Part shown: in pieces, positions 1 to 64,000 of the stretch | Layout: each line of letters opens with the position of its first letter | Position numbering within the stretch: position 1 is the stretch's first letter | Origin: Shinella lacus | Lineage (GTDB): Bacteria; Pseudomonadota; Alphaproteobacteria; Rhizobiales; Rhizobiaceae | Direction: 5' to 3' | Assembly: GCF_010994755.1 (NCBI RefSeq) | Contig: NZ_WHSB02000005.1 | Location: forward strand, 405,281 to 469,280 | DNA length: 64,000 nucleotides | Notes under the pieces: model-generated | What the model saw: the letters and a program-made list of their open reading frames with translations, nothing else | What the model was told of the DNA's origin: nothing | Database searches by the model: none | Position numbers and translations under genes: made by a program

Positions 1-1046
1 TCCCGCTCGCCTTCTCGACCGCCGGCGGCGACACGGCCGCAGCCCTTGCCGCCGGTTGCCCCGTCGTGGTGAAGGGGCACTCCGCCCATCCGGGCACGGG
101 CGAAATCGTCGCCGAAGCCGTGGAAGCCGCGATCCGCAAGACCGGCGTGCATCCGGGCGTTTTCTCGCTCATCCAGGGCGGCAACCGCCAGGTCGGCGAA
201 GCCGTGGTGCAGCATCCGCTGATCAAGGCCGTCGGCTTTACCGGGTCGCTCGCCGGCGGGCGCGCGCTGTTCAACCTCTGCGCCGCGCGTCCCGAGCCGA
301 TCCCGTTCTTCGGCGAACTCGGCTCGGTCAACCCGATGTTCCTGCTGCCGGAAGCGCTGAAGGCGCGCGCCGAAGGGCTCGGCCAGGGCTGGGCGGGCTC
401 GCTCACCATGGGTGCCGGCCAGTTCTGCACCAATCCGGGCATCGCCATCGTGACGGACGGCCCGGACGCCGACCGCTTCACCGCCGCTGCCGTGGAAGCG
501 CTCGGCAAGGTCGGCCCGCAGACCATGCTGACCGACGGCATCGCCAAGGCCTATCACGACGGCCAGGCACGCTTCGAAAGCCGCAACACGGTGAAGCCGC
601 TGTTTTCGAGCGAATCCACCGGCCGCACCGCGCTGCCGAACCTCTTCGAGATCTCCGGCGACCAGTTCCTCGCCGACCATGCGCTTTCGGAAGAAGTCTT
701 CGGTCCGCTCGGCCTCGTCGTGCGCGTCGGTTCGCTGGATGAGATGGAAGCGCTTGCCCGCACGTTCGAGGGCCAGCTGACGGCGACTATCCACATGGAT
801 GCCAGCGACCTCGACGCCGCCAAGCGCCTGCGCCCGGTCCTGGAGCGCAAGGCCGGCCGCGTGCTGGTCAACGGCTTCCCGACCGGCGTCGAAGTGGTGG
901 ATTCCATGGTGCATGGCGGCCCCTACCCGGCCTCGACGAATTTCGGCGCGACAAGCGTCGGCACGATGTCGATCCGCCGTTTCCTGCGCCCCGTTTCCTA
1001 CCAGAACATGCCGGAAGGCCTGTTGCCGGAAGATTTCCTCAACTGA
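1..1046 (+). CDS. 2,5-dioxovalerate (alpha-ketoglutarate semialdehyde) dehydrogenase, 5' truncated
   Basis: NADP-type aldehyde dehydrogenase that would oxidise 2,5-dioxopentanoate to 2-oxoglutarate, the last step of hydroxyproline, pentose or glucarate breakdown. The reading frame is open from base 3, so the N-terminal part lies outside the window. Visible marks are a VVVKGHSAHPGT cofactor-site segment, the general-base glutamate in FFGELGSVNP and the catalytic cysteine in GQFCTNPG. The C-terminal half is complete and ends in PEGLLPEDFLN. A transporter, an amino-acid dehydrogenase and an aconitase X follow on the same strand, so hydroxyproline is the likely carbon source. The family call is firm; the substrate is inferred from context. 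Confidence 0.9.
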   Translation, partial: PLAFSTAGGDTAAALAAGCPVVVKGHSAHPGTGEIVAEAVEAAIRKTGVHPGVFSLIQGGNRQVGEAVVQHPLIKAVGFTGSLAGGRALFNLCAARPEPIPFFGELGSVNPMFLLPEALKARAEGLGQGWAGSLTMGAGQFCTNPGIAIVTDGPDADRFTAAAVEALGKVGPQTMLTDGIAKAYHDGQARFESRNTVKPLFSSESTGRTALPNLFEISGDQFLADHALSEEVFGPLGLVVRVGSLDEMEALARTFEGQLTATIHMDASDLDAAKRLRPVLERKAGRVLVNGFPTGVEVVDSMVHGGPYPASTNFGATSVGTMSIRRFLRPVSYQNMPEGLLPEDFLN

Positions 1047-1106
1047 TTCAGCGCCTTGGCCGGGCTGTCCGAAAGGGTGGCCCGGTCTGCATATTTTCCG
1101 CGTCCC

Positions 1107-1140
1107 TGGTATATACTTTTTGTATATTAGTTGTATTTTA
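1107..1140 (+). promoter_or_regulatory. AT-rich operator/promoter region ahead of the ABC importer genes
   Basis: In the gap between the dehydrogenase and the binding-protein gene an AT-rich island stands out from GC-rich surroundings. It holds the 8-bp palindrome GTATATAC (1109-1116) and a related TTGTATATTA (1120-1129). Such GTATAC-like half-sites resemble GntR-type operators, but no regulator gene is visible here, so the assignment is a guess. Confidence 0.3.
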
Positions 1141-1212
1141 AGGCCGGTTACCGTTTTGGCGAAGGAGGAACCTGCGCCGACGGAATCGACTGACCAATCC
1201 AGGGAGAGAGTA

Positions 1213-2022
1213 ATGAAGAAGACCTCGGTCCTCGCCTTCGGCCTCGTGGCCGCCACCGCTCTGACCAGCCCGGCCAAGGCCGACAAGCTGGACGACATCA
1301 TCGCGTCCGGCACGCTGCGCTGCGCCGTCGTGCTCGACTTCCCGCCGATGGGCGCGCGCGACGAGAGCAACAACCCGATCGGTTTCGACGTCGATTATTG
1401 CAACGACCTCGCCAAGGCGCTCGGCGTCACCGCCGAGATCGTCGAAACGCCCTTCCCGGAGCGCATCCCGGCGCTCATGTCCGGCCGCGTCGATGTCGGC
1501 GTCGCCTCGACCTCCGACACGCTGGAGCGTGCCAAGACCGTCGGCATGACGATCCCCTACTTCGCCTTCGAAATGGCCGTCACCGCCAATGACAAGTCGG
1601 GCGTCAAATCCTTCGAGGACATGAAGGGCAAGACGGTCGGCGCCACCGCCGGCACGTTCGAGGCCATCGCGCTGGAAAACTCGGTCAAGGCATGGGGCGC
1701 CGGCGAGTTCCGCCCGTACCAGACCCAGGCCGACGTGTTCCTGGCGCTGAGCCAGGGCCAGATCGACGCCACCGTCTCGACCTCGACGGTCGCCCAGGCC
1801 AACGTCAAGACCGGCAAGTTCCCCGGCATCTCCGTCGTCGGCAAGGCGCCCTATGACATCGACTATGTCGCGCTCTTCACCAACCGCGAAGAATACGGCC
1901 TGATCAACTACCTGAACCTCTTCATCAACCAGCAGGTTCGCACCGGCCGCTACAAGGAACTCTACGAGAAGTGGGTCGGCGGCGACGTGCCGGACCTCTC
2001 GGTCGGCGGTGTCTACCGCTAA
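1213..2022 (+). CDS. polar amino-acid ABC transporter, periplasmic binding protein
   Basis: Solute-binding protein of the family 3 (SBP_bac_3) type, 269 residues, which would capture an amino acid in the periplasm and deliver it to the two permeases encoded downstream. A Sec signal peptide covers about residues 1-23 (MKKTSVLAFG... ending SPAKA). The mature protein begins with the typical LDDIIASGTLRCAV strand and contains GFDVDYCNDLAKALG and a C-terminal YEKWVGG segment. The ATG at 1213 follows AGGGAGAG at good spacing; a longer in-frame start would put a non-signal leader in front. Hydroxyproline or a related imino acid is the likely ligand, from the neighbours only. Confidence 0.92.
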   Translation: MKKTSVLAFGLVAATALTSPAKADKLDDIIASGTLRCAVVLDFPPMGARDESNNPIGFDVDYCNDLAKALGVTAEIVETPFPERIPALMSGRVDVGVASTSDTLERAKTVGMTIPYFAFEMAVTANDKSGVKSFEDMKGKTVGATAGTFEAIALENSVKAWGAGEFRPYQTQADVFLALSQGQIDATVSTSTVAQANVKTGKFPGISVVGKAPYDIDYVALFTNREEYGLINYLNLFINQQVRTGRYKELYEKWVGGDVPDLSVGGVYR

Positions 2023-2039
2023 GAGAGCCGTTTCCAAGG

Positions 2040-2064
2040 CGGCGCGGGTTCTTCTCCCGCGCCG
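2040..2064 (+). terminator. intercistronic hairpin between binding-protein and permease genes
   Basis: A perfect 9-bp GC stem (2040-2048 with 2056-2064, CGGCGCGGG/CCCGCGCCG) with a 7-nt loop sits between the binding protein and the first permease. It lacks a real U-tract. Such hairpins usually stabilise the binding-protein mRNA and reduce permease expression rather than end transcription. Confidence 0.6.
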
Positions 2065-2091
2065 TTCCTCATTTCCAAAAGGTGAGACGGC

Positions 2092-2757
2092 ATGTTCAAC
2101 TACACCTTCCACTGGAATCAGGCGCTGAAGGCGTTGCCGCAGCTCCTCGACGGGGCGCTGGTCACGCTGCAGATCGCGCTTCTCTCCATGGTCATCGGCC
2201 TTGCCGTTGCCATGGCGCTGACGCTGTTCCGGCTCTCCGGCAACCGCATCCTCTCCGGCTTCACCACGGCCTGGGTCGAGATCGCGCGCAACACGCCCGC
2301 CCTCTTCCAGATCTACATGGCGCATTTCGGCCTCGGCAGCTTTGGCATCCATCTGAGCCCCTACACCGCGCTGCTCGTCGGCATCGCCTTCAACAATGCC
2401 GGCTATCTCGCGGAGAATTTTCGCGGCGCGCTGAAGGCCATTCCGGAGACGCAGGCCCGTGCCGGCCGTTCTCTCGGCATGACGCCGCTCATGGCCTTCC
2501 GCTACATCGTCATGCCGCAGATGCTGCGCATCGCCTTCCTGCCGGCCACCAACCAGGCGGTCTGGGCGATCCTGATGACCTCGCTCGGCGTCACCGTCGG
2601 CATGAACACGGATCTTGCGGGCGTCACGCAGGCGCTGAACGCGGTCTCCTTCCGGACCTTCGAATTCTTCGCGCTCGCGGCGGTCATCTACTACCTGATC
2701 GCCAAGGCCGTGACGCTGGCAGCCCGCCTCGCTGCCACGCGCATGTTCCGCTACTGA
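2092..2757 (+). CDS. amino-acid ABC transporter permease (first)
   Basis: Integral membrane subunit of the HisM/GlnP family, 221 residues with about five hydrophobic spans. The N-terminal part contains LLDGALVTLQIALLSMVIGL, and the cytoplasmic coupling loop (EAA motif) reads FRGALKAIPETQARAGRSLGM. It would pair with the second permease, which starts 11 bp downstream, to form the channel. The ATG at 2092 is preceded by AGGTGAGACGGC. Confidence 0.92.
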   Translation: MFNYTFHWNQALKALPQLLDGALVTLQIALLSMVIGLAVAMALTLFRLSGNRILSGFTTAWVEIARNTPALFQIYMAHFGLGSFGIHLSPYTALLVGIAFNNAGYLAENFRGALKAIPETQARAGRSLGMTPLMAFRYIVMPQMLRIAFLPATNQAVWAILMTSLGVTVGMNTDLAGVTQALNAVSFRTFEFFALAAVIYYLIAKAVTLAARLAATRMFRY

Positions 2758-2768
2758 GAGGGTAAACC

Positions 2769-3422
2769 ATGTTCGATACCGCTCTCACGCTGGCCGATCT
2801 CGGCTTCCTCGCTAAGGGCGCAGCCATGACGCTCGCCGTCACCGCCGTCTCCGTGCTGGCCGGCACCGTGCTCGGCGTCATCTTCGGCGTCGTCCGCAAC
2901 CAGGCCGGCCCCTACTGGTCGATCCCGCTCACCTTCCTGCTCGATGTCTTCCGCTCCGTGCCGCTGCTCATCCAGCTCGTGCTCGGCAATGCGGCTCAAT
3001 CGATCATGAAGCTCGGTTGGGCGCCCTTCACCACCTCCTGCGTGGTGTTGTCGCTCTATACGGCCGCCTATTGCACCGAGATCGTGCGCGGGGGCATCTC
3101 CTCCGTGCCGCTGACCACGCGCCGCGCGGCCCGCTCGCTCGGCATGACCTGGTGGCAGGACATGCGCTACATCGTGGCGCCGCTCGCCACCCGCGTCTCG
3201 CTGCCGTCCTGGATCGGACTGACGCTTGGCGTCATGAAGGATTCGGCGCTCGTGCTCTGGCTCGGCCTCATCGAGCTCCTGCGCGCCTCGCAGATCCTCG
3301 TCACGCGCCTGCAGGAACCGCTGTTCATCCTGCTCATCTGCGGCGCCATCTACTTCATCATCAGCTTCCCCATAGCCCGGCTTGGCGGCTATCTCGAAAA
3401 ACGGTGGTCCCCCAATGATTGA
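2769..3422 (+). CDS. amino-acid ABC transporter permease (second)
   Basis: Second permease subunit, 217 residues, same HisQ/HisM family. It shows a conserved FLLDVFRSVPLLIQL segment and an EAA loop reading VRGGISSVPLTTRRAARSLGM. The ATG follows a GAGAGGG ribosome site just after the first permease stop. Its 3' end overlaps the ATPase start by 8 bp (ATGATTGA), which suggests translational coupling and fixes the start of the next gene. Confidence 0.92.
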   Translation: MFDTALTLADLGFLAKGAAMTLAVTAVSVLAGTVLGVIFGVVRNQAGPYWSIPLTFLLDVFRSVPLLIQLVLGNAAQSIMKLGWAPFTTSCVVLSLYTAAYCTEIVRGGISSVPLTTRRAARSLGMTWWQDMRYIVAPLATRVSLPSWIGLTLGVMKDSALVLWLGLIELLRASQILVTRLQEPLFILLICGAIYFIISFPIARLGGYLEKRWSPND

Positions 3423-4137
3423 GATCGAAAACGTCCGCAAATCCTTCGGCTCGCTGGAAGTGCTGAAGGGGATCAACCTCACCGTCCAGAAGGGCGAGGT
3501 GCTGACCATCATCGGCGGCTCGGGCTCCGGCAAATCGACGCTGCTCACCTGCATCAACGGGCTGGAGACCATCGATGCCGGCCGCATCGTGGTGGATGGT
3601 ACCGACGTGCACGCCAAGGCGACGGACCTCAACAAGCTGCGCCGCAAGCTCGGCATCGTCTTCCAGCAGTTCAACGCCTTCCCGCACCTCACGGTGCTGG
3701 AAAACGTCATGCTCGCGCCGCGAAAAGTGCTCGGCCAGTCGAAGGCCGAGGCCGAGGCTATGGCCGTCAAGCAGCTCACCCATGTCGGCCTCGGCGACAA
3801 GCTGAAGGTCTATCCGAACCGCATGTCCGGCGGCCAGCAGCAGCGCATGGCGATTGCCCGCGCGCTTGCCATGTCCCCGGCCTACATGCTGTTCGACGAG
3901 GTAACCTCGGCGCTCGACCCGCAGCTCGTCGGCGAAGTGCTCGATACGCTGCGCATGCTCGCCTCCGAGGGCATGACGATGATCTGCGTCACGCACGAGA
4001 TGAAGTTCGCCCGCGAAGTCTCCGACCGCGTCGCCTTCTTCCACAAGGGCGTGATGGCCGAGATCGCGCCGCCGGAAACGCTTTTTGGCGCGCCGAAAGA
4101 TCCGGAGCTGCAAAACTTCCTCGCCGCCACCCATTGA
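3415..4137 (+). CDS. amino-acid ABC transporter ATP-binding protein
   Basis: ATPase of the GlnQ/HisP family, 240 residues. Walker A is GGSGSGKST, the Q-loop follows in FQQFNAFPHLTVLENV, the signature is MSGGQQQRMAIARAL and Walker B is MLFDEVTSALDP, with the H-loop in CVTHEMKFA. An upstream in-frame ATG at 3382 would add 11 residues lying entirely inside the permease gene. The ATG at 3415 begins directly with the canonical MIEIENVRKSFG, so it is preferred. Confidence 0.94.
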   Translation: MIEIENVRKSFGSLEVLKGINLTVQKGEVLTIIGGSGSGKSTLLTCINGLETIDAGRIVVDGTDVHAKATDLNKLRRKLGIVFQQFNAFPHLTVLENVMLAPRKVLGQSKAEAEAMAVKQLTHVGLGDKLKVYPNRMSGGQQQRMAIARALAMSPAYMLFDEVTSALDPQLVGEVLDTLRMLASEGMTMICVTHEMKFAREVSDRVAFFHKGVMAEIAPPETLFGAPKDPELQNFLAATH

Positions 4138-4141
4138 GGCC

Positions 4142-5392
4142 ATGATGAAGACTGAAACCATGCCCGATGTCGTGGTGATCGGCGCCGGCGTCGTCGGGCT
4201 TTCGGCGGCGATCGCCGCGCAGGCGCGCGGTCTCTCCGTCACCGTGCTGGAGCGCGAGGCGCCGGCCGCCGGCGCTTCCGCCGGCAATGCAGGCGCCTTC
4301 GCCTTCACCGATATCCTGCCGCTCGCCTCGCCCGGCATTTTGAAGAAGGCGCCGAAATGGCTGCTCGACCCGCTCGGGCCGCTCAGCATTCCGCCGTCCT
4401 ATGCCGTGCAGATCGCGCCGTGGATGTTCCGCTTCTGGCGCGCCTGCTCCGCCAGCCGCGTCGCCCATTCCACCGCCGCGCAGACCGCGCTGATGGACCT
4501 CTCCAGGGCGGAGCTGGAGCCTTTCCTCGCCGAGACCGGCACGGCCGCGATGCTGCGCAAGGAGGGCAATCTCCAGGTCTATGAAAGCCAGGCCGAACTG
4601 AACGCCTCGCTGCCCGGCTGGAAAGTGCGCGAAAAACACGGCATCGAATTCCACCATATGGACGCGAGCGCCATGGCGGCGATCCAGCCCGGCCTCGCCG
4701 CGCGCTTCACCCATGGCACGTTCACGCCCGGCTGGTATTCGATCGCCGATCCAAAGCTCTACACCCTGGCGCTTGCCGACCATTTTCAAGCCAAGGGCGG
4801 CGTCATCGAGCGGACGGAGGTTCTTGGCCTGCACCCCGTCGACGGCGGCGTCGAAATCACCACCAGGAACGGCACGCGGCGTGCGAAACGGGTCGTGCTC
4901 GCGGCCGGCGCCTTTTCCCACCAGGTCGCGCGCAGCCTGGGCGAGACCATCCCGCTCGAAACCGAGCGCGGCTACAACACGACGCTGCCGCTCGACGCCT
5001 TCGACCTGCGCACCCAGGTCACCTTCGGCGGCCATGGCTTCGTCGTGACCCGGCTTTCGACCGGCATCCGCGTCGGCGGCGCGGTGGAGCTCGGCGGGCT
5101 GAAACTGCCGCCGAACTTCCGCCGGTCGGAAGCCATGCTGGAAAAGGCCCGCGCCTTCCTGCCCGGCCTCAAGCCGGACGGCGGCGTGCAATGGATGGGT
5201 TTCCGCCCGTCGCTGCCGGACAGCCTGCCGGCGATCGGCCGCGCCCGCGCCACGCCGAACGTCGTCTACGCCTTCGGCCACGGCCATCTCGGGCTCACCC
5301 AGTCTGCCGGCACCGCGCGCCTCGTCGCCGACCTGTTGACAGATCGCCCGATGACGATCGACATCACATCCTTCTCGCCGCAACGCTTCTAG
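4142..5392 (+). CDS. FAD-dependent D-amino-acid (hydroxyproline-type) dehydrogenase, DadA family
   Basis: 416-residue flavoprotein that would oxidise a D-amino or imino acid at the inner membrane. The dinucleotide-binding motif is near the N-terminus (VVVIGAGVVGLSAA) with the acidic end of strand 2 in TVLERE. The C-terminal FAD-contact segment contains GFRPSLPDSLPAIG and YAFGHGHLGLTQS. It starts 4 bp after the ATPase stop (MMKTETMP), so it belongs to the same operon. Beside an importer, an aconitase X and an oxoglutarate semialdehyde dehydrogenase, oxidation of cis-4-hydroxy-D-proline is the most economical role. The exact substrate is inferred. Confidence 0.85.
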   Translation: MMKTETMPDVVVIGAGVVGLSAAIAAQARGLSVTVLEREAPAAGASAGNAGAFAFTDILPLASPGILKKAPKWLLDPLGPLSIPPSYAVQIAPWMFRFWRACSASRVAHSTAAQTALMDLSRAELEPFLAETGTAAMLRKEGNLQVYESQAELNASLPGWKVREKHGIEFHHMDASAMAAIQPGLAARFTHGTFTPGWYSIADPKLYTLALADHFQAKGGVIERTEVLGLHPVDGGVEITTRNGTRRAKRVVLAAGAFSHQVARSLGETIPLETERGYNTTLPLDAFDLRTQVTFGGHGFVVTRLSTGIRVGGAVELGGLKLPPNFRRSEAMLEKARAFLPGLKPDGGVQWMGFRPSLPDSLPAIGRARATPNVVYAFGHGHLGLTQSAGTARLVADLLTDRPMTIDITSFSPQRF

Positions 5393-5410
5393 CCCCACAG
5401 GACCCGCCCC

Positions 5411-7093
5411 ATGGCCGAGCTTTTCGCCCGCAGCATTCTTCCCGGCATCGCGGCCGGCCCGGTCATCGCCGCGGGGGAGGCCCTGAGCTTTTGGGGCGGC
5501 GTCGATCCCGCCACCGGCAAGGTCATCGACGTGCACCACCCGCTGCACGGCGTCACGATCACCGGCGGCATCCTCATGATGCCGTCGAGCCGCGGCTCCT
5601 GCACCGGCTCCGGCGTGCTGCTCGACCTCGCGCTGACGGGCCGTGCCCCGGCAGCCCTCGTTTTCAGCGAGGCCGAGGACGTGCTGACGCTCGGCGCGCT
5701 TATCGCCGCCGAAATGTTCGGCAAGTCGCTGCCCGTGCTGCGCGTCTCGCGCGACGCCTTCGCCGCCCTCTGTCGCGCGAAAAGCGCCCGGATCACCGAG
5801 ACGGCAATCGAGACCGACGCTTTTACGATCCCGGTCACGCCGCCCGCGACTGCCACGCTCGACCTCACTGAAGATGACCGCGCCATGCTGGGCGGCCGCG
5901 ACGGCGTCGCCGTACAGCTCGCCATGCGCATCACGACGGCCATGGCCGCGCAGCAGAGTGCGCAAAAGCTCGTCGACGTCGTGCAGGGCCATATCGACGG
6001 CTGCATCTATGCCAGCCCCGCCAACCTGACCTTCGCCGAAAAGATGGCCGAGATGGGCGCCAAGGTGCGCATCCCCACCACGATGAACGCCATCTCCGTC
6101 GATCGCGTCAACTGGCAGGCCCAGGGCGTGCCGGCGGATTTCGGCGACCCCGCCGCCCGCCTCGCCGATGCCTACGTGCGCATGGGCTGCCGTCCGACCT
6201 TCACCTGTTCGCCCTATCTCCTCGACAGCGCGCCAAAAACCGGCGAGGCCATCGCCTGGGCCGAATCCAATGCCGTGATCTTCGCCAACACCGTGCTTGG
6301 CGCCCGCACAGCGAAACATCCGGATTTCCTCGACCTCTGCATCGCGCTGACCGGCCGCGCGCCCCTCTCCGGCGTCTATCTCGACGAACACCGCAAGGCC
6401 GCCCGCATCATCGACGTCGACCTGCCGGAAAACATCGACGACGCCTTCTGGCCGCTGGTCGGCTATCTCGCCGGCCGCGCCGCGCCCGACCGCATCCCCC
6501 TTCTGCGCGGCCTCGCGGACGCAAAGCCAACGCAGGACGACCTGAAGGCGCTGTGCGCCGCCTTCGGCACCACCTCCGCCGCCCCGATGCTCCATATCGA
6601 GGGCGTCACGCCCGAAGCCAAGGACGCGGCCGCCGCCAATGCCGACCGCACCACCATCACCCGCGCCGACATGATCGACGTCTGGACGATGTTCAACGAC
6701 GGGCCGGCCGAAGTCGAACTCGTCGCCATCGGCAGCCCGCACGCCTCGCTTTCCGAATGCCGCGCCCTGGCGGATGCGCTGGGAGACCGCAAGCGCCACA
6801 AGGACGTCACCGTCATCGTCACCGCCGGCCGCGACATCATGGCCGAAGCCGGCGACATCCTTATCCGACTAAGGGAATGCGGCGTCCAGGTCATCCCGGA
6901 CCTCTGCTGGTGCTCGATCTCCGAACCAGTCTTCCCGCCGAAGACCCGCACCCTCATCACCAATTCCGGCAAATACGCCCATTACGGCCCCGGCCTCTCC
7001 GGCCGCACCGTCCGCTTCGGCAACCTCGCCGACTGCATCGAAGCAGCGCTCACCGGCCAGGTTCCCCCACGCCTGCCAGCCTGGCTCGCCTGA
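5411..7093 (+). CDS. aconitase X, fused small and large subunits (cis-3-hydroxy-L-proline dehydratase type)
   Basis: 560-residue fusion of the DUF126 (small) and DUF521 (large) aconitase X subunits. The N-terminal domain, about residues 1-130, carries the swivelling-domain loop [16 protein letters not shown]. The large domain follows from about residue 150, with cluster-type cysteines in [10 protein letters not shown] (about 270) and LCWCSISEP (about 500) and the C-terminal [16 protein letters not shown]. Characterised fused bacterial members dehydrate cis-3-hydroxy-L-proline to delta-1-pyrroline-2-carboxylate, which fits the neighbouring transporter and dehydrogenase. It is the last gene before the integrated element. 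Mevalonate-pathway aconitase X homologues also exist, but the context here is catabolic. Confidence 0.88.
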
Positions 7094-7211
7094 CAAACGC
7101 CAAAAACGCCCGTCGCCGATTTCGGAGGCGGGCGAGACGAATCAACGAACGGCGGGGCACCGTGTTCGATGAGGCGTTTGCATGTGGGGAGGGCCAGCGT
7201 TTTGCTGGGAA

Positions 7212-7229
7212 GAGATGGCGGACAGAGCG
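7212..7229. repeat. attL: left 18-bp attachment repeat
   Basis: Identical over 18 bp to 33748-33765; the bases on both sides differ (A versus T before, T versus G after). It is a displaced copy of the tRNA-Ser 3' end (acceptor strand, CCA and 4 nt downstream). The integrase gene lies 160 bp to its right. Confidence 0.85.
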
Positions 7230-7323
7230 TCCGTATAACTCCTATCCCTGATTGACACATAAACGCTGGAATTTCCATGAGTTTAGCCGGTTTCAGCGAT
7301 ATGTGTGCATCCGCTGTAATATG

Positions 7324-7353
7324 TTGACCCTAGCCAGCCAAAGGCTCTAAATA
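7324..7353 (+). promoter_or_regulatory. candidate integrase promoter
   Basis: TTGACC (7324-7329) is followed after 17 bp by CTAAAT (7347-7352) or after 18 bp by TAAATA (7348-7353). This gives a plausible housekeeping-sigma promoter 40-60 bp before the integrase start. The -10 match is weak. Confidence 0.35.
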
Positions 7354-7388
7354 GGGAACGCATAGGGAAGCTGGATAGGGATAGGAAA
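7351..7388 (+). repeat. cluster of ATAGGGAW repeats upstream of the integrase (candidate arm-type sites)
   Basis: Four related octamers run in the same direction: ATAGGGAA at 7351 and 7362, ATAGGGAT at 7375 and ATAGGAAA at 7381. A single ATAGGGAT occurs at the opposite end of the element (33689-33696), and an inverted partial copy (CCTATCCC) lies 11 bp inside attL at 7241. Placement near both ends suggests integrase arm-binding sites or integrase autoregulation. Confidence 0.4.
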
Positions 7389-7390
7389 TA

Positions 7391-8590
7391 ATGGCCAGAG
7401 GCAAGGCGCTCACCGTTAAGGAATGCGAAAAAAAGCGCACCGCGCGCGGACGTATCTCGGACGGAACTGTGCCAGGGCTCTATCTGTCGTTCACCGCCAC
7501 CGGCGCGAAGTCGTGGACCCTCGTCTGGCAACGCGGCGGAAAGTTTCGGGAAATGGGTCTCGGTTCATATGAGGCCGTTGACCTCACCGCCGCGAGGGCG
7601 CGAGCTTTCGAGCTACGCAAAATTGTGACGGCAGGGGGAGATCCACTTGCTGCAAGGGAGGTCGCGACCAAGGGGCAGGAGACCTTTGGGGATGCCGCGG
7701 ACACATTCATCACGGAAATGTCGCCAGCTTGGGATAATCCGAAGCATGTCGCGCAGTGGAAGAGCACGCTAGGTGATGGCTATTGCGCGACCCTTCGACT
7801 CAAGGCGATCGACGAAGTCGCGACGGCCGATGTGCTGGCCGTCCTCAAGCCTATTTGGTCCAAGGTGCCCGAGACGGCCTCGCGCCTCCGTGGCCGCATA
7901 GAACGTGTATTAGATGCCGCCAAGGCGCGCGGGCTCCGAACAGGCGAGAACCCGGCACGTTGGCGCGGGCATCTGGATCAACTATTGCCGGCGCGCAAAA
8001 GGCTGACCCGCGGCCACCATGCTGCAATGGCGTACGTCGAGGTCCCGGCCTTTATGAAGCGCCTCCGTGCGGCGGCCGGAGTTGCAGCCAGGTCTCTGGA
8101 GTTTGCTATCTTGACCGCGGCACGCTCCGGCGAGGTCCGCATGGCAAAGTGGGGCGAATTCGATCTCGTGACAGGCGTGTGGGTGGTTCCCGCCGATCGC
8201 ATGAAGGCGCGCCGAGAACACCGCGTCCCGCTTTCAGCGCCGGCCGCCGCATTGCTTAAATCGATCCGCAATCCGAAAGGAGCCGGCCCGTCACTCCCCG
8301 AACCACAGCCGGAAGAGCTGGTCTTCCCGTCGTCCAAACTGGAGCGTCCTCTTTCTGACATGTCAATGACGGCGGTGCTGCGCCGGCTAGAAATCGAGGG
8401 TGTGACCGTGCATGGGTTCCGCTCTGCGTTCCGCGATTGGTCCGCCGAAGAAACGGATCATCCGCGCGAGGTCGCCGAGGCGGCGTTAGCCCACATCATC
8501 CGCGACGCTACGGAGCGGGCATATAGACGAGGTGACGCTTTGGAAAAGCGCCGTCGGCTGATGGAAGATTGGGCCGCGTATATCGCCTGA
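7391..8590 (+). CDS. P4-type tyrosine integrase
   Basis: Site-specific recombinase of 399 residues. An N-terminal arm-binding (DUF4102) domain covers about residues 1-95 (ALTVKECEKK...YLSFTATGAKSWTLVW). It is followed by a core-binding domain and a catalytic domain from about residue 215. Catalytic residues are visible as the first Arg in AARSGEVRMAKW, the HxxR box HGFRSAFRDW, the third-box His in ALAHIIRDATERAYRRG and the nucleophile Tyr in the same segment. The adjacent attL repeat and the tRNA-Ser target match this family. It should catalyse integration and, with an AlpA-like factor, excision. Confidence 0.95.
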   Translation: MARGKALTVKECEKKRTARGRISDGTVPGLYLSFTATGAKSWTLVWQRGGKFREMGLGSYEAVDLTAARARAFELRKIVTAGGDPLAAREVATKGQETFGDAADTFITEMSPAWDNPKHVAQWKSTLGDGYCATLRLKAIDEVATADVLAVLKPIWSKVPETASRLRGRIERVLDAAKARGLRTGENPARWRGHLDQLLPARKRLTRGHHAAMAYVEVPAFMKRLRAAAGVAARSLEFAILTAARSGEVRMAKWGEFDLVTGVWVVPADRMKARREHRVPLSAPAAALLKSIRNPKGAGPSLPEPQPEELVFPSSKLERPLSDMSMTAVLRRLEIEGVTVHGFRSAFRDWSAEETDHPREVAEAALAHIIRDATERAYRRGDALEKRRRLMEDWAAYIA

Positions 8591-8939
8591 TGTCGCGACG
8601 CGTTGCACTACCTTCGGGCCATATCCTGAGACGACCATGGTTTTATTATACAAGCTTGCCAAACAAGAATCTTGAGTCGAATTAGCTATAGAACGATTTT
8701 GGCGAATATTATCTTCGCCGCAATGTGTGCCACTGCGGAAACTACTTGTGCCCTATGTCCGCGACCCCGTTTCTTGAAGTTGGACTCGTCTGTTACTACA
8801 TGTGTTATATATAGCCGGATGTGGCTTTCAGTTGGGGTTGTTTTCATGCACGCACCTTTCGCCTTGAAGCTTGAAGCCCGTGGTCTCCGAGGTCGCGCTA
8901 ACGCGCGACCTCCTCCAACACTGGAAAAGGATAGACCAC
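8591..8939. other. intergenic region between integrase and alpA-like gene
   Basis: 349 bp without a supportable gene. It is markedly more AT-rich than the flanking chromosome, with runs such as GTTATATATAG near 8810, which may contain the alpA promoter although no good -35 partner was found. A 10-bp hairpin (8889-8912) closes the region. Confidence 0.5.
8889..8912 (+). promoter_or_regulatory. 10-bp hairpin just upstream of the alpA-like gene
   Basis: GAGGTCGCGC (8889-8898) pairs perfectly with GCGCGACCTC (8903-8912) around a TAAC loop, ending 27 bp before the AlpA-like start. There is no U-tract after it, so an operator or translational control element is more likely than a terminator. Confidence 0.4.
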
Positions 8940-9176
8940 ATGACTGCTTCCCGCTGGATGACGATGAAAGACGTCTGCGCCTTCACGCGCCTCTCTCGCG
9001 AGTCTATTAACCGCCTTCGCCGCGCTCACCGTTTCCCCCCGCCTGCAGAAATTGCCGGGCGCGCTCTGTTCATCCGGACAGAAGTAGAGGCTTGGGCTGA
9101 AAGCCAGGAAACTAATCCGCGCCGTAATCTTGCAGACGCAAAGCTCGTCGCCGACGATGCTCGCGCCGCGGCCTGA
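8940..9176 (+). CDS. AlpA-like helix-turn-helix protein (excisionase/regulator)
   Basis: 78-residue winged-helix protein of the AlpA/MerR-like family. It opens with a typical recognition unit: MTMKDVCAFTRLSRESINRLRRAHRFPPP followed by GRALFIRTEVEAWAE. In P4-like elements such proteins activate integrase expression and promote excision. The ATG at 8940 is chosen because the domain begins there; a longer frame runs back to 8871 but adds a tail unlike the family. Its position next to the integrase supports the role. Confidence 0.8.
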   Translation: MTASRWMTMKDVCAFTRLSRESINRLRRAHRFPPPAEIAGRALFIRTEVEAWAESQETNPRRNLADAKLVADDARAAA

Positions 9177-9199
9177 GAATGCTCCCCAGATAACAAGCA

Positions 9200-9240
9200 A
9201 AAAAAGCCGGCCCCGATGAAAAGGCCGGCCGCTCAATTTT
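9200..9240 (+). terminator. intrinsic terminator after the alpA-like gene
   Basis: GCCGGCC (9206-9212) pairs with GGCCGGC (9223-9229) around a 10-nt loop, followed by a short U-rich tail (TTTT from 9237). An A-run precedes the stem, so it could also act on the minus strand. Confidence 0.55.
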
Positions 9241-9282
9241 CCCTCGTAACCACTCGATCAAAAATGATCACGGGAGGCTCGC

Positions 9283-9774
9283 TTGCCTGAGTTTAATAGC
9301 GCATTCTTGCTTTCATCGCAAGTATTTTCAACACGAGACACTGGAGTTTTTGGCGAGTATTCAACTGGTTTTGTTGAAAGGCTTGGGCCCAATATTTCAC
9401 CTCGCTCCACCAAACGCCCGAATATTCTTCTAATAGAAGACCGCGATAAATTTTGTGACTTAAGTCGTGACCCGCGCTTCCATCCTGAAGGACTTGAAGA
9501 GGCCTTTGAGGCAGCGACGGCGGTTCTGGCCATTCTCTACCGGCGGCCCAGCCAACGGGAGCGTCTGGGAATGGAACGGTATACGCGACTGCACGAGGCC
9601 GCTGTCGACGCGACCTTGCGCGGTGCAGGCGTCGCGGTGTTCATCAAAACGACCAACGATCGGCTTAGCTACTGGCCCAAAGTCGTCCGCCATTTCGCAC
9701 CCGGTGCGACCTTTAGGTATACGGACAGCGATGGCGCGGCGCTGATCACTGCCATGGCGGGGTCCGAGGCATGA
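9283..9774 (+). CDS. hypothetical protein coupled to the primase gene
   Basis: 163-residue protein of unknown function with no signal peptide or membrane span. The proposed start is a TTG at 9283 because GGGAGG lies 6 bp upstream and no ATG in frame has a comparable ribosome site. The last four bases (ATGA) overlap the start of the prim-pol gene, so the two are probably translationally coupled and may act together in element replication. The middle region (EGLEEAFEAATAVLAILYRR) looks helical. No family was recognised. Confidence 0.65.
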   Translation: MPEFNSAFLLSSQVFSTRDTGVFGEYSTGFVERLGPNISPRSTKRPNILLIEDRDKFCDLSRDPRFHPEGLEEAFEAATAVLAILYRRPSQRERLGMERYTRLHEAAVDATLRGAGVAVFIKTTNDRLSYWPKVVRHFAPGATFRYTDSDGAALITAMAGSEA

Positions 9775-11693
9775 GTCAGGACACGACAGAAACGCGGGCT
9801 CTCACCGAGGCCTTGAACTTCGCGAAACAAGGATTCCGTCTTTTCCCCCTTCGGCCAGGCACAAAACGCCCTATCAGCAATCTGTCCTGGCCGAAAAAAG
9901 CGAGCGCGGATGAAGCGAAACTGCGCGCGTGGGCGACCAAGCACCCAGGATGCAACTTCGCGATTGCCACCGGCAAGGGGTTGCTGGTCGTTGACGCAGA
10001 CGGCGCGCCCGGTCTTGCCAGCCTCGAAAGCCTGGAGATTGCGTACGGACTGCCGCAGTCCTTTCGCGTCAAAACGCCTTCTGGCGGCGCGCATGTTTAT
10101 CTCGCCTCCCCCGAGAACTTCAAAAACTTCGTTCACTCGATCCCCGACTTCCCGGGCATCGATATCCGCTCCGATGGCGGCTATGTCGTCGCCCCCGGCA
10201 GCGTCTTCAACGGCAAAACCTACGAGGCGGTCCCCGGTGAGATCGAACCGGCGGGGCAAGATATCGAGCGCTTTTTGATAAGCGCGGCGGCACGGCAGCA
10301 CCAGGCCGCCGCCAAAACGCCAGCCGTCGAGCTCGACTTGCCTAACCACATCGAGATGGCCGTCGAATATTTGTCCCAGCGTGCGCCGGAAGCCGTCGAG
10401 GGGGACGGCGGCAACGCCACAACATACCGGGTTGCCGCGCAGTGCCGTGATTTCGGGCTCTCGCAGGAAACTGCGCTCGAATTAATGCTAGAAAATTGGA
10501 ATGAGCAAAAAGCATTTCCGGCATGGCTTCCTCAAGAGCTTGCTACAATCGTCGGCAATGCCTACCGCTATGCCTCCGGCGGTTGGGGCGCGACCCTAGC
10601 GGCAGCTGAATTCGAAGCGATCGACATTGATGTCGGTGAGCCGCCGGTCGCGGTTAAGCGGCAAGTCGCCGAAGCGCTGGCCAAGGCTGGAGAGCAAGCC
10701 AAACGGCGGCGTCTTCCCGTCGTTTCCTTCGCAGAGGCGATATCCTCGGCGCTAGACGCCGGCGCCGAACCGCTCATCGACGGCGTGCTGGATCAAGGCA
10801 CGGTTGCCGTCCTGTACGGCCCCTCAAACGTCGGAAAGACCTTTGTCGCCTACGACATGTCGGCCGCGATCGCAGCCGGCCAGGTTTGGAACGGGCACGC
10901 CACTACCATGGGCGCGGTGCTCTATTTAGCGACCGAAGGTGGGAAAACCTCCTACAAACGCCTTCTAGCTCTTGCGAAACGTCGGCATCTCCCACCGGAA
11001 ACGCCAATCCACATTGTGCCTTGCACGGTCGATCTCTTCGACCCCAAGGCGGATTGTCAAGAAGTTATGGGGGCATGCAGGGAGATCGAAGGCAGCGGGC
11101 CGGTGCGGCTTGTGGTGGTCGACACGCTGGCCCGCGCGATGGCTGGCGGCGATGAGAATTCGGGAAAAGATATGGGCCAGTTGGTCCGCAATATCGACCG
11201 CATAAGGGCCGCAACGGGAGCCACTGTGCTGATTGTTCATCACACCGGCAAAGACGCGGCGAAAGGCATGCGCGGCCACTCCTCTCTCCTAGCGGCTATC
11301 GATACTGACTTCGAGGTCTTACAGGAGGGTGGTTCGACCGCAGCGGTTTTTCGGAACCACAAACAACGCGATCTCGGAAAGTTGGCGGATCTCAGGTTCT
11401 CGCTTGAGGTTGTTGACCTCGGCGCGGACGATCATGGGCGGCCTGTCTCCTCCTGCGCCGTCCACTGGCTGTCAGAATTCGAGGACGCACCACTGGCGCC
11501 ACCAGCGCAGGCGCTCCTCGACACGCTACGCGAGTTCGCTCGGCCAGCGTCTCTCGCAGAGTGGGTCGCAGCGCATGTTAAGCGGTCGCCACGGGGTAGT
11601 AGCGAAGCCAACCAGCGCAAGCTGCGAAAGCTCCTCGTTGACGCGGGAAGGGTGATTGAGAGGGAAGGTCTTTTCGAACCGTTCAGCAGCTAA
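9771..11693 (+). CDS. prim-pol / RepA-type helicase replication protein
   Basis: 640-residue replication protein with two modules. Residues about 10-170 are a bifunctional primase-polymerase (AEP) domain, with GFRLFPLRPGTKRPI, the acidic pair in LLVVDADG and SGGAHVYL as its usual signatures. Residues about 320-560 are an AAA_25/RepA-like hexameric ATPase, with Walker A GPSNVGKTF, Walker B VRLVVVDTLARA and a VLIVHHTGKD motif typical of RepA/RecA-fold helicases. Such fusions initiate and prime replication of plasmids, P4-like satellites and prophages. A strong terminator and a repeat cluster follow directly, so an origin may lie downstream. Confidence 0.9.
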   Translation: MSQDTTETRALTEALNFAKQGFRLFPLRPGTKRPISNLSWPKKASADEAKLRAWATKHPGCNFAIATGKGLLVVDADGAPGLASLESLEIAYGLPQSFRVKTPSGGAHVYLASPENFKNFVHSIPDFPGIDIRSDGGYVVAPGSVFNGKTYEAVPGEIEPAGQDIERFLISAAARQHQAAAKTPAVELDLPNHIEMAVEYLSQRAPEAVEGDGGNATTYRVAAQCRDFGLSQETALELMLENWNEQKAFPAWLPQELATIVGNAYRYASGGWGATLAAAEFEAIDIDVGEPPVAVKRQVAEALAKAGEQAKRRRLPVVSFAEAISSALDAGAEPLIDGVLDQGTVAVLYGPSNVGKTFVAYDMSAAIAAGQVWNGHATTMGAVLYLATEGGKTSYKRLLALAKRRHLPPETPIHIVPCTVDLFDPKADCQEVMGACREIEGSGPVRLVVVDTLARAMAGGDENSGKDMGQLVRNIDRIRAATGATVLIVHHTGKDAAKGMRGHSSLLAAIDTDFEVLQEGGSTAAVFRNHKQRDLGKLADLRFSLEVVDLGADDHGRPVSSCAVHWLSEFEDAPLAPPAQALLDTLREFARPASLAEWVAAHVKRSPRGSSEANQRKLRKLLVDAGRVIEREGLFEPFSS

Positions 11694-11710
11694 TCGCCGA
11701 TCAATTCGCC

Positions 11711-11750
11711 AAGCCCACCGCTCAAAATGTGATTGAGCGGTGGGCTTTTT
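11711..11750 (+). terminator. strong intrinsic terminator after the prim-pol gene
   Basis: A perfect stem of up to 15 bp (11711-11725 with 11733-11747, core CCCACCGCTCAA/TTGAGCGGTGGG) with a 7-nt loop, followed by TTTTT. The stem arms are also copies of the ACCGCTCAA repeat described in the next entry. Confidence 0.85.
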
Positions 11751-11886
11751 CGTGCTTGCCGGCCACGGGTGGCGATCACAGCCGATCAACGACCGCTCGA
11801 TCCCCAAGCTTAATCATTTCAGATACTTATGCGCGACCGCTCAAAGCGCTCAATTGCGTTTGATCGTTCTTTCCGCCACCGCTCAA
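11714..11886. repeat. cluster of ACCGCTCAA repeats, candidate iterons/origin
   Basis: Five copies of a 9-10 bp motif lie within 175 bp downstream of the replication gene. CACCGCTCAA occurs at 11716-11725 and 11877-11886, GACCGCTCAA at 11835-11844, AAGCGCTCAA at 11844-11853, and the inverted TTGAGCGGTG at 11734-11743. Next to it lies a TATATA-centred inverted repeat (11887-11913). Repeats beside a prim-pol/RepA gene are where P4-like elements and plasmids keep their origins. No binding data can be seen from sequence. Confidence 0.4.
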
Positions 11887-11913
11887 CGCTCACCCCCCTA
11901 TATAGGGTGAGCG
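11887..11913. promoter_or_regulatory. inverted repeat CGCTCACCC-N9-GGGTGAGCG
   Basis: A perfect 9-bp inverted repeat (11887-11895 and 11905-11913) surrounds TATATA. The centre CCCTATATAGGG (11896-11907) is itself a palindrome. The layout suggests an operator over a promoter -10 element or an AT-rich unwinding site next to the repeat cluster. Confidence 0.4.
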
Positions 11914-12810
11914 TAGCGAGCGGGCGTGTTTTGAAGCCACCCCCTTGGCTCTTCCGCCTCGGAGCCGGCACCCATCTCGTTCCAAATCTAAACATCAGAA
12001 AAATCGAAACGACCGGCTCCGAATACCGCGACGTCTCGAAACAGACCGGCCGCAATAGACGCCGAAGAAACAACCGTGCGGACGGATCAATCCCGAGCAC
12101 CGGTGGTGGTGTCCGCCCCAAACCGAAAAGAAGTTGCGTGCGAGACCGCGCTGCCGCGCCGCGCGGTCGGGGCGAGCGCTGTACGGTCCCTGCTCGCTCT
12201 TTTTCGCGCGTGGCGCACACAGGGCGCACGCGTCGCACCTGTGCGGCGCCTCCAGGTGGCCGCAAGCGCGCTCATGTTGACGTGGATGCGCGGGCTCAGC
12301 CTGAGACATAATGCGAGCCAGTGGCGCGCCTAGGCGCCCTACGGGCGTAGACAGAAGGCAAGTAAGGGACCGTAGGCCGCGCGTGCCGTCCGTGAGGCGC
12401 GGCCTCGCCGTCTCGCGCGCAACTTGTGTTTTCGTCTGGGGGGTCATCCTCCCGATTTCGACGTAGGTTGGATTCAGCTGCTCCGGGGGCAGTCAGCCTC
12501 TAGGTCGCATCGCGTCGGGCAGCGCCATTTCGCCGGCGGCATTGGCCAGCAGGGCAGCGTTTCGATTTTTCGGATCTTTGGGCGGCCGAACAGGGTGTGC
12601 CGCTCCGTGGCGGCGCCTGCCAAGGGCCGAGCGTGGACGTTGTCACCACTCCCGTTCACCGGCAGGCACCCAATTTTCGAAATTAATTGAGGCGCGTTTT
12701 TAGTAAAAAACTTCATCCGCCAAACCCGCTGCAACGCGAAAAACTAATTAAGTTGTCAACATGGGTCAGCATAGTACAAGCTGAGCACTATACTTATGTC
12801 GTTGATTTTA
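11914..12810. other. long stretch without a supportable gene
   Basis: About 0.9 kb in which open frames exist on both strands but look like GC-frame artefacts: very Arg/Pro/Ala-rich, no ribosome site, no family signature. The only structure seen is a 14-bp inverted pair, GAAAAATCGAAACG at 11998-12011 and its reverse complement at 12558-12571, about 550 bp apart. An RNA gene, a transfer or packaging site, or a decayed gene are all possible. The end of the stretch (from about 12690) becomes AT-rich and leads into the promoter of the morphogenesis operon. Confidence 0.5.
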
Positions 12811-12813
12811 TTA

Positions 12814-12842
12814 TTGAAATTGAAACAATTATAGTCTATATT
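12814..12842 (+). promoter_or_regulatory. promoter of the morphogenesis operon
   Basis: TTGAAA (12814-12819), a 17-bp spacer and TATATT (12837-12842) form a near-consensus housekeeping promoter. It sits in an AT-rich island 33 bp ahead of the chaperone ATG, with TGGAGG at 12865-12870 as the ribosome site. Confidence 0.6.
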
Positions 12843-12874
12843 AAATCCTGTGCTCGCCACCCCATGGAGGTTTT

Positions 12875-13237
12875 ATGGCGCAGGAAAATCCCGAAACACC
12901 TGAACAGCTTCTCAAGGAAGCGAAGATCATCTCCCCCAAGGAACGCCACCTGGACGTTCCGATTGACTGGCCAGTCGAATTCGACGGCAAGACCTATGAC
13001 ACCATCCGCATCCGCCGCATCTCGGGCCGTGAAGTCGAAACGTTCATCCGCCAGGTCGCAGCGATGACGGACCAGTCACCGGCGGTCATGCCGCCCACCT
13101 TCGATTGCCCGCTCGAAGTTTACGAGGCGATGGACGACGACGACCGGCTGCGTGTGGAGGAAGCCGCGCTCCCTTTTATGCCCCGCCGCTTGAGGGCGGC
13201 GGCCGGTGCAGCCCTGCAGGATATCTCGAACTCGTGA
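12875..13237 (+). CDS. phage tail assembly chaperone (G-like)
   Basis: 120-residue protein resembling the Mu gp41 / lambda gpG-like tail assembly chaperones that sit just upstream of tape-measure genes and keep the tape measure soluble during tail assembly. The typical opening is seen: ERHLDVPIDWPVEFDGKTYDTIRIRRISGREVETF, then a charged C-terminus. The ribosome site TGGAGG is 4 bp from the ATG. A -1 frameshift site inside the gene (13171-13202) would fuse its first 101 residues to the next frame, giving the longer GT-like form. The zero-frame stop overlaps a GTG in the second frame (GTGA, 13234-13237). Confidence 0.8.
   Translation: MAQENPETPEQLLKEAKIISPKERHLDVPIDWPVEFDGKTYDTIRIRRISGREVETFIRQVAAMTDQSPAVMPPTFDCPLEVYEAMDDDDRLRVEEAALPFMPRRLRAAAGAALQDISNS
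13171..13202 (+). promoter_or_regulatory. programmed -1 ribosomal frameshift site
   Basis: The heptamer C CCT TTT (13171-13177) is in the zero frame of the chaperone gene and has the X XXY YYZ form, so both tRNAs can re-pair after slipping to CCC TTT. Five bases later a GC-only 7-bp stem begins (13183-13189 CCGCCGC with 13196-13202 GCGGCGG, 6-nt loop). The -1 frame is open from 13105 to 13389. Position just upstream of the tape measure matches the conserved G/GT frameshift of tailed phages. Confidence 0.75.
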
Positions 13238-13389
13238 GGGTGGTAGCGCGGGCATATTCCACGCCGTTGCCCACGGTTCTTGAAATGGACTGGTTAGAGA
13301 TCGTCGGGCACGCCTACGCCGCCTACCATCACGATTATCTCAAAAAAATGTTTCGCCTGAAATTGGTAGGCGCAAGGGTCAAGATCTGA
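13177..13389 (+). CDS. frameshift extension of the tail chaperone (GT-like T domain)
   Basis: The -1 frame continues 70 codons past the slippery site to a stop at 13387-13389, giving a predicted 171-residue fusion with the first 101 chaperone residues. The extension ends in MDWLEIVGHAYAAYHHDYLKK, a short helical segment like the P2 E' and lambda T regions that contact the tape measure. It could alternatively be translated alone from the GTG at 13234 (51 residues) that overlaps the chaperone stop; the slippery site makes the fusion more likely. The tape-measure gene starts 2 bp after its stop. Confidence 0.65.
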   Translation, partial: YAPPLEGGGRCSPAGYLELVRVVARAYSTPLPTVLEMDWLEIVGHAYAAYHHDYLKKMFRLKLVGARVKI

Positions 13390-13390
13390 C

Positions 13391-15667
13391 ATGGCAAAAA
13401 CGCTCATCGGCCAGCTGATCCTTCGTCTGAGGACGGAAGGGCTCGGTGAGGCCAAAAAAGTCACCGACACCATGCGGGACGTCGAGAACGCCGCGCGCCG
13501 GCTCGGACAGTCCGGTACCGCCTCCTGGGGCGTCGGTTTCCAAAATCAGATCGACAAGCTGAAGCTGACGCAACATCAGCTACACGAGGTCGAAAAGTCG
13601 TGGACGAGGCTTCATGAAGCAATCCGCCAGCGCAACCTTGGCGTTGCGATGAGGGGCGCCGAGGTCGGCCACTGGAAGACCAACACGATATCGCAGCTGG
13701 CCGCTCAGCGCGCCGCGATCGAAAACCACTTCAGAGCCGTCGAAGGAAATGCCCGACAACACGGCATCCGCATGCGGGACATTCTGCGCGCTGGATATGT
13801 CTCCCTCGGCTTTTACACCGGCGCCCAGGCCGGGGGCACCGTAACACGAGTGGGGTTTAAGGAGGCCTCAGAACGTAGCCGCGTCGATGCGGAAAACTAC
13901 TACCGCGGCCTAAGCGAAAAGGAACGCGGCTCAATCGGCACCGCTGCCGACGACCTGGCCAGCCGGCGCCGCGTGAGTAAGACCGATGTCATGGAGATCC
14001 TGGCGGACGCCTCCATGTCCATGAAAACCACGGACGCCGCCATAAGCACGGGCGACGCGCAAGTGCAGGCATTCAAGGTCTGGTCAAACACGTATGGCCA
14101 GGAGGCGGCGATCGGATATCTGCGCGCCTTCAACCGGGCAATGGACAATATCAACATCGATGACCCCGACATGTATAAGGGGATGCTCGACAACTTCATG
14201 AAGGCCTGGCAGGTGTCCGGCAAGGACATTGACCCCGCCGCATGGGCACAGGGCATCAAATACGCCAGGGGATCGGGCAAAGTCTTCGACCACGATTTCC
14301 TGTCCCGCGTTCTTCCATTCGTCATGGCTGAAACCAGCGGCACAGACGCCGGCACACAGCTTCGCGCGATTTTCGACCAGTTCATTGTCGGGCGCGCATC
14401 AAAAGAGTCGATCGCCGCTCAGAGCGAGTACGGCCTTCGCGATGGTGTGAAGCGCGACGCGAAGGGCCGGGTCATAGAAAAGGGCACTCTGACCCAGGCC
14501 GATCTTTTCGCGAAAAACCCGCTCGATTGGTTCAACCAAGTGCTCTTACCGGCGATGGAGGCCAAGGGCGTCAATACCGGTGATCCCGTAGTCCTCGCAG
14601 AGGAGATCGGAAAACTCACGAATAACCGCCTTTCGTCGGATGCGGCGATCAAGGCGATCCTCGGCTTCGAACAGATGCAAAGGATCCTAAACGAACGCTT
14701 CCCGAACGCGAAGGGCCTCGCGGCGGCCGACACAATGGATGATAAAAGCCTTTCGTCGGCAACGGATGGCCTTGTGACTGCCTACGGCAACCTGGCGGCG
14801 GCGCTCGCCCCCGTTGAATCGGTCATCAATCCGGGCTTGAACGCCCTGGCCGACGGCATCAACAGATTGGCGGCGGCTGCAAAAGACAATCCCATCCTCG
14901 TGTCGCTGGGCCTTCTGAGTGCCGGCGCCGGGGCGCTGAAGGGCGGGCAGTTCGCCCTCGGCAAAATGACGGACATGTTCGGCCTCAAAGGAAGCGCCAT
15001 CGCACTGGATGGCTCCGCTGCCGCTCTCACGCGCGCCGCTGTGGCGCTCGGCGGCGCGGGCGTTGCAGATGGCCTTGGCGGCGTCGGCGACGGGAAAGGC
15101 AAGCCCTCGAGCAAAGTCGGAAGAGCGGCCAAGTATGGCGCCCTCGCGGCGGGACCAGGCATGACGATCTACGCAGTCGATCAGATGTTGTTCGGCGGCG
15201 CCGGGTCGAAGAAACTTGATGAAAACATGTCCTACGCCTCGGCCTTCCTTAAGGCGCTGGGCACACTGTGGAACCGGGAGCTTCGAGGAAAGGAAACAGC
15301 TGCCGGCGACGAGAACCTTGCTGCGCCCGGCTGGTTCAGAAGGTTCATGCTCGGAAAGGCCGCCGATGAGAATTTCAGTTTCCGCGACCACATGGGGATC
15401 CCGCTCCGTGGCGCAACACCGCAGGTCGACACCGACGGTTTAGACCAGGCCCAACAGAAAGCGATGCAGACGGGCCAGGGAATCTTGGATGCTCTGAGCG
15501 TCACGGCAAGGCCGCTCGTGGACTTGGGGCCTCTGCAGGAGGCGGCCCGCCTCGTGCAGGTCATCAAGGCCGGGCTCGACGGCATCGGCGCCGGGGCTAC
15601 GCGGGCGCAAAACAACGTCGGCGCCGAGATGCGGCGCAACTTCTCGGATCGCGGGGGCGGAATGTGA
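13391..15667 (+). CDS. phage tail tape-measure protein
   Basis: 758-residue tape measure, which would set tail length and help DNA passage. It is largely alpha-helical. Residues 1-130 contain a coiled-coil-like region (FQNQIDKLKLTQHQLHEVEKS). A central part reads like the TIGR01760-type core (MEILADASMSMKTTDAAISTGDAQVQAF...LRAFNRAMDNI). A hydrophobic Gly/Ala-rich segment lies near residues 500-600. Length is short to medium for the family; siphophage tape measures scale with tail length, so a fairly short tail is implied if it works. It follows the frameshifting chaperone, the usual order. No tail tube, terminator or baseplate genes are nearby. Confidence 0.85.
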   Translation: MAKTLIGQLILRLRTEGLGEAKKVTDTMRDVENAARRLGQSGTASWGVGFQNQIDKLKLTQHQLHEVEKSWTRLHEAIRQRNLGVAMRGAEVGHWKTNTISQLAAQRAAIENHFRAVEGNARQHGIRMRDILRAGYVSLGFYTGAQAGGTVTRVGFKEASERSRVDAENYYRGLSEKERGSIGTAADDLASRRRVSKTDVMEILADASMSMKTTDAAISTGDAQVQAFKVWSNTYGQEAAIGYLRAFNRAMDNINIDDPDMYKGMLDNFMKAWQVSGKDIDPAAWAQGIKYARGSGKVFDHDFLSRVLPFVMAETSGTDAGTQLRAIFDQFIVGRASKESIAAQSEYGLRDGVKRDAKGRVIEKGTLTQADLFAKNPLDWFNQVLLPAMEAKGVNTGDPVVLAEEIGKLTNNRLSSDAAIKAILGFEQMQRILNERFPNAKGLAAADTMDDKSLSSATDGLVTAYGNLAAALAPVESVINPGLNALADGINRLAAAAKDNPILVSLGLLSAGAGALKGGQFALGKMTDMFGLKGSAIALDGSAAALTRAAVALGGAGVADGLGGVGDGKGKPSSKVGRAAKYGALAAGPGMTIYAVDQMLFGGAGSKKLDENMSYASAFLKALGTLWNRELRGKETAAGDENLAAPGWFRRFMLGKAADENFSFRDHMGIPLRGATPQVDTDGLDQAQQKAMQTGQGILDALSVTARPLVDLGPLQEAARLVQVIKAGLDGIGAGATRAQNNVGAEMRRNFSDRGGGM

Positions 15668-15840
15668 TGGTTCTCACTTTTTTCGCCTCCCTTGTCGCCC
15701 TCGTAACCGCGACGGGGATCCTTCTCCCAACTGGCAACGCCTGGCGCACGCCAGAGGACGCCGTGACGCGCGTGATAAGCGCCGCGGCTATCCTTTACCT
15801 GATCGGGCACGCCATCTTATCCCACGGAGGACTTTTGTGA
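15667..15840 (+). CDS. 57-residue two-helix membrane miniprotein
   Basis: Small protein not long enough for routine ORF lists. Its ATG overlaps the tape-measure stop (ATGA) and its stop overlaps the GTG of the protease gene, so it is locked into the operon. Two hydrophobic stretches are visible, about residues 2-21 (LTFFASLVALVTATGILL) and 38-51 (AAAILYLIGHAIL), separated by a charged turn. A holin-like or inner-membrane tail-tip role is possible, but there is no sequence signature to decide. Confidence 0.65.
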   Translation: MVLTFFASLVALVTATGILLPTGNAWRTPEDAVTRVISAAAILYLIGHAILSHGGLL

Positions 15841-16925
15841 TTGAAACCCTAGCTACAGCTGGTCCGTTCGCAATGTACGGACCGAATTTTGAGAGCTTGG
15901 CGCGCTCGCTCACCGATCCAAAGGCGCTCGAGGCGAGCCGGCCCTTCCAGGCGCAAAAAGGCGAGCGCCTCGGGATCTTGAACGGAATTGGAAGGCTTTA
16001 CATCGCCGGCCCGCTGTTCAAGCGTGACTCTGCAGTGACCAAATTTTTCGGGTTTTCGACCTACGAAATGTTGCGGCGCGATTTGCAGGTGGCACTCGAA
16101 CATCCGAGGATGGACGCTATCGCCTTGCACATCGACAGCCCCGGCGGCGAGTCAAACGGCTGCGACGAGCTCGCACACGCGATTTTCGAAGCCCGGAAGA
16201 AAAAGCCGATCGCCGCATTCGTGTCTGGCATGGGTTGCTCGGCGGCCTACTGGCTGGCGAGCGCCACCAGCCGGATTGTTGCTTCGGATGCGGCCATCGT
16301 CGGCAGCGTCGGCGTCGTTATGAGCTACACAGACAACAGCAAGGCGAGGCAAAACGCCGGAATTCAGGATTTTAACTTCGTATCCTCCCAAAGCCCCAAC
16401 AAGGGCTTTGCACCCGATCGCGTGCAGAAGATGGTTGACGATCTCGCTGCGGTCTTCGTTGACGCGGTCGCGCGCCACCGGGGAATTTCAGCGGAAAAAG
16501 TGCAGTCCTGGCGCGGTGGTGTTGAAATAGGCGCGCAAGCAAAGTCGGTAGGCATGGTCGACGGCACCGGCCGGTTCGAAGATGTTCTCGCCTATCTTCA
16601 GCGGCAAGCCCCGGCCAAGTCTGGCGGCGGTTCAATGCGGGCACCCGCCCCAGCAAATCGCACCGTTGTCGCTGCCTCGCCGATTGCGCGGCCCCCAACG
16701 GTGGAAGAGATCCGCGCCAAAGCGGCGGCCGATGCGCAGGTGCTGGCACGTGCCCGGCTCCAGGCGATCCTTCAGAGCCCAGAGGGCCGCGCTCTGCCAG
16801 AGCTCGCGTATCAGCATGCCGCCGACCACTCGCTCACTGCAGCGCAGGTCATCGAGAAATTGAAACAAGAGCGGATCGCCGCGGGCTGGCAGGATGCCGT
16901 TAAGCGCGCCAGCCCGCTGCATTAA
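15837..16925 (+). CDS. S49-family (lambda C / SppA-like) serine protease
   Basis: 362-residue serine peptidase of the ClpP/crotonase fold. The SppA-type elements are IALHIDSPGGESNG (oxyanion strand), the nucleophile Ser in GMGCSAAYWLAS and GSVGVVMSY; the basic partner residue falls in the segment after it. Prophage members of this family process the prohead scaffold. A Pro/Ala linker (about 265-285) leads to a helical C-terminal tail of about 75 residues ending KQERIAAGWQDAV, which could be a substrate or scaffold segment as in lambda C/Nu3. The GTG start is preceded by GGAGG. There is no capsid or portal gene here for it to serve. Confidence 0.85.
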   Translation: MIETLATAGPFAMYGPNFESLARSLTDPKALEASRPFQAQKGERLGILNGIGRLYIAGPLFKRDSAVTKFFGFSTYEMLRRDLQVALEHPRMDAIALHIDSPGGESNGCDELAHAIFEARKKKPIAAFVSGMGCSAAYWLASATSRIVASDAAIVGSVGVVMSYTDNSKARQNAGIQDFNFVSSQSPNKGFAPDRVQKMVDDLAAVFVDAVARHRGISAEKVQSWRGGVEIGAQAKSVGMVDGTGRFEDVLAYLQRQAPAKSGGGSMRAPAPANRTVVAASPIARPPTVEEIRAKAAADAQVLARARLQAILQSPEGRALPELAYQHAADHSLTAAQVIEKLKQERIAAGWQDAVKRASPLH

Positions 16926-16941
16926 ATCAGGAGAAACCGCA

Positions 16942-17946
16942 ATGCCAAACATCCTCTACGAGAAATTCGGTTCCGTTGCGCAGGAACTTGCGCCGCGCCC
17001 CCGTGGTCGCCCACCGAAGCCGGAACTCACTCCGCTTGAAGCGGTGCTTTCCGATCCGCTGCCGGAGGAAATCAACCAACTGGCCGCCGACCTGGTAAAG
17101 GCGAAGGCGGCAGTGGATGAGGCGAAGCGCGCATACTATGAAGAGCAGAAGGTGTCGGCAGTCACGGTGGAAGCCAAAATTGAGCGCGCGGCAAAAGCGG
17201 CCGATTCTGCGCGCAACAACCTGAACTACTCCAGGGATGAGTTCAATGCTGCCTCCAAAGATGCAGCCGAGGCACGCGACGCCTATAAGGCAGAGCAGCG
17301 CAAGTGGAACCCGCGGCCGGAGGACCTGGCAGAAACAGAGCGGGTGTGCGTCGCGGCTGAGAAGAGGGAGGCAGCATTTAAGCGCGCATTTGAGTTCGCC
17401 CAGGAGCAGTATGCCGCAGCCCAGAAGGTGGAAGAAGACGCGAGGCGCGACCCCGAGGCCGCGGCATACAACGCACTGATGCGGGCATCTGCTCAACAGG
17501 ATATCGCTGCCCAAATTGGCTCAGTGGCCCCGGCGCCTACCAAGGCTGAAATGGAAGAGCTTCGTGCCGCCTACGAGAAGTCGAAACTTCAGAAGGCTGC
17601 AATGTTGGGGCCGCGCCTCGAAGCGTTTAAAAATGAGGTGTTGTCGAGGGCAAAAGTTGTGGCTCAAATCCGGCAGACGTTAATAGACCTGCTTGCGCCG
17701 CTTGAGGCGAAGTGGCGTGCAACTGCCGACAAGCAGCTTGCAACGGCTGTGACGCTGGTTGCGCAAACCGAGCAACTCAGCAGCCTCTTTTCGAAAAACC
17801 AGGACGTCTATCATGTGTTTCGTCGCGATCGGATCAGCGGCGACGGAGAGCACGTAGGCCGCCACGAAATCGACGGCGGCGACGCCGTGCGGGACGTGTA
17901 CCTGGCACTCTACAACAGTTGGGAAAAGGCGAACCCCAGGGTTTAG
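16942..17946 (+). CDS. helical/coiled-coil protein of unknown function, paralogue 1
   Basis: 334 residues, almost entirely charged and alanine-rich helix. After a short N-terminal stretch with an AT-hook-like RPRGRPPKP, it has a PLEAVLSDPLPEEINQLAADL motif, long heptad-like repeats (AKAAVDEAKRAYYEEQK), and a C-terminal block LLAPLEAKWRATADKQLATA. Both end motifs recur in the next gene, so the two are tandem paralogues. The ATG at 16942 has AGGAG at proper spacing; an upstream ATG at 16894 lies inside the protease gene. A scaffold, minor structural or DNA-binding role is possible; no family was recognised. Confidence 0.75.
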   Translation: MPNILYEKFGSVAQELAPRPRGRPPKPELTPLEAVLSDPLPEEINQLAADLVKAKAAVDEAKRAYYEEQKVSAVTVEAKIERAAKAADSARNNLNYSRDEFNAASKDAAEARDAYKAEQRKWNPRPEDLAETERVCVAAEKREAAFKRAFEFAQEQYAAAQKVEEDARRDPEAAAYNALMRASAQQDIAAQIGSVAPAPTKAEMEELRAAYEKSKLQKAAMLGPRLEAFKNEVLSRAKVVAQIRQTLIDLLAPLEAKWRATADKQLATAVTLVAQTEQLSSLFSKNQDVYHVFRRDRISGDGEHVGRHEIDGGDAVRDVYLALYNSWEKANPRV

Positions 17947-18015
17947 TGCCCTTCTCAACGCTCGGGGCACCATCGCCGGTGCCCCAACTTTCCCGACAAA
18001 TAGGAGACCGATTAA

Positions 18016-18813
18016 ATGTCTGCAGTGCACATTGCCGAGCCAGTTGAAACGGGCGCGCCGGTCGATCGGACGCCCATTGAAATCGCATTGTCCGAGCAGT
18101 TGCCGCCGGACGTGGTAGCCGCGTTCAAGGCACTGGCCGAAGCGATCAGGGCGGCTGATAATGCAAGAGCGGCCTATCGTTTGGAGGAAGCTGAGGCTGC
18201 TATTTTTCGTGACGCGGCGTCACGCAAATCTGAAATAGCGCGCAGCGAGGTCGAGGCGTACGCAGGCAAGCTTCTCGAGGCTGAGCAGCGCATTGAGCAG
18301 GCCCGTCGCGTGCTGAAAGAGGCTGCTGCTTGTGAGGGCGTATCCGGAAATCGCGAAGCAGTAGAGAAAGCTACGAAGGACTTGGCTGCGTATAAAATCT
18401 TGAAGGATGGCACTGAAGCTCTGGCGATCGCCGCTCGAGAGAAGCTGGAGGCGGCTATAAGGTCGGCAGAAAGGACTTCCAACGTGGGTCCGCTCCGGAC
18501 CGAAGTTTTCCGCCGGGGTGCTGCGGTCACGGCGGCCCGCGAGGCTTTGGATAACGCGCTGGCGCCCTTGGAAGAGAAATGGGGCGATGCTGTTCATAAG
18601 CAGTTTGAACTTGCTGCAAACATGATCGCTCAGGCCGAACATTTTCGCAGCGCACGGCGCGGCAACGGGGAACTAAGCGCAGCATTCGAATATCGTTCTG
18701 AGGACGGCATTATCGAGTACCGGGGCGATCAGACCTTGCCGATTAGCGAGTTTCTCACTGACGGTTATCTTTCGAGAAAATACAGCTGCGACCGGTCCCG
18801 GCCGATCCTCTAA
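18016..18813 (+). CDS. helical/coiled-coil protein of unknown function, paralogue 2
   Basis: 265 residues, built like its neighbour: an N-terminal PIEIALSEQLPPDVVAAFKALAE motif, a long charged helix and a C-terminal ALAPLEEKWGDAVHKQFELAANMIAQAEHF block that aligns with paralogue 1. It lacks the RGRPPKP stretch and the tail is different (EYRGDQTLPISEFL). The ribosome site is TAGGAG, and the gene is followed by a strong terminator, so it ends the morphogenesis operon. Confidence 0.75.
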   Translation: MSAVHIAEPVETGAPVDRTPIEIALSEQLPPDVVAAFKALAEAIRAADNARAAYRLEEAEAAIFRDAASRKSEIARSEVEAYAGKLLEAEQRIEQARRVLKEAAACEGVSGNREAVEKATKDLAAYKILKDGTEALAIAAREKLEAAIRSAERTSNVGPLRTEVFRRGAAVTAAREALDNALAPLEEKWGDAVHKQFELAANMIAQAEHFRSARRGNGELSAAFEYRSEDGIIEYRGDQTLPISEFLTDGYLSRKYSCDRSRPIL

Positions 18814-18877
18814 GCGGGGTATCTCCTACCCGCTGACGCGGCAGGTTTAGCCGGAAAAATCCGGTTTGCCGCGAACC

Positions 18878-18914
18878 AAGGCCACCGGTGACGCTCATCG
18901 CCGGTGGCTTTTTC
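18878..18914 (+). terminator. intrinsic terminator ending the morphogenesis operon
   Basis: GCCACCGG (18881-18888) pairs with CCGGTGGC (18901-18908), then TTTTT. It lies between convergent genes, immediately before the stop of the minus-strand HerA-like gene. Confidence 0.75.
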
Positions 18915-18916
18915 GC

Positions 18917-20374
18917 TCAAATGCCGAGCATGCCTGCAATATAGAAGCACCCCGCGGCCACAGCTAGCGAAGCAAGCGCCTGCAGGCCATAGGCGGGTCG
19001 GGGGGCGGCCTTTGGCGCCGGTACAATATCCGGCAGGAAATTCTTGAAGTCTCCCGCCTGCCATCGATCGCCAGCCCAGTTGATGGGTGGTAAGCCGGCG
19101 GCAGCGCGCATTCGGTCAGTGAACTGCTTCTGCATAGCGTCAACGTCCACCACCGAAGGGTACTTGCCGGCCAGCGGATTGTCGCGAAGCAGCACCTCGC
19201 GCTCCAGGTTGGAGATCGGCCCGATTTGCGATTGAGGCGGGCTCACCTTGACCTTCTCGACCGGCGACGGCACGCCGTCATCAATCATGACAGAAACCAG
19301 CGCCTCGCCGATTCCCATGTTTACCACCTCTGCCTTGACGTCGACTCCCTTATTCGGGCGAAACGCCTGCGCAGCGGCGCGAACAAACCTCTGCTCCTTC
19401 GGAGTGTAGACCCGCAGTGCATGCTGCACGCGGTTGCCAAGCTGCGCCAAAACGGTTTCAGGAATGTCAGCCGGCGACTGGCTGACAAAGAAAACGCCAA
19501 CGCCCTTGGATCGGACCAGGCGAACGAGGCGCTCGATTTGTTGCAACAGGGGTTTCGGCGCGTCACGGAACAGCAAATGCGCTTCGTCAAAGAAGAACAC
19601 CAGTTTTGGCCGGTCCAGGTCGCCAGCCTCCGGCAATTCCCGAAAAAGCTCAGTGAGGAGCCAGAGCAGGAAGATTGAATAGAGGCCAGGGCACTCCATC
19701 AGCTGATCCGCGTGCAGCAGGTTGACGACCCCCTGGCCGTGTTCGGTGCGCAGAAAATCCGTGATTTTGAACGGCGGTTCGCCAAAGAGGTGGTGCCCGC
19801 CTTGCGATTCCAGCGCCAGAATGTTCCGCTGGATAGCAGCTATCGAAGAGGCCGAGATGTTTCCGTACTTGCGGCAGATTTCTTCGCGCATGTCCAACAG
19901 GTCTGACAGGCTCCAACGCAGGTCATCCAGCGACAGCAAAAACGTTTGATCGTCCTTCGCCTTTTTGAAGGCAATGGCCAGTGTGCCGTATTGGGTTTCG
20001 TTCAGGCGCAGCATTGACGCGAGGAGCTCCGGCCCCAAGGCCTGCACCGACGTGCGGATCGGCAGCCCACGCTCTGCAAAAATGTCCCATAGAGCAACCG
20101 GGCATCGGTGCGGCACAAAATCGGCGCGGCGTTTCGCGGCATTGGATTGCGGGTCTCCGAGCGCAGCAATGCCGGAAAGATCGCCCTTCACATCGGCCGC
20201 GAAAACCGGCACGCCAGCGCGGGAGAAGCCTTCTGCCAGCGTCTGCAACGTGACCGTCTTGCCCGTGCCTGTGGCGCCCGTCACAAGCCCGTGGCGGTTG
20301 CCGTATTTCAGCGGCGGGCCGATGGCCTTGCCGGATTGGGTGAGGCCGAGAGTGACTGACTGAACCTGTTGCAT
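18917..20374 (-). CDS. HerA/YjgR-type (DUF853) ATPase with C-terminal membrane segment
   Basis: 485-residue FtsK/HerA-superfamily ATPase of the YjgR/DUF853 type. Walker A is VTGATGTGKTVTLQ near residue 35, Walker B is KLVFFFDEAHLLF near 275, and an arginine-rich VRSKGVGVFFVSQSPAD sensor region follows. Unusually, the last 20 residues (ALASLAVAAGCFYIAGMLGI) form a hydrophobic helix that would anchor the ring to the membrane. The ATG at 20374 is preferred to one at 20443 because an AAGGAT site precedes it and the family starts there. HerA relatives act as DNA pumps, often in defence or transfer; no nuclease partner is adjacent. Confidence 0.8.
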   Translation of the reverse strand: MQQVQSVTLGLTQSGKAIGPPLKYGNRHGLVTGATGTGKTVTLQTLAEGFSRAGVPVFAADVKGDLSGIAALGDPQSNAAKRRADFVPHRCPVALWDIFAERGLPIRTSVQALGPELLASMLRLNETQYGTLAIAFKKAKDDQTFLLSLDDLRWSLSDLLDMREEICRKYGNISASSIAAIQRNILALESQGGHHLFGEPPFKITDFLRTEHGQGVVNLLHADQLMECPGLYSIFLLWLLTELFRELPEAGDLDRPKLVFFFDEAHLLFRDAPKPLLQQIERLVRLVRSKGVGVFFVSQSPADIPETVLAQLGNRVQHALRVYTPKEQRFVRAAAQAFRPNKGVDVKAEVVNMGIGEALVSVMIDDGVPSPVEKVKVSPPQSQIGPISNLEREVLLRDNPLAGKYPSVVDVDAMQKQFTDRMRAAAGLPPINWAGDRWQAGDFKNFLPDIVPAPKAAPRPAYGLQALASLAVAAGCFYIAGMLGI

Positions 20375-20411
20375 TTGGCGATCCTTGCAATCGACTCGAA
20401 GGGCGATATAA

Positions 20412-20471
20412 GACTTTATGTCAGATATTCGACCTTGCTGCAACTCGAGATCAAACGTTGGACTTTATGTC
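20412..20471. promoter_or_regulatory. 11-bp direct repeat between HerA-like and HTH genes (candidate operator)
   Basis: GACTTTATGTC occurs at 20412-20422 and again at 20461-20471, overlapping the HTH gene start. The pair sits in the 92-bp divergent promoter region, as expected for an autoregulating HTH protein that also controls the ATPase. Confidence 0.45.
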
Positions 20472-20700
20472 GATAACGCCCGCGCAATGCCGCGCCGCCC
20501 GCGCTCTCGTTGAGATGGATCAGAATGAACTGGCGGCGCGCGCCTCGGTCTCCCGCGGCGTGATAATCGATTTTGAGAAAGGCCGGCGGACGCCAGGGCG
20601 GAATAACCTGGCGGCTATCCGGCAGGCGCTGGAGGCGGCTGGTGTGCAGTTTTTTGGGGGAGGGCTGGAAAGAGACGAAGGGGTCAGTCTGAGCCGGTAG
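20467..20700 (+). CDS. small XRE-family HTH regulator
   Basis: 77-residue Cro/C1-type DNA-binding protein. The helix-turn-helix reads ARALVEMDQNELAARASVSRGVIIDFEKGRRTPGRNNLAAIRQALEAAGVQF. A TTG at 20458 would add three residues, but the ATG at 20467 begins with the usual MSITPAQCRAAR. It is transcribed divergently from the HerA-like gene and probably regulates it. Confidence 0.82.
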   Translation: MSITPAQCRAARALVEMDQNELAARASVSRGVIIDFEKGRRTPGRNNLAAIRQALEAAGVQFFGGGLERDEGVSLSR

Positions 20701-20943
20701 CAATTAGTGCTCCCGCAGAGGAGGCGACGTGCCCACTCAATGACGCCGGTGATCAACAAGCAGGAAGCTTGGACGCTCAGAACGTGTATTGGTCCCCGTT
20801 TGTAATCTTGGCGGGCTTATGCTTCACTATACGAGAAGCTAGAGAGGCCATCGGCAATACTGATTTTGAGAACGTCTTGGTTTGCCGGCGGGAACGTTTG
20901 AACAAAGCAGAAGGACGGGATTTCTCGTTTCAAACTCGAGGCC

Positions 20944-21432
20944 ATGGGGGCAAATATGCACAAAAACGCACAGAAAATTGAAGGAAAACCAGTTGGACAG
21001 TCTGTTGCAAGCCGCCAAGACGATTTGCAGGGGATAGAAGGTGATAGTGAAAGCTGGCCTTTTGGAGAAGTGACCATCGGAAATGGCAGCATAGTTTTCT
21101 GCAAATTACTGGATACTTGGCTCACGGTATTTAGAGCCGAGGGCAAAGCTTTTGCTACGATCAGTTTCAAGATCAAGGCTCTCGGTTGGTATACCCGAAA
21201 AGCGTTTGTGAACCCACCGGGCGGGCTCGGTGTCAAGGCGACATTTTACGTGAACGGCGCCCCCTTGGACCAAGTTACCTTCCGCTTGATGGATCAATGG
21301 TGCAATGATGATGGAAGGCCGGAGATAGATCGGGTCGAGATAGACCCTAACACCTTTTCGCTTATTGGCGGTTGTTCGCTTGAGATTGACGAATCGAAGA
21401 CATGGCATAAGTGCGGTGTCTTCCCAGGCTGA
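20944..21432 (+). CDS. hypothetical protein
   Basis: 162 residues with balanced composition and beta-rich stretches (WPFGEVTIGNGSIVFCKLLDTWLTVF; GLGVKATFYVNGAPLDQVTFRL), so probably a real soluble protein. An ATG at 20956, with GGGGG upstream, is an alternative start. No family recognised and no obvious partner; the gene stands alone between the HTH gene and a run of minus-strand genes. Confidence 0.55.
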   Translation: MGANMHKNAQKIEGKPVGQSVASRQDDLQGIEGDSESWPFGEVTIGNGSIVFCKLLDTWLTVFRAEGKAFATISFKIKALGWYTRKAFVNPPGGLGVKATFYVNGAPLDQVTFRLMDQWCNDDGRPEIDRVEIDPNTFSLIGGCSLEIDESKTWHKCGVFPG

Positions 21433-21632
21433 AACCGACGCCGATAGCGGCGGCGACACGTGAGGGTCACGCGCCGCCAGCAGGCCCCCGGATCACCGAC
21501 CCTGCGCCTCGGCCTATTGGCTCGACCTCGGCCCGCGTACCCTTTCGGGCGTCGAAACCTCGCACATCATTTCAAGCGCGGAAAGTGTCTTTCAAAGCCG
21601 TCCCTGATTTGACCGCTAAAACATTCTGCTGG

Positions 21633-21896
21633 TCACATTTGACGAGTGGATACGCCTGCCTCTTCGGCTGCTTTTAGGAACGCCTTGCGTGCAACCTCCG
21701 GATCCTCGGTGCCTTGCAGTACCGCGAGGCATGCCGCCTTTGCCCGCTTAAGAGCCTTTCCATGGTTCAGCGGCCAGTGGTCCAGCAGCACGCGCGCCGC
21801 TTCCGCCGTGCTGGATATCGTCAGGTAGGCGCCCAGCTTGTGCGTTTCGAATGTGATCGGATCATTCCACCTTCCGGTTTCCAAGGTGCGCCTCAC
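21633..21896 (-). CDS. DUF982-type small protein
   Basis: About 87 residues of the rhizobial DUF982 family. The core is visible: ISSTAEAARVLLDHWPL followed by KAACLAVLQG and ARKAFLKAAEEAG. Function is unknown; these genes are numerous on rhizobial plasmids and islands. The start is uncertain: a GTG at 21896 or a TTG at 21884 (with GAGG upstream). A longer frame to 22034 would overlap the next gene and its terminator and is rejected. Confidence 0.7.
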   Translation of the reverse strand: MRRTLETGRWNDPITFETHKLGAYLTISSTAEAARVLLDHWPLNHGKALKRAKAACLAVLQGTEDPEVARKAFLKAAEEAGVSTRQM

Positions 21897-21902
21897 GATA
21901 AA

Positions 21903-21930
21903 CAAAATGCCCCGCACGGGGCGGGGCAAA
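21903..21930 (-). terminator. minus-strand terminator hairpin (TGCCCCG type)
   Basis: On the minus strand TGCCCCG pairs with CGGGGCA and is followed by TTTTG. It lies between the 55-residue gene and the DUF982 gene. A near-identical hairpin occurs at 25143-25167. Confidence 0.6.
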
Positions 21931-21972
21931 GGGGAGCTGAAGCGTGAACTGCCGTCGCCCGGTTTTGTTCCG

Positions 21973-22140
21973 TCAAGCCGCGTCGGACTTGCTCTCGGGC
22001 ACTTCCGTTGGTTTGGTCGATGCTCGGTTTTCAACGATTGCCATGTCGATGAAATAACAGAGCAGTGCGTTCTCCTGCCGCGCTGCCAACAGCTTCGCCA
22101 TCAACAGGAGATGGCTTATTTCCCGCTTTGCATTCTGCAT
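21973..22140 (-). CDS. 55-residue hypothetical protein
   Basis: Short frame supported by a very strong ribosome site, GGAGGTGACACAC before the ATG at 22140. The product begins MQNAKREISHLLLMAKLLAAR and continues ENALLCYFIDMAIVEN, an amphipathic helical pair, with a polar tail ending KSDAA. It is closed by a hairpin terminator 43 bp downstream. Likely a small rhizobial accessory protein; function unknown. Confidence 0.65.
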   Translation of the reverse strand: MQNAKREISHLLLMAKLLAARQENALLCYFIDMAIVENRASTKPTEVPESKSDAA

Positions 22141-22565
22141 GTGTGTCACCTCCAGCGTTGCAAAAGTAGTGAGATTTGCAACTCTGAGGGTGCGCGCTTG
22201 TGCCTAAGGAGAACTTAATATGCAGCCTGGCCCCAAATTTGTTCGCTAGATCGCCCGTCGCCGATAAGCGCTGACGTTACGCCGCGAACGACTGAGGCAG
22301 CCCAGATGGGCGAGACGGTGGCGTTCGCGTCAAATCGCCTGTTTTTTAAAAATGTTCTCGCACTTCCCCACGATGTCGGGCAAGCGTCGCCTCCTATTTC
22401 CAAATTCGAAGGCGACGCCCGCTCGTTTCTGCGCAGAGCGTTCCTTGCTTGCAAAATTGGGCAAGGCGGTGGGACGGTAGCAGTTAGGTCGCGGGCCCGC
22501 TTTCAAAACCGTGCCGTTTTGTCATGAGCGTGCCACATTGAGAGCCTCACCACCTTTTAGTCGGT
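22141..22565. other. no supportable gene
   Basis: 425 bp. A minus-strand frame of 79 codons (22215-22454) has no ribosome site and an unconvincing composition. No hairpin with a U-tract was seen. Confidence 0.4.
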
Positions 22566-22679
22566 TCAAATGAGGGTAAGCGCTCCAAGAACTGCCATGA
22601 AACCGAGGAAAAGAATCGCGGCGATTGCGAGGGCCACGGACAGGCGACGGCCGATGACAACTCTTGATTTCTTCTCCAT
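22566..22679 (-). CDS. 37-residue single-span membrane peptide
   Basis: A short frame with start ATG at 22679 and stop at 22566. It begins MEKKSRVVIGRR, then one hydrophobic helix (LSVALAIAAILFLGFMAVLGALTLI) to the end. The positive N-terminus followed by a single span is the usual shape of small inner-membrane peptides. A GAGG ribosome site lies 8 bp upstream. Function unknown; a toxin-like peptide is conceivable but not shown. Confidence 0.5.
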   Translation of the reverse strand: MEKKSRVVIGRRLSVALAIAAILFLGFMAVLGALTLI

Positions 22680-22854
22680 TGCGTGACCTCAGAAACCCAA
22701 AGTTACGTTAAAGGGGGGCGTAAGCGGTTCGGGCAACGCCCCCCGATGCGGCCGTGGCTGGGAGACCAGCAAGGCTATCGGCTGAGGAACTAGCCTTGCT
22801 TGGCCACCGTACCCAACTGGCCCGTGACCCGCTTGTTCCCGATATCTGCACAAG

Positions 22855-22880
22855 AAAAACCCCGCGGTAAGGCGGGGTCA
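22855..22880 (-). terminator. minus-strand intrinsic terminator
   Basis: CCCCGC (22860-22865) pairs with GCGGGG (22872-22877); on the minus strand the stem is followed by TTTTTC. It ends the transcript of the 75-residue gene upstream of it on that strand. Confidence 0.65.
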
Positions 22881-22953
22881 AGACAGTCGATGCACTCAGG
22901 TGAAGCCCGATTATGTCTCGCGTGCAGGGAAAGTCAATTTTGAAAAATTGAGA

Positions 22954-23178
22954 TCACGAGCGCGCGTAGCATCTTCGGGCGACTGCCACGATCTCGTCAT
23001 AGTGCCGCTGTCGATCGAACTGGCCTGCCTCGAAGGTCGAGAAGAGGTACTTGGCGAAACCTTTTTTCGCCTCCTCGGTCCGACGAAACCAATTCTGAGA
23101 AGTGATCTCGTCGTAGACTGTCTTGAGTTCGGTTAGTTCGCCCGGTTCGTAGGCCTGGCTGCGTAGGGAGACATTCAT
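22954..23178 (-). CDS. 74-residue hypothetical protein
   Basis: Starts at the ATG at 23178, which has an excellent AAGGAGGGACC ribosome site; the frame is open further upstream but without such a site. The product (MNVSLRSQAYEPGELTELK..., with NWFRRTEEAKKGFAKYLFSTF) looks like a compact helical protein of the kind repeated across rhizobial replicons. A terminator follows. No function recognised. Confidence 0.65.
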   Translation of the reverse strand: MNVSLRSQAYEPGELTELKTVYDEITSQNWFRRTEEAKKGFAKYLFSTFEAGQFDRQRHYDEIVAVARRCYARS

Positions 23179-23480
23179 TTGGTCCCTCCTTATTTTGAGC
23201 AAGTCCCTTCGAAATCCAGCGATGGTGCCTGTTTCGCTTCCTCGCGTGCACACAACCATACGCCATTTATGAGGGAAGTCGACTCGTATGCTCGTGAGGC
23301 GCGAACATCATGAAGTGCTTATATCTTTTCGTGATTGCGATTATGGCTGTGGCTAGAGTAGCCCTGTTTGCTTTGAGCGCATCGGAGCCCCTGGGCAGGA
23401 AAAGAAAAACCCCGCCTGAGCGGGGTTGAGAAGACTTCCATTAGGTGCGCGTGGAAATATGCGGCCAACGACTGGCTCTG
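23179..23480. other. intergenic, no gene seen
   Basis: About 300 bp containing the promoter side of the minus-strand 74-residue gene and the terminator at 23405-23428. Nothing else was recognised. Confidence 0.5.
23405..23428 (-). terminator. minus-strand intrinsic terminator
   Basis: CCCCGC (23410-23415) pairs with GCGGGG (23420-23425) with a 4-nt loop; the minus strand continues TTTTTC. It ends the 64-residue gene at 23481-23675. Confidence 0.7.
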
Positions 23481-23675
23481 TCAATTTTCCGTCTCTTCAT
23501 CTGGCACCTTGCCGTCGTCAAGAGCGTGTCTCGCGAGCCGCATTTCCTTCAGCCGTCGGCTTTTAGCCTCTCGCGCAGCGCGCTCAATCTCTGCTTGCTC
23601 ACGTGCGACGCGAGCGCTTTCGTCAAGATTGCCCCAGAGCGAACCGAACGGCTTGCGATCTTGCTTTTTGGACAT
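23481..23675 (-). CDS. 64-residue charged hypothetical protein
   Basis: Very charged, predicted long helix (ESARVAREQAEIERAAREAKSRRLKEMRLARHAL) with an N-terminal KKQDRKPFGSLWGN. The ATG has GGGAG upstream and a terminator follows 50 bp after the stop, so the unit is probably expressed alone. No family recognised. Confidence 0.6.
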   Translation of the reverse strand: MSKKQDRKPFGSLWGNLDESARVAREQAEIERAAREAKSRRLKEMRLARHALDDGKVPDEETEN

Positions 23676-23775
23676 CGTTTTGATCTCCCTGCTATTCCTT
23701 TTTCCTTCCTCTAGTGCGGTGCAGCGCTTTTCGCGCCCCGGCAGTCCGTAAGGATATTGACGAGCCGCCGCGTTT

Positions 23776-24165
23776 TCAATTTTCGCGGCGGATTAGGCCC
23801 GGAGACCGGCGATGGCAACAGAACGTTGACACTGGCGCGTCGCGATGTAGGCTATCTGTGTTGATGAGTTGCGACGTCGACATGCGCGCCCGGTCGGTGC
23901 TGCTGGAGCAGCCCGCCGGGTCTTTTCTGATTGGCGGCGACGTTACGGCCATGGTGTCCATTTGCTTCCGAAGCGCAGTCGCGGACGCCGAGGAAAACCC
24001 CGTCCCCACCCCGCCGACATGGACGAGCCCGTCGCCCTGTCGAGCTGCCAGCAGCAGCCGACCGATGCCGCCGAATCCGTCGGCCGAGCGCTCGTAGCCG
24101 ACGATGGCGAACCCCTCTGACTGCACGCACTTGATTTTGAGCCATTCGACGTTCCGCCGGTGCAA
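23776..24165 (-). pseudogene. remnant of an ATP-dependent DNA ligase (LigD-type OB domain)
   Basis: The segment reading WLKIKCVQSEGFAIVGYERS...GGIGRLLLAARQGDGLVHVGGVGTGF...LRKQMDTM is the join of nucleotidyltransferase and OB-fold domains of ligase D, which seals double-strand breaks in the Ku/LigD pathway. Upstream the frame is closed by a TAG four codons before the proposed TTG start, so the catalytic lysine domain is missing. Downstream of about 23960 the similarity stops and the frame runs into unrelated residues. It is therefore a broken leftover, not an active enzyme. It hints that the region was once part of a larger repair-gene cluster. Confidence 0.75.
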
Positions 24166-24192
24166 GCTGCTAATCTAAGGCCGTAGCGACCT

Positions 24193-24558
24193 TCAGTTTG
24201 ACGTGCCATCCGGCGTGACAGTTTGGCTTTCACCGCCAGTGCCGGACTCCGGGGTGGGGTCGCGATCAGTGGGGACGGTCTGAGTGGCGCCCGGTACTGA
24301 GTTGTCGATCGTGTCTTGGGTCGGTTCGCCGGAGGTCGTCGTCGTTTGCCGAGCGTTCTCAGGGGATGGGTCGATATAATTGCCCCACAATTCAACCACC
24401 GCCCATACTACGACGACGAGCGCCAAGCTTGTGCCGAGAACCGCCAGCACAGGAAAGCCGCGGCCACCCTGACGAGTCTCCGCCGCGGAAAAATCTTTTC
24501 GAACGGGGTCGTGGGTACGCGAGATCGGATCTCCGCGTTCGTCTTTCTGGTGGCTCAT
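24193..24558 (-). CDS. 121-residue single-span membrane protein
   Basis: A charged cytoplasmic head of about 30 residues is followed by one transmembrane helix (FPVLAVLGTSLALVVVVWAVVEL) and a Thr/Pro/Ser-rich extracytoplasmic tail (TTTTSGEPTQDT...TPESGTGGES). The ATG at 24558 is preceded by AAAGGAG. The disordered tail suggests a periplasmic anchor or spacer. No family recognised. Confidence 0.65.
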   Translation of the reverse strand: MSHQKDERGDPISRTHDPVRKDFSAAETRQGGRGFPVLAVLGTSLALVVVVWAVVELWGNYIDPSPENARQTTTTSGEPTQDTIDNSVPGATQTVPTDRDPTPESGTGGESQTVTPDGTSN

Positions 24559-24662
24559 CTATGCAGCTCCTTTGTGGCGTGTTCCAAACCACCCAAGCCC
24601 AAGAAAAGGTTCACGACACGTGGTCGCGAAGGCCGTTTCCCCAACGTTTGAGCAATCTTTAC

Positions 24663-24694
24663 AAAAAGGCCGCCTCAGTTTTCCTGAAGCGGCC
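24663..24694 (-). terminator. minus-strand intrinsic terminator
   Basis: On the minus strand GGCCGCTTCAG pairs with CTGAGGCGGCC (one mismatch), then TTTTT. It ends the transcript of the 101-residue gene at 24814-25119. Confidence 0.75.
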
Positions 24695-24813
24695 CGGAAT
24701 TCGCGGTCAACTGGTTGGGGACCATGACAGAGTGCAGACTGCTTGACCGCAATGCTTGAACGGCACCATTGCCCTTAGGTTCCGGCGAGTGCTTTTTTTT
24801 TCCGATCGTTTTA

Positions 24814-25119
24814 CTAAGACGAGAACCGGGCTCTCTTGCGATCCAATGCAATTTTGATGTCGCGGATTTGGTCGGCAGCCTCAAGCAGGAGAGTTTTGAA
24901 TTCTTCGTCCGTCAGCTGGCAGACCATTCCAGTTGAGGTGATAATGTCGATCGCGACATCAGAGTCGGCGGCTGCCTCAACATTACCCAGGGCTTCGCCA
25001 CCTTCCTGGATCGTGATGTAAGCTCGGGTCAACAGCAGTAGCTTCTCAGAGTCGGAGAGTCGTCGAGCGATGTTAGCGGCATGCACCAATTCTGCGACGA
25101 CGTCGGAAATTGCCTTCAA
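24814..25119 (-). CDS. 101-residue hypothetical protein
   Basis: Helical acidic protein (SDVVAELVHAANIARRLSDSEKLLLLTRAYITI, later LTDEEFKTLLLEAADQIRDIKIALDRKR). The proposed start is a TTG at 25119 with GAAGG nearby. A longer frame to 25197 would run through the terminator hairpin of the gene before it and is rejected. Bounded by terminators on both sides, so monocistronic. Function unknown. Confidence 0.6.
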   Translation of the reverse strand: MKAISDVVAELVHAANIARRLSDSEKLLLLTRAYITIQEGGEALGNVEAAADSDVAIDIITSTGMVCQLTDEEFKTLLLEAADQIRDIKIALDRKRARFSS

Positions 25120-25142
25120 GCGAGTTGGCCTTCGAGAGAAGA

Positions 25143-25167
25143 AAATGCCCCGCGCGGGGCGGGGCAA
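25143..25167 (-). terminator. minus-strand terminator hairpin (TGCCCCG type)
   Basis: On the minus strand TGCCCCG pairs with CGGGGCA and continues TTTTC. It follows the SRAP gene and ends the SOS-type operon. Nearly identical to the hairpin at 21903-21930. Confidence 0.65.
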
Positions 25168-25223
25168 GTGCTGAACTGAAAGTGGATTGGCCAACACTAA
25201 CGCGGCGCTTCAACAATTGTTCC

Positions 25224-25895
25224 CTATAATGAGTTTACGATCGGCGCCGGCTGGCCGGTGAAGCGGGAGCTGTTGACCTCTCGGCTTACGCGATGCATCC
25301 GCACATCAGCGTCGATGTTCCGACCAAGCAGCATGCCCTTCAAGCTCTCAACCGGCGTTGCCGGATTGAGCCATACGTCGAACACCGCCGGGTCGAGAAT
25401 GACGGGCATCCGGTCATGGATCTGGTTGATGGGGGCGACGGCCGGCGCCGTCACAATCGTGCAGCTCGTGACGTCGAGCTTGCTGTTATGCGCCCATAGG
25501 CCTGCAAAGGCGTACGGCGCCCCGCCCGGCATCTGAATAAGCCACGGATCCTTCCCACCGTCATCGGCTTTGGTCCATTCATAGAAGCCATCAGCAGGGA
25601 TAAGGCAACGCCGCACCTTGAAGGCGTCCCGAAATGCCGGAGAGGTGTCGACCGTTTCGATGCGGGCGTTGAACATCGCCGCCTTGGGCATCTCCTTGGC
25701 CCAGTGGGGAACGAGCCACCACCGGCCGTCTTGGACAATCTGTTCACCGCTCTCATCGTGCCGGATAAATGGCACTGTCTGCGTCGGCGCGATATTGTAT
25801 CGGGCCTCAGTGTTTCGGCTTTTGATATTGTCGGTGAGGCGGTAGAGCGCGACCAACTCGCGCCAGGACAGCATTTGCGTGAACCGTCCGCACAT
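25224..25895 (-). CDS. SOS response-associated peptidase (SRAP/YedK/HMCES family)
   Basis: 223-residue SRAP protein. In this family the amino-terminal Cys2 forms a covalent thiazolidine link to abasic sites in single-stranded DNA, shielding them from error-prone processing. All hallmark segments are present: MCGRFTQ at the N-terminus with Cys2, ARYNIAPTQ, FNARIETV, RRCLIPADGFYEW and HDRMPVIL. The start has GGGGGAG upstream. It is the last gene of a minus-strand operon that begins behind a LexA box and also carries an imuA homologue, so damage-inducible expression is likely. Confidence 0.93.
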   Translation of the reverse strand: MCGRFTQMLSWRELVALYRLTDNIKSRNTEARYNIAPTQTVPFIRHDESGEQIVQDGRWWLVPHWAKEMPKAAMFNARIETVDTSPAFRDAFKVRRCLIPADGFYEWTKADDGGKDPWLIQMPGGAPYAFAGLWAHNSKLDVTSCTIVTAPAVAPINQIHDRMPVILDPAVFDVWLNPATPVESLKGMLLGRNIDADVRMHRVSREVNSSRFTGQPAPIVNSL

Positions 25896-25904
25896 ATCTC
25901 CCCC

Positions 25905-26129
25905 TCAGCCCTTCAGCTTTCGTATCGCGACGCTGGTCTGGTCTCCGAAATGCATCGCCAGGATGTGATGGTCCGCCAAGGAAGCGATTGCCACGCAGGC
26001 CTCGCCCTCATCCCACCCTGCCGCGACGGCTTTCCAGACCAGCGCCTGAAACTCGGCTTCCAGCTCCTGTTCGCATCGAACGAACCGGTTTTCGCCTTCC
26101 TCTGTCGGGATCGGTCCACGGATAGCCAT
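25905..26129 (-). CDS. 74-residue hypothetical protein
   Basis: Starts MAIRGPIPTEEGENRFVRCEQELEAEFQALV and contains ACVAIASLADHHILAMH. It is a small, acidic, probably helical protein between the zinc-finger-like gene and the SRAP gene in the SOS-type operon. The start is uncertain because no clear ribosome site precedes the ATG at 26129; a longer frame reaches 26294 but would overlap the preceding gene. No function recognised. Confidence 0.6.
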   Translation of the reverse strand: MAIRGPIPTEEGENRFVRCEQELEAEFQALVWKAVAAGWDEGEACVAIASLADHHILAMHFGDQTSVAIRKLKG

Positions 26130-26152
26130 GAGTGAAGGATAGGGCGGGTGCG

Positions 26153-26344
26153 TCAGCTCGACAAGGAACCATTTGCGGTGGGTTTCCCCGGCTCCTTGTA
26201 TGGGTAGTGCTCCCAGCACCACCAATGCATCGGCGCTGACTTCGAGGACGCAAATCCAAAGCCGCCCCACTTGGTACAGCCCGGATGCTCGCAATGATGC
26301 TCGTATATGCCAGGCGGGGTCGTTCTTGTTGTGTCGTCGCTCAC
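26153..26344 (-). CDS. 63-residue Cys/His-rich protein
   Basis: Small protein with a likely zinc knuckle: YEHHCEHPGCTKWGGFGF followed by HWWCWEHYPY. Its ATG overlaps the stop of the preceding Cys-rich gene (ATGA, 26341-26344), so it is co-translated in the SOS-type operon. Similar proteins are common in rhizobial phages and islands; the role is unknown. Confidence 0.65.
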   Translation of the reverse strand: MSDDTTRTTPPGIYEHHCEHPGCTKWGGFGFASSKSAPMHWWCWEHYPYKEPGKPTANGSLSS

Positions 26345-26583
26345 GTCTTCCCCTTATCGATCAGAATATTTGCGGCGAGCAAGCAAGGAAAGTTCGCTTC
26401 GCATCGGTCGGTCCCGTAGAGGTCGCAACCGATGGCGAGCCGGCGGCGGATTTCCATGAACTCAATGCGGGCGCCGAACTTCTTCACCAGTGCCTTGCGG
26501 TCGTAGACGCCGTGCCGGTCGCAACGTCGGCAGTCCATGTCGATGGTCTCCCCGCGGAAGTCCTTCAGCTTTGGCCGCGTCAT
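26341..26583 (-). CDS. 80-residue zinc-ribbon-like protein
   Basis: Begins MTRPKLKDFRGETIDMDCRRCDRHGVYDRKALVKK and has two more cysteines in AIGCDLYGTDRCEANFPC, a plausible four-cysteine zinc site. The ATG at 26583 overlaps the imuA-like stop (ATGA, 26580-26583), so translational coupling decides the start over an upstream ATG at 26598. It may bind nucleic acid; there is no further evidence. Confidence 0.65.
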   Translation of the reverse strand: MTRPKLKDFRGETIDMDCRRCDRHGVYDRKALVKKFGARIEFMEIRRRLAIGCDLYGTDRCEANFPCLLAANILIDKGKT

Positions 26584-27308
26584 CGTGCCATCCTCCATTG
26601 ATCCTGGCTAGCGCGGGCCACCTCCATCCGGCCGTGCTCATCACAAGCGCCGACCTCGATATCGAAGCATTCGCCGGCACGGGCGCGCATCAGTTCAAGA
26701 AACCACCTTGCGCGGCCAACGCCGGCCACCGGGAGGCGTTCGGAGGGCATGATGGATATTCGCCACCGGGTGGCCGAGGCGGTGGGCTGGCCAAAGTCCG
26801 TGGCCTCCGCCTGCCGGCGCCATCGGCGGATGATAAGCCCCATCGTGCCCGACTTCTCGGCCGCCAACTGGAGACGGCGAGATGCCACCATAGGCAGGCG
26901 AACCAGTTCGGCAACCATTACCGCAACGCCTCCGAAGCGAAGTATCTCTTCCGCGCTGTCGAGGACGCCATCCTCGTTGTCGCTGTGCACGAATGTCACC
27001 CGGCCCATACAGAGCCCTGCCTGCGCAATCGCAGGGGCGAACAGATCATCTCGCACCATGCACCACAGCACCGGCCCCGTTGTGCGTGCGGCTATCCCGG
27101 CGGCGAACAGAGGGGCAGCGGCACCTGTTACCGCGTCCGCACCGCCGCCGGCTATCTCGTGCGTCGATCCGAAAGCCAGGCCACCATTTAAGCGGTCATC
27201 GATCTCAGGAATGCCAAAGGCCAGGCGGGCACGTTTTCTCGCATGACCGCCGGCAATCTTGTCGATCTGCTCTTGAAGCTCGGCAATAACGCCCGCGTTC
27301 TGCCGCAT
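26580..27308 (-). CDS. imuA: ImuA-like SOS mutagenesis protein (orphan)
   Basis: 242-residue protein matching the short alphaproteobacterial ImuA form. ImuA works with ImuB and DnaE2 in damage-induced translesion synthesis. The opening RARLAFGIPEIDDRLNGGLAFGSTHEIAG is the family's RecA-core-like start, with VLWCMVRDDLFAPAIAQAGL and EEILRFGGVAVMVAEL as later landmarks. ImuB and DnaE2 normally follow directly; here only small Cys-rich genes and the SRAP gene follow, so this copy must use host partners or have another task. It starts 3 bp after the stop of the 72-residue gene. Confidence 0.82.
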   Translation of the reverse strand: MRQNAGVIAELQEQIDKIAGGHARKRARLAFGIPEIDDRLNGGLAFGSTHEIAGGGADAVTGAAAPLFAAGIAARTTGPVLWCMVRDDLFAPAIAQAGLCMGRVTFVHSDNEDGVLDSAEEILRFGGVAVMVAELVRLPMVASRRLQLAAEKSGTMGLIIRRWRRQAEATDFGQPTASATRWRISIMPSERLPVAGVGRARWFLELMRARAGECFDIEVGACDEHGRMEVARASQDQWRMAR

Positions 27309-27311
27309 CGC

Positions 27312-27530
27312 TTACGTTGCCTCGGTCGATGCCACGTCCCGGTCGGCCCGGGGACGCCAGCCGCGGGCGAAACCGCGGCTCATAGCACAGCCGGCGACAT
27401 CCAGTTGCCAACGGAGATACGCGCAATCGGCCAGAAGCGTGGCGATCGTGGCGCGGACATTCCCATTATGCCAAGCGAGAGCAGCATCAATTTCCGAAGG
27501 TGCTTCAGTTTGTTTCTCGGGCGGGCGCAC
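27312..27530 (-). CDS. 72-residue leader protein of the SOS-type operon
   Basis: First gene of the operon. The GTG at 27530 has AGGAG 9 bp upstream. The product (RPPEKQTEAPSEIDAALAWHNGNVRATIATLLADCAYLRWQL) contains a helical segment of a type often seen in rhizobial phage-like small proteins. It ends 3 bp before the imuA-like start, so both are on one transcript. Function unknown. Confidence 0.6.
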   Translation of the reverse strand: MRPPEKQTEAPSEIDAALAWHNGNVRATIATLLADCAYLRWQLDVAGCAMSRGFARGWRPRADRDVASTEAT

Positions 27531-27606
27531 GTCGTCGTTCTCCTGTGTTCGGTGCCACAGCAGGCATGGAAATATGATTTGCGGGTTGGCGTCGCGATGG
27601 CGCCGT

Positions 27607-27640
27607 GTTCTTAGTATGTTCTCCCTGGGAAAAGAGTCAA
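27607..27640 (-). promoter_or_regulatory. SOS promoter with alphaproteobacterial LexA box
   Basis: GTTC at 27607-27610 and 27618-27621 are separated by exactly 7 bp, the direct-repeat GTTC-N7-GTTC LexA site of alphaproteobacteria. On the minus strand it overlaps the -10 region of a promoter whose -35 is TTGACT (27640-27635). It lies 77 bp ahead of the GTG at 27530, and the operon behind it encodes ImuA and SRAP. Confidence 0.8.
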
Positions 27641-27726
27641 GGCGCTGAGAAGATAATCCTAGGCTCTCCATTGGCGAAAAAATTAATGGCCTTTGATACA
27701 ATGCCGGATAAGTGAGAGGGGCGCCC

Positions 27727-28476
27727 ATGGCCGAAACATCAATTGAATGGACCGATGCGACGTGGAACCCGGTGGCCGGCTGTACCATCATGAGCGCCGG
27801 CTGCACGAACTGCTACGCCATGCGGATGGCGGCTCGCCTCGATGCAATGGGCGTGGAAAAATACCGGGGCCTGACGCGCAAAACGGGCCGGCGGGCGAAG
27901 TGGACTGGAGCCCTGTATCTCGATGACAACGCGCTCGGAATTCCTGCGACTTGGTCACGACCGCGCAACGTGTTCGTCAACTCGATGTCTGATCTGTTTC
28001 ATCCGGACGTGCCGATCGAATTTATTCGTAAGGTATGGGCTGCAATGTCTGCGACGCGGCGGCATACCTATCAGATTTTGACTAAACGGCCTGATCGAAT
28101 GGCCGAGATTCTCCGCGACGGTTTTGATGTTTTGCCGAACGTTTGGCTAGGCGCCAGTGTCGAAGACAACCGCGTGCTCCACCGGCTCGACGACCTTCGA
28201 GAAGTTCCGGCCGCCATTCGTTTTGTGTCTTTTGAGCCGCTAATCGGCTCGGTCGCCGGCGGTCGTCTGGAAGGTATCCAATGGGCAATTGTGGGCGGAG
28301 AGTCCGGCCCTCAAGCTCGGCCCATGAATCCGGCGTGGATCGATGAGATTTTTGATATGTGCACAGACGCGAACGCCTCATTCTTTTTCAAGCAGTGGGG
28401 TGGAAAGAACAAGAAGGCCGCCGGCCGCTCCTACCGGGGTCGAACCTGGGACGAGATGCCAGCTTTGAGTATGTGA
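27727..28476 (+). CDS. DUF5131 (phage Gp37/Gp68) three-cysteine protein
   Basis: 249 residues with the family opening SIEWTDATWNPVAGC, then two further cysteines in MSAGCTNCYA (spacing C-x6-C-x2-C), a radical-SAM-like cluster arrangement. Other landmarks are PRNVFVNSMSDLFH, YQILTKRPDRM, NVWLGASVED and FVSFEPLIG, with IQWAIVGGESGP and FFFKQWGG near the end. The ATG at 27727 has GAGAGGGG upstream; a GTG at 27712 is less likely. It converges on the TcmP gene and overlaps it by 46 bp at the 3' ends. The reaction is not known; the family is named by its association with TcmP. Confidence 0.9.
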   Translation: MAETSIEWTDATWNPVAGCTIMSAGCTNCYAMRMAARLDAMGVEKYRGLTRKTGRRAKWTGALYLDDNALGIPATWSRPRNVFVNSMSDLFHPDVPIEFIRKVWAAMSATRRHTYQILTKRPDRMAEILRDGFDVLPNVWLGASVEDNRVLHRLDDLREVPAAIRFVSFEPLIGSVAGGRLEGIQWAIVGGESGPQARPMNPAWIDEIFDMCTDANASFFFKQWGGKNKKAAGRSYRGRTWDEMPALSM

Positions 28477-29369
28477 CCGGCAATTTGCCTTGCCAGCTTG
28501 TTCGCAGCCTTGCTTGGATTTGATACAGCAAAGAACAGAGAAGCCATCGGCGCACCATTTTTGTGGCGCAACCGGAGAGGGGGCAGGACGCTGCCCCTAA
28601 ACGTCGAGCTGAGGTGGTCGTGCACCCACTTTTCGATGACATCGACTGTCGCGACGCGCCGCTCCTTGGAGGGGATCTGGTTGCCCCATAAGTCAATCTG
28701 GTGGCTCTGCGCCTCCATGGCGTACCACTCCTGCCGCCAACGGTCCGTGCCGAACACCCTTGTCAAAGCCTCAGATTTGCCGTCGTCAAGGTCCAGCGGA
28801 TCATGCGGCGCATTTCGGTAGAGACCCGACAAAGGAAAGAAGTACCAGCAATCAAGTGCCTCGGTTCGCGCGATCGCTTCGACGGTCTTCCAACTCACCT
28901 CCATGCCGTATGGGTCAAGAAAAATCACTCCTCGAATTCGTTCCTGTTGCCACCTGTACCTCGCGCAAAGCGCCTGCACGATGTCGTTCGCGTCACCCTC
29001 CCGGATCTGTGCCCGACAGTCCGGATATTCGGCAAGAACCGCTTTGAGCGCGGCTACTTTGGCGGGATCCTGTTCAATGAAGACGTTTGCGTGAAATCTA
29101 GGCTCAGTCTCGAGAGCGATCCGCGCTGAACCTGGCGTCGATACTTCTTCGAGAACCTCCACTCCATTCTCCATGAAGGGGAGCGCTGCTCGAGTTTCCG
29201 TGCGGTTGCCAGTACCGGCGAATGCATCGATGTATATCCGCGCGAAATTCTGCTTTTGAAGTGCGATGGAGTAATACTTGAGATACTCGCGGAGGCAGTG
29301 CAATTTTCGCTCGGTTTCCGAGCTCCCGAAAAAATGGTGAAGGGCGGCGTTAGGAGTGGTTTCGTTCAA
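28431..29369 (-). CDS. tcmP: three-Cys-motif partner protein TcmP
   Basis: 312-residue TcmP family protein. It carries methyltransferase-like landmarks: ARIYIDAFAGTGNR (motif I) and GVIFLDPYGMEVSW (motif IV-like DPYG), consistent with a Rossmann fold, plus DCWYFFPLSGLYRNAP and MASLFFAVSNP. The TTG at 29369 is chosen because GGAGGAGACG precedes it and the family begins near FFGSSETERKLHCLREYLKYY; the frame is open to 29435 without a better site. Its partner DUF5131 gene lies tail to tail with it. Activity of the pair is unproven; nucleic-acid modification is one guess. Confidence 0.88.
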   Translation of the reverse strand: MNETTPNAALHHFFGSSETERKLHCLREYLKYYSIALQKQNFARIYIDAFAGTGNRTETRAALPFMENGVEVLEEVSTPGSARIALETEPRFHANVFIEQDPAKVAALKAVLAEYPDCRAQIREGDANDIVQALCARYRWQQERIRGVIFLDPYGMEVSWKTVEAIARTEALDCWYFFPLSGLYRNAPHDPLDLDDGKSEALTRVFGTDRWRQEWYAMEAQSHQIDLWGNQIPSKERRVATVDVIEKWVHDHLSSTFRGSVLPPLRLRHKNGAPMASLFFAVSNPSKAANKLARQIAGHILKAGISSQVRPR

Positions 29370-29532
29370 CGTCTCCTCCAGTCGACAGATTATGTCTCGG
29401 CGAGCGGCATGCCGGCAAATCGGCGGCATGTGCAATTGACATGCGATAGACTTACAGGTTGCATACGCAAGTCAAGCTTACTTTGCGGTGCGTGGAAATT
29501 GAATTTTGCAGTGGCTGTTTTTAGAGGGTTCG

Positions 29533-29994
29533 GTGACCGATAATATCGACCATTTCAACGAGATCGTGGGGCTGGTGTTTGACCAGTTGTACCGATCATT
29601 TCCTATCGAAACGGACATTGACGAAGAGGCCATCGCAAAGGCTCTGGGCATCGAGATCATCGACAACACGCCTGATGACTGGCCGGCTCCCAAAATATTG
29701 AACTACGGAGTGGTGAGAGAGGGAGTGCCGTTCCGGCTCTTATTATATGCAACCCTACGCTGGCTCAACTCTGAAGGTTTTACTACTGGGAGAGGGGAGT
29801 ATTCTCAGATGAGTGTTTGCCTGTCGGCCAAGGCTCTAACCGTTCTCAATGCCTCGCCTTCTGCTTTGAGCCAAAGTCTGGGGGCAAAGCTTGGGGAGGC
29901 AGTGAAGGGCGCAGGCACCGAGGCCGGACGATCGGTTATCGGCGAAACGGTTGGCCAGATCATCGGAGGCTTCACCAAGAGCATTTTAAGTTGA
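29533..29994 (+). CDS. 153-residue hypothetical protein
   Basis: The start is a GTG at 29533 with AGAGGG upstream. The N-terminal part (DNIDHFNEIVGLVFDQLYRSFPIETDIDEEAIAKALG) and FRLLLYATLRWLNSEGF look like a small winged-helix-type domain. The C-terminal 55 residues are Gly/Ala-rich and amphipathic (LGAKLGEAVKGAGTEAGRS...GQIIGGFTKSI), suggesting membrane contact. It is divergent from tcmP across a 163-bp gap. Not assigned to a family. Confidence 0.6.
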   Translation: MTDNIDHFNEIVGLVFDQLYRSFPIETDIDEEAIAKALGIEIIDNTPDDWPAPKILNYGVVREGVPFRLLLYATLRWLNSEGFTTGRGEYSQMSVCLSAKALTVLNASPSALSQSLGAKLGEAVKGAGTEAGRSVIGETVGQIIGGFTKSILS

Positions 29995-30089
29995 TGCAAC
30001 TCTAGCCAATCGTTCCCGCTTTCCGCGGGATGCGATCCATCAGGTTCTCTCGGTCCCCGGCAGGAGTGTCGACTTTTCACAAGAGGCGA

Positions 30090-32273
30090 TCATTCTTCAC
30101 CCCACATTTGGTTCAGGATCTTCGCCGCCATAGCCGCCTTGTCCTGGGGAAAGAAGCGGCCGTAGTGTTTCATGACCGTTTCGGGAGTGTCCTGAATGGC
30201 GTAGCTGGCTTGCTCGTACGAGCCCGTCTTCTTGAGGACGTGGGTGGCCAGGACATCGCGCACAGAATGCGGCCCATGAGGTAGAAGACCAGCGATCGCC
30301 CCGCGGCCCGTATAGGGGTTGTAGATACCGTACCGTTGGATTGCCAGCCGCCAAGCCTCGTAGAACGTCGCCTCATCGTATGCGGCGGATGAGGTGTTTC
30401 GCTTGGTCGATTTGACGAAGAAAGTCCCTGGATCCTTTGCCGGCCCTAAGAGCCGAGGCCTATGGCGTTCAATGTACGCCTCAAGGTGGGTGTACAGCCC
30501 GGACAGGTCATCGAGAAGTAGCCGGAAAGGGTTGGAGCCGAAGAAGGACGAGCCGGCGTTCTTGAAGGCGATAGCGGGGATGTAGACCTCCCATTTCCCT
30601 TCACGGAAATTCCACCGCAGCTCGCCGCACCGTCGCTCCGCAAGGCGCCGCTCAGAGGTGGGAAGCGCATCGCGATGGCACAACAACAACTCGCGAAGAT
30701 TCCGCTGGCGGAGCCCCAAATGAAGACCCAGGCGCAGCATAAGATACGACCTACACGCCTCCGCGGCGGCCATTGGAAATTCTCCTTCATCTGGTAGCCG
30801 GCGCAGAATCTCGTCAGTGATCTTCCGATATTCAAGAACCGGATTTGCGGACTCGAGAATAGGCAGGATTGGTTCGAAAGGGTCTCTGTGCACCCGGGCA
30901 ACCTGCTGCACCTCGGAAAACCGAACCGTCGCGTGCTTCCTGAGGTTCTCGCAGGTGCCTTGCCAGTCTAGTTGCGCGGTAGCAATCTCCTCCTCATCAA
31001 TTATCGCGGGAATTGGCGTCAGCCGCTTAGCGAGGTCTGGACGCTGCCTAAGCCACCCTGTGTCTTGCTGCACGAGCTCGATCGCCGAGCTCAGCATGTT
31101 GCACTCCCACACGGTGAAGAACCCGCGGCGGCGCTCCCGCCAAGTCAAGTACCAGTCCCACACGCCGGGGAATGCCAGCAGCGCCAGCGTCAGGTCAGAC
31201 ATCGGTGCGCCGGCGCCGCATACTCGTCCTGATGGCTGTGAAGAGAGTGCCCCAAGTAGCAGGCCGAAGTGCTCGATCTTTTGAGCGGCGGTGAATTGCC
31301 CCCACTTCTTGTTGCGCAGCATTCCTTTCTCCGTCAGCGTTGCCGTCTTGAAACGGACAAGGTCGCGCATCTCTGCCGCCAAAGTCGCCGGGGCAGTGCG
31401 CCGCCTGCTCGTCTTCTGTGCTGCTCGGCGCTCAAGTGCAGGAAACCTTATCCCAAAGCTCTCACTGATCGTACCGGCCTGATACCGCCGGTAGTCCGTC
31501 GTTCTGGAAATGACGTTCTCGCGCACCCATTGAATTATCTCTGCCCGCTTCTCCGGGGGTATCTCATTGAAGTCGTCGGGCAGGTGCCACGCCAGGCGCC
31601 TTCTCTCTGCCGGCCCCACGGATAGTCCCGTTTCATGGCCCAATAGCGCTCGCCCCTGATGCGGGAGTTTCATCTTGAGATATCCCTCTTTCAATCCGTA
31701 CCGCACCTCGATCCGGCGCAAGATTTCGACGCTGAGAACACCGCGGGGAACCTTGGTGCCACGCAACCACGTTCTCAGGGTCGTGGCGTTAAAGCGATCT
31801 CCCTGAATCACAATATGCTTGTGAAGAAAGGAGGCCGTTTCGCCGTGGCGCTGCATCTGGAACTTCAGCGCTTCGCGAAATGTGGGCGGGTCATACTCAC
31901 TATCGAAGCGGGCAACAGCCGGTGTCAGGGTCGCCAACTCGGCAGCCACGTCACGAGTACGACCTGACTGATATTTACGGGTTGTTTTTGTCGCTGTCGG
32001 GTGCTGGAGAATCCATTTTTCGATCACGAGAAGGCCGACTTGGATGTTTCTGCACAGGTTGACTGGAAAATCTCCGTCCGCCCCACATGCCAACGAAATA
32101 GCGCGCCAGTCAGGGCGACCGTACCGTTTCGGGGGAGGAGCTCGGAAGACCACGAGGCCGAGTAAATAGCTGGTTATGCTGGCACACAGCTCGGGGCTTG
32201 TTATTGGAGCGATGCGCGCTTGGCAAAAGGCGGATACGCTGACTCTAATATCCTTGGAATTTACTTCTAGCAC
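30090..32273 (-). CDS. large tyrosine recombinase (727 residues)
   Basis: C-terminal tyrosine-recombinase domain: the first Arg lies in GLHLGLRQRNLRELLL, the HxxR box reads HSVRDVLATHVLKKTG and the nucleophile is in TVMKHYGRFF. This domain sits on an unusually long N-terminal region of about 450 residues. That region includes TLRTWLRGTKVPRG, a likely DNA-binding segment. The size is about twice that of the integrase at the other end. It could mobilise a nested unit, resolve multimers or be a passenger. The exact start is uncertain. Genes of this long type occur on rhizobial islands, sometimes in groups of recombinases, but this one stands alone. Confidence 0.8.
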   Translation of the reverse strand: MLEVNSKDIRVSVSAFCQARIAPITSPELCASITSYLLGLVVFRAPPPKRYGRPDWRAISLACGADGDFPVNLCRNIQVGLLVIEKWILQHPTATKTTRKYQSGRTRDVAAELATLTPAVARFDSEYDPPTFREALKFQMQRHGETASFLHKHIVIQGDRFNATTLRTWLRGTKVPRGVLSVEILRRIEVRYGLKEGYLKMKLPHQGRALLGHETGLSVGPAERRRLAWHLPDDFNEIPPEKRAEIIQWVRENVISRTTDYRRYQAGTISESFGIRFPALERRAAQKTSRRRTAPATLAAEMRDLVRFKTATLTEKGMLRNKKWGQFTAAQKIEHFGLLLGALSSQPSGRVCGAGAPMSDLTLALLAFPGVWDWYLTWRERRRGFFTVWECNMLSSAIELVQQDTGWLRQRPDLAKRLTPIPAIIDEEEIATAQLDWQGTCENLRKHATVRFSEVQQVARVHRDPFEPILPILESANPVLEYRKITDEILRRLPDEGEFPMAAAEACRSYLMLRLGLHLGLRQRNLRELLLCHRDALPTSERRLAERRCGELRWNFREGKWEVYIPAIAFKNAGSSFFGSNPFRLLLDDLSGLYTHLEAYIERHRPRLLGPAKDPGTFFVKSTKRNTSSAAYDEATFYEAWRLAIQRYGIYNPYTGRGAIAGLLPHGPHSVRDVLATHVLKKTGSYEQASYAIQDTPETVMKHYGRFFPQDKAAMAAKILNQMWGEE

Positions 32274-32590
32274 TACAATTTCCTAAAGCGGCCAAGGCGT
32301 TGGTGGTTGGCACAATCCCCGGAGGCTTGTCGTGCTTCGCCCTGGTGTTGAATTATGAGAGCAATCTAGATCTCATAAATCTCATATATTTCAACATGTT
32401 ATGTTCACATCTGCCGCCATAGCTGAATGCGAGCGAAACCGTCAATGCGGGCTAGGGGCTATCCCGCCAATAGGTTATTTTTGTCATTCGGCGACGCTGC
32501 CATGGGGACGCGCACTTACCTCATGCGACAGGACACGGCTCCTAACCGGCGCAAGCGGCAGCAACTCAAAGAAATGAGGCAGAAAAAAAA
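32274..32590. other. regulatory gap between divergent recombinase and AlpA-like genes
   Basis: About 315 bp with no gene. The middle (about 32350-32405) is AT-rich and contains the operator-like palindrome described separately. The right part ends in a purine-rich leader with an A-run just before the AlpA-like ATG. Confidence 0.5.
32355..32385. promoter_or_regulatory. operator-like inverted repeat ATGAGA-N10-TCTCAT
   Basis: ATGAGA (32355-32360) and TCTCAT (32371-32376) form a 6-bp inverted repeat, and a further CTCAT follows at 32381-32385. It lies in the shared upstream region of the large recombinase and the AlpA-like gene, the place expected for a joint control site. Confidence 0.4.
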
Positions 32591-32803
32591 ATGACGGAAC
32601 CGGATGGCCGACCGCCGGAAGGCGACCTTTTGATGGGTGCTGACGCCATTGCCCGATTCCTCGGGATCTCGCGGCGCCAGGTTTACCGCCTCGCCAATGA
32701 CGGGATTATGCCGTCGTTCAAACTCGGAGGGACGGTGGCGGCCCGACGGTCTTCGCTCACCCGTTGGCTCGAGGATCTCGAGAAGCGCCCCGCCGGCGAC
32801 TAG
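32591..32803 (+). CDS. AlpA-like helix-turn-helix protein (second copy)
   Basis: 70 residues; the recognition unit reads LMGADAIARFLGISRRQVYRLANDGIMPSFKLGGTVAARRSSLTRWLEDLE, a MerR/AlpA-type winged helix. It overlaps the stop of the convergent HTH gene by 4 bp at 32800-32803. It could be the recombination directionality factor for the nearby large recombinase. It differs clearly from the copy beside the integrase. Confidence 0.78.
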   Translation: MTEPDGRPPEGDLLMGADAIARFLGISRRQVYRLANDGIMPSFKLGGTVAARRSSLTRWLEDLEKRPAGD

Positions 32804-33033
32804 TCTCCTTTAGCCCGCACGCCGACGCCGTTTCCATCGTCGGGCAGGAAGGTGCACCCTGCCGATTGAAGCGCATTCAAAACTGCCTGCACATTTGCAA
32901 CAGTGCTGGTCCCCGTCCCTTTTATTTCCATACGTTTGATTGTCTGCACCGATAGGCCTGACGCCTCCGCCAGTCGCCCCTGCGACCAAGCGAGAAAACC
33001 ACGCGCAGCCCTCATTTGTCCTGAAGAAATCAT
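32800..33033 (-). CDS. XRE-family HTH regulator
   Basis: 77-residue Cro/C1-type regulator: QMRAARGFLAWSQGRLAEASGLSVQTIKRMEIKG followed by ANVQAVLNALQSAGCTFLPDDGNGVGVR. That carboxy end is typical of the small rhizobial XRE group. The ATG at 33033 has AAAGGAG upstream; the frame is open to 33270 but those residues have no ribosome site. It is divergent from the RuvC-like gene. Confidence 0.8.
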   Translation of the reverse strand: MISSGQMRAARGFLAWSQGRLAEASGLSVQTIKRMEIKGTGTSTVANVQAVLNALQSAGCTFLPDDGNGVGVRAKGD

Positions 33034-33133
33034 GTTTTGCTCCTTTCTGTACAACGTTTGGCACTTTTTGATTGCCAAAGAGTTAAGCTTCTTGTACAGA
33101 TCGTACCACACATGAAACAAAAGAGGCGACAAA

Positions 33134-33649
33134 ATGCGCAATGAGCACAATATACTTGCTGTAAAGCTCTCCCCTGGCGCCCTGGCTTTCGGTGGCGAGC
33201 AGGTCCTAATATCGGAGATCTTCCCGCAGAGTTTTACTCCGGGGGAACTTCGAGCGCGTCTCGAGGACATCCACGGTATGTTACCGCTCGCAGAGATTTA
33301 CGTTGCCGGGCAAGGGCCCTTGCGGACGAGAGAGAACCAAGCGCTCTACGATTGCACCCTTGGCTTCGCCAAAGAGAATGGCTTGTCATTCGCGGAGGTG
33401 GCCGGCGCACACTACCGCGGCGCATTCACGGGAAACACGCAAAGCAGCGGTGCAATGGTACTCGAGGAGGCCACACGGCTGAACTTGGGCGCCCGCACAG
33501 TGGCCGAGGCAGAGGCGATCGCTCTTTACCACTTCGCCCTAGATGGCATTCCGCCAAGTCTGCGCGTTGCGCAGCAAGCTTCATCTCTTCGAATGGCTTT
33601 ACGCAATCCGCCGGTCAGTTTTTTTTCGGATGGAAGGGAATATGCGTAG
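33134..33649 (+). CDS. RuvC-like (RNase H fold) protein, probably degenerate
   Basis: 171 residues. The arrangement of a first strand (ILAVKLSPGALAFG), a middle strand (AEIYVAGQGP), a helix with RENQALYDCTLGF and a C-terminal acidic helix (VAEAEAIALYHFAL) resembles the RuvC resolvase fold as seen in rhizobial phage-like genes. The first catalytic Asp, expected in the ILAxD position, is a Lys here, so nuclease activity is doubtful. It is the last gene before attR. The family call is tentative. Confidence 0.5.
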   Translation: MRNEHNILAVKLSPGALAFGGEQVLISEIFPQSFTPGELRARLEDIHGMLPLAEIYVAGQGPLRTRENQALYDCTLGFAKENGLSFAEVAGAHYRGAFTGNTQSSGAMVLEEATRLNLGARTVAEAEAIALYHFALDGIPPSLRVAQQASSLRMALRNPPVSFFSDGREYA

Positions 33650-33688
33650 CAATCGCAGCAATCGTCAGCGCCGCAAATATGGAAGGAA

Positions 33689-33696
33689 ATAGGGAT
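33689..33696. repeat. ATAGGGAT, candidate arm-type site near attR
   Basis: Single copy of the octamer that is clustered upstream of the integrase (7351-7388), located 52 bp inside the right attachment repeat. Confidence 0.3.
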
Positions 33697-33747
33697 CAAA
33701 TAGCAACCACTCGAGAATTCGAAGCCAATTCAAGTGCTTACGGAAAT

Positions 33748-33765
33748 GAGATGGCGGACAGAGCG
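33748..33765. repeat. attR: right 18-bp attachment repeat
   Basis: Identical to 7212-7229. It covers 14 bases of the tRNA-Ser 3' end, including CCA, plus 4 bases downstream of the tRNA, so the intact tRNA lies on the right, host side. Confidence 0.85.
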
Positions 33766-33841
33766 GGATTCGAACCCGCGATAGAGTCTCCCCTATACAC
33801 ACTTTCCAGGCGTGCGCCTTCAACCACTCGGCCACCTGTCC
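33752..33841 (-). tRNA. tRNA-Ser (anticodon GGA)
   Basis: 90-nt class II tRNA with encoded CCA. On the minus strand it begins GGACAGGTGGCCGAGTGGTT, has the anticodon in GCCTGGAAAGTG, a long variable arm (TATAGGGGAGACTCTATC), the T-loop GGTTCGAATCC and ends CTGTCCGCCA. The acceptor stem has six Watson-Crick pairs and a closing G7-U66 wobble. The 3' end is the integration site of the element and has been kept functional by the shared 18-bp core. Confidence 0.95.
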
Positions 33842-33911
33842 ATCCGCTCGCAGCCGTCGGTCAATCCGGCGCGGACCGCTTTCCTGTTTCCATTCCGGCG
33901 AGACGGCGCGA

Positions 33912-33939
33912 TATATACCGAGGTTTCACGCGGGATCAA
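33912..33939 (-). promoter_or_regulatory. tRNA-Ser promoter
   Basis: On the minus strand TTGATC (33939-33934), a 16-bp spacer and TATATA (33917-33912) lie about 70 bp ahead of the mature tRNA 5' end. Confidence 0.6.
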
Positions 33940-34079
33940 CCGCTTTCTGACAGATTCTTGAAGGTTCTTTCACGCACAGGTGCGAAGGATTGCAGAAGGT
34001 TGGCCGTCTTCCTATTTATAGGCAGGAATGAAGCGGAGCGAAATCGAGGCTCCCGCAGGCGGCACCAGGAGGGTGCGCG

Positions 34080-34400
34080 ATGATACGATTCGTCTTGAGG
34101 GCCATCAGTCTTGTTGCCCTGGTCATCGCCGTCATGGCGGGGACGATCGACGCGATCCAGTCGGTTTCGGCCTCCGAGCCGGTGCTGACGCCCCTGGCAG
34201 TCGCATGGAGTACCGCGAGCCCCGATACGATCGCGCTCGTTGCCGACGGCATCATGCGCAATCTTCATCCCTATGCGTGGGATCCGGCGGCGATGTGGGT
34301 GCTGTCCCAGCCGGCCTTCGCCGTACTGCTCGCCGTCTCGCTGTTCTTCTGGGTGATCGCTTACAAGCGCCCATCCCCCGCAGGCCGCTTCTCCGCCTGA
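34080..34400 (+). CDS. small inner-membrane protein
   Basis: 106 residues with an N-terminal hydrophobic helix (about 6-27, VLRAISLVALVIAVMAGTI) and a second span near the C-terminus (PAFAVLLAVSLFFWVIAYK), joined by a soluble loop. Such two-span proteins are commonly found next to msrA in rhizobia. Start ATG at 34080 with GGAGG upstream. Function unknown. It precedes msrA by 42 bp on the same strand and may share its transcript. Confidence 0.7.
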   Translation: MIRFVLRAISLVALVIAVMAGTIDAIQSVSASEPVLTPLAVAWSTASPDTIALVADGIMRNLHPYAWDPAAMWVLSQPAFAVLLAVSLFFWVIAYKRPSPAGRFSA

Positions 34401-34442
34401 CACCAACCCGCCGCGTTTCGCGGCCCGGCCAGGAGGCCAGAT

Positions 34443-35093
34443 ATGTTCCTGATCGACATGTTCAACAAGAAGACCACCATGCCCGCGCCGGACGCAGCCC
34501 TGCCCGGCCGCGACCAGCCCATCCCGACATCCGCCACCCATTTCGTCAATGGACGCCCGCTGCAAGGCCCCTATCCCGAGGGTTTCAAGACCGTGCTGCT
34601 CGGCATGGGCTGCTTCTGGGGTGCGGAACGCGCGCTTTGGAAGATCCCCGGCGTATGGGTGACGGCGGTCGGCTATTCCGGCGGCTTCACGCCCAACCCG
34701 ACCTATCACGAGACGACGACGGGGCTGACCGGCCATACCGAAGTCGTGCTGGTCGTCTATGACCCGGCCACGGTCTCGCTGGAAACGCTGCTGAAGACCT
34801 TCTTCGAGGTGCACGACCCGACCCAGGGCATGCGCCAGGGCAACGATATCGGCACGACCTACCGCTCGGCGATCTATCTCGACGACGAGGCGGACCTTGC
34901 CACGGCGCGCCACGCGCGAGACGTCTACCAGGCGGCGCTGACGGCCGCCGGGCGCACGGACCGCATCACCACGGAGATCGCCAAGGCGGGGCCGCTCTAC
35001 TTCGCCGAGGACGTGCACCAGCAATATCTCGCCAAGAACCCGGGCGGCTATTGCAGCATGCGCGGCACGGGCGTCGCCTGCGCCATCGGCTGA
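34443..35093 (+). CDS. msrA: peptide methionine (S)-S-oxide reductase MsrA
   Basis: 216 residues. Reduces the S-epimer of methionine sulfoxide in oxidised proteins. The catalytic motif is [10 protein letters not shown], with [30 protein letters not shown] and FFEVHDPTQ as family landmarks. The C-terminal resolving cysteines are in [13 protein letters not shown]. The length and the roughly 45-residue N-terminal extension match the longer rhizobial form. AGGAGG precedes the ATG and a strong terminator follows the stop. Confidence 0.95.
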
Positions 35094-35120
35094 TTTCACA
35101 GATTTTTCATCGGGCTACCG

Positions 35121-35172
35121 GCCGCCGGGAATGGGGTTTTCCGCCTTCATTCCCGGCGGCTCATATTTTTTA
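35121..35172 (+). terminator. intrinsic terminator after msrA
   Basis: A perfect 13-bp stem (35121-35133 GCCGCCGGGAATG with 35148-35160) followed by TCATATTTTTT. Confidence 0.85.
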
Positions 35173-35323
35173 CCAACTGAAAAATTTCTGGTGAATTTTT
35201 CCCGGAGCCGTGCAAGGATGCCGCCAGCCTGACCCAAGGGAAAGGGTCGGTGGCTCCGTCGCGCGCCTTTTCGGGCGGTGCGCGGAAGGTCCCTATAAAA
35301 CCAATAGCGAACAGGGCTGCACA

Positions 35324-36316
35324 ATGAAAAAAACCCTTCTCACCCTTCTTGCCACCGCCGCCATGTCGGCCGGTGCCTTTGCCGCGGACATCAAGCCGGC
35401 GATCATCTACGACCTCGGCGGCAAATTCGACAAGTCGTTCAACGAAGCAGCCTATAATGGCGCGGAAAAGTTCAAGGCCGAGACCGGCATCGAATACCGC
35501 GACTTCGAAATCGCCAATGACGCGCAGCGCGAGCAGGCACTCCGCCGCTTCGCCAGCGACGGCAACAACCCGATCGTGATGGCCGGCTTCTCCTGGGCTG
35601 CCCAGCTTGAGAAGGTCGCAGCCGAATATCCCGACACCAAGTTCGCCATCATCGACATGGTCGTCGACAAGCCGAACGTACGCTCGGTCGTCTTCAAGGA
35701 AGAAGAGGGCTCGTGGCTCGCCGGCATCATGGCGGGCATGGCCTCGAAGTCCAAGACCGTATCGTTCGTCGGCGGCATGGACATTCCGCTGATCCACAAG
35801 TTCGCCTGCGGCTATATCGGAGGCGCCAAGTCGCTCGGCGCTGACTACAATGTCCTCGAAGCCTATACAGGCACGACGCCGGATGCCTGGAACGACCCGG
35901 TCAAGGGCGGCGAAATCGCCAAGTCGCAGTTCGACCAGGGGTCTGATGTCGTCTACCATGCAGCAGGCGGCACGGGCGTCGGCGTTCTCCAGGCTGCGGC
36001 TGACGCCGGCAAGCTGGGCATCGGCGTCGATTCCAACCAGAACGCCCTTCACCCCGGCAAGGTTCTGACCTCGATGCTCAAACGCGTCGATGTCGCCGTC
36101 TACGACGCCTTCATCTCGGCCAAGGACGATACGTTCAAGCCCGGCATCAACGTGCTCGGCCTCAAGGAGAACGGCGTGGATGTCGCCATGGACGACAACA
36201 ACGCCGCACTCGTCACCCCGGAAATGAAGGCCGCCGTCGACAAGGCGCGCGCCGATATCATCGCCGGTACGGTGAAGGTGCACGACTACATGTCGGACGA
36301 AACCTGCCCCTACTAA
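35324..36316 (+). CDS. BMP-family nucleoside ABC transporter, binding protein
   Basis: 330-residue BMP/PnrA-type periplasmic lipoprotein-like binding protein. The Sec signal peptide covers residues 1-20 (MKKTLLTLLATAAMSAGAFA). The mature part has KPAIIYDLGGKFDKSFNEAAYNG, GFSWAAQLEKVAAEYPDTKFAIID, VGGMDIPLIHKFACGY and VDSNQNALHPGKVLTSMLK, all typical of purine-nucleoside binders. The longer in-frame start at 35210 would disrupt the signal peptide. Its ATPase and permeases lie at 36766-40408 after a short slyX interruption, and salvage enzymes follow, so the substrate is most likely a nucleoside. Confidence 0.93.
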   Translation: MKKTLLTLLATAAMSAGAFAADIKPAIIYDLGGKFDKSFNEAAYNGAEKFKAETGIEYRDFEIANDAQREQALRRFASDGNNPIVMAGFSWAAQLEKVAAEYPDTKFAIIDMVVDKPNVRSVVFKEEEGSWLAGIMAGMASKSKTVSFVGGMDIPLIHKFACGYIGGAKSLGADYNVLEAYTGTTPDAWNDPVKGGEIAKSQFDQGSDVVYHAAGGTGVGVLQAAADAGKLGIGVDSNQNALHPGKVLTSMLKRVDVAVYDAFISAKDDTFKPGINVLGLKENGVDVAMDDNNAALVTPEMKAAVDKARADIIAGTVKVHDYMSDETCPY

Positions 36317-36326
36317 GCGGCATTGA

Positions 36327-36365
36327 CGGCCCGTTTGCGTGAAAGCAGACGGGCCGATTCCATTT
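36327..36365 (+). terminator. terminator/attenuator after the binding-protein gene
   Basis: A 12-bp stem with one wobble (36327-36338 with 36345-36356, CGGCCCGT/ACGGGCCG core) followed by ATTCCATTTT. It separates the binding protein from the slyX gene on the opposite strand. Confidence 0.6.
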
Positions 36366-36376
36366 TCCCTTACGCC

Positions 36377-36610
36377 TTAATAGTGCGGCGGGCGGGTAAT
36401 GGCCGGGGCTTCCAAGGACCCCTCTTCCAGCGTGAGGAAACGTTCCGTCAACCGGTCGAGCTTCGAGCGGACCTGTTCGATCACGCGCCACTGCTCGGCG
36501 AGCTGGTCCGACATTTCCTCGATCGTCTTTGCCTGGTGGGCTATGTGCTCCTCCAGGCGGGCGATGCGGTCGTCTTCGGGAAGATCGGGCGTGGTCTTAG
36601 ACGGTGTCAT
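36377..36610 (-). CDS. slyX: SlyX family protein
   Basis: 77-residue coiled-coil protein of the SlyX family: DRIARLEEHIAHQAKTIEEMSDQLAEQWRVIEQVRSKLDRLTERF followed by a short tail ending in the characteristic PPHY. Function of the family is not established. It is on the minus strand and splits the nucleoside transporter genes. Confidence 0.9.
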   Translation of the reverse strand: MTPSKTTPDLPEDDRIARLEEHIAHQAKTIEEMSDQLAEQWRVIEQVRSKLDRLTERFLTLEEGSLEAPAITRPPHY

Positions 36611-36765
36611 GGGCTGGTCCTCGTCGCTCGCTGCCGGCGGCCCGAGCTATAGCGAGCGCAGCATCAACCCGCAATCAGGCTGGACAAGCACGGCGGAAGC
36701 AACAAGACTAAGACCGATCGGCCGGGAGGCCTGTCGGCCCTAAATCCCCGTAAGAGTGGATCGTC

Positions 36766-38301
36766 ATGAGCGAATTGGCAATCGAACTGAAGGGCATCGA
36801 CAAGAGCTTCGGCCTCGTCCACGCCAACCGGAACATCAACCTGAAGGTCCGCAAGGGCACCATTCACGGTATCATCGGCGAAAACGGCGCCGGCAAATCC
36901 ACCCTCATGTCGATCCTCTACGGCTTCTACCAGGCCGACCACGGCGACATCGTGATCGACGGCAAGACGGTCAATATTCGTGATCCGAATGCCGCCATCG
37001 CCGCTGGCATCGGCATGGTGCACCAGCACTTCATGCTGGTCGAGAATTTCACCGTGCTGGAAAACATCATGCTCGGCGCGGAAGAGAGCCAGATCCTCAA
37101 TGCCGGCATCACCAAGGCGCGGGCCGAGCTGAAGCGGCTCGAAAAGGAATATGCGCTGGAGGTCGATCCGGACGCTGTGATCGAGGAACTGCCGGTCGGC
37201 ATCCAGCAGCGCGTGGAAATCCTGAAGGCGCTCTACCGCCGGGCCGATATCCTCATTCTCGACGAGCCGACGGGTGTTTTGACGCCGCCCGAGGCCGACC
37301 ACCTGTTTCGCATCCTCGGCCAGTTGAAGGACGAGGGCAAAACGGTCCTGCTCATAACCCACAAGCTGCGCGAGATCATGGCGATCACCGACGAGGTCTC
37401 CGTCATGCGCCGCGGCGAGATGGTGGCGACGCGCACGACGAAGGACACCTCCGTCGAGGAACTGGCCGAGCTGATGGTCGGCCGCCGCGTGCTGCTGCGC
37501 GTGGAAAAGGGGGAGGCGAAACCAGCGGACGTCAAATTCTCCGTCAAGAACCTGACGGTGCGCGACAGCCGCGGCGTGACCATGGTCGACGACGTGTCCT
37601 TCGATATCCGCGCCGGCGAGATCGTCGGTATTGCAGGCGTTGCCGGCAACGGCCAATCGGAACTGCTGGAGGCGATTTCCGGCATCCGCCGCGCCAAATC
37701 CGGCACGGTGCTGCTCAACGGCAGCCCGATCGACGTTACCGGCAATGCCGACCCGGCAGAGCTGCGCAAGCGCGGCCTGGCGCATGTGCCGGAGGACCGC
37801 CACCATGTCGGCCTCGTCCTGAAATTCGAGGAAAGCGAAAACGCCATCCTTGGCTATCACGACGACCCGAAATACCGCAAAGGCCTGCTGCTCGATGTGG
37901 ACGCCATCCGCGCCGATGCGGAGGAGAAGATCGCGGCCTATGACATCCGCCCGCCGAATCCGCGGTTGAAAACCGCCAATTTCTCTGGCGGCAACCAGCA
38001 GAAGATCGTGCTGGCGCGCGAGATGGAGCGCAATCCCGACGTGCTGATCATCGGCCAGCCGACGCGCGGCGTCGATGTCGGCGCCATCGAATTCATCCAC
38101 AAGCGCATCATCGAGATGCGCGACCAGGGCAAGGCCGTGCTGCTCGTCTCGGTGGAGCTGGACGAGATCCGCGCGCTCTCCGACCGCATCCTGGTGATGT
38201 TCGCCGGCCGCGTCGTCGGCGAGCGCCTGCCGGATGCCACCGAAGGAGAGCTTGGCCTGTTGATGGCCGGTGTGGAAGGCCGGAAGGAGGCCGCGGAATG
38301 A
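36766..38301 (+). CDS. nucleoside ABC transporter ATP-binding protein (two-domain)
   Basis: 511-residue tandem ATPase of the sugar/nucleoside class (YufO/NupO type). The first domain has Walker A GENGAGKSTLM and Walker B LILDEPTGVLTP; the second has GVAGNGQSELL, the signature FSGGNQQKIVLAREM and GQPTRGVDVGAIE. The second-domain Walker A is degenerate (GNGQSE), which is normal for this class. The start ATG at 36766 is preceded by a GGATCGTC region without a strong ribosome site. It overlaps the first permease by 4 bp. Confidence 0.95.
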   Translation: MSELAIELKGIDKSFGLVHANRNINLKVRKGTIHGIIGENGAGKSTLMSILYGFYQADHGDIVIDGKTVNIRDPNAAIAAGIGMVHQHFMLVENFTVLENIMLGAEESQILNAGITKARAELKRLEKEYALEVDPDAVIEELPVGIQQRVEILKALYRRADILILDEPTGVLTPPEADHLFRILGQLKDEGKTVLLITHKLREIMAITDEVSVMRRGEMVATRTTKDTSVEELAELMVGRRVLLRVEKGEAKPADVKFSVKNLTVRDSRGVTMVDDVSFDIRAGEIVGIAGVAGNGQSELLEAISGIRRAKSGTVLLNGSPIDVTGNADPAELRKRGLAHVPEDRHHVGLVLKFEESENAILGYHDDPKYRKGLLLDVDAIRADAEEKIAAYDIRPPNPRLKTANFSGGNQQKIVLAREMERNPDVLIIGQPTRGVDVGAIEFIHKRIIEMRDQGKAVLLVSVELDEIRALSDRILVMFAGRVVGERLPDATEGELGLLMAGVEGRKEAAE

Positions 38302-39431
38302 GTGTTCCTTACGCGAAACTGCCGGCCTGGGCCGAATATGGCCTGATCCCGCTCGTCAACCTCGCCGTCGCCTTCCTGATTTCCGGCCTCGTCGTGCTCA
38401 TCGTCGGCGAGAGCCCGCTGGAAGCCGCCTATCACATGATCAACGGCGCCTTCGGACGCGGCGAATATATCGGCTTCACGCTCTACTACACGACGACCTT
38501 CATCTTCACCGGCCTTGCGGTGGCGGTCGCGTTCCATTGCGGCCTGTTCAACATCGGCGGCGAAGGCCAGGCCTATATCGGCGGCATCGGCGTGGCGCTT
38601 GCCTGTCTCTCCTTCGACCGCGTGCTGCCCTGGTATCTCCTCTTCCCGATCGCCATTCTCGGCGCAGCGCTCTTCGGCGCGCTTTGGGCGATGATCCCCG
38701 GCTGGCTGCAGGCCAAGCGCGGCAGCCATATCGTCATCACGACGATCATGTTCAACTTCATCGCCGCCAGCCTGATGAACTACCTGCTCAACCGGGTGTT
38801 CAAGCCGCTCGGCTCCATGTCGCTCGAAACCCGCACCTTCGAGGCGGGCGGCCAGCTGCCGAAACTCGACTGGCTGATGTCGATCTTCGGCCTTTCCGTC
38901 GGCTCCGCACCGTTCAACATTTCCTTCCTGCTGGCGCTGGTTGCCGCCTTCGGCGTCTGGGTGCTGATCTGGCGCACGCGGCTCGGCTACGAGATGCGCA
39001 CGATGGGCCATAGTCCCGCGGCCGCGCGCTACGCCGGTATCAAGGAAGCCCGCATCATCGTCATCGCCATGATGATCTCCGGCGGGCTTGCCGGCATGAT
39101 GGCGCTCAACCCGATCATGGGCGAGCAGTTCCGCATGCAGCTCGATTTCGTGCAGGGTGCCGGCTTCGTCGGCATTGCGGTGGCGCTGATGGGGCGCTCG
39201 CATCCCGCGGGCATCATTCCGGCAGCACTGCTCTTCGGCATGCTCTACCAGGGCGGGGCGGAAATCTCCTTCGAGATGCCCTCCATTTCGCGCGACATGA
39301 TCGTCATCATCCAGGGCCTCGTCATCCTGTTTGCCGGCGCGCTGGAGCACATGTTCCGCCCGACCATCACGCGGGTCGTGCTGGCGCTTTCGCCGAAAAC
39401 CCGCGACGTCGCCGCCACCAAGGGAGCCTGA
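38298..39431 (+). CDS. nucleoside ABC transporter permease (first)
   Basis: 377-residue multispan permease of the BPD_transp_2 family, with spans such as LIPLVNLAVAFLISGLVVLIVG and the conserved FNIGGEGQAYIGGI and GSHIVITTIMFNFIAASLMNYLL. The typical MRTMGHSPAAARYAGI coupling loop is present. ATGA overlap with the ATPase gene and 5 bp to the next permease place it in one operon. Confidence 0.93.
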   Translation: MSVPYAKLPAWAEYGLIPLVNLAVAFLISGLVVLIVGESPLEAAYHMINGAFGRGEYIGFTLYYTTTFIFTGLAVAVAFHCGLFNIGGEGQAYIGGIGVALACLSFDRVLPWYLLFPIAILGAALFGALWAMIPGWLQAKRGSHIVITTIMFNFIAASLMNYLLNRVFKPLGSMSLETRTFEAGGQLPKLDWLMSIFGLSVGSAPFNISFLLALVAAFGVWVLIWRTRLGYEMRTMGHSPAAARYAGIKEARIIVIAMMISGGLAGMMALNPIMGEQFRMQLDFVQGAGFVGIAVALMGRSHPAGIIPAALLFGMLYQGGAEISFEMPSISRDMIVIIQGLVILFAGALEHMFRPTITRVVLALSPKTRDVAATKGA

Positions 39432-39436
39432 GCGCC

Positions 39437-40408
<972 letters not shown>

Positions 40409-40411
40409 AAC

Positions 40412-40804
40412 ATGTCCCACGACCTCTTCGAGGCGGCGCGCGCGGCGATGGCCTTCGCGCATGCGCCCTATTCCAAATTCCCCGTCGGCGCGGCCATCCG
40501 CGCCGAGGACGGCAAGATCTATGCCGGCGCCAATATCGAGAACCTGTCCTTCCCCCAGGGCTGGTGCGCCGAGCCGACCGCGATCAGCCAGATGATCATG
40601 GCCGGCAACAAGAAGATCGTCGAAATGGCGGTCATTGCGGAAAAACTGCCGCTCTGCCCGCCCTGCGGCGGCTGCCGCCAGAAGATCGCGGAATTCGCGA
40701 CAGCGAAAACGCCGATCTATCTGTGCGACGAGACCGGCGTGAAGAAGACCATGACCATGGAAGAGCTCCTGCCGCATGGTTTTGCCACGAACGTGATCGG
40801 ATGA
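40412..40804 (+). CDS. cdd: cytidine deaminase
   Basis: 130-residue zinc enzyme converting (deoxy)cytidine to (deoxy)uridine. Substrate and metal motifs are GANIENLSFPQGWCAEPTAI (catalytic Glu beside the first Cys) and CPPCGGCRQKIAEF (two further Cys ligands). The length is that of the tetrameric small form. ATGA overlap with the phosphorylase gene. Confidence 0.95.
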   Translation: MSHDLFEAARAAMAFAHAPYSKFPVGAAIRAEDGKIYAGANIENLSFPQGWCAEPTAISQMIMAGNKKIVEMAVIAEKLPLCPPCGGCRQKIAEFATAKTPIYLCDETGVKKTMTMEELLPHGFATNVIG

Positions 40805-41613
40805 GCGCGCACACGACAGAACTGCTGCGCGCCCGCCTCGGCGGCGTGCTGCCGCGTTATGGCATCGTGCTCGGCTCGGGGCTCGGCTCTCTGGTGGAAG
40901 CGGTGGCAAACCCGCTGCACATTCCCTATTCGGACCTGCCCAGCTTCCCGGTCAGCTCTGTCTCCGGCCATGCCGGCGAGATGGTCATCGGCTATCTCGG
41001 CGAGGTCCCGGTCATCATGCTTTCCGGCCGCGTGCACTATTATGAACGCGGCGATGCCAATGCCATGCGCACGCCCATCGAAGTGCTGAAAGGGCTTGGC
41101 GTCACCTCGCTGATCCTCACCAATTCGGCGGGCTCGCTGCGTGAAGACATGCCGCCCGGCTCGGTGATGCGGATTTCCGACCACATCAATTTTTCGGGCA
41201 GCAATCCGCTGATCGGCATCGAGAGCGACGACCGTTTCGTCGGCATGACCAATGCCTATGATGCCGGGCTTGCCGCCCGCATGGAAGCGGCGGCGCAGAA
41301 ACTCGGCATCCCGTTGTCGAGCGGCGTCTATATGTGGTTCTCAGGCCCGAATTTCGAAACGCCGGCGGAAATCCGCATGGCCCGGGTTTTCGGCGCCGAC
41401 GCCGTCGGCATGTCGACCGTGCCGGAAGTGCTGATCGCGCGCCATCTCGGCCTCAATGTCGCCGCCGCCTCGGTCATCACCAATTTCGGCGCCGGCATGA
41501 CGGGCGGCGAACTCAGCCATCACGAAACCAAGGACATGGCCCCGATCGGCGGAAAGCGGCTTGCCGCTATCCTTGCGGAAATGATCGCGGGCGGAGGCAA
41601 TGAAAATGCATGA
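40801..41613 (+). CDS. purine-nucleoside phosphorylase
   Basis: 270-residue trimeric-type PNP. It splits purine (deoxy)nucleosides with phosphate to base and (deoxy)ribose 1-phosphate. Marks: YGIVLGSGLGSLVEAV at the N-terminus, SGRVHYYERG (phosphate/ribose site), LTNSAGSLRED, FSGPNFETPAEIRM and GMSTVPEVLIARHLGL, with the purine-site N in VITNFGAGM. The ATG at 40801 overlaps cdd by 4 bp; a much longer frame upstream lies in another gene's shadow. The deoC start falls within its end. Confidence 0.94.
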   Translation: MSAHTTELLRARLGGVLPRYGIVLGSGLGSLVEAVANPLHIPYSDLPSFPVSSVSGHAGEMVIGYLGEVPVIMLSGRVHYYERGDANAMRTPIEVLKGLGVTSLILTNSAGSLREDMPPGSVMRISDHINFSGSNPLIGIESDDRFVGMTNAYDAGLAARMEAAAQKLGIPLSSGVYMWFSGPNFETPAEIRMARVFGADAVGMSTVPEVLIARHLGLNVAAASVITNFGAGMTGGELSHHETKDMAPIGGKRLAAILAEMIAGGGNENA

Positions 41614-42379
41614 GGACGACACCAAGGCGATCGCGCGACAGGCGCTGTCCCTGCTCGACCTGACGGACCTCAACGACGACAGCAATGCGGCGGCCATCGA
41701 GAAGCTCTGCGCCCAGGCGCAGACACCCTTCGGCAACACGGCCGCCATCTGCATCTGGCCGCGTTTCGTGGCTCAGGCCCGCGGCATTCTCGGCAAAGGC
41801 CATGCGGTGAAGATCGCGACCGTGGTCAACTTCCCCGCCGGAGACCTGGCGGTTGCCGAGGTGATCGCCGAGACGAAGCAGGCAATTGCCGACGGCGCCG
41901 ACGAGATCGACCTCGTCATCCCCTATCGCGATTTCATTATCGGCGACGAAGCGGCAGTGGTGGAGATGGTGGAAGCCGTGAAAGCGGCCTGCGCGCCGCC
42001 GATCGTTCTCAAGACAATCCTGGAAACCGGCGCGCTGAAAGACCCGGCGCTGATCCGCGAGGCCTCCGATCTCGCGATTGCCGCAGGCGCGGATTTTATC
42101 AAGACCTCGACCGGCAAGTTTGCCGTCAACGCCACCCTGCAAGCTGCCGAGATCATGCTGAATGCCATCAAGGCCAGCGGCAAGCCGGTCGGTTTCAAGC
42201 CGGCGGGCGGCGTGCGCATAGTCGCCGATGCCGGTGACTATCTGGCACTTGCCGCCGCAATCCTCGGCGAAGGCTGGGCAACGCCCAAGACCTTCCGCTT
42301 CGGCGCGTCCGGCCTGCTCGGCGATATCCTGGCCACGCTCGGCGGCCAGCCCGCGCCGGCCGCGCCCGCGAGCTACTGA
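41606..42379 (+). CDS. deoC: deoxyribose-phosphate aldolase
   Basis: 257-residue class I aldolase cleaving 2-deoxyribose 5-phosphate to glyceraldehyde 3-phosphate and acetaldehyde. Schiff-base lysine in FIKTSTGKFAVNAT, preceded by EIDLVIPYRDF and KTILETGAL; GFKPAGGVRI contains the proton-relay lysine. The ATG at 41606 is preferred to one at 41600 because the GGAGG site is then 8 bp away. It overlaps the end of the phosphorylase gene. Confidence 0.94.
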   Translation: MHEDDTKAIARQALSLLDLTDLNDDSNAAAIEKLCAQAQTPFGNTAAICIWPRFVAQARGILGKGHAVKIATVVNFPAGDLAVAEVIAETKQAIADGADEIDLVIPYRDFIIGDEAAVVEMVEAVKAACAPPIVLKTILETGALKDPALIREASDLAIAAGADFIKTSTGKFAVNATLQAAEIMLNAIKASGKPVGFKPAGGVRIVADAGDYLALAAAILGEGWATPKTFRFGASGLLGDILATLGGQPAPAAPASY

Positions 42380-42381
42380 AG

Positions 42382-43695
42382 ATGCTCCCGCAGGAGACGA
42401 TCCGTCGAAAGCGCAACGGCGAGCCCCTCGCCCCTGAAGACATCGCCCGCTTCATGGCCGGCGTGACGGATGGCAGCGTCTCCGAGGGACAGGTGGCGGC
42501 CTTCGCCATGGCCATCTGGTTCAACGGCATGGCGCGCGAGGAGACCGTGGCGCTGACGCTGGCCATGCGCGATTCGGGTGACGTGCTCGACTGGTCGGAC
42601 ATCGACCGGCCGATCGCCGACAAACATTCGACCGGCGGCGTCGGCGACAATGTCTCGCTGATGCTGGCTCCGATCGCCGCCGCCTGCGGGCTCGCCGTGC
42701 CGATGATCTCCGGCCGCGGCCTCGGCCATACCGGCGGCACGCTCGACAAGCTGGAATCGATCCCCGGCTACACGATCATGCCCTCCGCGGACCTCTTCCG
42801 CCGCACGGTGAAGGACGTCGGTTGCGCGATCATCGGCCAGACCGCCGACCTCGCGCCCGCCGACAAGCGCGTCTACGCGATCCGCGACGTCACCGCGACG
42901 GTCGATTCCGTGCCACTGATCACCGCCTCCATCCTTTCCAAGAAGCTGGCAGCAGGCCTGCAATCGCTGGTGCTCGACGTGAAGGTCGGCAACGGCGCCT
43001 TCATGGCGGACGCGGCGGAAGCCGAAACGCTCGCCCGCTCGCTGGTCGCGGTGGCGAATGGCGCAGGCGTCAAAACCTCCGCCCTCATCACCGACATGAA
43101 CCAGCCGCTGGCGGACGCCGCCGGCAATACCGTCGAGATCGCCAATTGCATCGCCTTCCTGAAAGGCGAGAAGGCCGGCACGCGGCTGGAACGCAACGTG
43201 CTCGCCTTCGCCGCGGAAATGCTGGTGCTTTCCGGGGTGGAGCGGGACCCGGCTGCGGCCGAAAGGAAGGCCGCCCAGGCGCTCGCCAGCGGCGCGGCCG
43301 CAGAGATTTTCGGGCGCATGGTGCATGCGCTCGGCGGCCCCGCCGACCTGCTGGGGAAGCCCGCGACTTACCTTTCGACCGCCCCGGTCATCCGCCCGGT
43401 CCTGGCATCGGAAGCCGGCTATCTGGTTTCCTGCGATACGCGCGGCGTGGGCATGGCGGTCATCGAGCTTGGTGGCGGGCGCAGCCGGCCGGACGACACG
43501 ATCGACCACCGCGTCGGCTTCGATCGGCTGTTGCCGCTCGGCACGAAGGTGGAAAAAGGCGACGAGATTGGCCGCGTGCACGCCATGAATGAGACGGATG
43601 CCGCGCGCGGCGCCGAGCGGCTTGCCGGGCTTTACCGGATCGCGCCGCAAGCGCCTGCGGCGTCTCCCGATATTCTGACGCGCATCAGCGCGTGA
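42382..43695 (+). CDS. deoA: thymidine phosphorylase
   Basis: 437-residue pyrimidine-nucleoside phosphorylase: ADKHSTGGVGDNVSL (phosphate site), ISGRGLGHTGGTLDKLESIPGY (the family signature), then the C-terminal domain with GVGMAVIELGGGR and ATP-independent barrel remnant. It releases thymine and deoxyribose 1-phosphate, feeding DeoB and DeoC. It starts 2 bp after deoC and its 3' end overlaps the convergent retropepsin gene by 11 bp. Confidence 0.95.
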   Translation: MLPQETIRRKRNGEPLAPEDIARFMAGVTDGSVSEGQVAAFAMAIWFNGMAREETVALTLAMRDSGDVLDWSDIDRPIADKHSTGGVGDNVSLMLAPIAAACGLAVPMISGRGLGHTGGTLDKLESIPGYTIMPSADLFRRTVKDVGCAIIGQTADLAPADKRVYAIRDVTATVDSVPLITASILSKKLAAGLQSLVLDVKVGNGAFMADAAEAETLARSLVAVANGAGVKTSALITDMNQPLADAAGNTVEIANCIAFLKGEKAGTRLERNVLAFAAEMLVLSGVERDPAAAERKAAQALASGAAAEIFGRMVHALGGPADLLGKPATYLSTAPVIRPVLASEAGYLVSCDTRGVGMAVIELGGGRSRPDDTIDHRVGFDRLLPLGTKVEKGDEIGRVHAMNETDAARGAERLAGLYRIAPQAPAASPDILTRISA

Positions 43696-44221
43696 GGTGC
43701 AGCCTGCCGTCTTCGACGCGGTAGGAGGACAGGCCCTTCAGGAAGCTCATGCCGATCAGCGTGCCGGAGAGCGCCTTGTCTTCCAGCACCATGGCGCCGA
43801 TGTTTTCCATGCGCACCGGACCGATCTCGATCCGGTCGAGGCGGATATAGGCGGCGCGCGCCTTGCCGTTCGCGGTATCGACGGCATAGCGGAAATCGAG
43901 GTCGGACCGGGCGATGCCGATGCGCTGGGCCGTCGAGACGTTGATGGCGACCATGCTGGCGCCGGTATCGACCATGCCCTCTTCCTTGCGGCCGTTGATG
44001 GCGAAGAGGCCGGTGAAATGGCCGTTCGGATCCGCATCGATCACCGCACTGCGATTGCCGGTATAACGCGCCGCACCCTGCCCCGTCTGCACGGCCGCCG
44101 TCTCGACCTTTGCGGCGGGTTTGTCGCCGGTTGATACGAGATAGCGGGTCGCGACGTCGGGCACGAAGGCCGCGGTGACAATCACGGCACCGGTGACAAA
44201 AGCGAGGCTGCGGACGGACAT
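43685..44221 (-). CDS. retropepsin-like aspartic protease (TIGR02281 type)
   Basis: 178-residue periplasmic-facing protein: an N-terminal membrane helix (SLAFVTGAVIVTAAFVPDVATRYLV) followed by a single pepsin-like lobe with the catalytic MVDTGASMVAIN and a later LIGMSFLKGLSSYRV flap segment. One lobe implies a dimeric retropepsin. The ATG at 44221 is chosen because the membrane helix begins there; an upstream frame to 44365 has no support. Substrate unknown. Confidence 0.85.
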   Translation of the reverse strand: MSVRSLAFVTGAVIVTAAFVPDVATRYLVSTGDKPAAKVETAAVQTGQGAARYTGNRSAVIDADPNGHFTGLFAINGRKEEGMVDTGASMVAINVSTAQRIGIARSDLDFRYAVDTANGKARAAYIRLDRIEIGPVRMENIGAMVLEDKALSGTLIGMSFLKGLSSYRVEDGRLHLTR

Positions 44222-44371
44222 GGACGGGTCTCCGGAAGATCTGTCCCGAAATAACACGCATCCGGCTAACGGACGGCAAAAGGGGCGCCCGACGGCGCCC
44301 CTCTCCACGATCTTCGTTCGGCTTGGTAAATGGCAGGTTAAATGCCTTTGCAGCACCCTCGCCACCCCTCA

Positions 44372-44446
44372 AGTCATCCTCGGGCTTGACCCAAGGATCC
44401 ACGTAGCGGGCGTACCATGGATGGTCGGGTCAAGCCCGACCATCAC
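44372..44446. repeat. rhizobial palindromic intergenic element (RIME-like)
   Basis: Two related 23-bp palindromes, 44376-44398 (centre CGGGCTTGACCC) and 44421-44443 (centre CGGGTCAAGCCCG), form a fold-back typical of the mosaic repeats scattered between rhizobial genes. It lies between the protease gene and upp. Confidence 0.7.
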
Positions 44447-44481
44447 GGAGGAGAGGGCAGAGGCTCTGTCCGGTCAGTCGC

Positions 44482-45111
44482 TCACTTCGTGCCGTACATG
44501 CGGTCGCCCGCATCGCCGAGGCCGGGCACGATGTAGCCCTTCTCGTTGAGCTGGCGGTCGATGGAGGCCGTGTAGACCGGCACGTCCGGATGGTGCGCGC
44601 GAAAACTCTTGATGCCTTCGGGGGCGGCCAGCAGGCAGAGGAAGCGGATGTTCGTTGCGCCGCGGCTCTTCAGCGTGTCGATGGCGGCGATGGCCGAATT
44701 GCCGGTCGCCAGCATCGGATCAACCACGATGACGAGGCGTTCGTCGATGCTGTCGGGCGCCTTGAAGAAATATTCGACCGCTTCCAGCGTCTCGTGGTCG
44801 CGATAGACGCCGATATGGGAGACGCGGGCCGAGGGCACCAGCTCCAGCATACCTTCCAGCAGACCGTTGCCGGCGCGCAGGATGGAGGCGAAGACGAGCT
44901 TCTTGCCTTCCAGAACCGGTGCGTCGATCACCTCCAACGGCGTCTCGATACGCTGGGTGGTCAGTTCCAGGTCGCGCGTGACTTCGTAGCAGAGCAGCGT
45001 GGAGATCTCGCGCAGCAGGCGACGGAAGCTGCCGGTCGAGGTTTCCTTCTTGCGCATGATGGTCAGCTTGTGCTGCACGAGCGGGTGATCGATGACTGTG
45101 ACGCCGTCCAT
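44482..45111 (-). CDS. upp: uracil phosphoribosyltransferase
   Basis: 209-residue enzyme making UMP from uracil and PRPP. Marks: [23 protein letters not shown] at the N-terminus, [17 protein letters not shown], the PRPP loop [17 protein letters not shown] and the C-terminal [17 protein letters not shown]. The ATG at 45111 ([10 protein letters not shown]) follows GGAAGG; an upstream frame to 45198 lacks a ribosome site. Confidence 0.95.
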
Positions 45112-45216
45112 GGCCAACCTTCCCAAATTGAGTAAACGCCTCTTTTTCCACGGAACGGCGGAGGGCCGCAAGAGAAGAGAGCCGGCCGCGGGCAACATCC
45201 CCAGCCGGAACAGGCC

Positions 45217-46185
45217 TCAAAGCTTCGCCAACAGCCACTGCCGCGTCGGCTCGTCCACAAAGGCCGCCTCGATGCCGGTACGCGTCATGCCGAGGATTTC
45301 CGCCTCGCTGAAGCCCATGATCGTCGCGGCGACCTCGTATTCGCGGGCAAGCGATGTGTGGAAGAAAGGCGGATCGTCGGAATTGAGCGTGACGCGCACG
45401 CCGGCCTCGTGAAGTGCCCGCAGCGGGTGGCTCTCGAAATCCGGAAAGACATTCAGCGCGACATTCGAGCCCGGGCAGACTTCCAGCACGACGCCCTCGT
45501 CCGCCAGCCGCTTGACCAGATCCGCATCCTCGATGGCGCGCACGCCGTGGCTGATGCGGGCGGGGCGAATGTGATCGAGCGCGTCGCGTACGCTGAAGGC
45601 ACCGGAGAGTTCACCGGCGTGGATGGTGATGCCGAGGCCGGCGTCGCGGGCGATATCGAAGGCATGGGTGAAATCGGCGACGCGGTGCATGCGCTCCTCG
45701 CCGGCCAGATTGAAGCCGGTAATCAGTGGATGCGGCCGGCGCGCGGCATATTCGGCCGCCTTCACCACCCGTTCCGGCCCGAAATGGCGGATACCGACGA
45801 TCAGGAGGCGCGTCTCGATGCCGGTCTTCGCCTTGGCGCGCTCGGCGCCCTCGGCAAGGCCGCGCACATAGGCGTCGGCGCCGATGCCGACGGCGTCGCC
45901 CTGGTCGGGCGAGACGATCAGCTCGCTGTAGATGGCGCCCGCTTCGGCGATTTCGGTGAGGTAGGTTTCGGCGAGCAGCGCATAATCCTCCTCGTCGCGA
46001 AACAGGTTGGCGGTCGCATCATAGCTTTGTACGAAGCTGGTGAAATCCTGCCAGGCATATTCGCCATTGCGGATGAAGGCGGAGGTGTCGACGCCGTAGC
46101 GTTCGGCCTGGGCAAGCGCCAGGGCCGGCGGGGTGGCGCCTTCGATATGGCAGTGCAGCTCCGCCTTGGGCATGGTCTTCGTCAC
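45217..46185 (-). CDS. add: adenosine deaminase
   Basis: 322-residue zinc deaminase: [15 protein letters not shown] (first two His ligands), [10 protein letters not shown] (third His and catalytic Glu), [14 protein letters not shown] and [14 protein letters not shown] (Asp ligand pair). It converts (deoxy)adenosine to (deoxy)inosine, the substrate of the phosphorylase on the other strand. Its ATG overlaps the deoB stop by 4 bp. Confidence 0.94.
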
Positions 46186-47411
46186 AAAAAGCTCCTTCCG
46201 TGCGGACCCGGCGCAATGCCGAGGTGACGGGCAATACTCTCGCCGATATCGGCGAAGGTCGCGCGGGTTTCAAGCAGGCGCGAGCGGATGCCCGGGCCGA
46301 AACTCATGATCGGCACGCGCTCGCGCGTATGATCCGTGCCGCGCCAGGTGGGGTCGCAGCCGTGGTCGGCCGTGAGGATGACGATGTCGCCGGGTTTCAG
46401 CTTGCGGTCGACCTCCGGCAGGCGCCGATCGAAGGCTTCCAGCGCCGCCGCATAACCGGCGACGTCGCGGCGGTGGCCGTAGAGCATGTCGAAATCGACG
46501 AAATTGGTGAAGACGAGGTCGCCGTCCTCCGCCTCGTCCATCACGCCGAGCGTGGCGTCGAGCAGGGCCATGTTGCCGTTCGCCTTGGTGAGCTTGCCGA
46601 TGCCCTGGTGGGCGAAGATATCACCGATCTTGCCGACGGCGCGCACCGTGCGGCCGGCCTCGCTCAGCCGGTCGAGCAGCGTCGGCTCCGGCGGCAGGAC
46701 GGAATAGTCGCGGCGGTTGCCGGTACGCTCGAAGGTCTCCGGCGTTTCGCCGACGAAGGGCCGCGCGATGACCCGACCGATCCGCCCGCCCGGCCGCTCG
46801 TCGAGGACTTTTCGCACGGTCTCGCAGAAAGCCAACAGACGGTCGAGGCCGAAATAGCGCTCGTGGGCAGCGACCTGGAAAACGGAGTCGGAGGAGGTGT
46901 AGCAGATCGGCCGGCCGGTGCTGGCGTGCTCCCAGCCGTGGCGGGCAATGATATCCGTGCCCGAGGCGTGGCAATTGCCGAGAATGCCCGGCACATCGCC
47001 TGCCGCGCAGATGGCTTTCACCAACTCGGGCTCGAAAGCATCGCCTTCGGCCGGAAAGTAGCCCCAGTCGAAGATGACGGGCGTGCCGGCGATCTCCCAA
47101 TGGCCCGACGGCGTGTCCTTGCCGTTCGAAACCTCGCTTGCCGCGCCATGGAGGCCGAAGACGCGCGGCGGCACGTCCATGCCCGGCGGAAAACGGCCCG
47201 TTGCGGCACGGGCGGCATGCAGCAGGCCGAGCGCCGACATGTTGGGAAGCTTCAGCGGCCCCTGCCGCAGCCCCGGCCGGTCAGCAACGCCCGCCGCGCA
47301 GAATTCGGCGATATGGCCGAGCGTATCGGCACCGAGATCGCCGAAAGCCGCCGCATCTGGGCCGCCGCCGATGCCGAAGGAATCGAGAACGAAGAGGAAG
47401 GCTCGCGCCAT
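46182..47411 (-). CDS. deoB: phosphopentomutase
   Basis: 409-residue alkaline-phosphatase-fold mutase turning (deoxy)ribose 1-phosphate into the 5-phosphate. Marks: [44 protein letters not shown] (phospho-acceptor Thr region), [14 protein letters not shown] and [23 protein letters not shown] (metal ligands). It bridges the nucleoside phosphorylases and DeoC. First gene of the deoB-add pair. Confidence 0.95.
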
Positions 47412-47523
47412 GGAATCACCTGTCGTCGGTCCGTGTCCGCCTTCTGAAGAGCGGATGAACTGACTGACATGACACGGGCGTCATGGACGGTTCAAGCGAA
47501 ATCGGCAGGGCGCGCGGCCGCGC

Positions 47524-48090
47524 TCAGCAGTCGGGGCAGCTGATCGAAGAGCCCTGGCGCAGGCCGAAATAGCTCGTCTTGCTGAGCGTGATATTGTTAA
47601 GCTTTGCGGAGAGGTTCGGTGCCATGAGGAGGATCTTGTGCGGTACGCCCAGTTCGGTGCGCACGAAGAATAGGCTCTTGGCGCCTTCTATATGGCTCGG
47701 CAGGACCACGGCGGTGCCCTTGACATAGGGTTGCCCTTTGCTCTGGTCCCGCGACCAGGCGACCGTTGCCTTGCCATCCGCATCAATGGTGACGCCGGTG
47801 ATCTTCAGGGTGTAACCGGTGGCCTGCGGGAAGGGCGCGATCACGCTTGCAGTTACGTCCTTCATCGTGTCCAACACCGCGGCATTGGTCGAACCGTTCT
47901 GTGTCACCAGGTCGGAAACGGTGCTGGCCGCGCGACTGACCTTGCGCGACAGGGTGAAACCGACGGTGATTTCGAAAGCGCTGACATAGGCCATGATCAT
48001 CAGCGGGGCGACGATCGCGAATTCGATGGCTCCGACACCACGCCGATCCTCGACGAAACGACGCAGCCTGAGGAGGATGCCGCGCTTCAT
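47524..48090 (-). CDS. TadE/TadG-like pseudopilin (second)
   Basis: 188-residue minor pilin-like protein: a short basic N-terminus, then RRGVGAIEFAIVAPLMIMAYVSAFEITVGF, the TadE hydrophobic helix with the G-AIEFA processing-like motif, then an extracytoplasmic domain ending in paired cysteines (SCPDC). It overlaps the preceding TadE-like gene by 4 bp. Likely a Tad pilus assembly factor. Confidence 0.85.
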   Translation of the reverse strand: MKRGILLRLRRFVEDRRGVGAIEFAIVAPLMIMAYVSAFEITVGFTLSRKVSRAASTVSDLVTQNGSTNAAVLDTMKDVTASVIAPFPQATGYTLKITGVTIDADGKATVAWSRDQSKGQPYVKGTAVVLPSHIEGAKSLFFVRTELGVPHKILLMAPNLSAKLNNITLSKTSYFGLRQGSSISCPDC

Positions 48091-48701
48091 GGGTAGTCCT
48101 CATTCTGCACAACGGCTGTCGCGATCATCAGGTAGTTCTGGCGAGTGCCATCAGCCCCGCGAAAATTTGAGACATAGGGGCGGATGACGTCCGTCACTAT
48201 ATCCCAGCGATAATAAGCGCGTATCAAGTTGATGGAGCGCTTGCCGCCTGGCAAAAACTTGTTGGCCGCATTGAGCTCTGCGATCGTCTTCGGGACGGTT
48301 TTCGGAATGTCCGAATAGGTTGCGAAACTTTGCACCTGAATGAACAGTTTGTCCGCTTTTTTGAGCTCGCCGGCCGAGCAGGGCATCAGGATCGAGATTT
48401 CGGCGCAGAAGGTCTTGCGGAAGTCCTCCTCGCTCATGGTTGAACGGATTTCGCCGGTCCTGATCTTGCGCGCCATCGTGTCAGTGGCGCCGGCGAGGAG
48501 CTGCTCTGCGGAAAAGGCGATGAAGGTCTCGAGCGAGGCGAAGACGATCATGAAGAACGGAAGGCTGAGAATTGCTATTTCCATTGCCGTCGCGCCATCG
48601 CGACCGGCAAGGAAACGGCCGAACAGACCCTTCATCGGCCTCCGGCGGGTGGTTGCATCATGATCGAGCGACATCGCGATCCGTTCCCAGATATTGGACA
48701 C
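48087..48701 (-). CDS. TadE/TadG-like pseudopilin (first)
   Basis: 204 residues with a cytoplasmic head and GRDGATAMEIAILSLPFFMIVFASLETFIAF as the TadE helix, then a domain with two cysteines (FCAEISILMPC). The start may be the ATG at 48701 or an internal one at 48674. Works with the pilin and the Tad secretion machinery encoded on the other strand. Confidence 0.82.
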   Translation of the reverse strand: MSNIWERIAMSLDHDATTRRRPMKGLFGRFLAGRDGATAMEIAILSLPFFMIVFASLETFIAFSAEQLLAGATDTMARKIRTGEIRSTMSEEDFRKTFCAEISILMPCSAGELKKADKLFIQVQSFATYSDIPKTVPKTIAELNAANKFLPGGKRSINLIRAYYRWDIVTDVIRPYVSNFRGADGTRQNYLMIATAVVQNEDYP

Positions 48702-48797
48702 GGCGAGATTAGGTGACAGACCGTTTATATTTCGTGTGTGTGGAGCCGAAGAATTGAACGGTTTCCCGCATTTGGACGCCCGAAACGGGACGCGCCG

Positions 48798-49220
48798 TCA
48801 GCCGCCCGAATTGGTCCTGGCGACATGCTCCTCACAATTTGGCGTGCAGGAGAGAACGGAGCGGTCGGTCTGGCGGAAGACGCGCACCGTATTGCCTTCG
48901 TCGATCGAGACGAGGATGCGCTCGTCGACGATGGCATTGCCGTCCGCATCAAGCAGGACGAGGTTAGTGGTTCCGAAGTTGCGGCCGGTGAGCACGATCG
49001 TCTGCGCATCCGCCACCGTGGCGTCGGCGACGTCAGCGTTGCCGATGATCACCTTGCTGACCGGGCGGTCGAGCTTGAGCACGCGAGCATGATCCATGTA
49101 GACGCGCATCAGCGGCTCTTCGGCAAACGCGGAAGAAGCGACCGTCGACATGATAACAATTGCGGCTGTCGCAAGCTTTGCGGCTGCTACGGCGAAGGTC
49201 CAGTCGCGTCCCATAAACAT
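48798..49220 (-). CDS. pilus assembly protein, CpaC N-terminal domain only
   Basis: 140-residue exported protein: a signal peptide (about 1-33, ending SSAFA), then the domain seen at the start of CpaC secretins (MRVYMDHARVLKLDRPVSKVIIGNADVADATVADAQTIVLTGRNFGTTNLVLLDADG). There is no secretin domain. Free-standing copies occur near Tad loci; it may assist the secretin encoded at 51362-52903. Two C-terminal cysteines (SCTPNCEEH) could form a disulfide. Confidence 0.85.
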   Translation of the reverse strand: MFMGRDWTFAVAAAKLATAAIVIMSTVASSAFAEEPLMRVYMDHARVLKLDRPVSKVIIGNADVADATVADAQTIVLTGRNFGTTNLVLLDADGNAIVDERILVSIDEGNTVRVFRQTDRSVLSCTPNCEEHVARTNSGG

Positions 49221-49536
49221 TCATCCCGGTAAGAAAACAGGGATAGCATCGCCGTGAATGGTGAACGAAGGTTTAAACCGGTCGCTAGGCTTGTCGATTT
49301 ATGAATCCGCCCGGCAAACCGGATCTGAGTCCAACCGGCGGATCGTTCTAGGGAATCCGCGCGCGTAAGGGGATTTAACCAATTGGTCACCCTATTTCCC
49401 GCAGGCAGGCGCTAACCTATTGTTAACCCATTTCTTTAAGCCGATGGAAATGGCCGACCTGTAGGTTGCAATCATCCGAACAACGGAAACAGTTGGCGGA
49501 CGTGCTGAACCAACATCGTGGAGCTAGGAGAATACC
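49221..49536. promoter_or_regulatory. divergent promoter region of the Tad pilus locus
   Basis: 316 bp between the minus-strand CpaC-like gene and pilA. It is AT-richer than its surroundings near 49370-49440 and contains the 10-bp palindrome ACCAATTGGT (49378-49387) and TTAACC repeats. No exact promoter was assigned. Confidence 0.45.
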
Positions 49537-49725
49537 ATGACCAAGACTTTCGCTCGCTTTATGAAAGACGAATCGGGTGCAACTGCCATCGAATACGGCC
49601 TGATCGCTGCCCTGATTTCCGTTGCTCTCATCACCGGCGCTACCGCGCTGGGCAACTCGCTCAACTCCACCTTCAGCAAGCTGGGTGGCAAGCTGACGAA
49701 CGCCGTGGACAAGACCGCGCCGTAA
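49537..49725 (+). CDS. pilA: Flp-type IVb major pilin
   Basis: 62-residue Flp/PilA pilin: a short head (MTKTFARFMKDESG) with cleavage by the prepilin peptidase expected after that Gly, then ATAIEYGLIAALISVALITGATAL with Glu at position +5 and the conserved Tyr. Polymerises into Tad pili used for surface attachment. Ribosome site CTAGGAG. Followed by a hairpin and then cpaA. Confidence 0.95.
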   Translation: MTKTFARFMKDESGATAIEYGLIAALISVALITGATALGNSLNSTFSKLGGKLTNAVDKTAP

Positions 49726-49753
49726 GCTGAAGCGGCATCACTGCCCTTGTCTG

Positions 49754-49785
49754 GAAAGCCGCCCCCAAAAGGCGGCTTTCCGTTT
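49754..49785 (+). terminator. hairpin after pilA (partial terminator)
   Basis: A perfect 10-bp stem (49754-49763 with 49771-49780, AAAGCCGCC/GGCGGCTTT) with a short loop, followed by CGTTTTCC. Probably ends most pilA transcripts while letting some read through to cpaA, giving excess pilin. Confidence 0.65.
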
Positions 49786-49844
49786 TCCAGACGTTATCCT
49801 TTCCGAAACGGATCCAGCGTATTCTTCGCCAAAAGGAGAGAAGC

Positions 49845-50357
49845 GTGACCCAGGCCATCATCTTCGTGGTATTTCCGCTCTGCCTTGCGCTCGCGGCCGT
49901 TTCCGATTTCCTGACCATGCTTATCCCCAACAGGGCTTCGGCGATCCTGCTTGCCGCCTTCATCATCGTGGCGCCGCTGGCAGGCCTCGGCCTGACGGAC
50001 ATCGCGATGCATCTGGCCGCCGGCCTTATTGTCTTTGCCGTTTGCTTCACGCTGTTCGCCTTCAACGTTATGGGTGGCGGCGATGCGAAGCTTCTGACGG
50101 CGAGTGCCGTGTGGTTCGGCCTGACCTTTTCGCTTGTCGAATACCTGATCTACGTTTCCATCTTCGGCGGGTTCCTCACTTTCGCGATCCTGGCATTGCG
50201 TTCGAACACGAACCTGATCCTGGCCACTGGCCTGCCCATTCCCAACCATCTCCTCAAGGCGACGAAAGTCCCCTACGGCATCGCGATCGGGATTGGTGCG
50301 TTTGCCGCCTATCCGACGTCGCCGCTGATGCTTGCTGCCCTCGGCGGCGCCGGCTGA
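49845..50357 (+). CDS. cpaA: prepilin peptidase CpaA/TadV
   Basis: 170-residue polytopic aspartic protease of the A24 family that trims and matures Flp pilin and pseudopilins. The two catalytic aspartates are in AAVSDFLTMLIPNR and in FNVMGGGDAKLLTA. Five or so membrane spans. GGAGAGA precedes the start. Confidence 0.92.
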   Translation: MTQAIIFVVFPLCLALAAVSDFLTMLIPNRASAILLAAFIIVAPLAGLGLTDIAMHLAAGLIVFAVCFTLFAFNVMGGGDAKLLTASAVWFGLTFSLVEYLIYVSIFGGFLTFAILALRSNTNLILATGLPIPNHLLKATKVPYGIAIGIGAFAAYPTSPLMLAALGGAG

Positions 50358-50541
50358 TAGCTCTGCCTTTCCATAGGGAACATGCGCCACCCCGGGTTGA
50401 AACGCCCGGGGCGAAGCCGTTCCAGCAGATGGCGGCGTCAACCCGTCGTTAACCATAGCCGTAAGGCAGCTATTAACCATAATTATACCATTGCCGGTCA
50501 ATGTGGGCGGATAGAACTGTCCGCAGCCCCAGGGAATCCAC

Positions 50542-51348
50542 ATGAGACCGGCGCGAATCATCATTCTGGCAGTGGCCGTCGTTTCGGCCGGCGTCGCAGG
50601 CCTCCTGGCCTTGCAGATCGCCGGCGGCGGCACGCCCGCCCTGCCCGAGGCCGTCGTCGAGCGCGAGCCGACGATCAACGTGCTTGTGGCGAAGGAAAGC
50701 CTGCCGGTCGGCGCACGCCTTAATCCGGAAATACTCGCTTGGACGGCATGGCCGGAAAGCTCGGTGGTCGAAGGATTCATCACCGACCAGAACCGGCCCG
50801 ACGCGATGGAGACGCTCAACGGTGCGGTCGTGCGCCTGCCGGTGTTCAATGGTGAACCGATCCGCCAGGAGAAGATCGCCGACTCGAGCAATCGCATCAT
50901 GTCGTCGCTGCTTCCCTCCGGTAAGCGCGCCGTCGCAACAGAAATCTCTGTGGCAACGGGTGCAGGCGGTTTCATCCTGCCGAACGACCGCGTCGACGTG
51001 ATCATGGTGCGCAAAAGCGCCGAAGGCTCGTACATCACCGAGACCGTGCTGGCGAACGTGCGCGTGCTCGCCATCGACCAGCAGATCCAGGAAAACGAGG
51101 ACGGCTCGAAGGCCGCCATCGGCACCACCGCTACACTCGAACTCACCCCCGACCAGACCAAGGTGATTGCCGTCGCCCAGCAGATGGCAGAGCGCCTGTC
51201 GCTGGCGCTGCGCAGCGTGGCGGACGCCCAGGAGCCCGATACAGGTGCGGCCGACTACCTGCTCAGCGGCGGCGACGGCATGCCGATCATCCAGGTGATC
51301 AAGACCGGTGAAATCGTCAATGGCGGTTCGCCCGCGACACAGAAGTGA
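50542..51348 (+). CDS. cpaB: Tad pilus assembly protein CpaB/RcpC
   Basis: 268 residues: an N-terminal membrane anchor (ARIIILAVAVVSAGVAGLLALQIAGG), then an SAF/RcpC domain with VLVAKESLPVGARLNPEILAWTAWPE and LLPSGKRAVATEISVATGAGGFILPNDRVDVIMV. Periplasmic partner of the secretin. 13 bp before cpaC. Confidence 0.94.
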   Translation: MRPARIIILAVAVVSAGVAGLLALQIAGGGTPALPEAVVEREPTINVLVAKESLPVGARLNPEILAWTAWPESSVVEGFITDQNRPDAMETLNGAVVRLPVFNGEPIRQEKIADSSNRIMSSLLPSGKRAVATEISVATGAGGFILPNDRVDVIMVRKSAEGSYITETVLANVRVLAIDQQIQENEDGSKAAIGTTATLELTPDQTKVIAVAQQMAERLSLALRSVADAQEPDTGAADYLLSGGDGMPIIQVIKTGEIVNGGSPATQK

Positions 51349-51361
51349 CCAGGAGCTGACC

Positions 51362-52903
51362 GTGTTTGGAATCGCAAAAACTTTTCGAGCTTCCGTCGCG
51401 GGTGGACTGAGTTTCTGCCTGGCGTTTTCCGGCATGCCGGGCCTCGAGGGCGCGGGCGTCGCGACCGCGCAAGCATCGACCGCGTCGGTCATCCGCATTA
51501 CCAGCAGCGGCCCCGGTGCCCGCAAGTCTGTAAAGCTCGGCCTCAACAAGGCAATCGTCGTCGATCTGCCGACCGACGCGCACGACATTCTTGTCGCGGA
51601 TCCGGTCAAGGCGGACGCCGTCACCCGCACGTCGCGCCGCATCTATCTCTTCGGCAAGGAAGTTGGCCAGACCAACATCTTTATCTTTGGGCCGGGTGGC
51701 GAGGAGATCGTCAGCATCGACCTGAATGTCGAGCGCGACATCGACGGCCTGCAGGCGAACCTGCGCCGCTTCATCCCCGACTCCGACATCGAAGTCGAGA
51801 TCATCTCGGACAATATCGTGCTGAACGGCACGGTGCGCACGCCACAGGATGCCGCGCAGGCGACGCGTCTTGCGGAAATCTTCCTGAAGGGCGGCGAGGC
51901 CACGACCCGCACGATCGTCTCCCAGGGCAACAACGGCGATTCCGCGATCTTCGGCGAAGCGCGCCGCAGCTCGCAGGTCGTCAACATGCTGAAGATCGAT
52001 GGCGAGGACCAGGTCACGCTGAAGATTACCGTGGCGGAAGTCAGCCGCCAGGTGCTGAAGCAGCTCGGCTTCAACGGCTCCGTCCAGGGATCGAACGGCG
52101 GCATATCGTTCCGCAACCCGACCAATCTCGGCGGCGCGGCCGACTGGGTCTCCAACGGCGTTGCCAGCGGCACGCTTGGCGGCCTGTCGCTTGCCGGCAG
52201 CATGAGCGCCATGGAACAGGCCGGCGTCATGCGCACGCTTGCCGAACCAAGCCTCACGGCCATTTCCGGCGAGGAGGCGAGATTCTATGTCGGCGGCGAG
52301 TTCCGCCTTCCGACCGAACAATCGATCGACGTCGACGAAGAAACCGGCAAAGCGACGGTCGGTCGCACCATCGATCAGGTCGAATACGGCATCCGTCTAA
52401 ACTTCCGCCCTGTCGTGCTGTCGCCTGGCCGCATCAGCCTGAAGATTGAGACCGAGGTGTCGGAACCGACCTTTGAAGGATCGGCGACATCTATCGCCAA
52501 CAGCAACATTCCCGGCCTGACCGTGCTCGGCATCCGCCGCCGTGAGGCTTCCACCAGCGTCGAACTGCCGTCGGGCGGCTCCATCGTCATCGCCGGCCTC
52601 GTCAAGGACGACATCCGCCAGGCGGTTTCGGGTCTGCCGGGCCTCTCGAAGATCCCGATCTTCGGCACCCTGTTCCGCTCGAAGGATTTCGTGCGCAACG
52701 AGACGGAAATGGTCATCATCGCGACGCCCTATCTCGTGCGGCCTGTAGCGCGCAACGCGCTCTCGCGTCCGGATGACAATTTCAACGCCACTAACGACGC
52801 GGCAAGCTTCTTCCTCGGCAAGGTGAACAAGATCTACGGCCGCAAGGAAGAGGCGATGCCCTCGGGCAATTACCACGGCTCCATCGGCTTCATCTACAAG
52901 TGA
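51362..52903 (+). CDS. cpaC: Tad pilus secretin CpaC/RcpA
   Basis: 513-residue outer-membrane secretin. A signal peptide precedes the N domain (RKSVKLGLNKAIVVDLPTDAHDILVADPVKADAV, like the free-standing protein at 48798-49220), then a BON region and the C-terminal secretin domain with LKQLGFNGSVQ, VGRTIDQVEYGIRLNFRPVV and the VPFFGDL-like IPIFGTLFRSKDF. The GTG at 51362 has AGGAG at 7 bp; the upstream ATG at 51308 lies in cpaB. Overlaps the start region of cpaD. Confidence 0.94.
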   Translation: MFGIAKTFRASVAGGLSFCLAFSGMPGLEGAGVATAQASTASVIRITSSGPGARKSVKLGLNKAIVVDLPTDAHDILVADPVKADAVTRTSRRIYLFGKEVGQTNIFIFGPGGEEIVSIDLNVERDIDGLQANLRRFIPDSDIEVEIISDNIVLNGTVRTPQDAAQATRLAEIFLKGGEATTRTIVSQGNNGDSAIFGEARRSSQVVNMLKIDGEDQVTLKITVAEVSRQVLKQLGFNGSVQGSNGGISFRNPTNLGGAADWVSNGVASGTLGGLSLAGSMSAMEQAGVMRTLAEPSLTAISGEEARFYVGGEFRLPTEQSIDVDEETGKATVGRTIDQVEYGIRLNFRPVVLSPGRISLKIETEVSEPTFEGSATSIANSNIPGLTVLGIRRREASTSVELPSGGSIVIAGLVKDDIRQAVSGLPGLSKIPIFGTLFRSKDFVRNETEMVIIATPYLVRPVARNALSRPDDNFNATNDAASFFLGKVNKIYGRKEEAMPSGNYHGSIGFIYK

Positions 52904-52914
52904 CGGGACGGAAG

Positions 52915-53625
52915 ATGCGCGACAACAATAGCCAGATCCGACTTCCCGCAAGGAACCGCACCATGCACAAGCCGATGCGCGCTGCGCTTGCAGCGACCTT
53001 CATTCTCTCGGCCGCGGCCCTTTCCGGCTGTGGTGCGCGCCCGGACCGGTCCACGACGGGGTCGATCCCGGACGATTACCGCACGCGCCATCCGATCGTG
53101 CTGTCCGAGACCGCGCAGACCATGGACATTCCGATCGCCACCGGCGACCGGGCGCTGACGGTCGCCATGCGTGACAACATCCGCGGTTTCGCCGCCGACC
53201 ATCTCGCCAAGTCGCGCAGCGCCGTGCAAATCATGCTGCCGGCCGGATCGGCGAATGCGGCCACGGCCGACCACTTGCGCAAGGATATCCGCGCGACCCT
53301 CGTCGGCGCCGGCTTGAAACGCGACCAGCTGATCGAGACGCGTTACGATGCCAGCGGCTACGGCTCGTCTGCGCCGATCCGCCTTGCCTTCTTCGCCATC
53401 ACGGCCAAGGCTGGCCCCTGCGGTGAATGGCCAGAAGATCTCGTCGTTAACACGATGGAAAACCGCAACTACCATAATTTCGGCTGCGCCTCGCAAGCCA
53501 ACCTTGCTGCCCAGATCGCGAACCCGATGGATCTTCTCCAGCCGCGCGGCATGACCCCGATCGACGCCGAGCAGCGTTACGTGGTCATCCAGGACTATCG
53601 CGCCGGAGAAAGCAGCGCGGACTAA
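52915..53625 (+). CDS. cpaD: Tad pilus lipoprotein CpaD
   Basis: About 236 residues: a lipoprotein signal with the box LSGC near residue 39 (AALAATFILSAAALSGCGARP), then the CpaD domain (HPIVLSETAQTMDIPIATGD; IRLAFFAITAKAGPCGEWPEDL; NFGCASQANLAAQIANPMDLLQPRG). An internal ATG just before the hydrophobic stretch (MHKPMRAA) may be the real start. Pilotin-like partner of the secretin. Confidence 0.92.
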   Translation: MRDNNSQIRLPARNRTMHKPMRAALAATFILSAAALSGCGARPDRSTTGSIPDDYRTRHPIVLSETAQTMDIPIATGDRALTVAMRDNIRGFAADHLAKSRSAVQIMLPAGSANAATADHLRKDIRATLVGAGLKRDQLIETRYDASGYGSSAPIRLAFFAITAKAGPCGEWPEDLVVNTMENRNYHNFGCASQANLAAQIANPMDLLQPRGMTPIDAEQRYVVIQDYRAGESSAD

Positions 53626-53691
53626 CGACGGTGGAACGGCCACTGGCAAGAGACAACCATTCATCCGGTCAACCGGACACCAGGAACGGGC

Positions 53692-54981
53692 ATGACGATG
53701 AACCCAGCAGATTACACCATTGAGCACGCCGCAGGCGCCGAGGCTGAAGAGCCGGTTCGGCCCTCCGAACTCGAGGCCGTGCGTTCGCTGCCCCGCATCT
53801 CGGTGCACGCCTTCTGCGAAAGCGAGGCGATGCTGCGCACCATGGAGCGCTGCGCCCAGGACCGGCGCCTCTCCAAGGTGAGCCTGCGCGTCTCCAGCGC
53901 CAGCATCGCGGCCGCCGCCAACATGTTCGCCTCCGCGCCGACACCGAATCTGCTGATCCTCGAAACTTCGACCGAGCCGCGCGGCATCATGGACGAGCTT
54001 GCGCCGCTCGCCGAGGTCTGCGACCCGAGCACCAAGGTCATCATCGTCGGCAATTACAACGACATCCCGCTCTATCGCGACCTCATCCGCAACGGCATTT
54101 CCGAATATATGGTCGGCCCCGTCGGCATGGCCGATATCCTGAACGCCATGTCGGCGATCTTCGTCGATCCCGATTCCGAGCCGCTCGGCCGCACGATCGC
54201 CTTCATCGGCGCCAAGGGCGGCTCCGGCTCCTCGACGATCGCGCACAATTGCGCCTTCGACATTTCGAGCCTCTTCCAGACGGAAGTCATCCTCGCAGAC
54301 CTCGACCTGCCCTATGGCACCGCCAATATCGACTTCGACCAAGATCCCCCGCAGGGCATTTCCGAGGCGATCTATGCGCCGGACCGGCTCGACGAAGTAT
54401 TCCTCGACCGCCTGCTGACCAAGTGCTCGGAGCGCCTGTCGCTGCTCGCGGCCCCGTCCATGCTGGATCGTGCCTACGATCTCGAACGCGGCTCCTTCCA
54501 GCCGATCATCGAAGTGTTGCAGCGCAGCGCCCCCGTGACCATCCTCGACGTGCCACATGCCTGGTCGGAATGGACCCGAGCGCTGCTGTCGGAGGTCGAC
54601 GAGTTGATCATCACGGCCGTGCCGGACCTTGCGAACCTGCGTAACGCGAAGAACATGCTCGACGCCTTGAAGAAGCTCAGGCCGAACGACAAGCCGCCCC
54701 ACCTGATCCTCAATCAGGTCGGCCTGCCGAAACGCCCGGAAATCGCCCCTGCCGATTTTTGCGAGCCGCTCGGCATGCAGCCGATCGCGATCATCCCCTT
54801 CGACGCGCAGCTCTTCGGCACAGCCTCAAACAGCGGCCGCATGATCGCCGAGATGGATCGCAAATCGCCGACGGCGGAAACCTTCTCGCAGATCGCCCAT
54901 ATCGTGACGGGCCGCGCGACGATCAAGAAACCCAAGAAGGCCGGCCTCGGCAAGATGCTCGGCCTGCTCGGCCGCAAGTAA
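53692..54981 (+). CDS. cpaE: Tad pilus localisation ATPase CpaE/TadZ
   Basis: 429 residues: an N-terminal receiver-like domain (about 30-160, no clear phospho-Asp) and a C-terminal ParA/MinD-like ATPase with the deviant Walker A GAKGGSGSSTIAHN and LADLDLPYGTANIDFDQDPP. TadZ proteins place the pilus machinery in the cell. The extra C-terminal tail is Lys/Gly-rich. Confidence 0.92.
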   Translation: MTMNPADYTIEHAAGAEAEEPVRPSELEAVRSLPRISVHAFCESEAMLRTMERCAQDRRLSKVSLRVSSASIAAAANMFASAPTPNLLILETSTEPRGIMDELAPLAEVCDPSTKVIIVGNYNDIPLYRDLIRNGISEYMVGPVGMADILNAMSAIFVDPDSEPLGRTIAFIGAKGGSGSSTIAHNCAFDISSLFQTEVILADLDLPYGTANIDFDQDPPQGISEAIYAPDRLDEVFLDRLLTKCSERLSLLAAPSMLDRAYDLERGSFQPIIEVLQRSAPVTILDVPHAWSEWTRALLSEVDELIITAVPDLANLRNAKNMLDALKKLRPNDKPPHLILNQVGLPKRPEIAPADFCEPLGMQPIAIIPFDAQLFGTASNSGRMIAEMDRKSPTAETFSQIAHIVTGRATIKKPKKAGLGKMLGLLGRK

Positions 54982-55028
54982 GCCAAGGTAGGCCCTAAGG
55001 GGCGGCGCAACAGACTGGATGAAGTGGC

Positions 55029-56504
55029 ATGTTCGGCAGACGCGGCAATGAAGGTACAGGCAAGAGCGGCACGGCGGGCCAGACGGCCCATGCCGTTCCG
55101 GCTTCCGCCACGACCATGACGGCGGAGCGTCCGGTCACGGCCGCACCCCAGCCCGTCTTCGAGCCGGCCCCGCCGCCGGTCATGGCACCCGCGCAGGCCG
55201 CAACGGGACGCCGCCGCACGCCGCGCACGGAAGATTATTACGACACGAAGAGCCAGGTCTTCTCCGCGCTCATCGACACGATCGACCTGTCGCAGCTCGC
55301 CAAGCTCGATACCGAGAGCGCGCGTGAAGAAATCCGCGATATCGTCAACGACATCATCACGATCAAGAACTTCGCGATGTCGATTTCCGAGCAGGAAGAA
55401 CTGCTCGACGACATCTGCAACGACGTTCTCGGCTATGGCCCGCTGGAGCCGCTGCTCGCACGCGACGACATCGCCGATATCATGGTGAACGGTGCCGGCA
55501 AGACCTATATTGAAGTGGGCGGCAAGGTGCAGGAATCGGAGATCCGTTTCCGCGACAATGCCCAGCTTCTGTCAATCTGCCAGCGCATCGTCAGCCAGGT
55601 TGGCCGCCGCGTCGACGAATCGAGCCCGATCTGCGACGCGCGCTTGCCGGACGGCTCGCGCGTCAACGTCATCGCCCCGCCGCTCGCCATCGACGGCACC
55701 GCGCTCACCATCCGTAAGTTCAAGAAGGACAAGCTGACGCTCGACCAACTGGTCAAGTTCGGCTCGATCACGCCCGAGGGTGCAGCACTCCTCCAGATCA
55801 TCGGCCGCGTGCGCTGCAACCTCGTCATTTCCGGCGGCACGGGCTCGGGCAAGACGACGCTGCTCAACTGCCTGACGAACTATATCGACCGGGACGAGCG
55901 CGTCATCACCTGCGAAGACTCGGCCGAACTCCAGCTCCAGCAGCCGCATGTCGTGCGCCTCGAAACGCGCCCGCCGAACATCGAAGGCGAAGGCGAGATC
56001 ACCATGCGCGATCTCATTAAGAACTGCCTGCGTATGCGGCCTGAACGCATCATCGTCGGCGAAGTGCGCGGACCGGAGGTCTTCGACCTCCTGCAGGCGA
56101 TGAACACCGGCCACGACGGCTCGATGGGCACGATCCACGCCAACACGCCGCGCGAATGCCTGAGCCGTATGGAATCGATGATCGCCATGGGCGGCTACAC
56201 GCTGCCCGCCAAGACGGTCCGCGAAATCATCGCCGGCTCGATCGATGTCATCATCCAGGCCTCGCGCCTGCGCGACGGCTCGCGCCGCATCACCCACATC
56301 ACCGAGGTGGTGGGCATGGAAGGCGACGTCATCGTCACGCAGGACCTGATGCGCTTCGAGATGCAGGGCGAGGATGCCAACGGCCGCATCATCGGCAAAC
56401 ATACGGGCACGGGCATCGGCAAGCCGCATTTCTGGGACCGCGCCCGCTATTTCAACGAGGACAAGCGCCTGGCGGCAACGCTCGACGCGATGGAAAAGCC
56501 GTAA
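55029..56504 (+). CDS. cpaF: Tad pilus assembly ATPase CpaF/TadA
   Basis: 491-residue secretion-type ATPase that powers pilus extension. A disordered Pro/Ala N-terminus (about 1-70) precedes [20 protein letters not shown]. Walker A is [13 protein letters not shown], the Asp box is [23 protein letters not shown] and Walker B is [16 protein letters not shown], followed by the His box in [13 protein letters not shown]. Confidence 0.95.
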
Positions 56505-56513
56505 GGGGCGCCG

Positions 56514-57524
56514 ATGTTCGGACTGGATATCACCATCGTGGCGATCTTCGCGCTGGCGGCGCTCTCCACCGCCGGCCTCGCCTATGGCCTGCTCTTCTCG
56601 CGCATCGAAACCGAGAGGAAGACGGAAAACCGCGTGCGCCGGGTGCAGGCGGCAGAGACGGACCAGGGCAAGGCCAAGGCCTCCCGCGATCGCTTGCAGG
56701 AACTGTCCAAGCGCCGCAAGTCGGTGCAGGATTCGCTGAAGGACCTGGAAAAGAAACAGCAAGAGCAGACCAAGCGCGTTGCCGCCACGCTCAAGGCGAA
56801 ACTGGTGCAGGCCGGTCTTTCGATCACCATCTCGCAATTCTACATGATCAGCGCCGCCTTCGGCCTTTTCGTTTTCCTGCTTGTGCTCCTCGCCGGCTCC
56901 GGCCTCATCGTCAGCCTCGGCGCCGCCTTCATCGGCTCAGCCGGCCTGCCGCGCTGGATCGTCGGTTTCCTCGTCAAGCGGCGGCTGAACAAGTTCCTCG
57001 AGGAGTTCCCGAACTCGCTCGACGTGATGACGCGCTCGATCAAATCCGGCCTGCCGCTGACCGATGCGCTGCGCCTGATCGCCTCCGAGGGCCAGGAGCC
57101 GGTGCGCACGGAATTCCGCCGGCTCGTCGAGGCCCAGCAGGTCGGCCTCAACGTGCCGGAAGCCTGCGCGCGCATGTTCACCAACATTCCGCTGCAGGAA
57201 GTCAACTTCTTCGCCATCGTCATCGCGATCCAGAGCCAGGCTGGCGGCAACCTCTCCGAAGCGCTCGGCAACCTGTCGCGCGTCCTGCGCGAGCGGCGCA
57301 AGATGAAGGCCAAGGTCAACGCGCTGTCGATGGAAGCCAAGGCATCCGCCGCCATCATCGGCGCCCTGCCGTTCATCGTCGCCTTCCTCGTCTACCTGAC
57401 CTCGCCCGACTACATCATGATCCTGTTCCAGGATTCGCGCGGCCACCTCATTCTCGGCGTCTCCGGCGTCTGGATGTCCATCGGCATCCTCGTGATGCGC
57501 AACATGATCAACTTCGACATCTAG
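56514..57524 (+). CDS. tadB: Tad pilus inner-membrane protein TadB
   Basis: 336-residue T2SF-domain platform protein. N-terminal span, a basic coiled-coil segment (LKDLEKKQQEQTKRVAATLKAK), then FPNSLDVMTRSIKSGLPLTDALRLIASEG and SQAGGNLSEALGNLSRVLRERRKMKAKVNALSMEAKASA, the hallmark of the T2SF fold. 9 bp after cpaF. Confidence 0.93.
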   Translation: MFGLDITIVAIFALAALSTAGLAYGLLFSRIETERKTENRVRRVQAAETDQGKAKASRDRLQELSKRRKSVQDSLKDLEKKQQEQTKRVAATLKAKLVQAGLSITISQFYMISAAFGLFVFLLVLLAGSGLIVSLGAAFIGSAGLPRWIVGFLVKRRLNKFLEEFPNSLDVMTRSIKSGLPLTDALRLIASEGQEPVRTEFRRLVEAQQVGLNVPEACARMFTNIPLQEVNFFAIVIAIQSQAGGNLSEALGNLSRVLRERRKMKAKVNALSMEAKASAAIIGALPFIVAFLVYLTSPDYIMILFQDSRGHLILGVSGVWMSIGILVMRNMINFDI

Positions 57525-57535
57525 AGGCCAGGGTC

Positions 57536-58516
57536 ATGTCCATCGTCGAAACTCTTACCGACCCGAACGTCCTGCTGCCAGCCTTCGTGATGATCGCGGT
57601 GCTGGCCACCTTCTATACGCTCGCCGTGCCCTATCTCGACCGCGGCGACCTCGACAAGCGCATGAAGTCGGTTGCGCTGGAGCGCGAGCAGATGCGGGCA
57701 CGCGAACGCGCTCGCATGAACGCGGACTCCCCGCAGAACAAGGCATCGCTGCGCGCGCAGCACAACACCTCCGTTCGCAACGTCGTCGACCGGCTGAACC
57801 TTCGCGAGGCGCTGGTCGACGCCAACACGATGAACCGACTGCGCCAGGCCGGCTACCGCTCGCAGAACGCGCTCAACATCTTCCTCTTCGCCCGTTTCGT
57901 GCTGCCGTTCGTCTTTGGCGCGCTCGGCGCGTTCTACATCTTCTACCTCGGTTATCTCGGCGACAAACCGCTGCCGATGCGCATTCTGGCAACGATCGTC
58001 ATCGCCTATATCGGCTTTTACATGCCGAACATCGTCATCTCCAACAAAGTGACGAAGCGGCAGAAATCGATCCGGCGGGCTTGGCCGGATGCACTCGACC
58101 TCATGCTGATCTGCGTCGAATCCGGTATCTCCATCGAGGTCGCCTTCAAGCGCGTGGCCGACGAAATCGCCATGGCCTCGCCGGAACTCGCCGAGGAACT
58201 GGTGCTGACCACGGCGGAACTTTCCTTCCTCCAGGAGCGCCGCGCTGCTTACGAAAACCTTGGCATGCGAACGGGCCTCGACACGGTGAAATCGGTGACG
58301 CAGGCCCTCATCCAGGCCGAGCGCTACGGCACGCCGCTCGCCCAGGCGCTGCGCGTTCTCGCCCAGGAATGCCGCGACCAGCGCATGAACGAGGCGGAAA
58401 AGAAGGCCGCCGCCCTGCCGCCGAAGCTGACCGTGCCGATGATCCTGTTCTTTCTGCCGGTGCTGATCGCCGTCATCCTCGGCCCCGCCGGCATCCAGGT
58501 CGCCGACCGCTTCTAA
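57536..58516 (+). CDS. tadC: Tad pilus inner-membrane protein TadC
   Basis: 326-residue second T2SF protein, partner of TadB: SIRRAWPDALDLMLICVESGISIEVAFKRVADEI and IQAERYGTPLAQALRVLAQECRDQRMNEAEKKAAALPPKLTVPMILFFLP are diagnostic. The ATG at 57536 lies 11 bp after the tadB stop. Last gene of the plus-strand pilus operon. Confidence 0.93.
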   Translation: MSIVETLTDPNVLLPAFVMIAVLATFYTLAVPYLDRGDLDKRMKSVALEREQMRARERARMNADSPQNKASLRAQHNTSVRNVVDRLNLREALVDANTMNRLRQAGYRSQNALNIFLFARFVLPFVFGALGAFYIFYLGYLGDKPLPMRILATIVIAYIGFYMPNIVISNKVTKRQKSIRRAWPDALDLMLICVESGISIEVAFKRVADEIAMASPELAEELVLTTAELSFLQERRAAYENLGMRTGLDTVKSVTQALIQAERYGTPLAQALRVLAQECRDQRMNEAEKKAAALPPKLTVPMILFFLPVLIAVILGPAGIQVADRF

Positions 58517-58534
58517 GCACAAACCCGGACACGA

Positions 58535-58571
58535 TAAAAAACGCCCCGGTCGAAAATTTCGGCCGGGGCGG
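58535..58571 (-). terminator. minus-strand terminator after tadD
   Basis: CGCCCCGG (58542-58549) pairs with CCGGGGCG (58563-58570); on the minus strand TTTTTT follows. It separates convergent tadC and tadD. Confidence 0.7.
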
Positions 58572-58597
58572 AGTCGTCCTTGGGAGGGAGGCTCTGG

Positions 58598-59413
58598 TTA
58601 GTTGGTATTGCCGCTATCGTCGGCGGCGAGTTTCTTCCAGGCATTCTGCTGGGTCAGCATGGAGCGGAGATAGGCGACGTTTGCCTCGGCCTGCTCGGAG
58701 GTCAGCTCACGGCGGGCAATGTTTTCCGCCTCCTGGAAGCGGCCCTGGAGGCCGACGGCGAGAGCCAGGTTCTGGCGCACGCTGCTGTCGGCGCCGGGCT
58801 GCGAGGCCGCGGAATGCAGATAGGTCTCGGCGGTCTTCAGGTCCTTTGCCAAGAGATAGGACATGCCGAGATTGGACAGCACCGAGGGCTCGTTCGGATT
58901 GAGATCGAGCGCCTCGCGGTAACGCTGGCGGGCGTCGCCGGCGCGGCCGAGCTGGTCGAGGATCGCGCCTTCCGCCGATTTCAGCTTCCAGTCCGGCCGG
59001 TCCGGTGTCTGGGCACGCATGATGGTGTTCAGCGCCTGTTCGAGCTGGCCGGCCGCGGCCTGCGCCTTGCCGTAGGCCGCGAGCACCTCGCGGTCGTTGG
59101 GATTGCTGATGGCGACCTGCTGCATGACGGCGAGCGCCTGGTCGTTGCGCCCGTTCATGCGCAGCACATTGGCATAGTTCATGCCGACGGTGCGGTCCTT
59201 CGGGTTCTTCTCATAGGCCCGGCCGAAGCTGTCGGCGGCGCCGCGCAGTTCCGTCGTGTTCATCTCGGACACCGGCTTCGACATTTTCGGAATGGAGCCG
59301 GTGGTCAGGTTGCTCTTGCCGGCGCAGCCGGCCACCGCGACGGCGATGGTCAGAAGTGCTGCACCCTTGAGGAGCCCCGAATAGAAGGATGAACGCGTGA
59401 GGCAAGCGGCCAT
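58598..59413 (-). CDS. tadD: Tad pilus TPR lipoprotein TadD
   Basis: 271-residue lipoprotein: the signal with box VAGC near residue 30 (LLTIAVAVAGCAGK), then about five TPR units (VGMNYANVLRMNGRNDQALAVMQQVAISNPND; RQRYREALDLNPNEPSVLSNLGMSYLLAKDLKTAETYL). TadD acts as a pilotin/assembly factor for the Tad secretin. The ATG at 59413 is preferred because the signal peptide begins there. Confidence 0.88.
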   Translation of the reverse strand: MAACLTRSSFYSGLLKGAALLTIAVAVAGCAGKSNLTTGSIPKMSKPVSEMNTTELRGAADSFGRAYEKNPKDRTVGMNYANVLRMNGRNDQALAVMQQVAISNPNDREVLAAYGKAQAAAGQLEQALNTIMRAQTPDRPDWKLKSAEGAILDQLGRAGDARQRYREALDLNPNEPSVLSNLGMSYLLAKDLKTAETYLHSAASQPGADSSVRQNLALAVGLQGRFQEAENIARRELTSEQAEANVAYLRSMLTQQNAWKKLAADDSGNTN

Positions 59414-59550
59414 GATTAAGTCCCCGAAGCGATTTCCGCATGTCGCGGCGGTTAAGGAATCACGCCGCAATCTTCGCTCCAGCAATAATCTGTTAACCCT
59501 AACAGAGTGTTAATTGGCCGATTCTCTCGGCTCTCTTCAAAGGTTTCGCC

Positions 59551-60942
59551 ATGGCCCCCTTCCAGTTCATCGACCGGCCCTCTCCCTTCAACACGAAGAA
59601 CGGAAAGACCCTGCCGATCTTTGCGATCACCCCGGCCCATATCGAGACCGGAACGATCGACCCGATCGCGCTCGACTGGGCGAAGAAGGCCGGCTTCAAG
59701 GCGGAATCCGGCGCACTCCTGATGGTGCCGACCGCCGACGGCCATCTCGGCGGCGCCCTGTTCGGCCTCGGCCGCAACCCCTCCGACGCGCCGTTCCTGA
59801 CGGGCAAGCTCGCCCGCGCGCTCCCCGCCGGCGACTGGCATATCGAGACCGCGCCGCTGACGGCCAATCGCCTGGCGCTCGGTTACGGCCTCGGCAGCTA
59901 CCGCTTCGAGCGCTACAAGGCCTCCGCCTCCGAAGCACCCACCCTGCTCATCCCCAGCGACGCCGACGCCACCGACATCAAGCGCCAGCTCGCCGGTGTC
60001 TTCCTCGCCCGCGACCTCATCAACACCCCCACCAACGACATGGGGCCGGACGCGATGGAAGACGTTTTCCGCGGCCTCGGCACGCATTACAAGGCGAAGG
60101 TCTCGGTCATCACGGGCGAGGACCTGCTGAAGGAGAACTTCCCGCTCATCCATACCGTCGGCCGCGCCTCCGCGCAGGCGCCGCGGCTCCTCGAACTGCG
60201 CTGGGGCAAGAAGGGCCACAAGCGCGTGACGCTCGTCGGCAAGGGCGTGTGCTTCGATACCGGCGGCCTCGACATCAAGCCGGCCTCCTCCATGCTGCTG
60301 ATGAAGAAGGACATGGGCGGTGCGGCCAATGTCATGGGCCTCGCGCTGATGATCATGGATGCCAAGCTGAAGGTGGACCTGCGCGTGCTGCTGCCGGTCG
60401 TCGAAAACTCGATCTCGGCCAATGCCTTCCGCCCCGGCGACATCTACAAGAGCCGCAAGGGCCTGACGGTGCAGATCGACAATACCGACGCCGAGGGACG
60501 CCTCATCCTTGCCGACGCGCTTGCCTATGCGGACGAGGAGGAGGCCGACCTCGTCATCGACATGGCGACGCTGACCGGGGCTGCCCGCGTGGCGCTCGGC
60601 CCGGACCTGCCACCCTTCTTCACCGACGACGGCGACCTTGCGCACGATCTCACCGAAGCGAGCCTGACGGTGGACGACCCGATGTGGCGCATGCCGCTCT
60701 ACATGGGCTACGACAAGGACGTTTCCGCCCGCATCGCAGACCTCACCAATGCCCCTTCGGGCGGCATGGCGGGCTCGATCACCGCGGCGCTGTTCCTGAA
60801 GCGCTTCGTCACCCGCAACAAGCGCTGGGCGCATTTCGACATCTACGGCTGGGCGCAGGCCGAGCGGCCGCATTCGCCCGTTGGCGGCGAGGCGCAGGCG
60901 ATCCGCGCGCTCTACCACCACCTGCGCAAGGCGACCGCTTGA
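59551..60942 (+). CDS. leucyl aminopeptidase family protein (M17)
   Basis: 463-residue M17 zinc aminopeptidase: VTLVGKGVCFDTGGLDIKPASSMLLMKKDMGGAA (metal-binding Lys/Asp), VQIDNTDAEGRLILADALAYA (the family signature) and DMATLTGAARVALG. The N-terminal domain is short, as in the PepB-like rhizobial branch. Releases N-terminal amino acids from peptides. It is followed by a regulator and an NlpC/P60 hydrolase. Confidence 0.93.
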   Translation: MAPFQFIDRPSPFNTKNGKTLPIFAITPAHIETGTIDPIALDWAKKAGFKAESGALLMVPTADGHLGGALFGLGRNPSDAPFLTGKLARALPAGDWHIETAPLTANRLALGYGLGSYRFERYKASASEAPTLLIPSDADATDIKRQLAGVFLARDLINTPTNDMGPDAMEDVFRGLGTHYKAKVSVITGEDLLKENFPLIHTVGRASAQAPRLLELRWGKKGHKRVTLVGKGVCFDTGGLDIKPASSMLLMKKDMGGAANVMGLALMIMDAKLKVDLRVLLPVVENSISANAFRPGDIYKSRKGLTVQIDNTDAEGRLILADALAYADEEEADLVIDMATLTGAARVALGPDLPPFFTDDGDLAHDLTEASLTVDDPMWRMPLYMGYDKDVSARIADLTNAPSGGMAGSITAALFLKRFVTRNKRWAHFDIYGWAQAERPHSPVGGEAQAIRALYHHLRKATA

Positions 60943-61010
60943 GAGGAAGACTTTCCTTCGGGGGAACGATACGGTAGCGTAACGAAAATCCGCTCGCATC
61001 CGGAGGAGCC

Positions 61011-61361
61011 GTGCCGGTAGATCTGACCCCAACGCAGGCACTCGGCCTTTGGCACGAGGTGACGCTGCAGCAGGTGCATCAGGACGGGCGCGACCTGACG
61101 CTGCGGCAACTCGCAATCCTGCTGGAGATCTATCTCGTGCCGCCGCCGCATACGGTGCGGGGGCTCGCGGCGAAACTCGGCGTGACCAAGCCGGTGATCA
61201 CCCGCGCGCTCGACACGATGGGCGAGCTCGGCCTCGTCACCCGCATGCGCGACGACCGCGACCGCCGCAACGTCGTCATCAAGCGCACCGTGGACGGCGC
61301 GCTCTATCTCGAACACCTGGGCGACCTGATCATCGCCCGGGGCCGTGCGCAAACCCTGTGA
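61011..61361 (+). CDS. MarR-family winged-helix regulator
   Basis: 116 residues: TLRQLAILLEIYLVPPPHTVRGLAAKLGVTKPVITRALDTMGELGLVTRMRDDRDRRNVVIKRTVDGALYLEHLG is a clear winged helix with a DxRDRR wing. The start is GTG with GGAGG upstream. 7 bp before the NlpC/P60 gene, so co-transcribed. Confidence 0.85.
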   Translation: MPVDLTPTQALGLWHEVTLQQVHQDGRDLTLRQLAILLEIYLVPPPHTVRGLAAKLGVTKPVITRALDTMGELGLVTRMRDDRDRRNVVIKRTVDGALYLEHLGDLIIARGRAQTL

Positions 61362-61368
61362 GACGACC

Positions 61369-62223
61369 ATGACCGCCCTGCCCGACCGCCGCCTTAACGC
61401 CTACCGCCCCGATCTCGCCGAAGAGGCGCTGCGCGGCACCGTCGCGGCGGAGCGTTACGTGGCGGGCACGCCCGCGCGGATCGCCGATCCGGTCGCCGCA
61501 CTCCGGCCCCGGCCGGACCTCACTGCCGGCATCGATACGCAACTGCTGTTCGGCGAGAACGTTCGCGTGCTCGACCGGGCGGATGGCTGGGCCTGGGTGA
61601 AATCGGATTTTGACGGTTATGTCGGCTATCTGCCGGAAGCAGCACTTGCCGAGGATGAACAGGCTGCGACCCATATCGTGGCCGTGCCGCGCAGCTTTGC
61701 CTATTCCGGCCCCGACCTGAAGACGCCTGCCGCCTTTGCGCTGTCGATCGGAAGCCGGCTAACGGTTGTCGGCGAAAGCGAGACGCGCGGCACGCGCTAC
61801 CTGACGCTGGCGGGCGGTCAGTCCGTCGTGGCCGGCCATTGCCTGGCCATGGGCGAGACGGCGGGGGACGACTATGTGTCCATCGCCGCCCGTTTCCTTG
61901 AAACGCCCTATCTCTGGGGCGGGCGCTCCGGTTTCGGCCTTGACTGCTCGGCCCTCGTGCAGCTTGCGATGATGATGACCGGCCGCACGGCACCGCGCGA
62001 TTCCGACATGCAGGCTGCCGGCCTCGGCACGCCGATCGAGCGCGCGGACCTTGTCCGCGGCGACCTGGTCTTCTGGAAGGGCCATGTGGCGATCATGGAA
62101 GACGCCCAAACCATCCTGCACGCCAACGGCCACACGATGAGCGTGGCGCGCGAGGGGCTGGACGCGGCGATCGAGCGCATCGGCTGGCTCTATCAGCAGC
62201 CGACGGGCTACCGCCGACCCTAA
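61369..62223 (+). CDS. NlpC/P60 cell-wall hydrolase with SH3 domain
   Basis: 284-residue C40 endopeptidase: an N-terminal SH3-like part (VRVLDRADGWAWVKSDFDGYVGYLPEAAL) and a C-terminal domain with the nucleophile in GFGLDCSALVQLAM and the His in GHVAIMEDAQTILHANGH. Cuts cell-wall peptides. The ATG at 61369 avoids eight extra residues that overlap the regulator gene. Confidence 0.9.
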   Translation: MTALPDRRLNAYRPDLAEEALRGTVAAERYVAGTPARIADPVAALRPRPDLTAGIDTQLLFGENVRVLDRADGWAWVKSDFDGYVGYLPEAALAEDEQAATHIVAVPRSFAYSGPDLKTPAAFALSIGSRLTVVGESETRGTRYLTLAGGQSVVAGHCLAMGETAGDDYVSIAARFLETPYLWGGRSGFGLDCSALVQLAMMMTGRTAPRDSDMQAAGLGTPIERADLVRGDLVFWKGHVAIMEDAQTILHANGHTMSVAREGLDAAIERIGWLYQQPTGYRRP

Positions 62224-62226
62224 GCT

Positions 62227-63180
62227 TCAGTACCCCGCGCTGCGATCGACGAGATGCTCCAGCGGCTTGCCGCTTTCGAGCCGCTCGATCTGCCCGGCCA
62301 CATGGCGGAAGAGGGCAGCGACGTCTGAAGCCGCCGCCGCGTGCGGCGTGATGACCACCTTGTCCATCGACCAGAGCGGGCTTTCGAGCGGCAGCGGCTC
62401 GGTCTCGAACACGTCGAGCGAGGCGCCGCGCAGCGTGCCGTCATTGATGCTGGCGACGATATCCGCCTCCACCTGGCTGCCGCCGCGGCCGGCATTGATG
62501 AAGACCGGCGCACCGAGCGGACCCTTGCGGCTGAGGCGGGTGAAGAGGCCGGTGTTGAAAATGCCCTTGGTGTCCGGCGTCAGCGGCAGCAGGCCGACGA
62601 GAATATCGGTCTTGGCGAGGAAGGCATTGAGGCCGCTCGCATCGAAGGTCTCGAAACCATCCACCTGCTTACGGCTGCGCGACCAGCCGATCACGTTGAA
62701 GCCGAGCGTCTTCAGCTTTGCCGCCGCATCCTGCCCGAGCACGCCAAACCCCATGATGCCGACGGTCAGTTCCTTGGCTTCCGGCTGGACGAGTTCGCGC
62801 CAGACGCGCTTCTGCCGCTGCGCCTCATAGGCCTGATGCTGGCGCAGATGCAGCAGGCACTGCAAGACCACCCACTCGCTCATGCGCGTCGTCAGCGTAT
62901 CGTCGACGAAACGCACCAGCGGCACGTCCGGCAGGCCGGGCAGCGTCAGCACATGATCGACGCCGGCGCCGCCGGAAAACACGACCTTGAGGTCTTTCGC
63001 CCGCGAAAAAAGATCGGCACCCGGCCTCCAGACCACGGCATAATCGATGCCGGAGAGGTCGCGCTTGCGGCTGCCGGGATGGAGCAGATTGATCACCTCC
63101 CGGTCGGCAAAAGCGCCCTTGAGCGCGGCGGCAACCTGCTCCTGGTCGAATTTCAGATCGATGATGACCGGGCTTTTCAT
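62227..63180 (-). CDS. glyoxylate/hydroxypyruvate reductase A (GhrA-type 2-hydroxyacid dehydrogenase)
   Basis: About 317-residue D-2-hydroxyacid dehydrogenase: NAD(P)-binding VGIMGFGVLGQDAAAKLKTLGFNVIGWSRS, the catalytic Arg in INAGRGGSQVE, Glu in FETEPLPLESPLW and His in VVITPHAAAASD. Reduces glyoxylate or hydroxypyruvate. An ATG at 63195 would add five residues. It follows the ABC ATPase gene closely (3-18 bp), so probably one transcript. Confidence 0.88.
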   Translation of the reverse strand: MKSPVIIDLKFDQEQVAAALKGAFADREVINLLHPGSRKRDLSGIDYAVVWRPGADLFSRAKDLKVVFSGGAGVDHVLTLPGLPDVPLVRFVDDTLTTRMSEWVVLQCLLHLRQHQAYEAQRQKRVWRELVQPEAKELTVGIMGFGVLGQDAAAKLKTLGFNVIGWSRSRKQVDGFETFDASGLNAFLAKTDILVGLLPLTPDTKGIFNTGLFTRLSRKGPLGAPVFINAGRGGSQVEADIVASINDGTLRGASLDVFETEPLPLESPLWSMDKVVITPHAAAASDVAALFRHVAGQIERLESGKPLEHLVDRSAGY

Positions 63181-63197
63181 GGCATTTCTCTTCATGT

Positions 63198-64000
63198 CTA
63201 CTGGCGGATGCTGTCGGCGCGGATGGCTTCCAGATCGAAGGCGGCGGCCATCAGTGCCTTGGTATAGGCCTCGCTCGGCCGTTCGATGATATCCTTCGCC
63301 GGCCCCTTTTCCACCACGCGCCCGGCCCGCATGACGATGATGTCGTTGGCGAGCGCGCGCACGACCTTCAGGTCGTGGCTGATGAAGAGATAGGCGAGAT
63401 TGTGCTTCACCTGGAGGTCACGCAGGAGTTCGACCACCTGCGCCTGCACGCTCATGTCGAGTGCGGAGGTCGGCTCGTCGAGCATGACGAATTCCGGCTT
63501 CAGCACCATGGCGCGCGCAATCGCGATGCGCTGGCGCTGGCCACCGGAAAATTCGTGCGGGTAGCGCCATCGGGTCGTCGGGTCGAGGCCGGTTTCCTCC
63601 AGCGCGGAGGCAACGCGGTGGTCGCGCTCGGCCTCGGAGAGCGACGGCTCATGGATCTTCAGGCCTTCCGCGACGATGTCGGACACCGACATGCGCGGCG
63701 ACAGCGAGCCAAAGGGATCCTGGAAGACGATCTGCATGCGGCGGCGCAGCGGCCGCATCTCGCCGAAGGAATGGCCGGCGATGTCCTGCCCGACGAAGGC
63801 GATGCGGCCCTGGGAGGAGATCAGCCGCGTCAGCGCGAGCCCCAGCGTTGTCTTGCCCGAGCCGGATTCGCCGACGACGCCGAGCGTGTGGCCGGCGCGC
63901 AGCTTCAGGTCGATGCCATCCACCGCCTTCACATGATCGACGACGCGGCGCAGGAAGCCGGCCTTGATGGGGAACCAGACCTTGACGTCCTCGGCTTCCA
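63198..64000 (-). CDS. peptide ABC transporter ATP-binding protein (YejF-like), 5' part cut off
   Basis: C-terminal ATPase domain of a YejF/OppDF-type peptide importer: VVGESGSGKTTLGLAL (Walker A), FQDPFGSLSPRMSV, HEFSGGQRQRIAIARAM (signature) and FVMLDEPTSALDMSVQAQ (Walker B). The frame stays open to the window edge and reads a VKVWFPIKAGFLRRVVDHVKAVDG linker typical of two-domain YejF, so an N-terminal ATPase domain is expected outside the window. Confidence 0.9.
   Translation of the reverse strand, partial: EAEDVKVWFPIKAGFLRRVVDHVKAVDGIDLKLRAGHTLGVVGESGSGKTTLGLALTRLISSQGRIAFVGQDIAGHSFGEMRPLRRRMQIVFQDPFGSLSPRMSVSDIVAEGLKIHEPSLSEAERDHRVASALEETGLDPTTRWRYPHEFSGGQRQRIAIARAMVLKPEFVMLDEPTSALDMSVQAQVVELLRDLQVKHNLAYLFISHDLKVVRALANDIIVMRAGRVVEKGPAKDIIERPSEAYTKALMAAAFDLEAIRADSIRQ

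Follow-up and report, generated by a model that had tools for sequence, protein, structure and literature searches.

The window analysed here, a stretch of 64,000 nucleotides from Shinella lacus, carries a tRNA-Ser island of 26.5 kb (7212-33765) flanked by exact 18-bp repeats that occur only twice in the 64-kb window when up to 3 mismatches are allowed (Table 1). The site is unoccupied, with the island absent, in 2 of 12 congeners. These repeats, the tRNA-Ser gene and the empty site in congeners overturn the borders given in the first-pass annotation (9771-18813); the integrase, AlpA-like factor and prim-pol that it had named as a trio are all confirmed, but the integrase and AlpA genes lie outside that interval. 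Similarly, its list of a chaperone, a tape measure, a small protein, a protease and two helical proteins is correct but lacked a HerA-type ATPase and a candidate defence pair. Its argument from an intact promoter and terminator is not supported, since promoter-like sites (2 versus 2.1 expected) and terminator-like sites (7 versus 8.7 expected) in 11650-19000 are no more numerous than expected and no terminator-like site follows 18813; one sigma-70-like site lies upstream of the chaperone gene (12814-12842).

Table 1. Features of the tRNA-Ser island and its integration site (positions in the window).
Feature	Position	Strand	Basis or remark
Attachment repeat, left	7212..7229	none	GAGATGGCGGACAGAGCG; exact 18-bp copy at 33748-33765
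Tyrosine integrase, 399 aa	7391..8590	+	PF00589, PF13356, PF22022; phrog_1 5e-38
AlpA-like excisionase/regulator	8940..9176	+	PF05930, PF12728; phrog_66
163-aa ORF, upstream of prim-pol	9283..9774	+	homologues in G581a and G048 islands
Prim-pol / AAA helicase, 640 aa	9771..11693	+	PF09250 2e-36, PF13481 2e-39
Tail assembly chaperone, gpE-like (P2-type), 120 aa	12875..13237	+	phrog_166 0.0058 (weak); Pfam TAC_7 0.025, below its cut-off
-1 slip heptamer C CCT TTT, in frame	13171..13177	+	read from sequence
Chaperone -1 frame extension, 70 aa	13177..13389	+	open frame; ends 1 base before tape measure start
Tape measure protein (TMP), 758 aa	13391..15667	+	homology to tape measures of contractile phages
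58-aa protein	15664..15840	+	overlaps TMP end; no clear Pfam/PHROG family
S49 head maturation protease, 362 aa	15837..16925	+	phrog_53 4e-70
Helical protein, 350 aa, RGRP (AT-hook-like) motif near N-terminus	16894..17946	+	homologue in G581a
Second helical protein, paralogue of the 350-aa one	18016..18813	+	27% over 303 aa, E 6e-11
HerA/YjgR-type ATPase, element-specific clade	18917..20443	-	PF05872 3e-167; PDB 11kk YjgR 3e-131
Cargo: DUF5131 protein, PDC-M41B	27712..28476	+	
Cargo: PDC-M41A, candidate defence partner	28431..29435	-	
Attachment repeat, right	33748..33765	none	overlaps 3' end of tRNA-Ser
tRNA-Ser (GGA), integration site	33752..33841	-	RF00005 match

Site-specific integration, an integrase and an own replication gene, which are traits of phage satellites in general, are all found in the window island, as is the complete trio of integrase, AlpA-like factor and prim-pol known from P4-like satellites. 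The integrase shares 61% identity with that of the G520 island, and the AlpA-like protein has homologues in the islands of G520, G581a and G048.

Downstream of these genes lies a tail module. At E<=0.1 neither Pfam nor PHROG matches the window TMP, which is recognised by its similarity to the tape measures of contractile phages, P2-like ones among them (tblastn, 20 records, best E 2e-8), and to the TMP of a full prophage (phmmer 1.8e-41); with homologues in full phages and in islands, a chance match or misreading is ruled out. The preceding chaperone shows 54% identity to TMP-adjacent ORFs in G561 and G619 and matches the ORF at the chaperone position of the full prophage G113 (phmmer 4.8e-15). 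Five of 6 element chaperones have such a slip site and -1 extension; the heptamer reads CCCTTTT in 4 of the 6 and TTTTTTT in one more. A chaperone was detected beside the TMP in 4 of 13 delimited islands as well as in the undelimited G619 and G668, a count to be read in light of how easily such short proteins are missed. The 58-aa protein is hydrophobic and likely forms two membrane helices, as judged by eye. The window island has no hub gene; chaperone, TMP and hub occur as a set in G535 and G581b, both delimited, and in G668, which is undelimited.

The S49 protease gene that follows is of head type. Eight copies from elements cluster in a single clade next to the head proteases of phages (support 96/95), with the Ser and Lys conserved in 8 of 8 copies. 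A plain S49 search matched 289 of 297 genomes, mostly with apparent SppA/SohB; phrog_53 and the tree place the island protease with phage head proteases and not with these chromosomal enzymes. The 350-aa protein is predicted to be mostly helical (pLDDT 65) and may be a scaffold; its homologue in G581a lies directly 3' of the S49 gene (E 2e-29). A 390-aa protein in the same position elsewhere was considered as a capsid protein and rejected, the G582 copy having no PHROG family at 0.01 and the G561 copy matching only coiled-coil-type Pfam below cut-off. On the opposite strand, the HerA-type ATPase is no ordinary yjgR gene: the 7 element copies form one clade (100/100) apart from 10 non-island copies, and all 10 genomes searched have another copy outside islands. 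Its nearest solved relative is YjgR, and it shows weak similarity (1e-10) to phrog_2666, a "terminase large subunit" family.

Homologues of the window TMP were found at 28 loci, which include two fragments counted from the TMP match alone (G644 C15, G467) and leave out the weak matches G002 and G016 (E ~2e-5); in the alignment behind this search the G063 row is an antisense ORF (12408-15059, + strand), the actual G063 TMP lying at 11487-13868 on the minus strand. Searching viral contigs returned no relatives and genome contigs 2. The first-pass annotation had named as a counter-scenario that homologous blocks always sit in full-length prophages. Instead, 13 of the 28 loci lie in islands of 11-27 kb bounded by tRNA repeats, distributed over 12 genomes, 11 genera and different tRNAs. 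It had also proposed looking for the same gene block in other tRNA islands, and seven delimited islands of 23.8-27.0 kb (25.7 +/- 1.1 kb) indeed have in common the TMP, the S49 protease and the element-only HerA clade.

These modules recur together and are mostly under purifying selection. Relaxed selection, the second counter-scenario, is not seen: at values near saturation, dN/dS of the TMP is 0.16-0.19 in three pairs of 59-70% identity and 0.45 in a distant fourth (window and G561), with 0.19-0.25 for S49, 0.14 for the chaperone and 0.14 for HerA, while for p286 the G033/SP168 pair, nearly identical and with hardly any substitutions to count, comes out at 1.96. On the whole, TMPs encoded by islands fall below those of contractile phages in length, with a median of 743 aa (n=13) versus 888.5 aa (n=8) or, after adding TMPs of 808 and 810 aa, 882 aa (n=10; p 4e-4 for both), albeit with overlap (in 3 of 13 islands the TMP is at least as long as the shortest phage one) and lengths that are not independent. 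A first TMP tree, in which the G063 row was the antisense ORF, grouped 11 delimited islands with G668 and the decayed member G619 (91/97). In a second tree, with G063 corrected, KLER1-1 added and G619, G404, G553, G1070, G302 and Milano left out, the window joins G561 and G668 (100/99) and nine islands form another group (96/99), without supported union of the two and with G063 and G243 apart. A single clade of all island TMPs is thus not supported, and we do not claim one origin for the TMP.

The islands could also be what is left of a full contractile-tailed phage that shrank by deletion and whose remaining genes are decaying, as their P2-type tail and lambda-type head genes, the existence of full prophage G113 with a related TMP and the visible decay of relative G619 would suggest. 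We consider this already disfavoured and quite unlikely, because 13 delimited islands, inserted at different tRNAs, repeat the pattern of a TMP unaccompanied by sheath or shell genes and because the slip site is conserved, selection is purifying and the S49 and HerA copies form element-specific clades. It is instead well supported that the island is satellite-like, has its own chaperone and tape measure and is maintained by selection.

The complete gene set of a virion is absent from the window island as far as it is recognisable among the listed profile families. Neither profiles (25 of 30 matched PHROG families listed) nor phage queries revealed a capsid, portal, large terminase, sheath or tube there, so the earlier statement that capsid, portal, terminase and tail tube are missing is borne out among the matches listed. 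For the large terminase this relies on one model, phrog_2, which has no place within the 12 other delimited islands nor on the window's contig. Similarly, 133 phage and prophage protein queries (E<=1e-4) matched in islands only the TMP, chaperone, hub, S49 and a DUF4815-type tail protein, the latter in the G582 island only, and among 20 queries from KL3 (Peduoviridae) only D and T matched. For the six smaller islands, the PHROG scan covered 22 proteins from five and none from G644, and the G063 query was an antisense ORF.

One could imagine that members of 24-27 kb are self-sufficient viruses which encode an unrecognised shell and use the HerA ATPase as packaging motor, in line with the narrow size range of the seven islands, the HerA element clade and its similarity to phrog_2666. 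This seems very improbable, as neither the PHROG families listed (25 of 46 for the relatives, 25 of 30 for the window) nor the phage-query matches include a sheath, tube, baseplate wedge or portal, the gene 3' of S49 is coiled-coil and not capsid-like, and the ATPase is closest to YjgR. Moreover, the G567 island carries a small terminase, suggesting that packaging borrows the machinery of a helper.

Taken together, the island is probably a phage satellite in integrated form, belonging to a family that appears to be undescribed and occurs in Rhizobiaceae and neighbouring families; its transfer and helper dependence we infer. During growth of a contractile-tailed helper, the island would excise and replicate with its own prim-pol, and the helper's chaperone and tape measure would give way to those of the island (along with the hub in some relatives). 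The satellite's ruler, in most cases the shorter one, would then dictate assembly of helper tube and sheath and yield chimeric tails specific to the satellite, like those of the PLEs discussed below, while the S49 and helical, scaffold-like proteins may act on helper head proteins and redirect capsid assembly. A Mu-like contractile prophage (C33; MuA-like, sheath, TerL) resides in the same genome and is a possible helper only.

Alternatively, the chaperone, TMP and protease could poison the assembly of incoming phages for defence or helper suppression without building satellite tails. Tail-assembly inhibition by satellite or prophage proteins is known (Tai, Rta), and the island holds the candidate defence pair PDC-M41. 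As the main function we find this unlikely, since a poison would hardly require a conserved frameshift product and the hub in two islands fits building rather than blocking, though both roles can coexist.

As a rather speculative extension of the satellite interpretation, the 24-27 kb islands might constitute a new class of satellite that remodels a pirated virion at head and tail alike, with chaperone and TMP setting tail length, S49 and a coiled-coil, partly AT-hook-like scaffold setting the head, and HerA/YjgR instead of the helper terminase driving or selecting DNA entry. HerA-driven DNA entry would explain the near-constant island size of 26 kb.

Compared to known satellites, the islands share integrase, AlpA-like factor and prim-pol with PICIs and P4-like elements but differ by their tail genes and, in the S49/HerA group, by their size of 24-27 kb. 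PICIs redirect packaging with a small terminase, of which the window genome shows no match (phrog_57, 0 at 1e-6), unlike the G567 island. The psu, delta and sid genes of P4-like satellites are not among the PHROG matches listed (the best 25 of 30 families in an untargeted scan). The order chaperone-TMP(-D) and the frameshift design resemble the E/E'-T-U-D module of Peduoviridae (P2-like), none of whose FI, FII, U, baseplate, head and lysis genes turned up in the islands. S49-headed contractile phages like KLER1-1, which has a TAC_7 contractile tail, encode a related head protease (phmmer E 6e-52 to the window copy), but there it lies between portal and decoration/capsid genes, whereas the islands lack those neighbours and often have the coiled-coil gene next.

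Some cf-PICIs also carry structural genes including putative tmp genes, according to a figure legend (PMC12987554, Extended Data Fig. 10); in the window island, no capsid genes of their own type are among the matches listed (25 of 30 families) or the 133-query matches, nor were a portal or large terminase found. The closest parallel are the PLEs of Vibrio cholerae, for which a 2026 study describes demonstrated satellite-encoded tape measures, TAC and TMP with BhuB in some PLEs, chimeric tails, and an experimentally shown chaperone-TMP-hub set in PLE11 (PMC12987554). The first-pass view that most described satellites bring no tape measure is superseded, and the principle of a satellite-encoded ruler is not new, because PLE-encoded rulers have already been demonstrated (PMC12987554). 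As in PLEs, a satellite's TAC and TMP lie in one island in the window, with a hub in some members, a contractile tail type and a TMP that tends to be shorter than the phage's, as judged here from predicted protein lengths. By description, the islands are set apart from PLEs by the other bacterial class, the P2-type -1 frameshift chaperone and tRNA integration with prim-pol/AlpA, and further by the S49 head protease and HerA ATPase.

Among the open-licence literature matches listed, we found no description of this alphaproteobacterial family, its conserved frameshift or its S49/HerA coupling, nor of a tail ruler repeatedly combined with head protease and mobile HerA ATPase. The 2026 work left open how general tail manipulation by satellites is (PMC12987554). 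The 13 bounded islands offer a separate setting, with a recurring tape-measure module that is deletable and comparable across members, and since relatives occupy tRNA genes elsewhere in the bacterial order, a whole family is available for testing the idea of a tail ruler. The repeated combination of tail ruler, head protease and mobile HerA ATPase provides a concrete handle on what determines the capsid and genome size of satellites.

The 26.5-kb island of the window, a putative phage satellite in a tRNA-Ser gene (window at G000:C40:405281-469280 in a genome of 7.04 Mb), extends further on both sides than the first-pass annotation had assumed. That reading placed a satellite with its own tail chaperone and tape measure protein (TMP) at 9771-18813; its central idea is supported, on a stronger basis than it originally had, but its borders are corrected to 7212-33765. 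The island has lower G+C than its surroundings, and the left flank lies within about 115 bases of the right flank in 2 of 12 compared congeners holding the latter (G004 and G002); in a third (G003), part of this left flank lies at a distance of about 1.3 kb, and in the other 9 it was not found within 1.5 kb. The left end comprises an integrase, an AlpA-like factor, a 163-aa ORF, and a prim-pol, followed by the chaperone, TMP, a 58-aa ORF, an S49 head maturation protease, and a pair of paralogous helical proteins (E 6e-11 between them). Right of the HerA/YjgR-type ATPase, the cargo includes SRAP and a convergent pair called PDC-M41 by PADLOC, a candidate anti-phage defence module; its DUF5131 ORF has a homologue in the G619 context. 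The C-terminus of a 727-aa protein resembles a tyrosine recombinase by eye (no Pfam match at 0.01), and the island may thereby encode a second recombinase. Short ORFs similar to the two of helix-turn-helix look occur in 7 other islands.

Features of the window island (window positions)
Feature	Position	Strand	Remark
Left attachment repeat	7212-7229		18 bp, exact
Slip heptamer of chaperone ORF	13171-13177		in frame
TMP	13391-15667		758 aa
S49 protease	15837-16925
HerA/YjgR-type ATPase	18917-20443	-	right of helical proteins; PF05872 3e-167; PDB 11kk YjgR
Short ORF, helix-turn-helix look by eye	20458-20700	+	related to 32800-33270
DUF5131 / PDC-M41A-B pair	27712-28476; 28431-29435	+; -	convergent, overlapping; PADLOC
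727-aa protein	30090-32273	-
Short ORF, helix-turn-helix look by eye	32800-33270	-	related to 20458-20700
Right attachment repeat	33748-33765		18 bp, exact; overlaps tRNA-Ser 3' end

TMP or its profile was searched against whole genomes of 61 relatives and of the order (397), family (346), and class (385), sets that overlap; together with one MAG contig this yielded 28 distinct TMP loci, not counting two weak matches among the 61 relatives. The case that would have refuted the first-pass annotation, homologous blocks always lying within full-length prophages, does not hold: 13 of the 28 loci are islands delimited by exact repeats, one copy being the 3' part of a tRNA gene, in 12 genomes of 11 genera. 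The G113 locus is a contractile prophage with sheath, head closure, hub, and endolysin; G186 (sheath, head-closure, chaperone, and hub genes) and G378 (hub and gpU-position gene) look like phage tail clusters because they have these genes in common with it. The contig of G1070 also encodes a large terminase, at 10 kb from the TMP locus; two loci are fragments (G467 and G644 C15), and 9 are assigned neither to islands nor to phages (G619, G668, G263, G302, G404, G553, G489, G513, and SP168). At G048:C3 (L066+L010+L011), the smaller tandem island has its own integrase and a repeat in common with its neighbor. The TMP region of G033 (L008-L009; NZ_SMSI01000001), which we take to be Pseudohoeflea suaedae of the same family as the window genome (Rhizobiaceae), is 94% identical over 3.1 kb to that of the Hyphomicrobiales MAG SP168 (L043); the match ends there, with none further in the 10.8 kb compared, forming a mosaic border.

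Delimited islands with a TMP homologue
Island	Size (kb)	tRNA	Repeat (bp)
Window	26.5	Ser	18
G520	12.7	Ser	16
G033	12.2	Arg	45-54 range
G063	11.0	Arg	45-54 range
G048 (tandem with second 4.9-kb island)	19.2	Thr	45-54 range
G243	15.6	Arg	45-54 range
G582	25.3	His	45-54 range
G581b	27.0	Cys	45-54 range
G535	26.4	Arg	45-54 range
G561	26.0	Glu	45-54 range
G567	23.8	Cys	45-54 range
G581a (same genome as G581b)	24.8	Val	20+26, split
G644	15.5	Arg	45-54 range

When 133 proteins of phages (KL3, KLER1-1, ZRG1, and Milano) and prophages (G113, G186, and C33) were compared to the 1,753 ORFs of 14 contexts (13 islands and G619; phmmer at 1e-4), island matches were found for TMP, chaperone, hub, S49, and a protein shared with G582, with one S49 query also weakly matching a further G535 ORF. 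All places of the large terminase (phrog_2) lie outside every delimited island; a small terminase (phrog_57) is found in one, G567, just upstream of TMP. No capsid, portal, large terminase, sheath, or tube appeared among the best 25 of 46 PHROG families (69 proteins, three islands) or the best 25 of 30 (65 proteins, four islands); the scan of the six smaller islands covered 22 proteins from five of them (all but G644).

Over 20-37% of its length, the window TMP is similar to those of contractile phages from Acidovorax, Burkholderia, and Agrobacterium (best E 2e-8 among 20 records). At the heptamer C CCT TTT of the window chaperone ORF, a -1 shift opens 70 codons ending one base short of the TMP start. 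Chaperones adjoin TMP in the window, G535, G561, G581b, G619, and G668, and 5 of these 6 have a fitting heptamer (CCCTTTT in 4, TTTTTTT in 1) with a similar extension, which the same test did not find in G668 or prophage G113. A P2 D-type hub lies by TMP in G535 and G581b (phrog_52) and in G668 (65% identity), and the G582 island (L101:6071-9330) contains two ORFs of a DUF4815/VrlC-like tail protein with relatives of 1,088-1,172 aa in prophages G186 and G113. Median TMP length is 743 aa in islands (n = 13) versus 888.5 aa in 8 contractile phages or 882 aa in 10 (adding KLER1-1 and a C33 ORF; Mann-Whitney p 4e-4 with either set, shared descent not corrected for), with overlapping ranges in that 3 of 13 islands reach the shortest phage value of 778.

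Relaxed selection on TMP and chaperone, which would speak against the first-pass reading, is not seen overall. Pairwise dN/dS, rough because most dS exceed 1, is 0.16 (G561/G619), 0.18 (G033/G048), and 0.19 (G581a/G520) for TMP and 0.45 for the distant pair window/G561; values are 0.14 each for chaperone, coiled-coil protein, and HerA, 0.25 and 0.19 for S49, and 1.96, on almost no changes, for p286 (G033/SP168). On the whole, these sequence comparisons suggest that island genes are kept and argue against general decay. Single members do decay, as shown by G619 with a TMP frame split near its end (L099-L100, L129) and copies of an IS-like 1,241-bp repeat at HerA and prim-pol.

TMP, S49, and an extra HerA copy occur together in eight contexts (window, G581a, G619, G561, G567, G582, G581b, and G535); the seven delimited ones measure 25.7 +/- 1.1 kb, and the six delimited islands for which neither S49 nor HerA was detected 14.4 +/- 3.0 kb. 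Each of 10 genomes compared carries a single yjgR copy elsewhere than in the islands; an extra copy is present in all seven with S49 islands (in two pieces in G619), whereas the three without (G033, G520, and G048) have none. The seven unbroken element HerA copies form one clade versus ten other copies (support 100/100), and the eight element S49 copies form one beside phage head proteases (96/95; several long branches elsewhere in the tree), all keeping the Ser and Lys that form the catalytic pair of the family. In phages KLER1-1, ZRG1, and Cr-LKS3, a protease gene of this kind is flanked by the portal gene and decoration/capsid genes. Directly after or beside S49, seven contexts have a coiled-coil protein (265-424 aa in all eight), which lies and elsewhere in the island in G582. 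These proteins form two sequence groups (window and G581a versus the other six), both with members sharing an AT-hook-like RGRP motif near the N-terminus (window, G581a, G561, and G619); the model of the window protein consists of long helices and is of modest confidence (pLDDT 65). HerA may serve packaging or DNA selection, given its weak match to phrog_2666 and the viral packaging motors in its superfamily, or else defence, given its matches to the PADLOC mad8 and HerA models.

The nearest experimentally tested case is that of the Vibrio cholerae PLE satellites, from which a satellite-encoded tail ruler is already known as a principle. PLEs encode chaperone and TMP and some also a hub; the satellite TMP is present in PLE11 virions, whose tails are shortened by about 10 nm, and transduction drops by 96-99.9% when tmp is lost (PMC12987554). 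An alphaproteobacterial island family with a conserved frameshift that couples tail ruler, head protease, and HerA ATPase was not found in the literature searched. P2-like phages have the order FI-FII-E/E'-T-U-D; the window island has E/E' and T alone. By analogy with PLEs, it would use a helper to assemble contractile tails of chimeric make-up. One candidate for a resident helper is the Mu-like contractile prophage C33 of the same genome (L072-L074, about 275-316 kb), with a MuA-like transposase (E 5e-75), sheath, large terminase, hub-like gene, and an 810-aa ORF in TMP position. Gene order in phages further suggests that the S49 protease and helical proteins may provide a second control point at the head.
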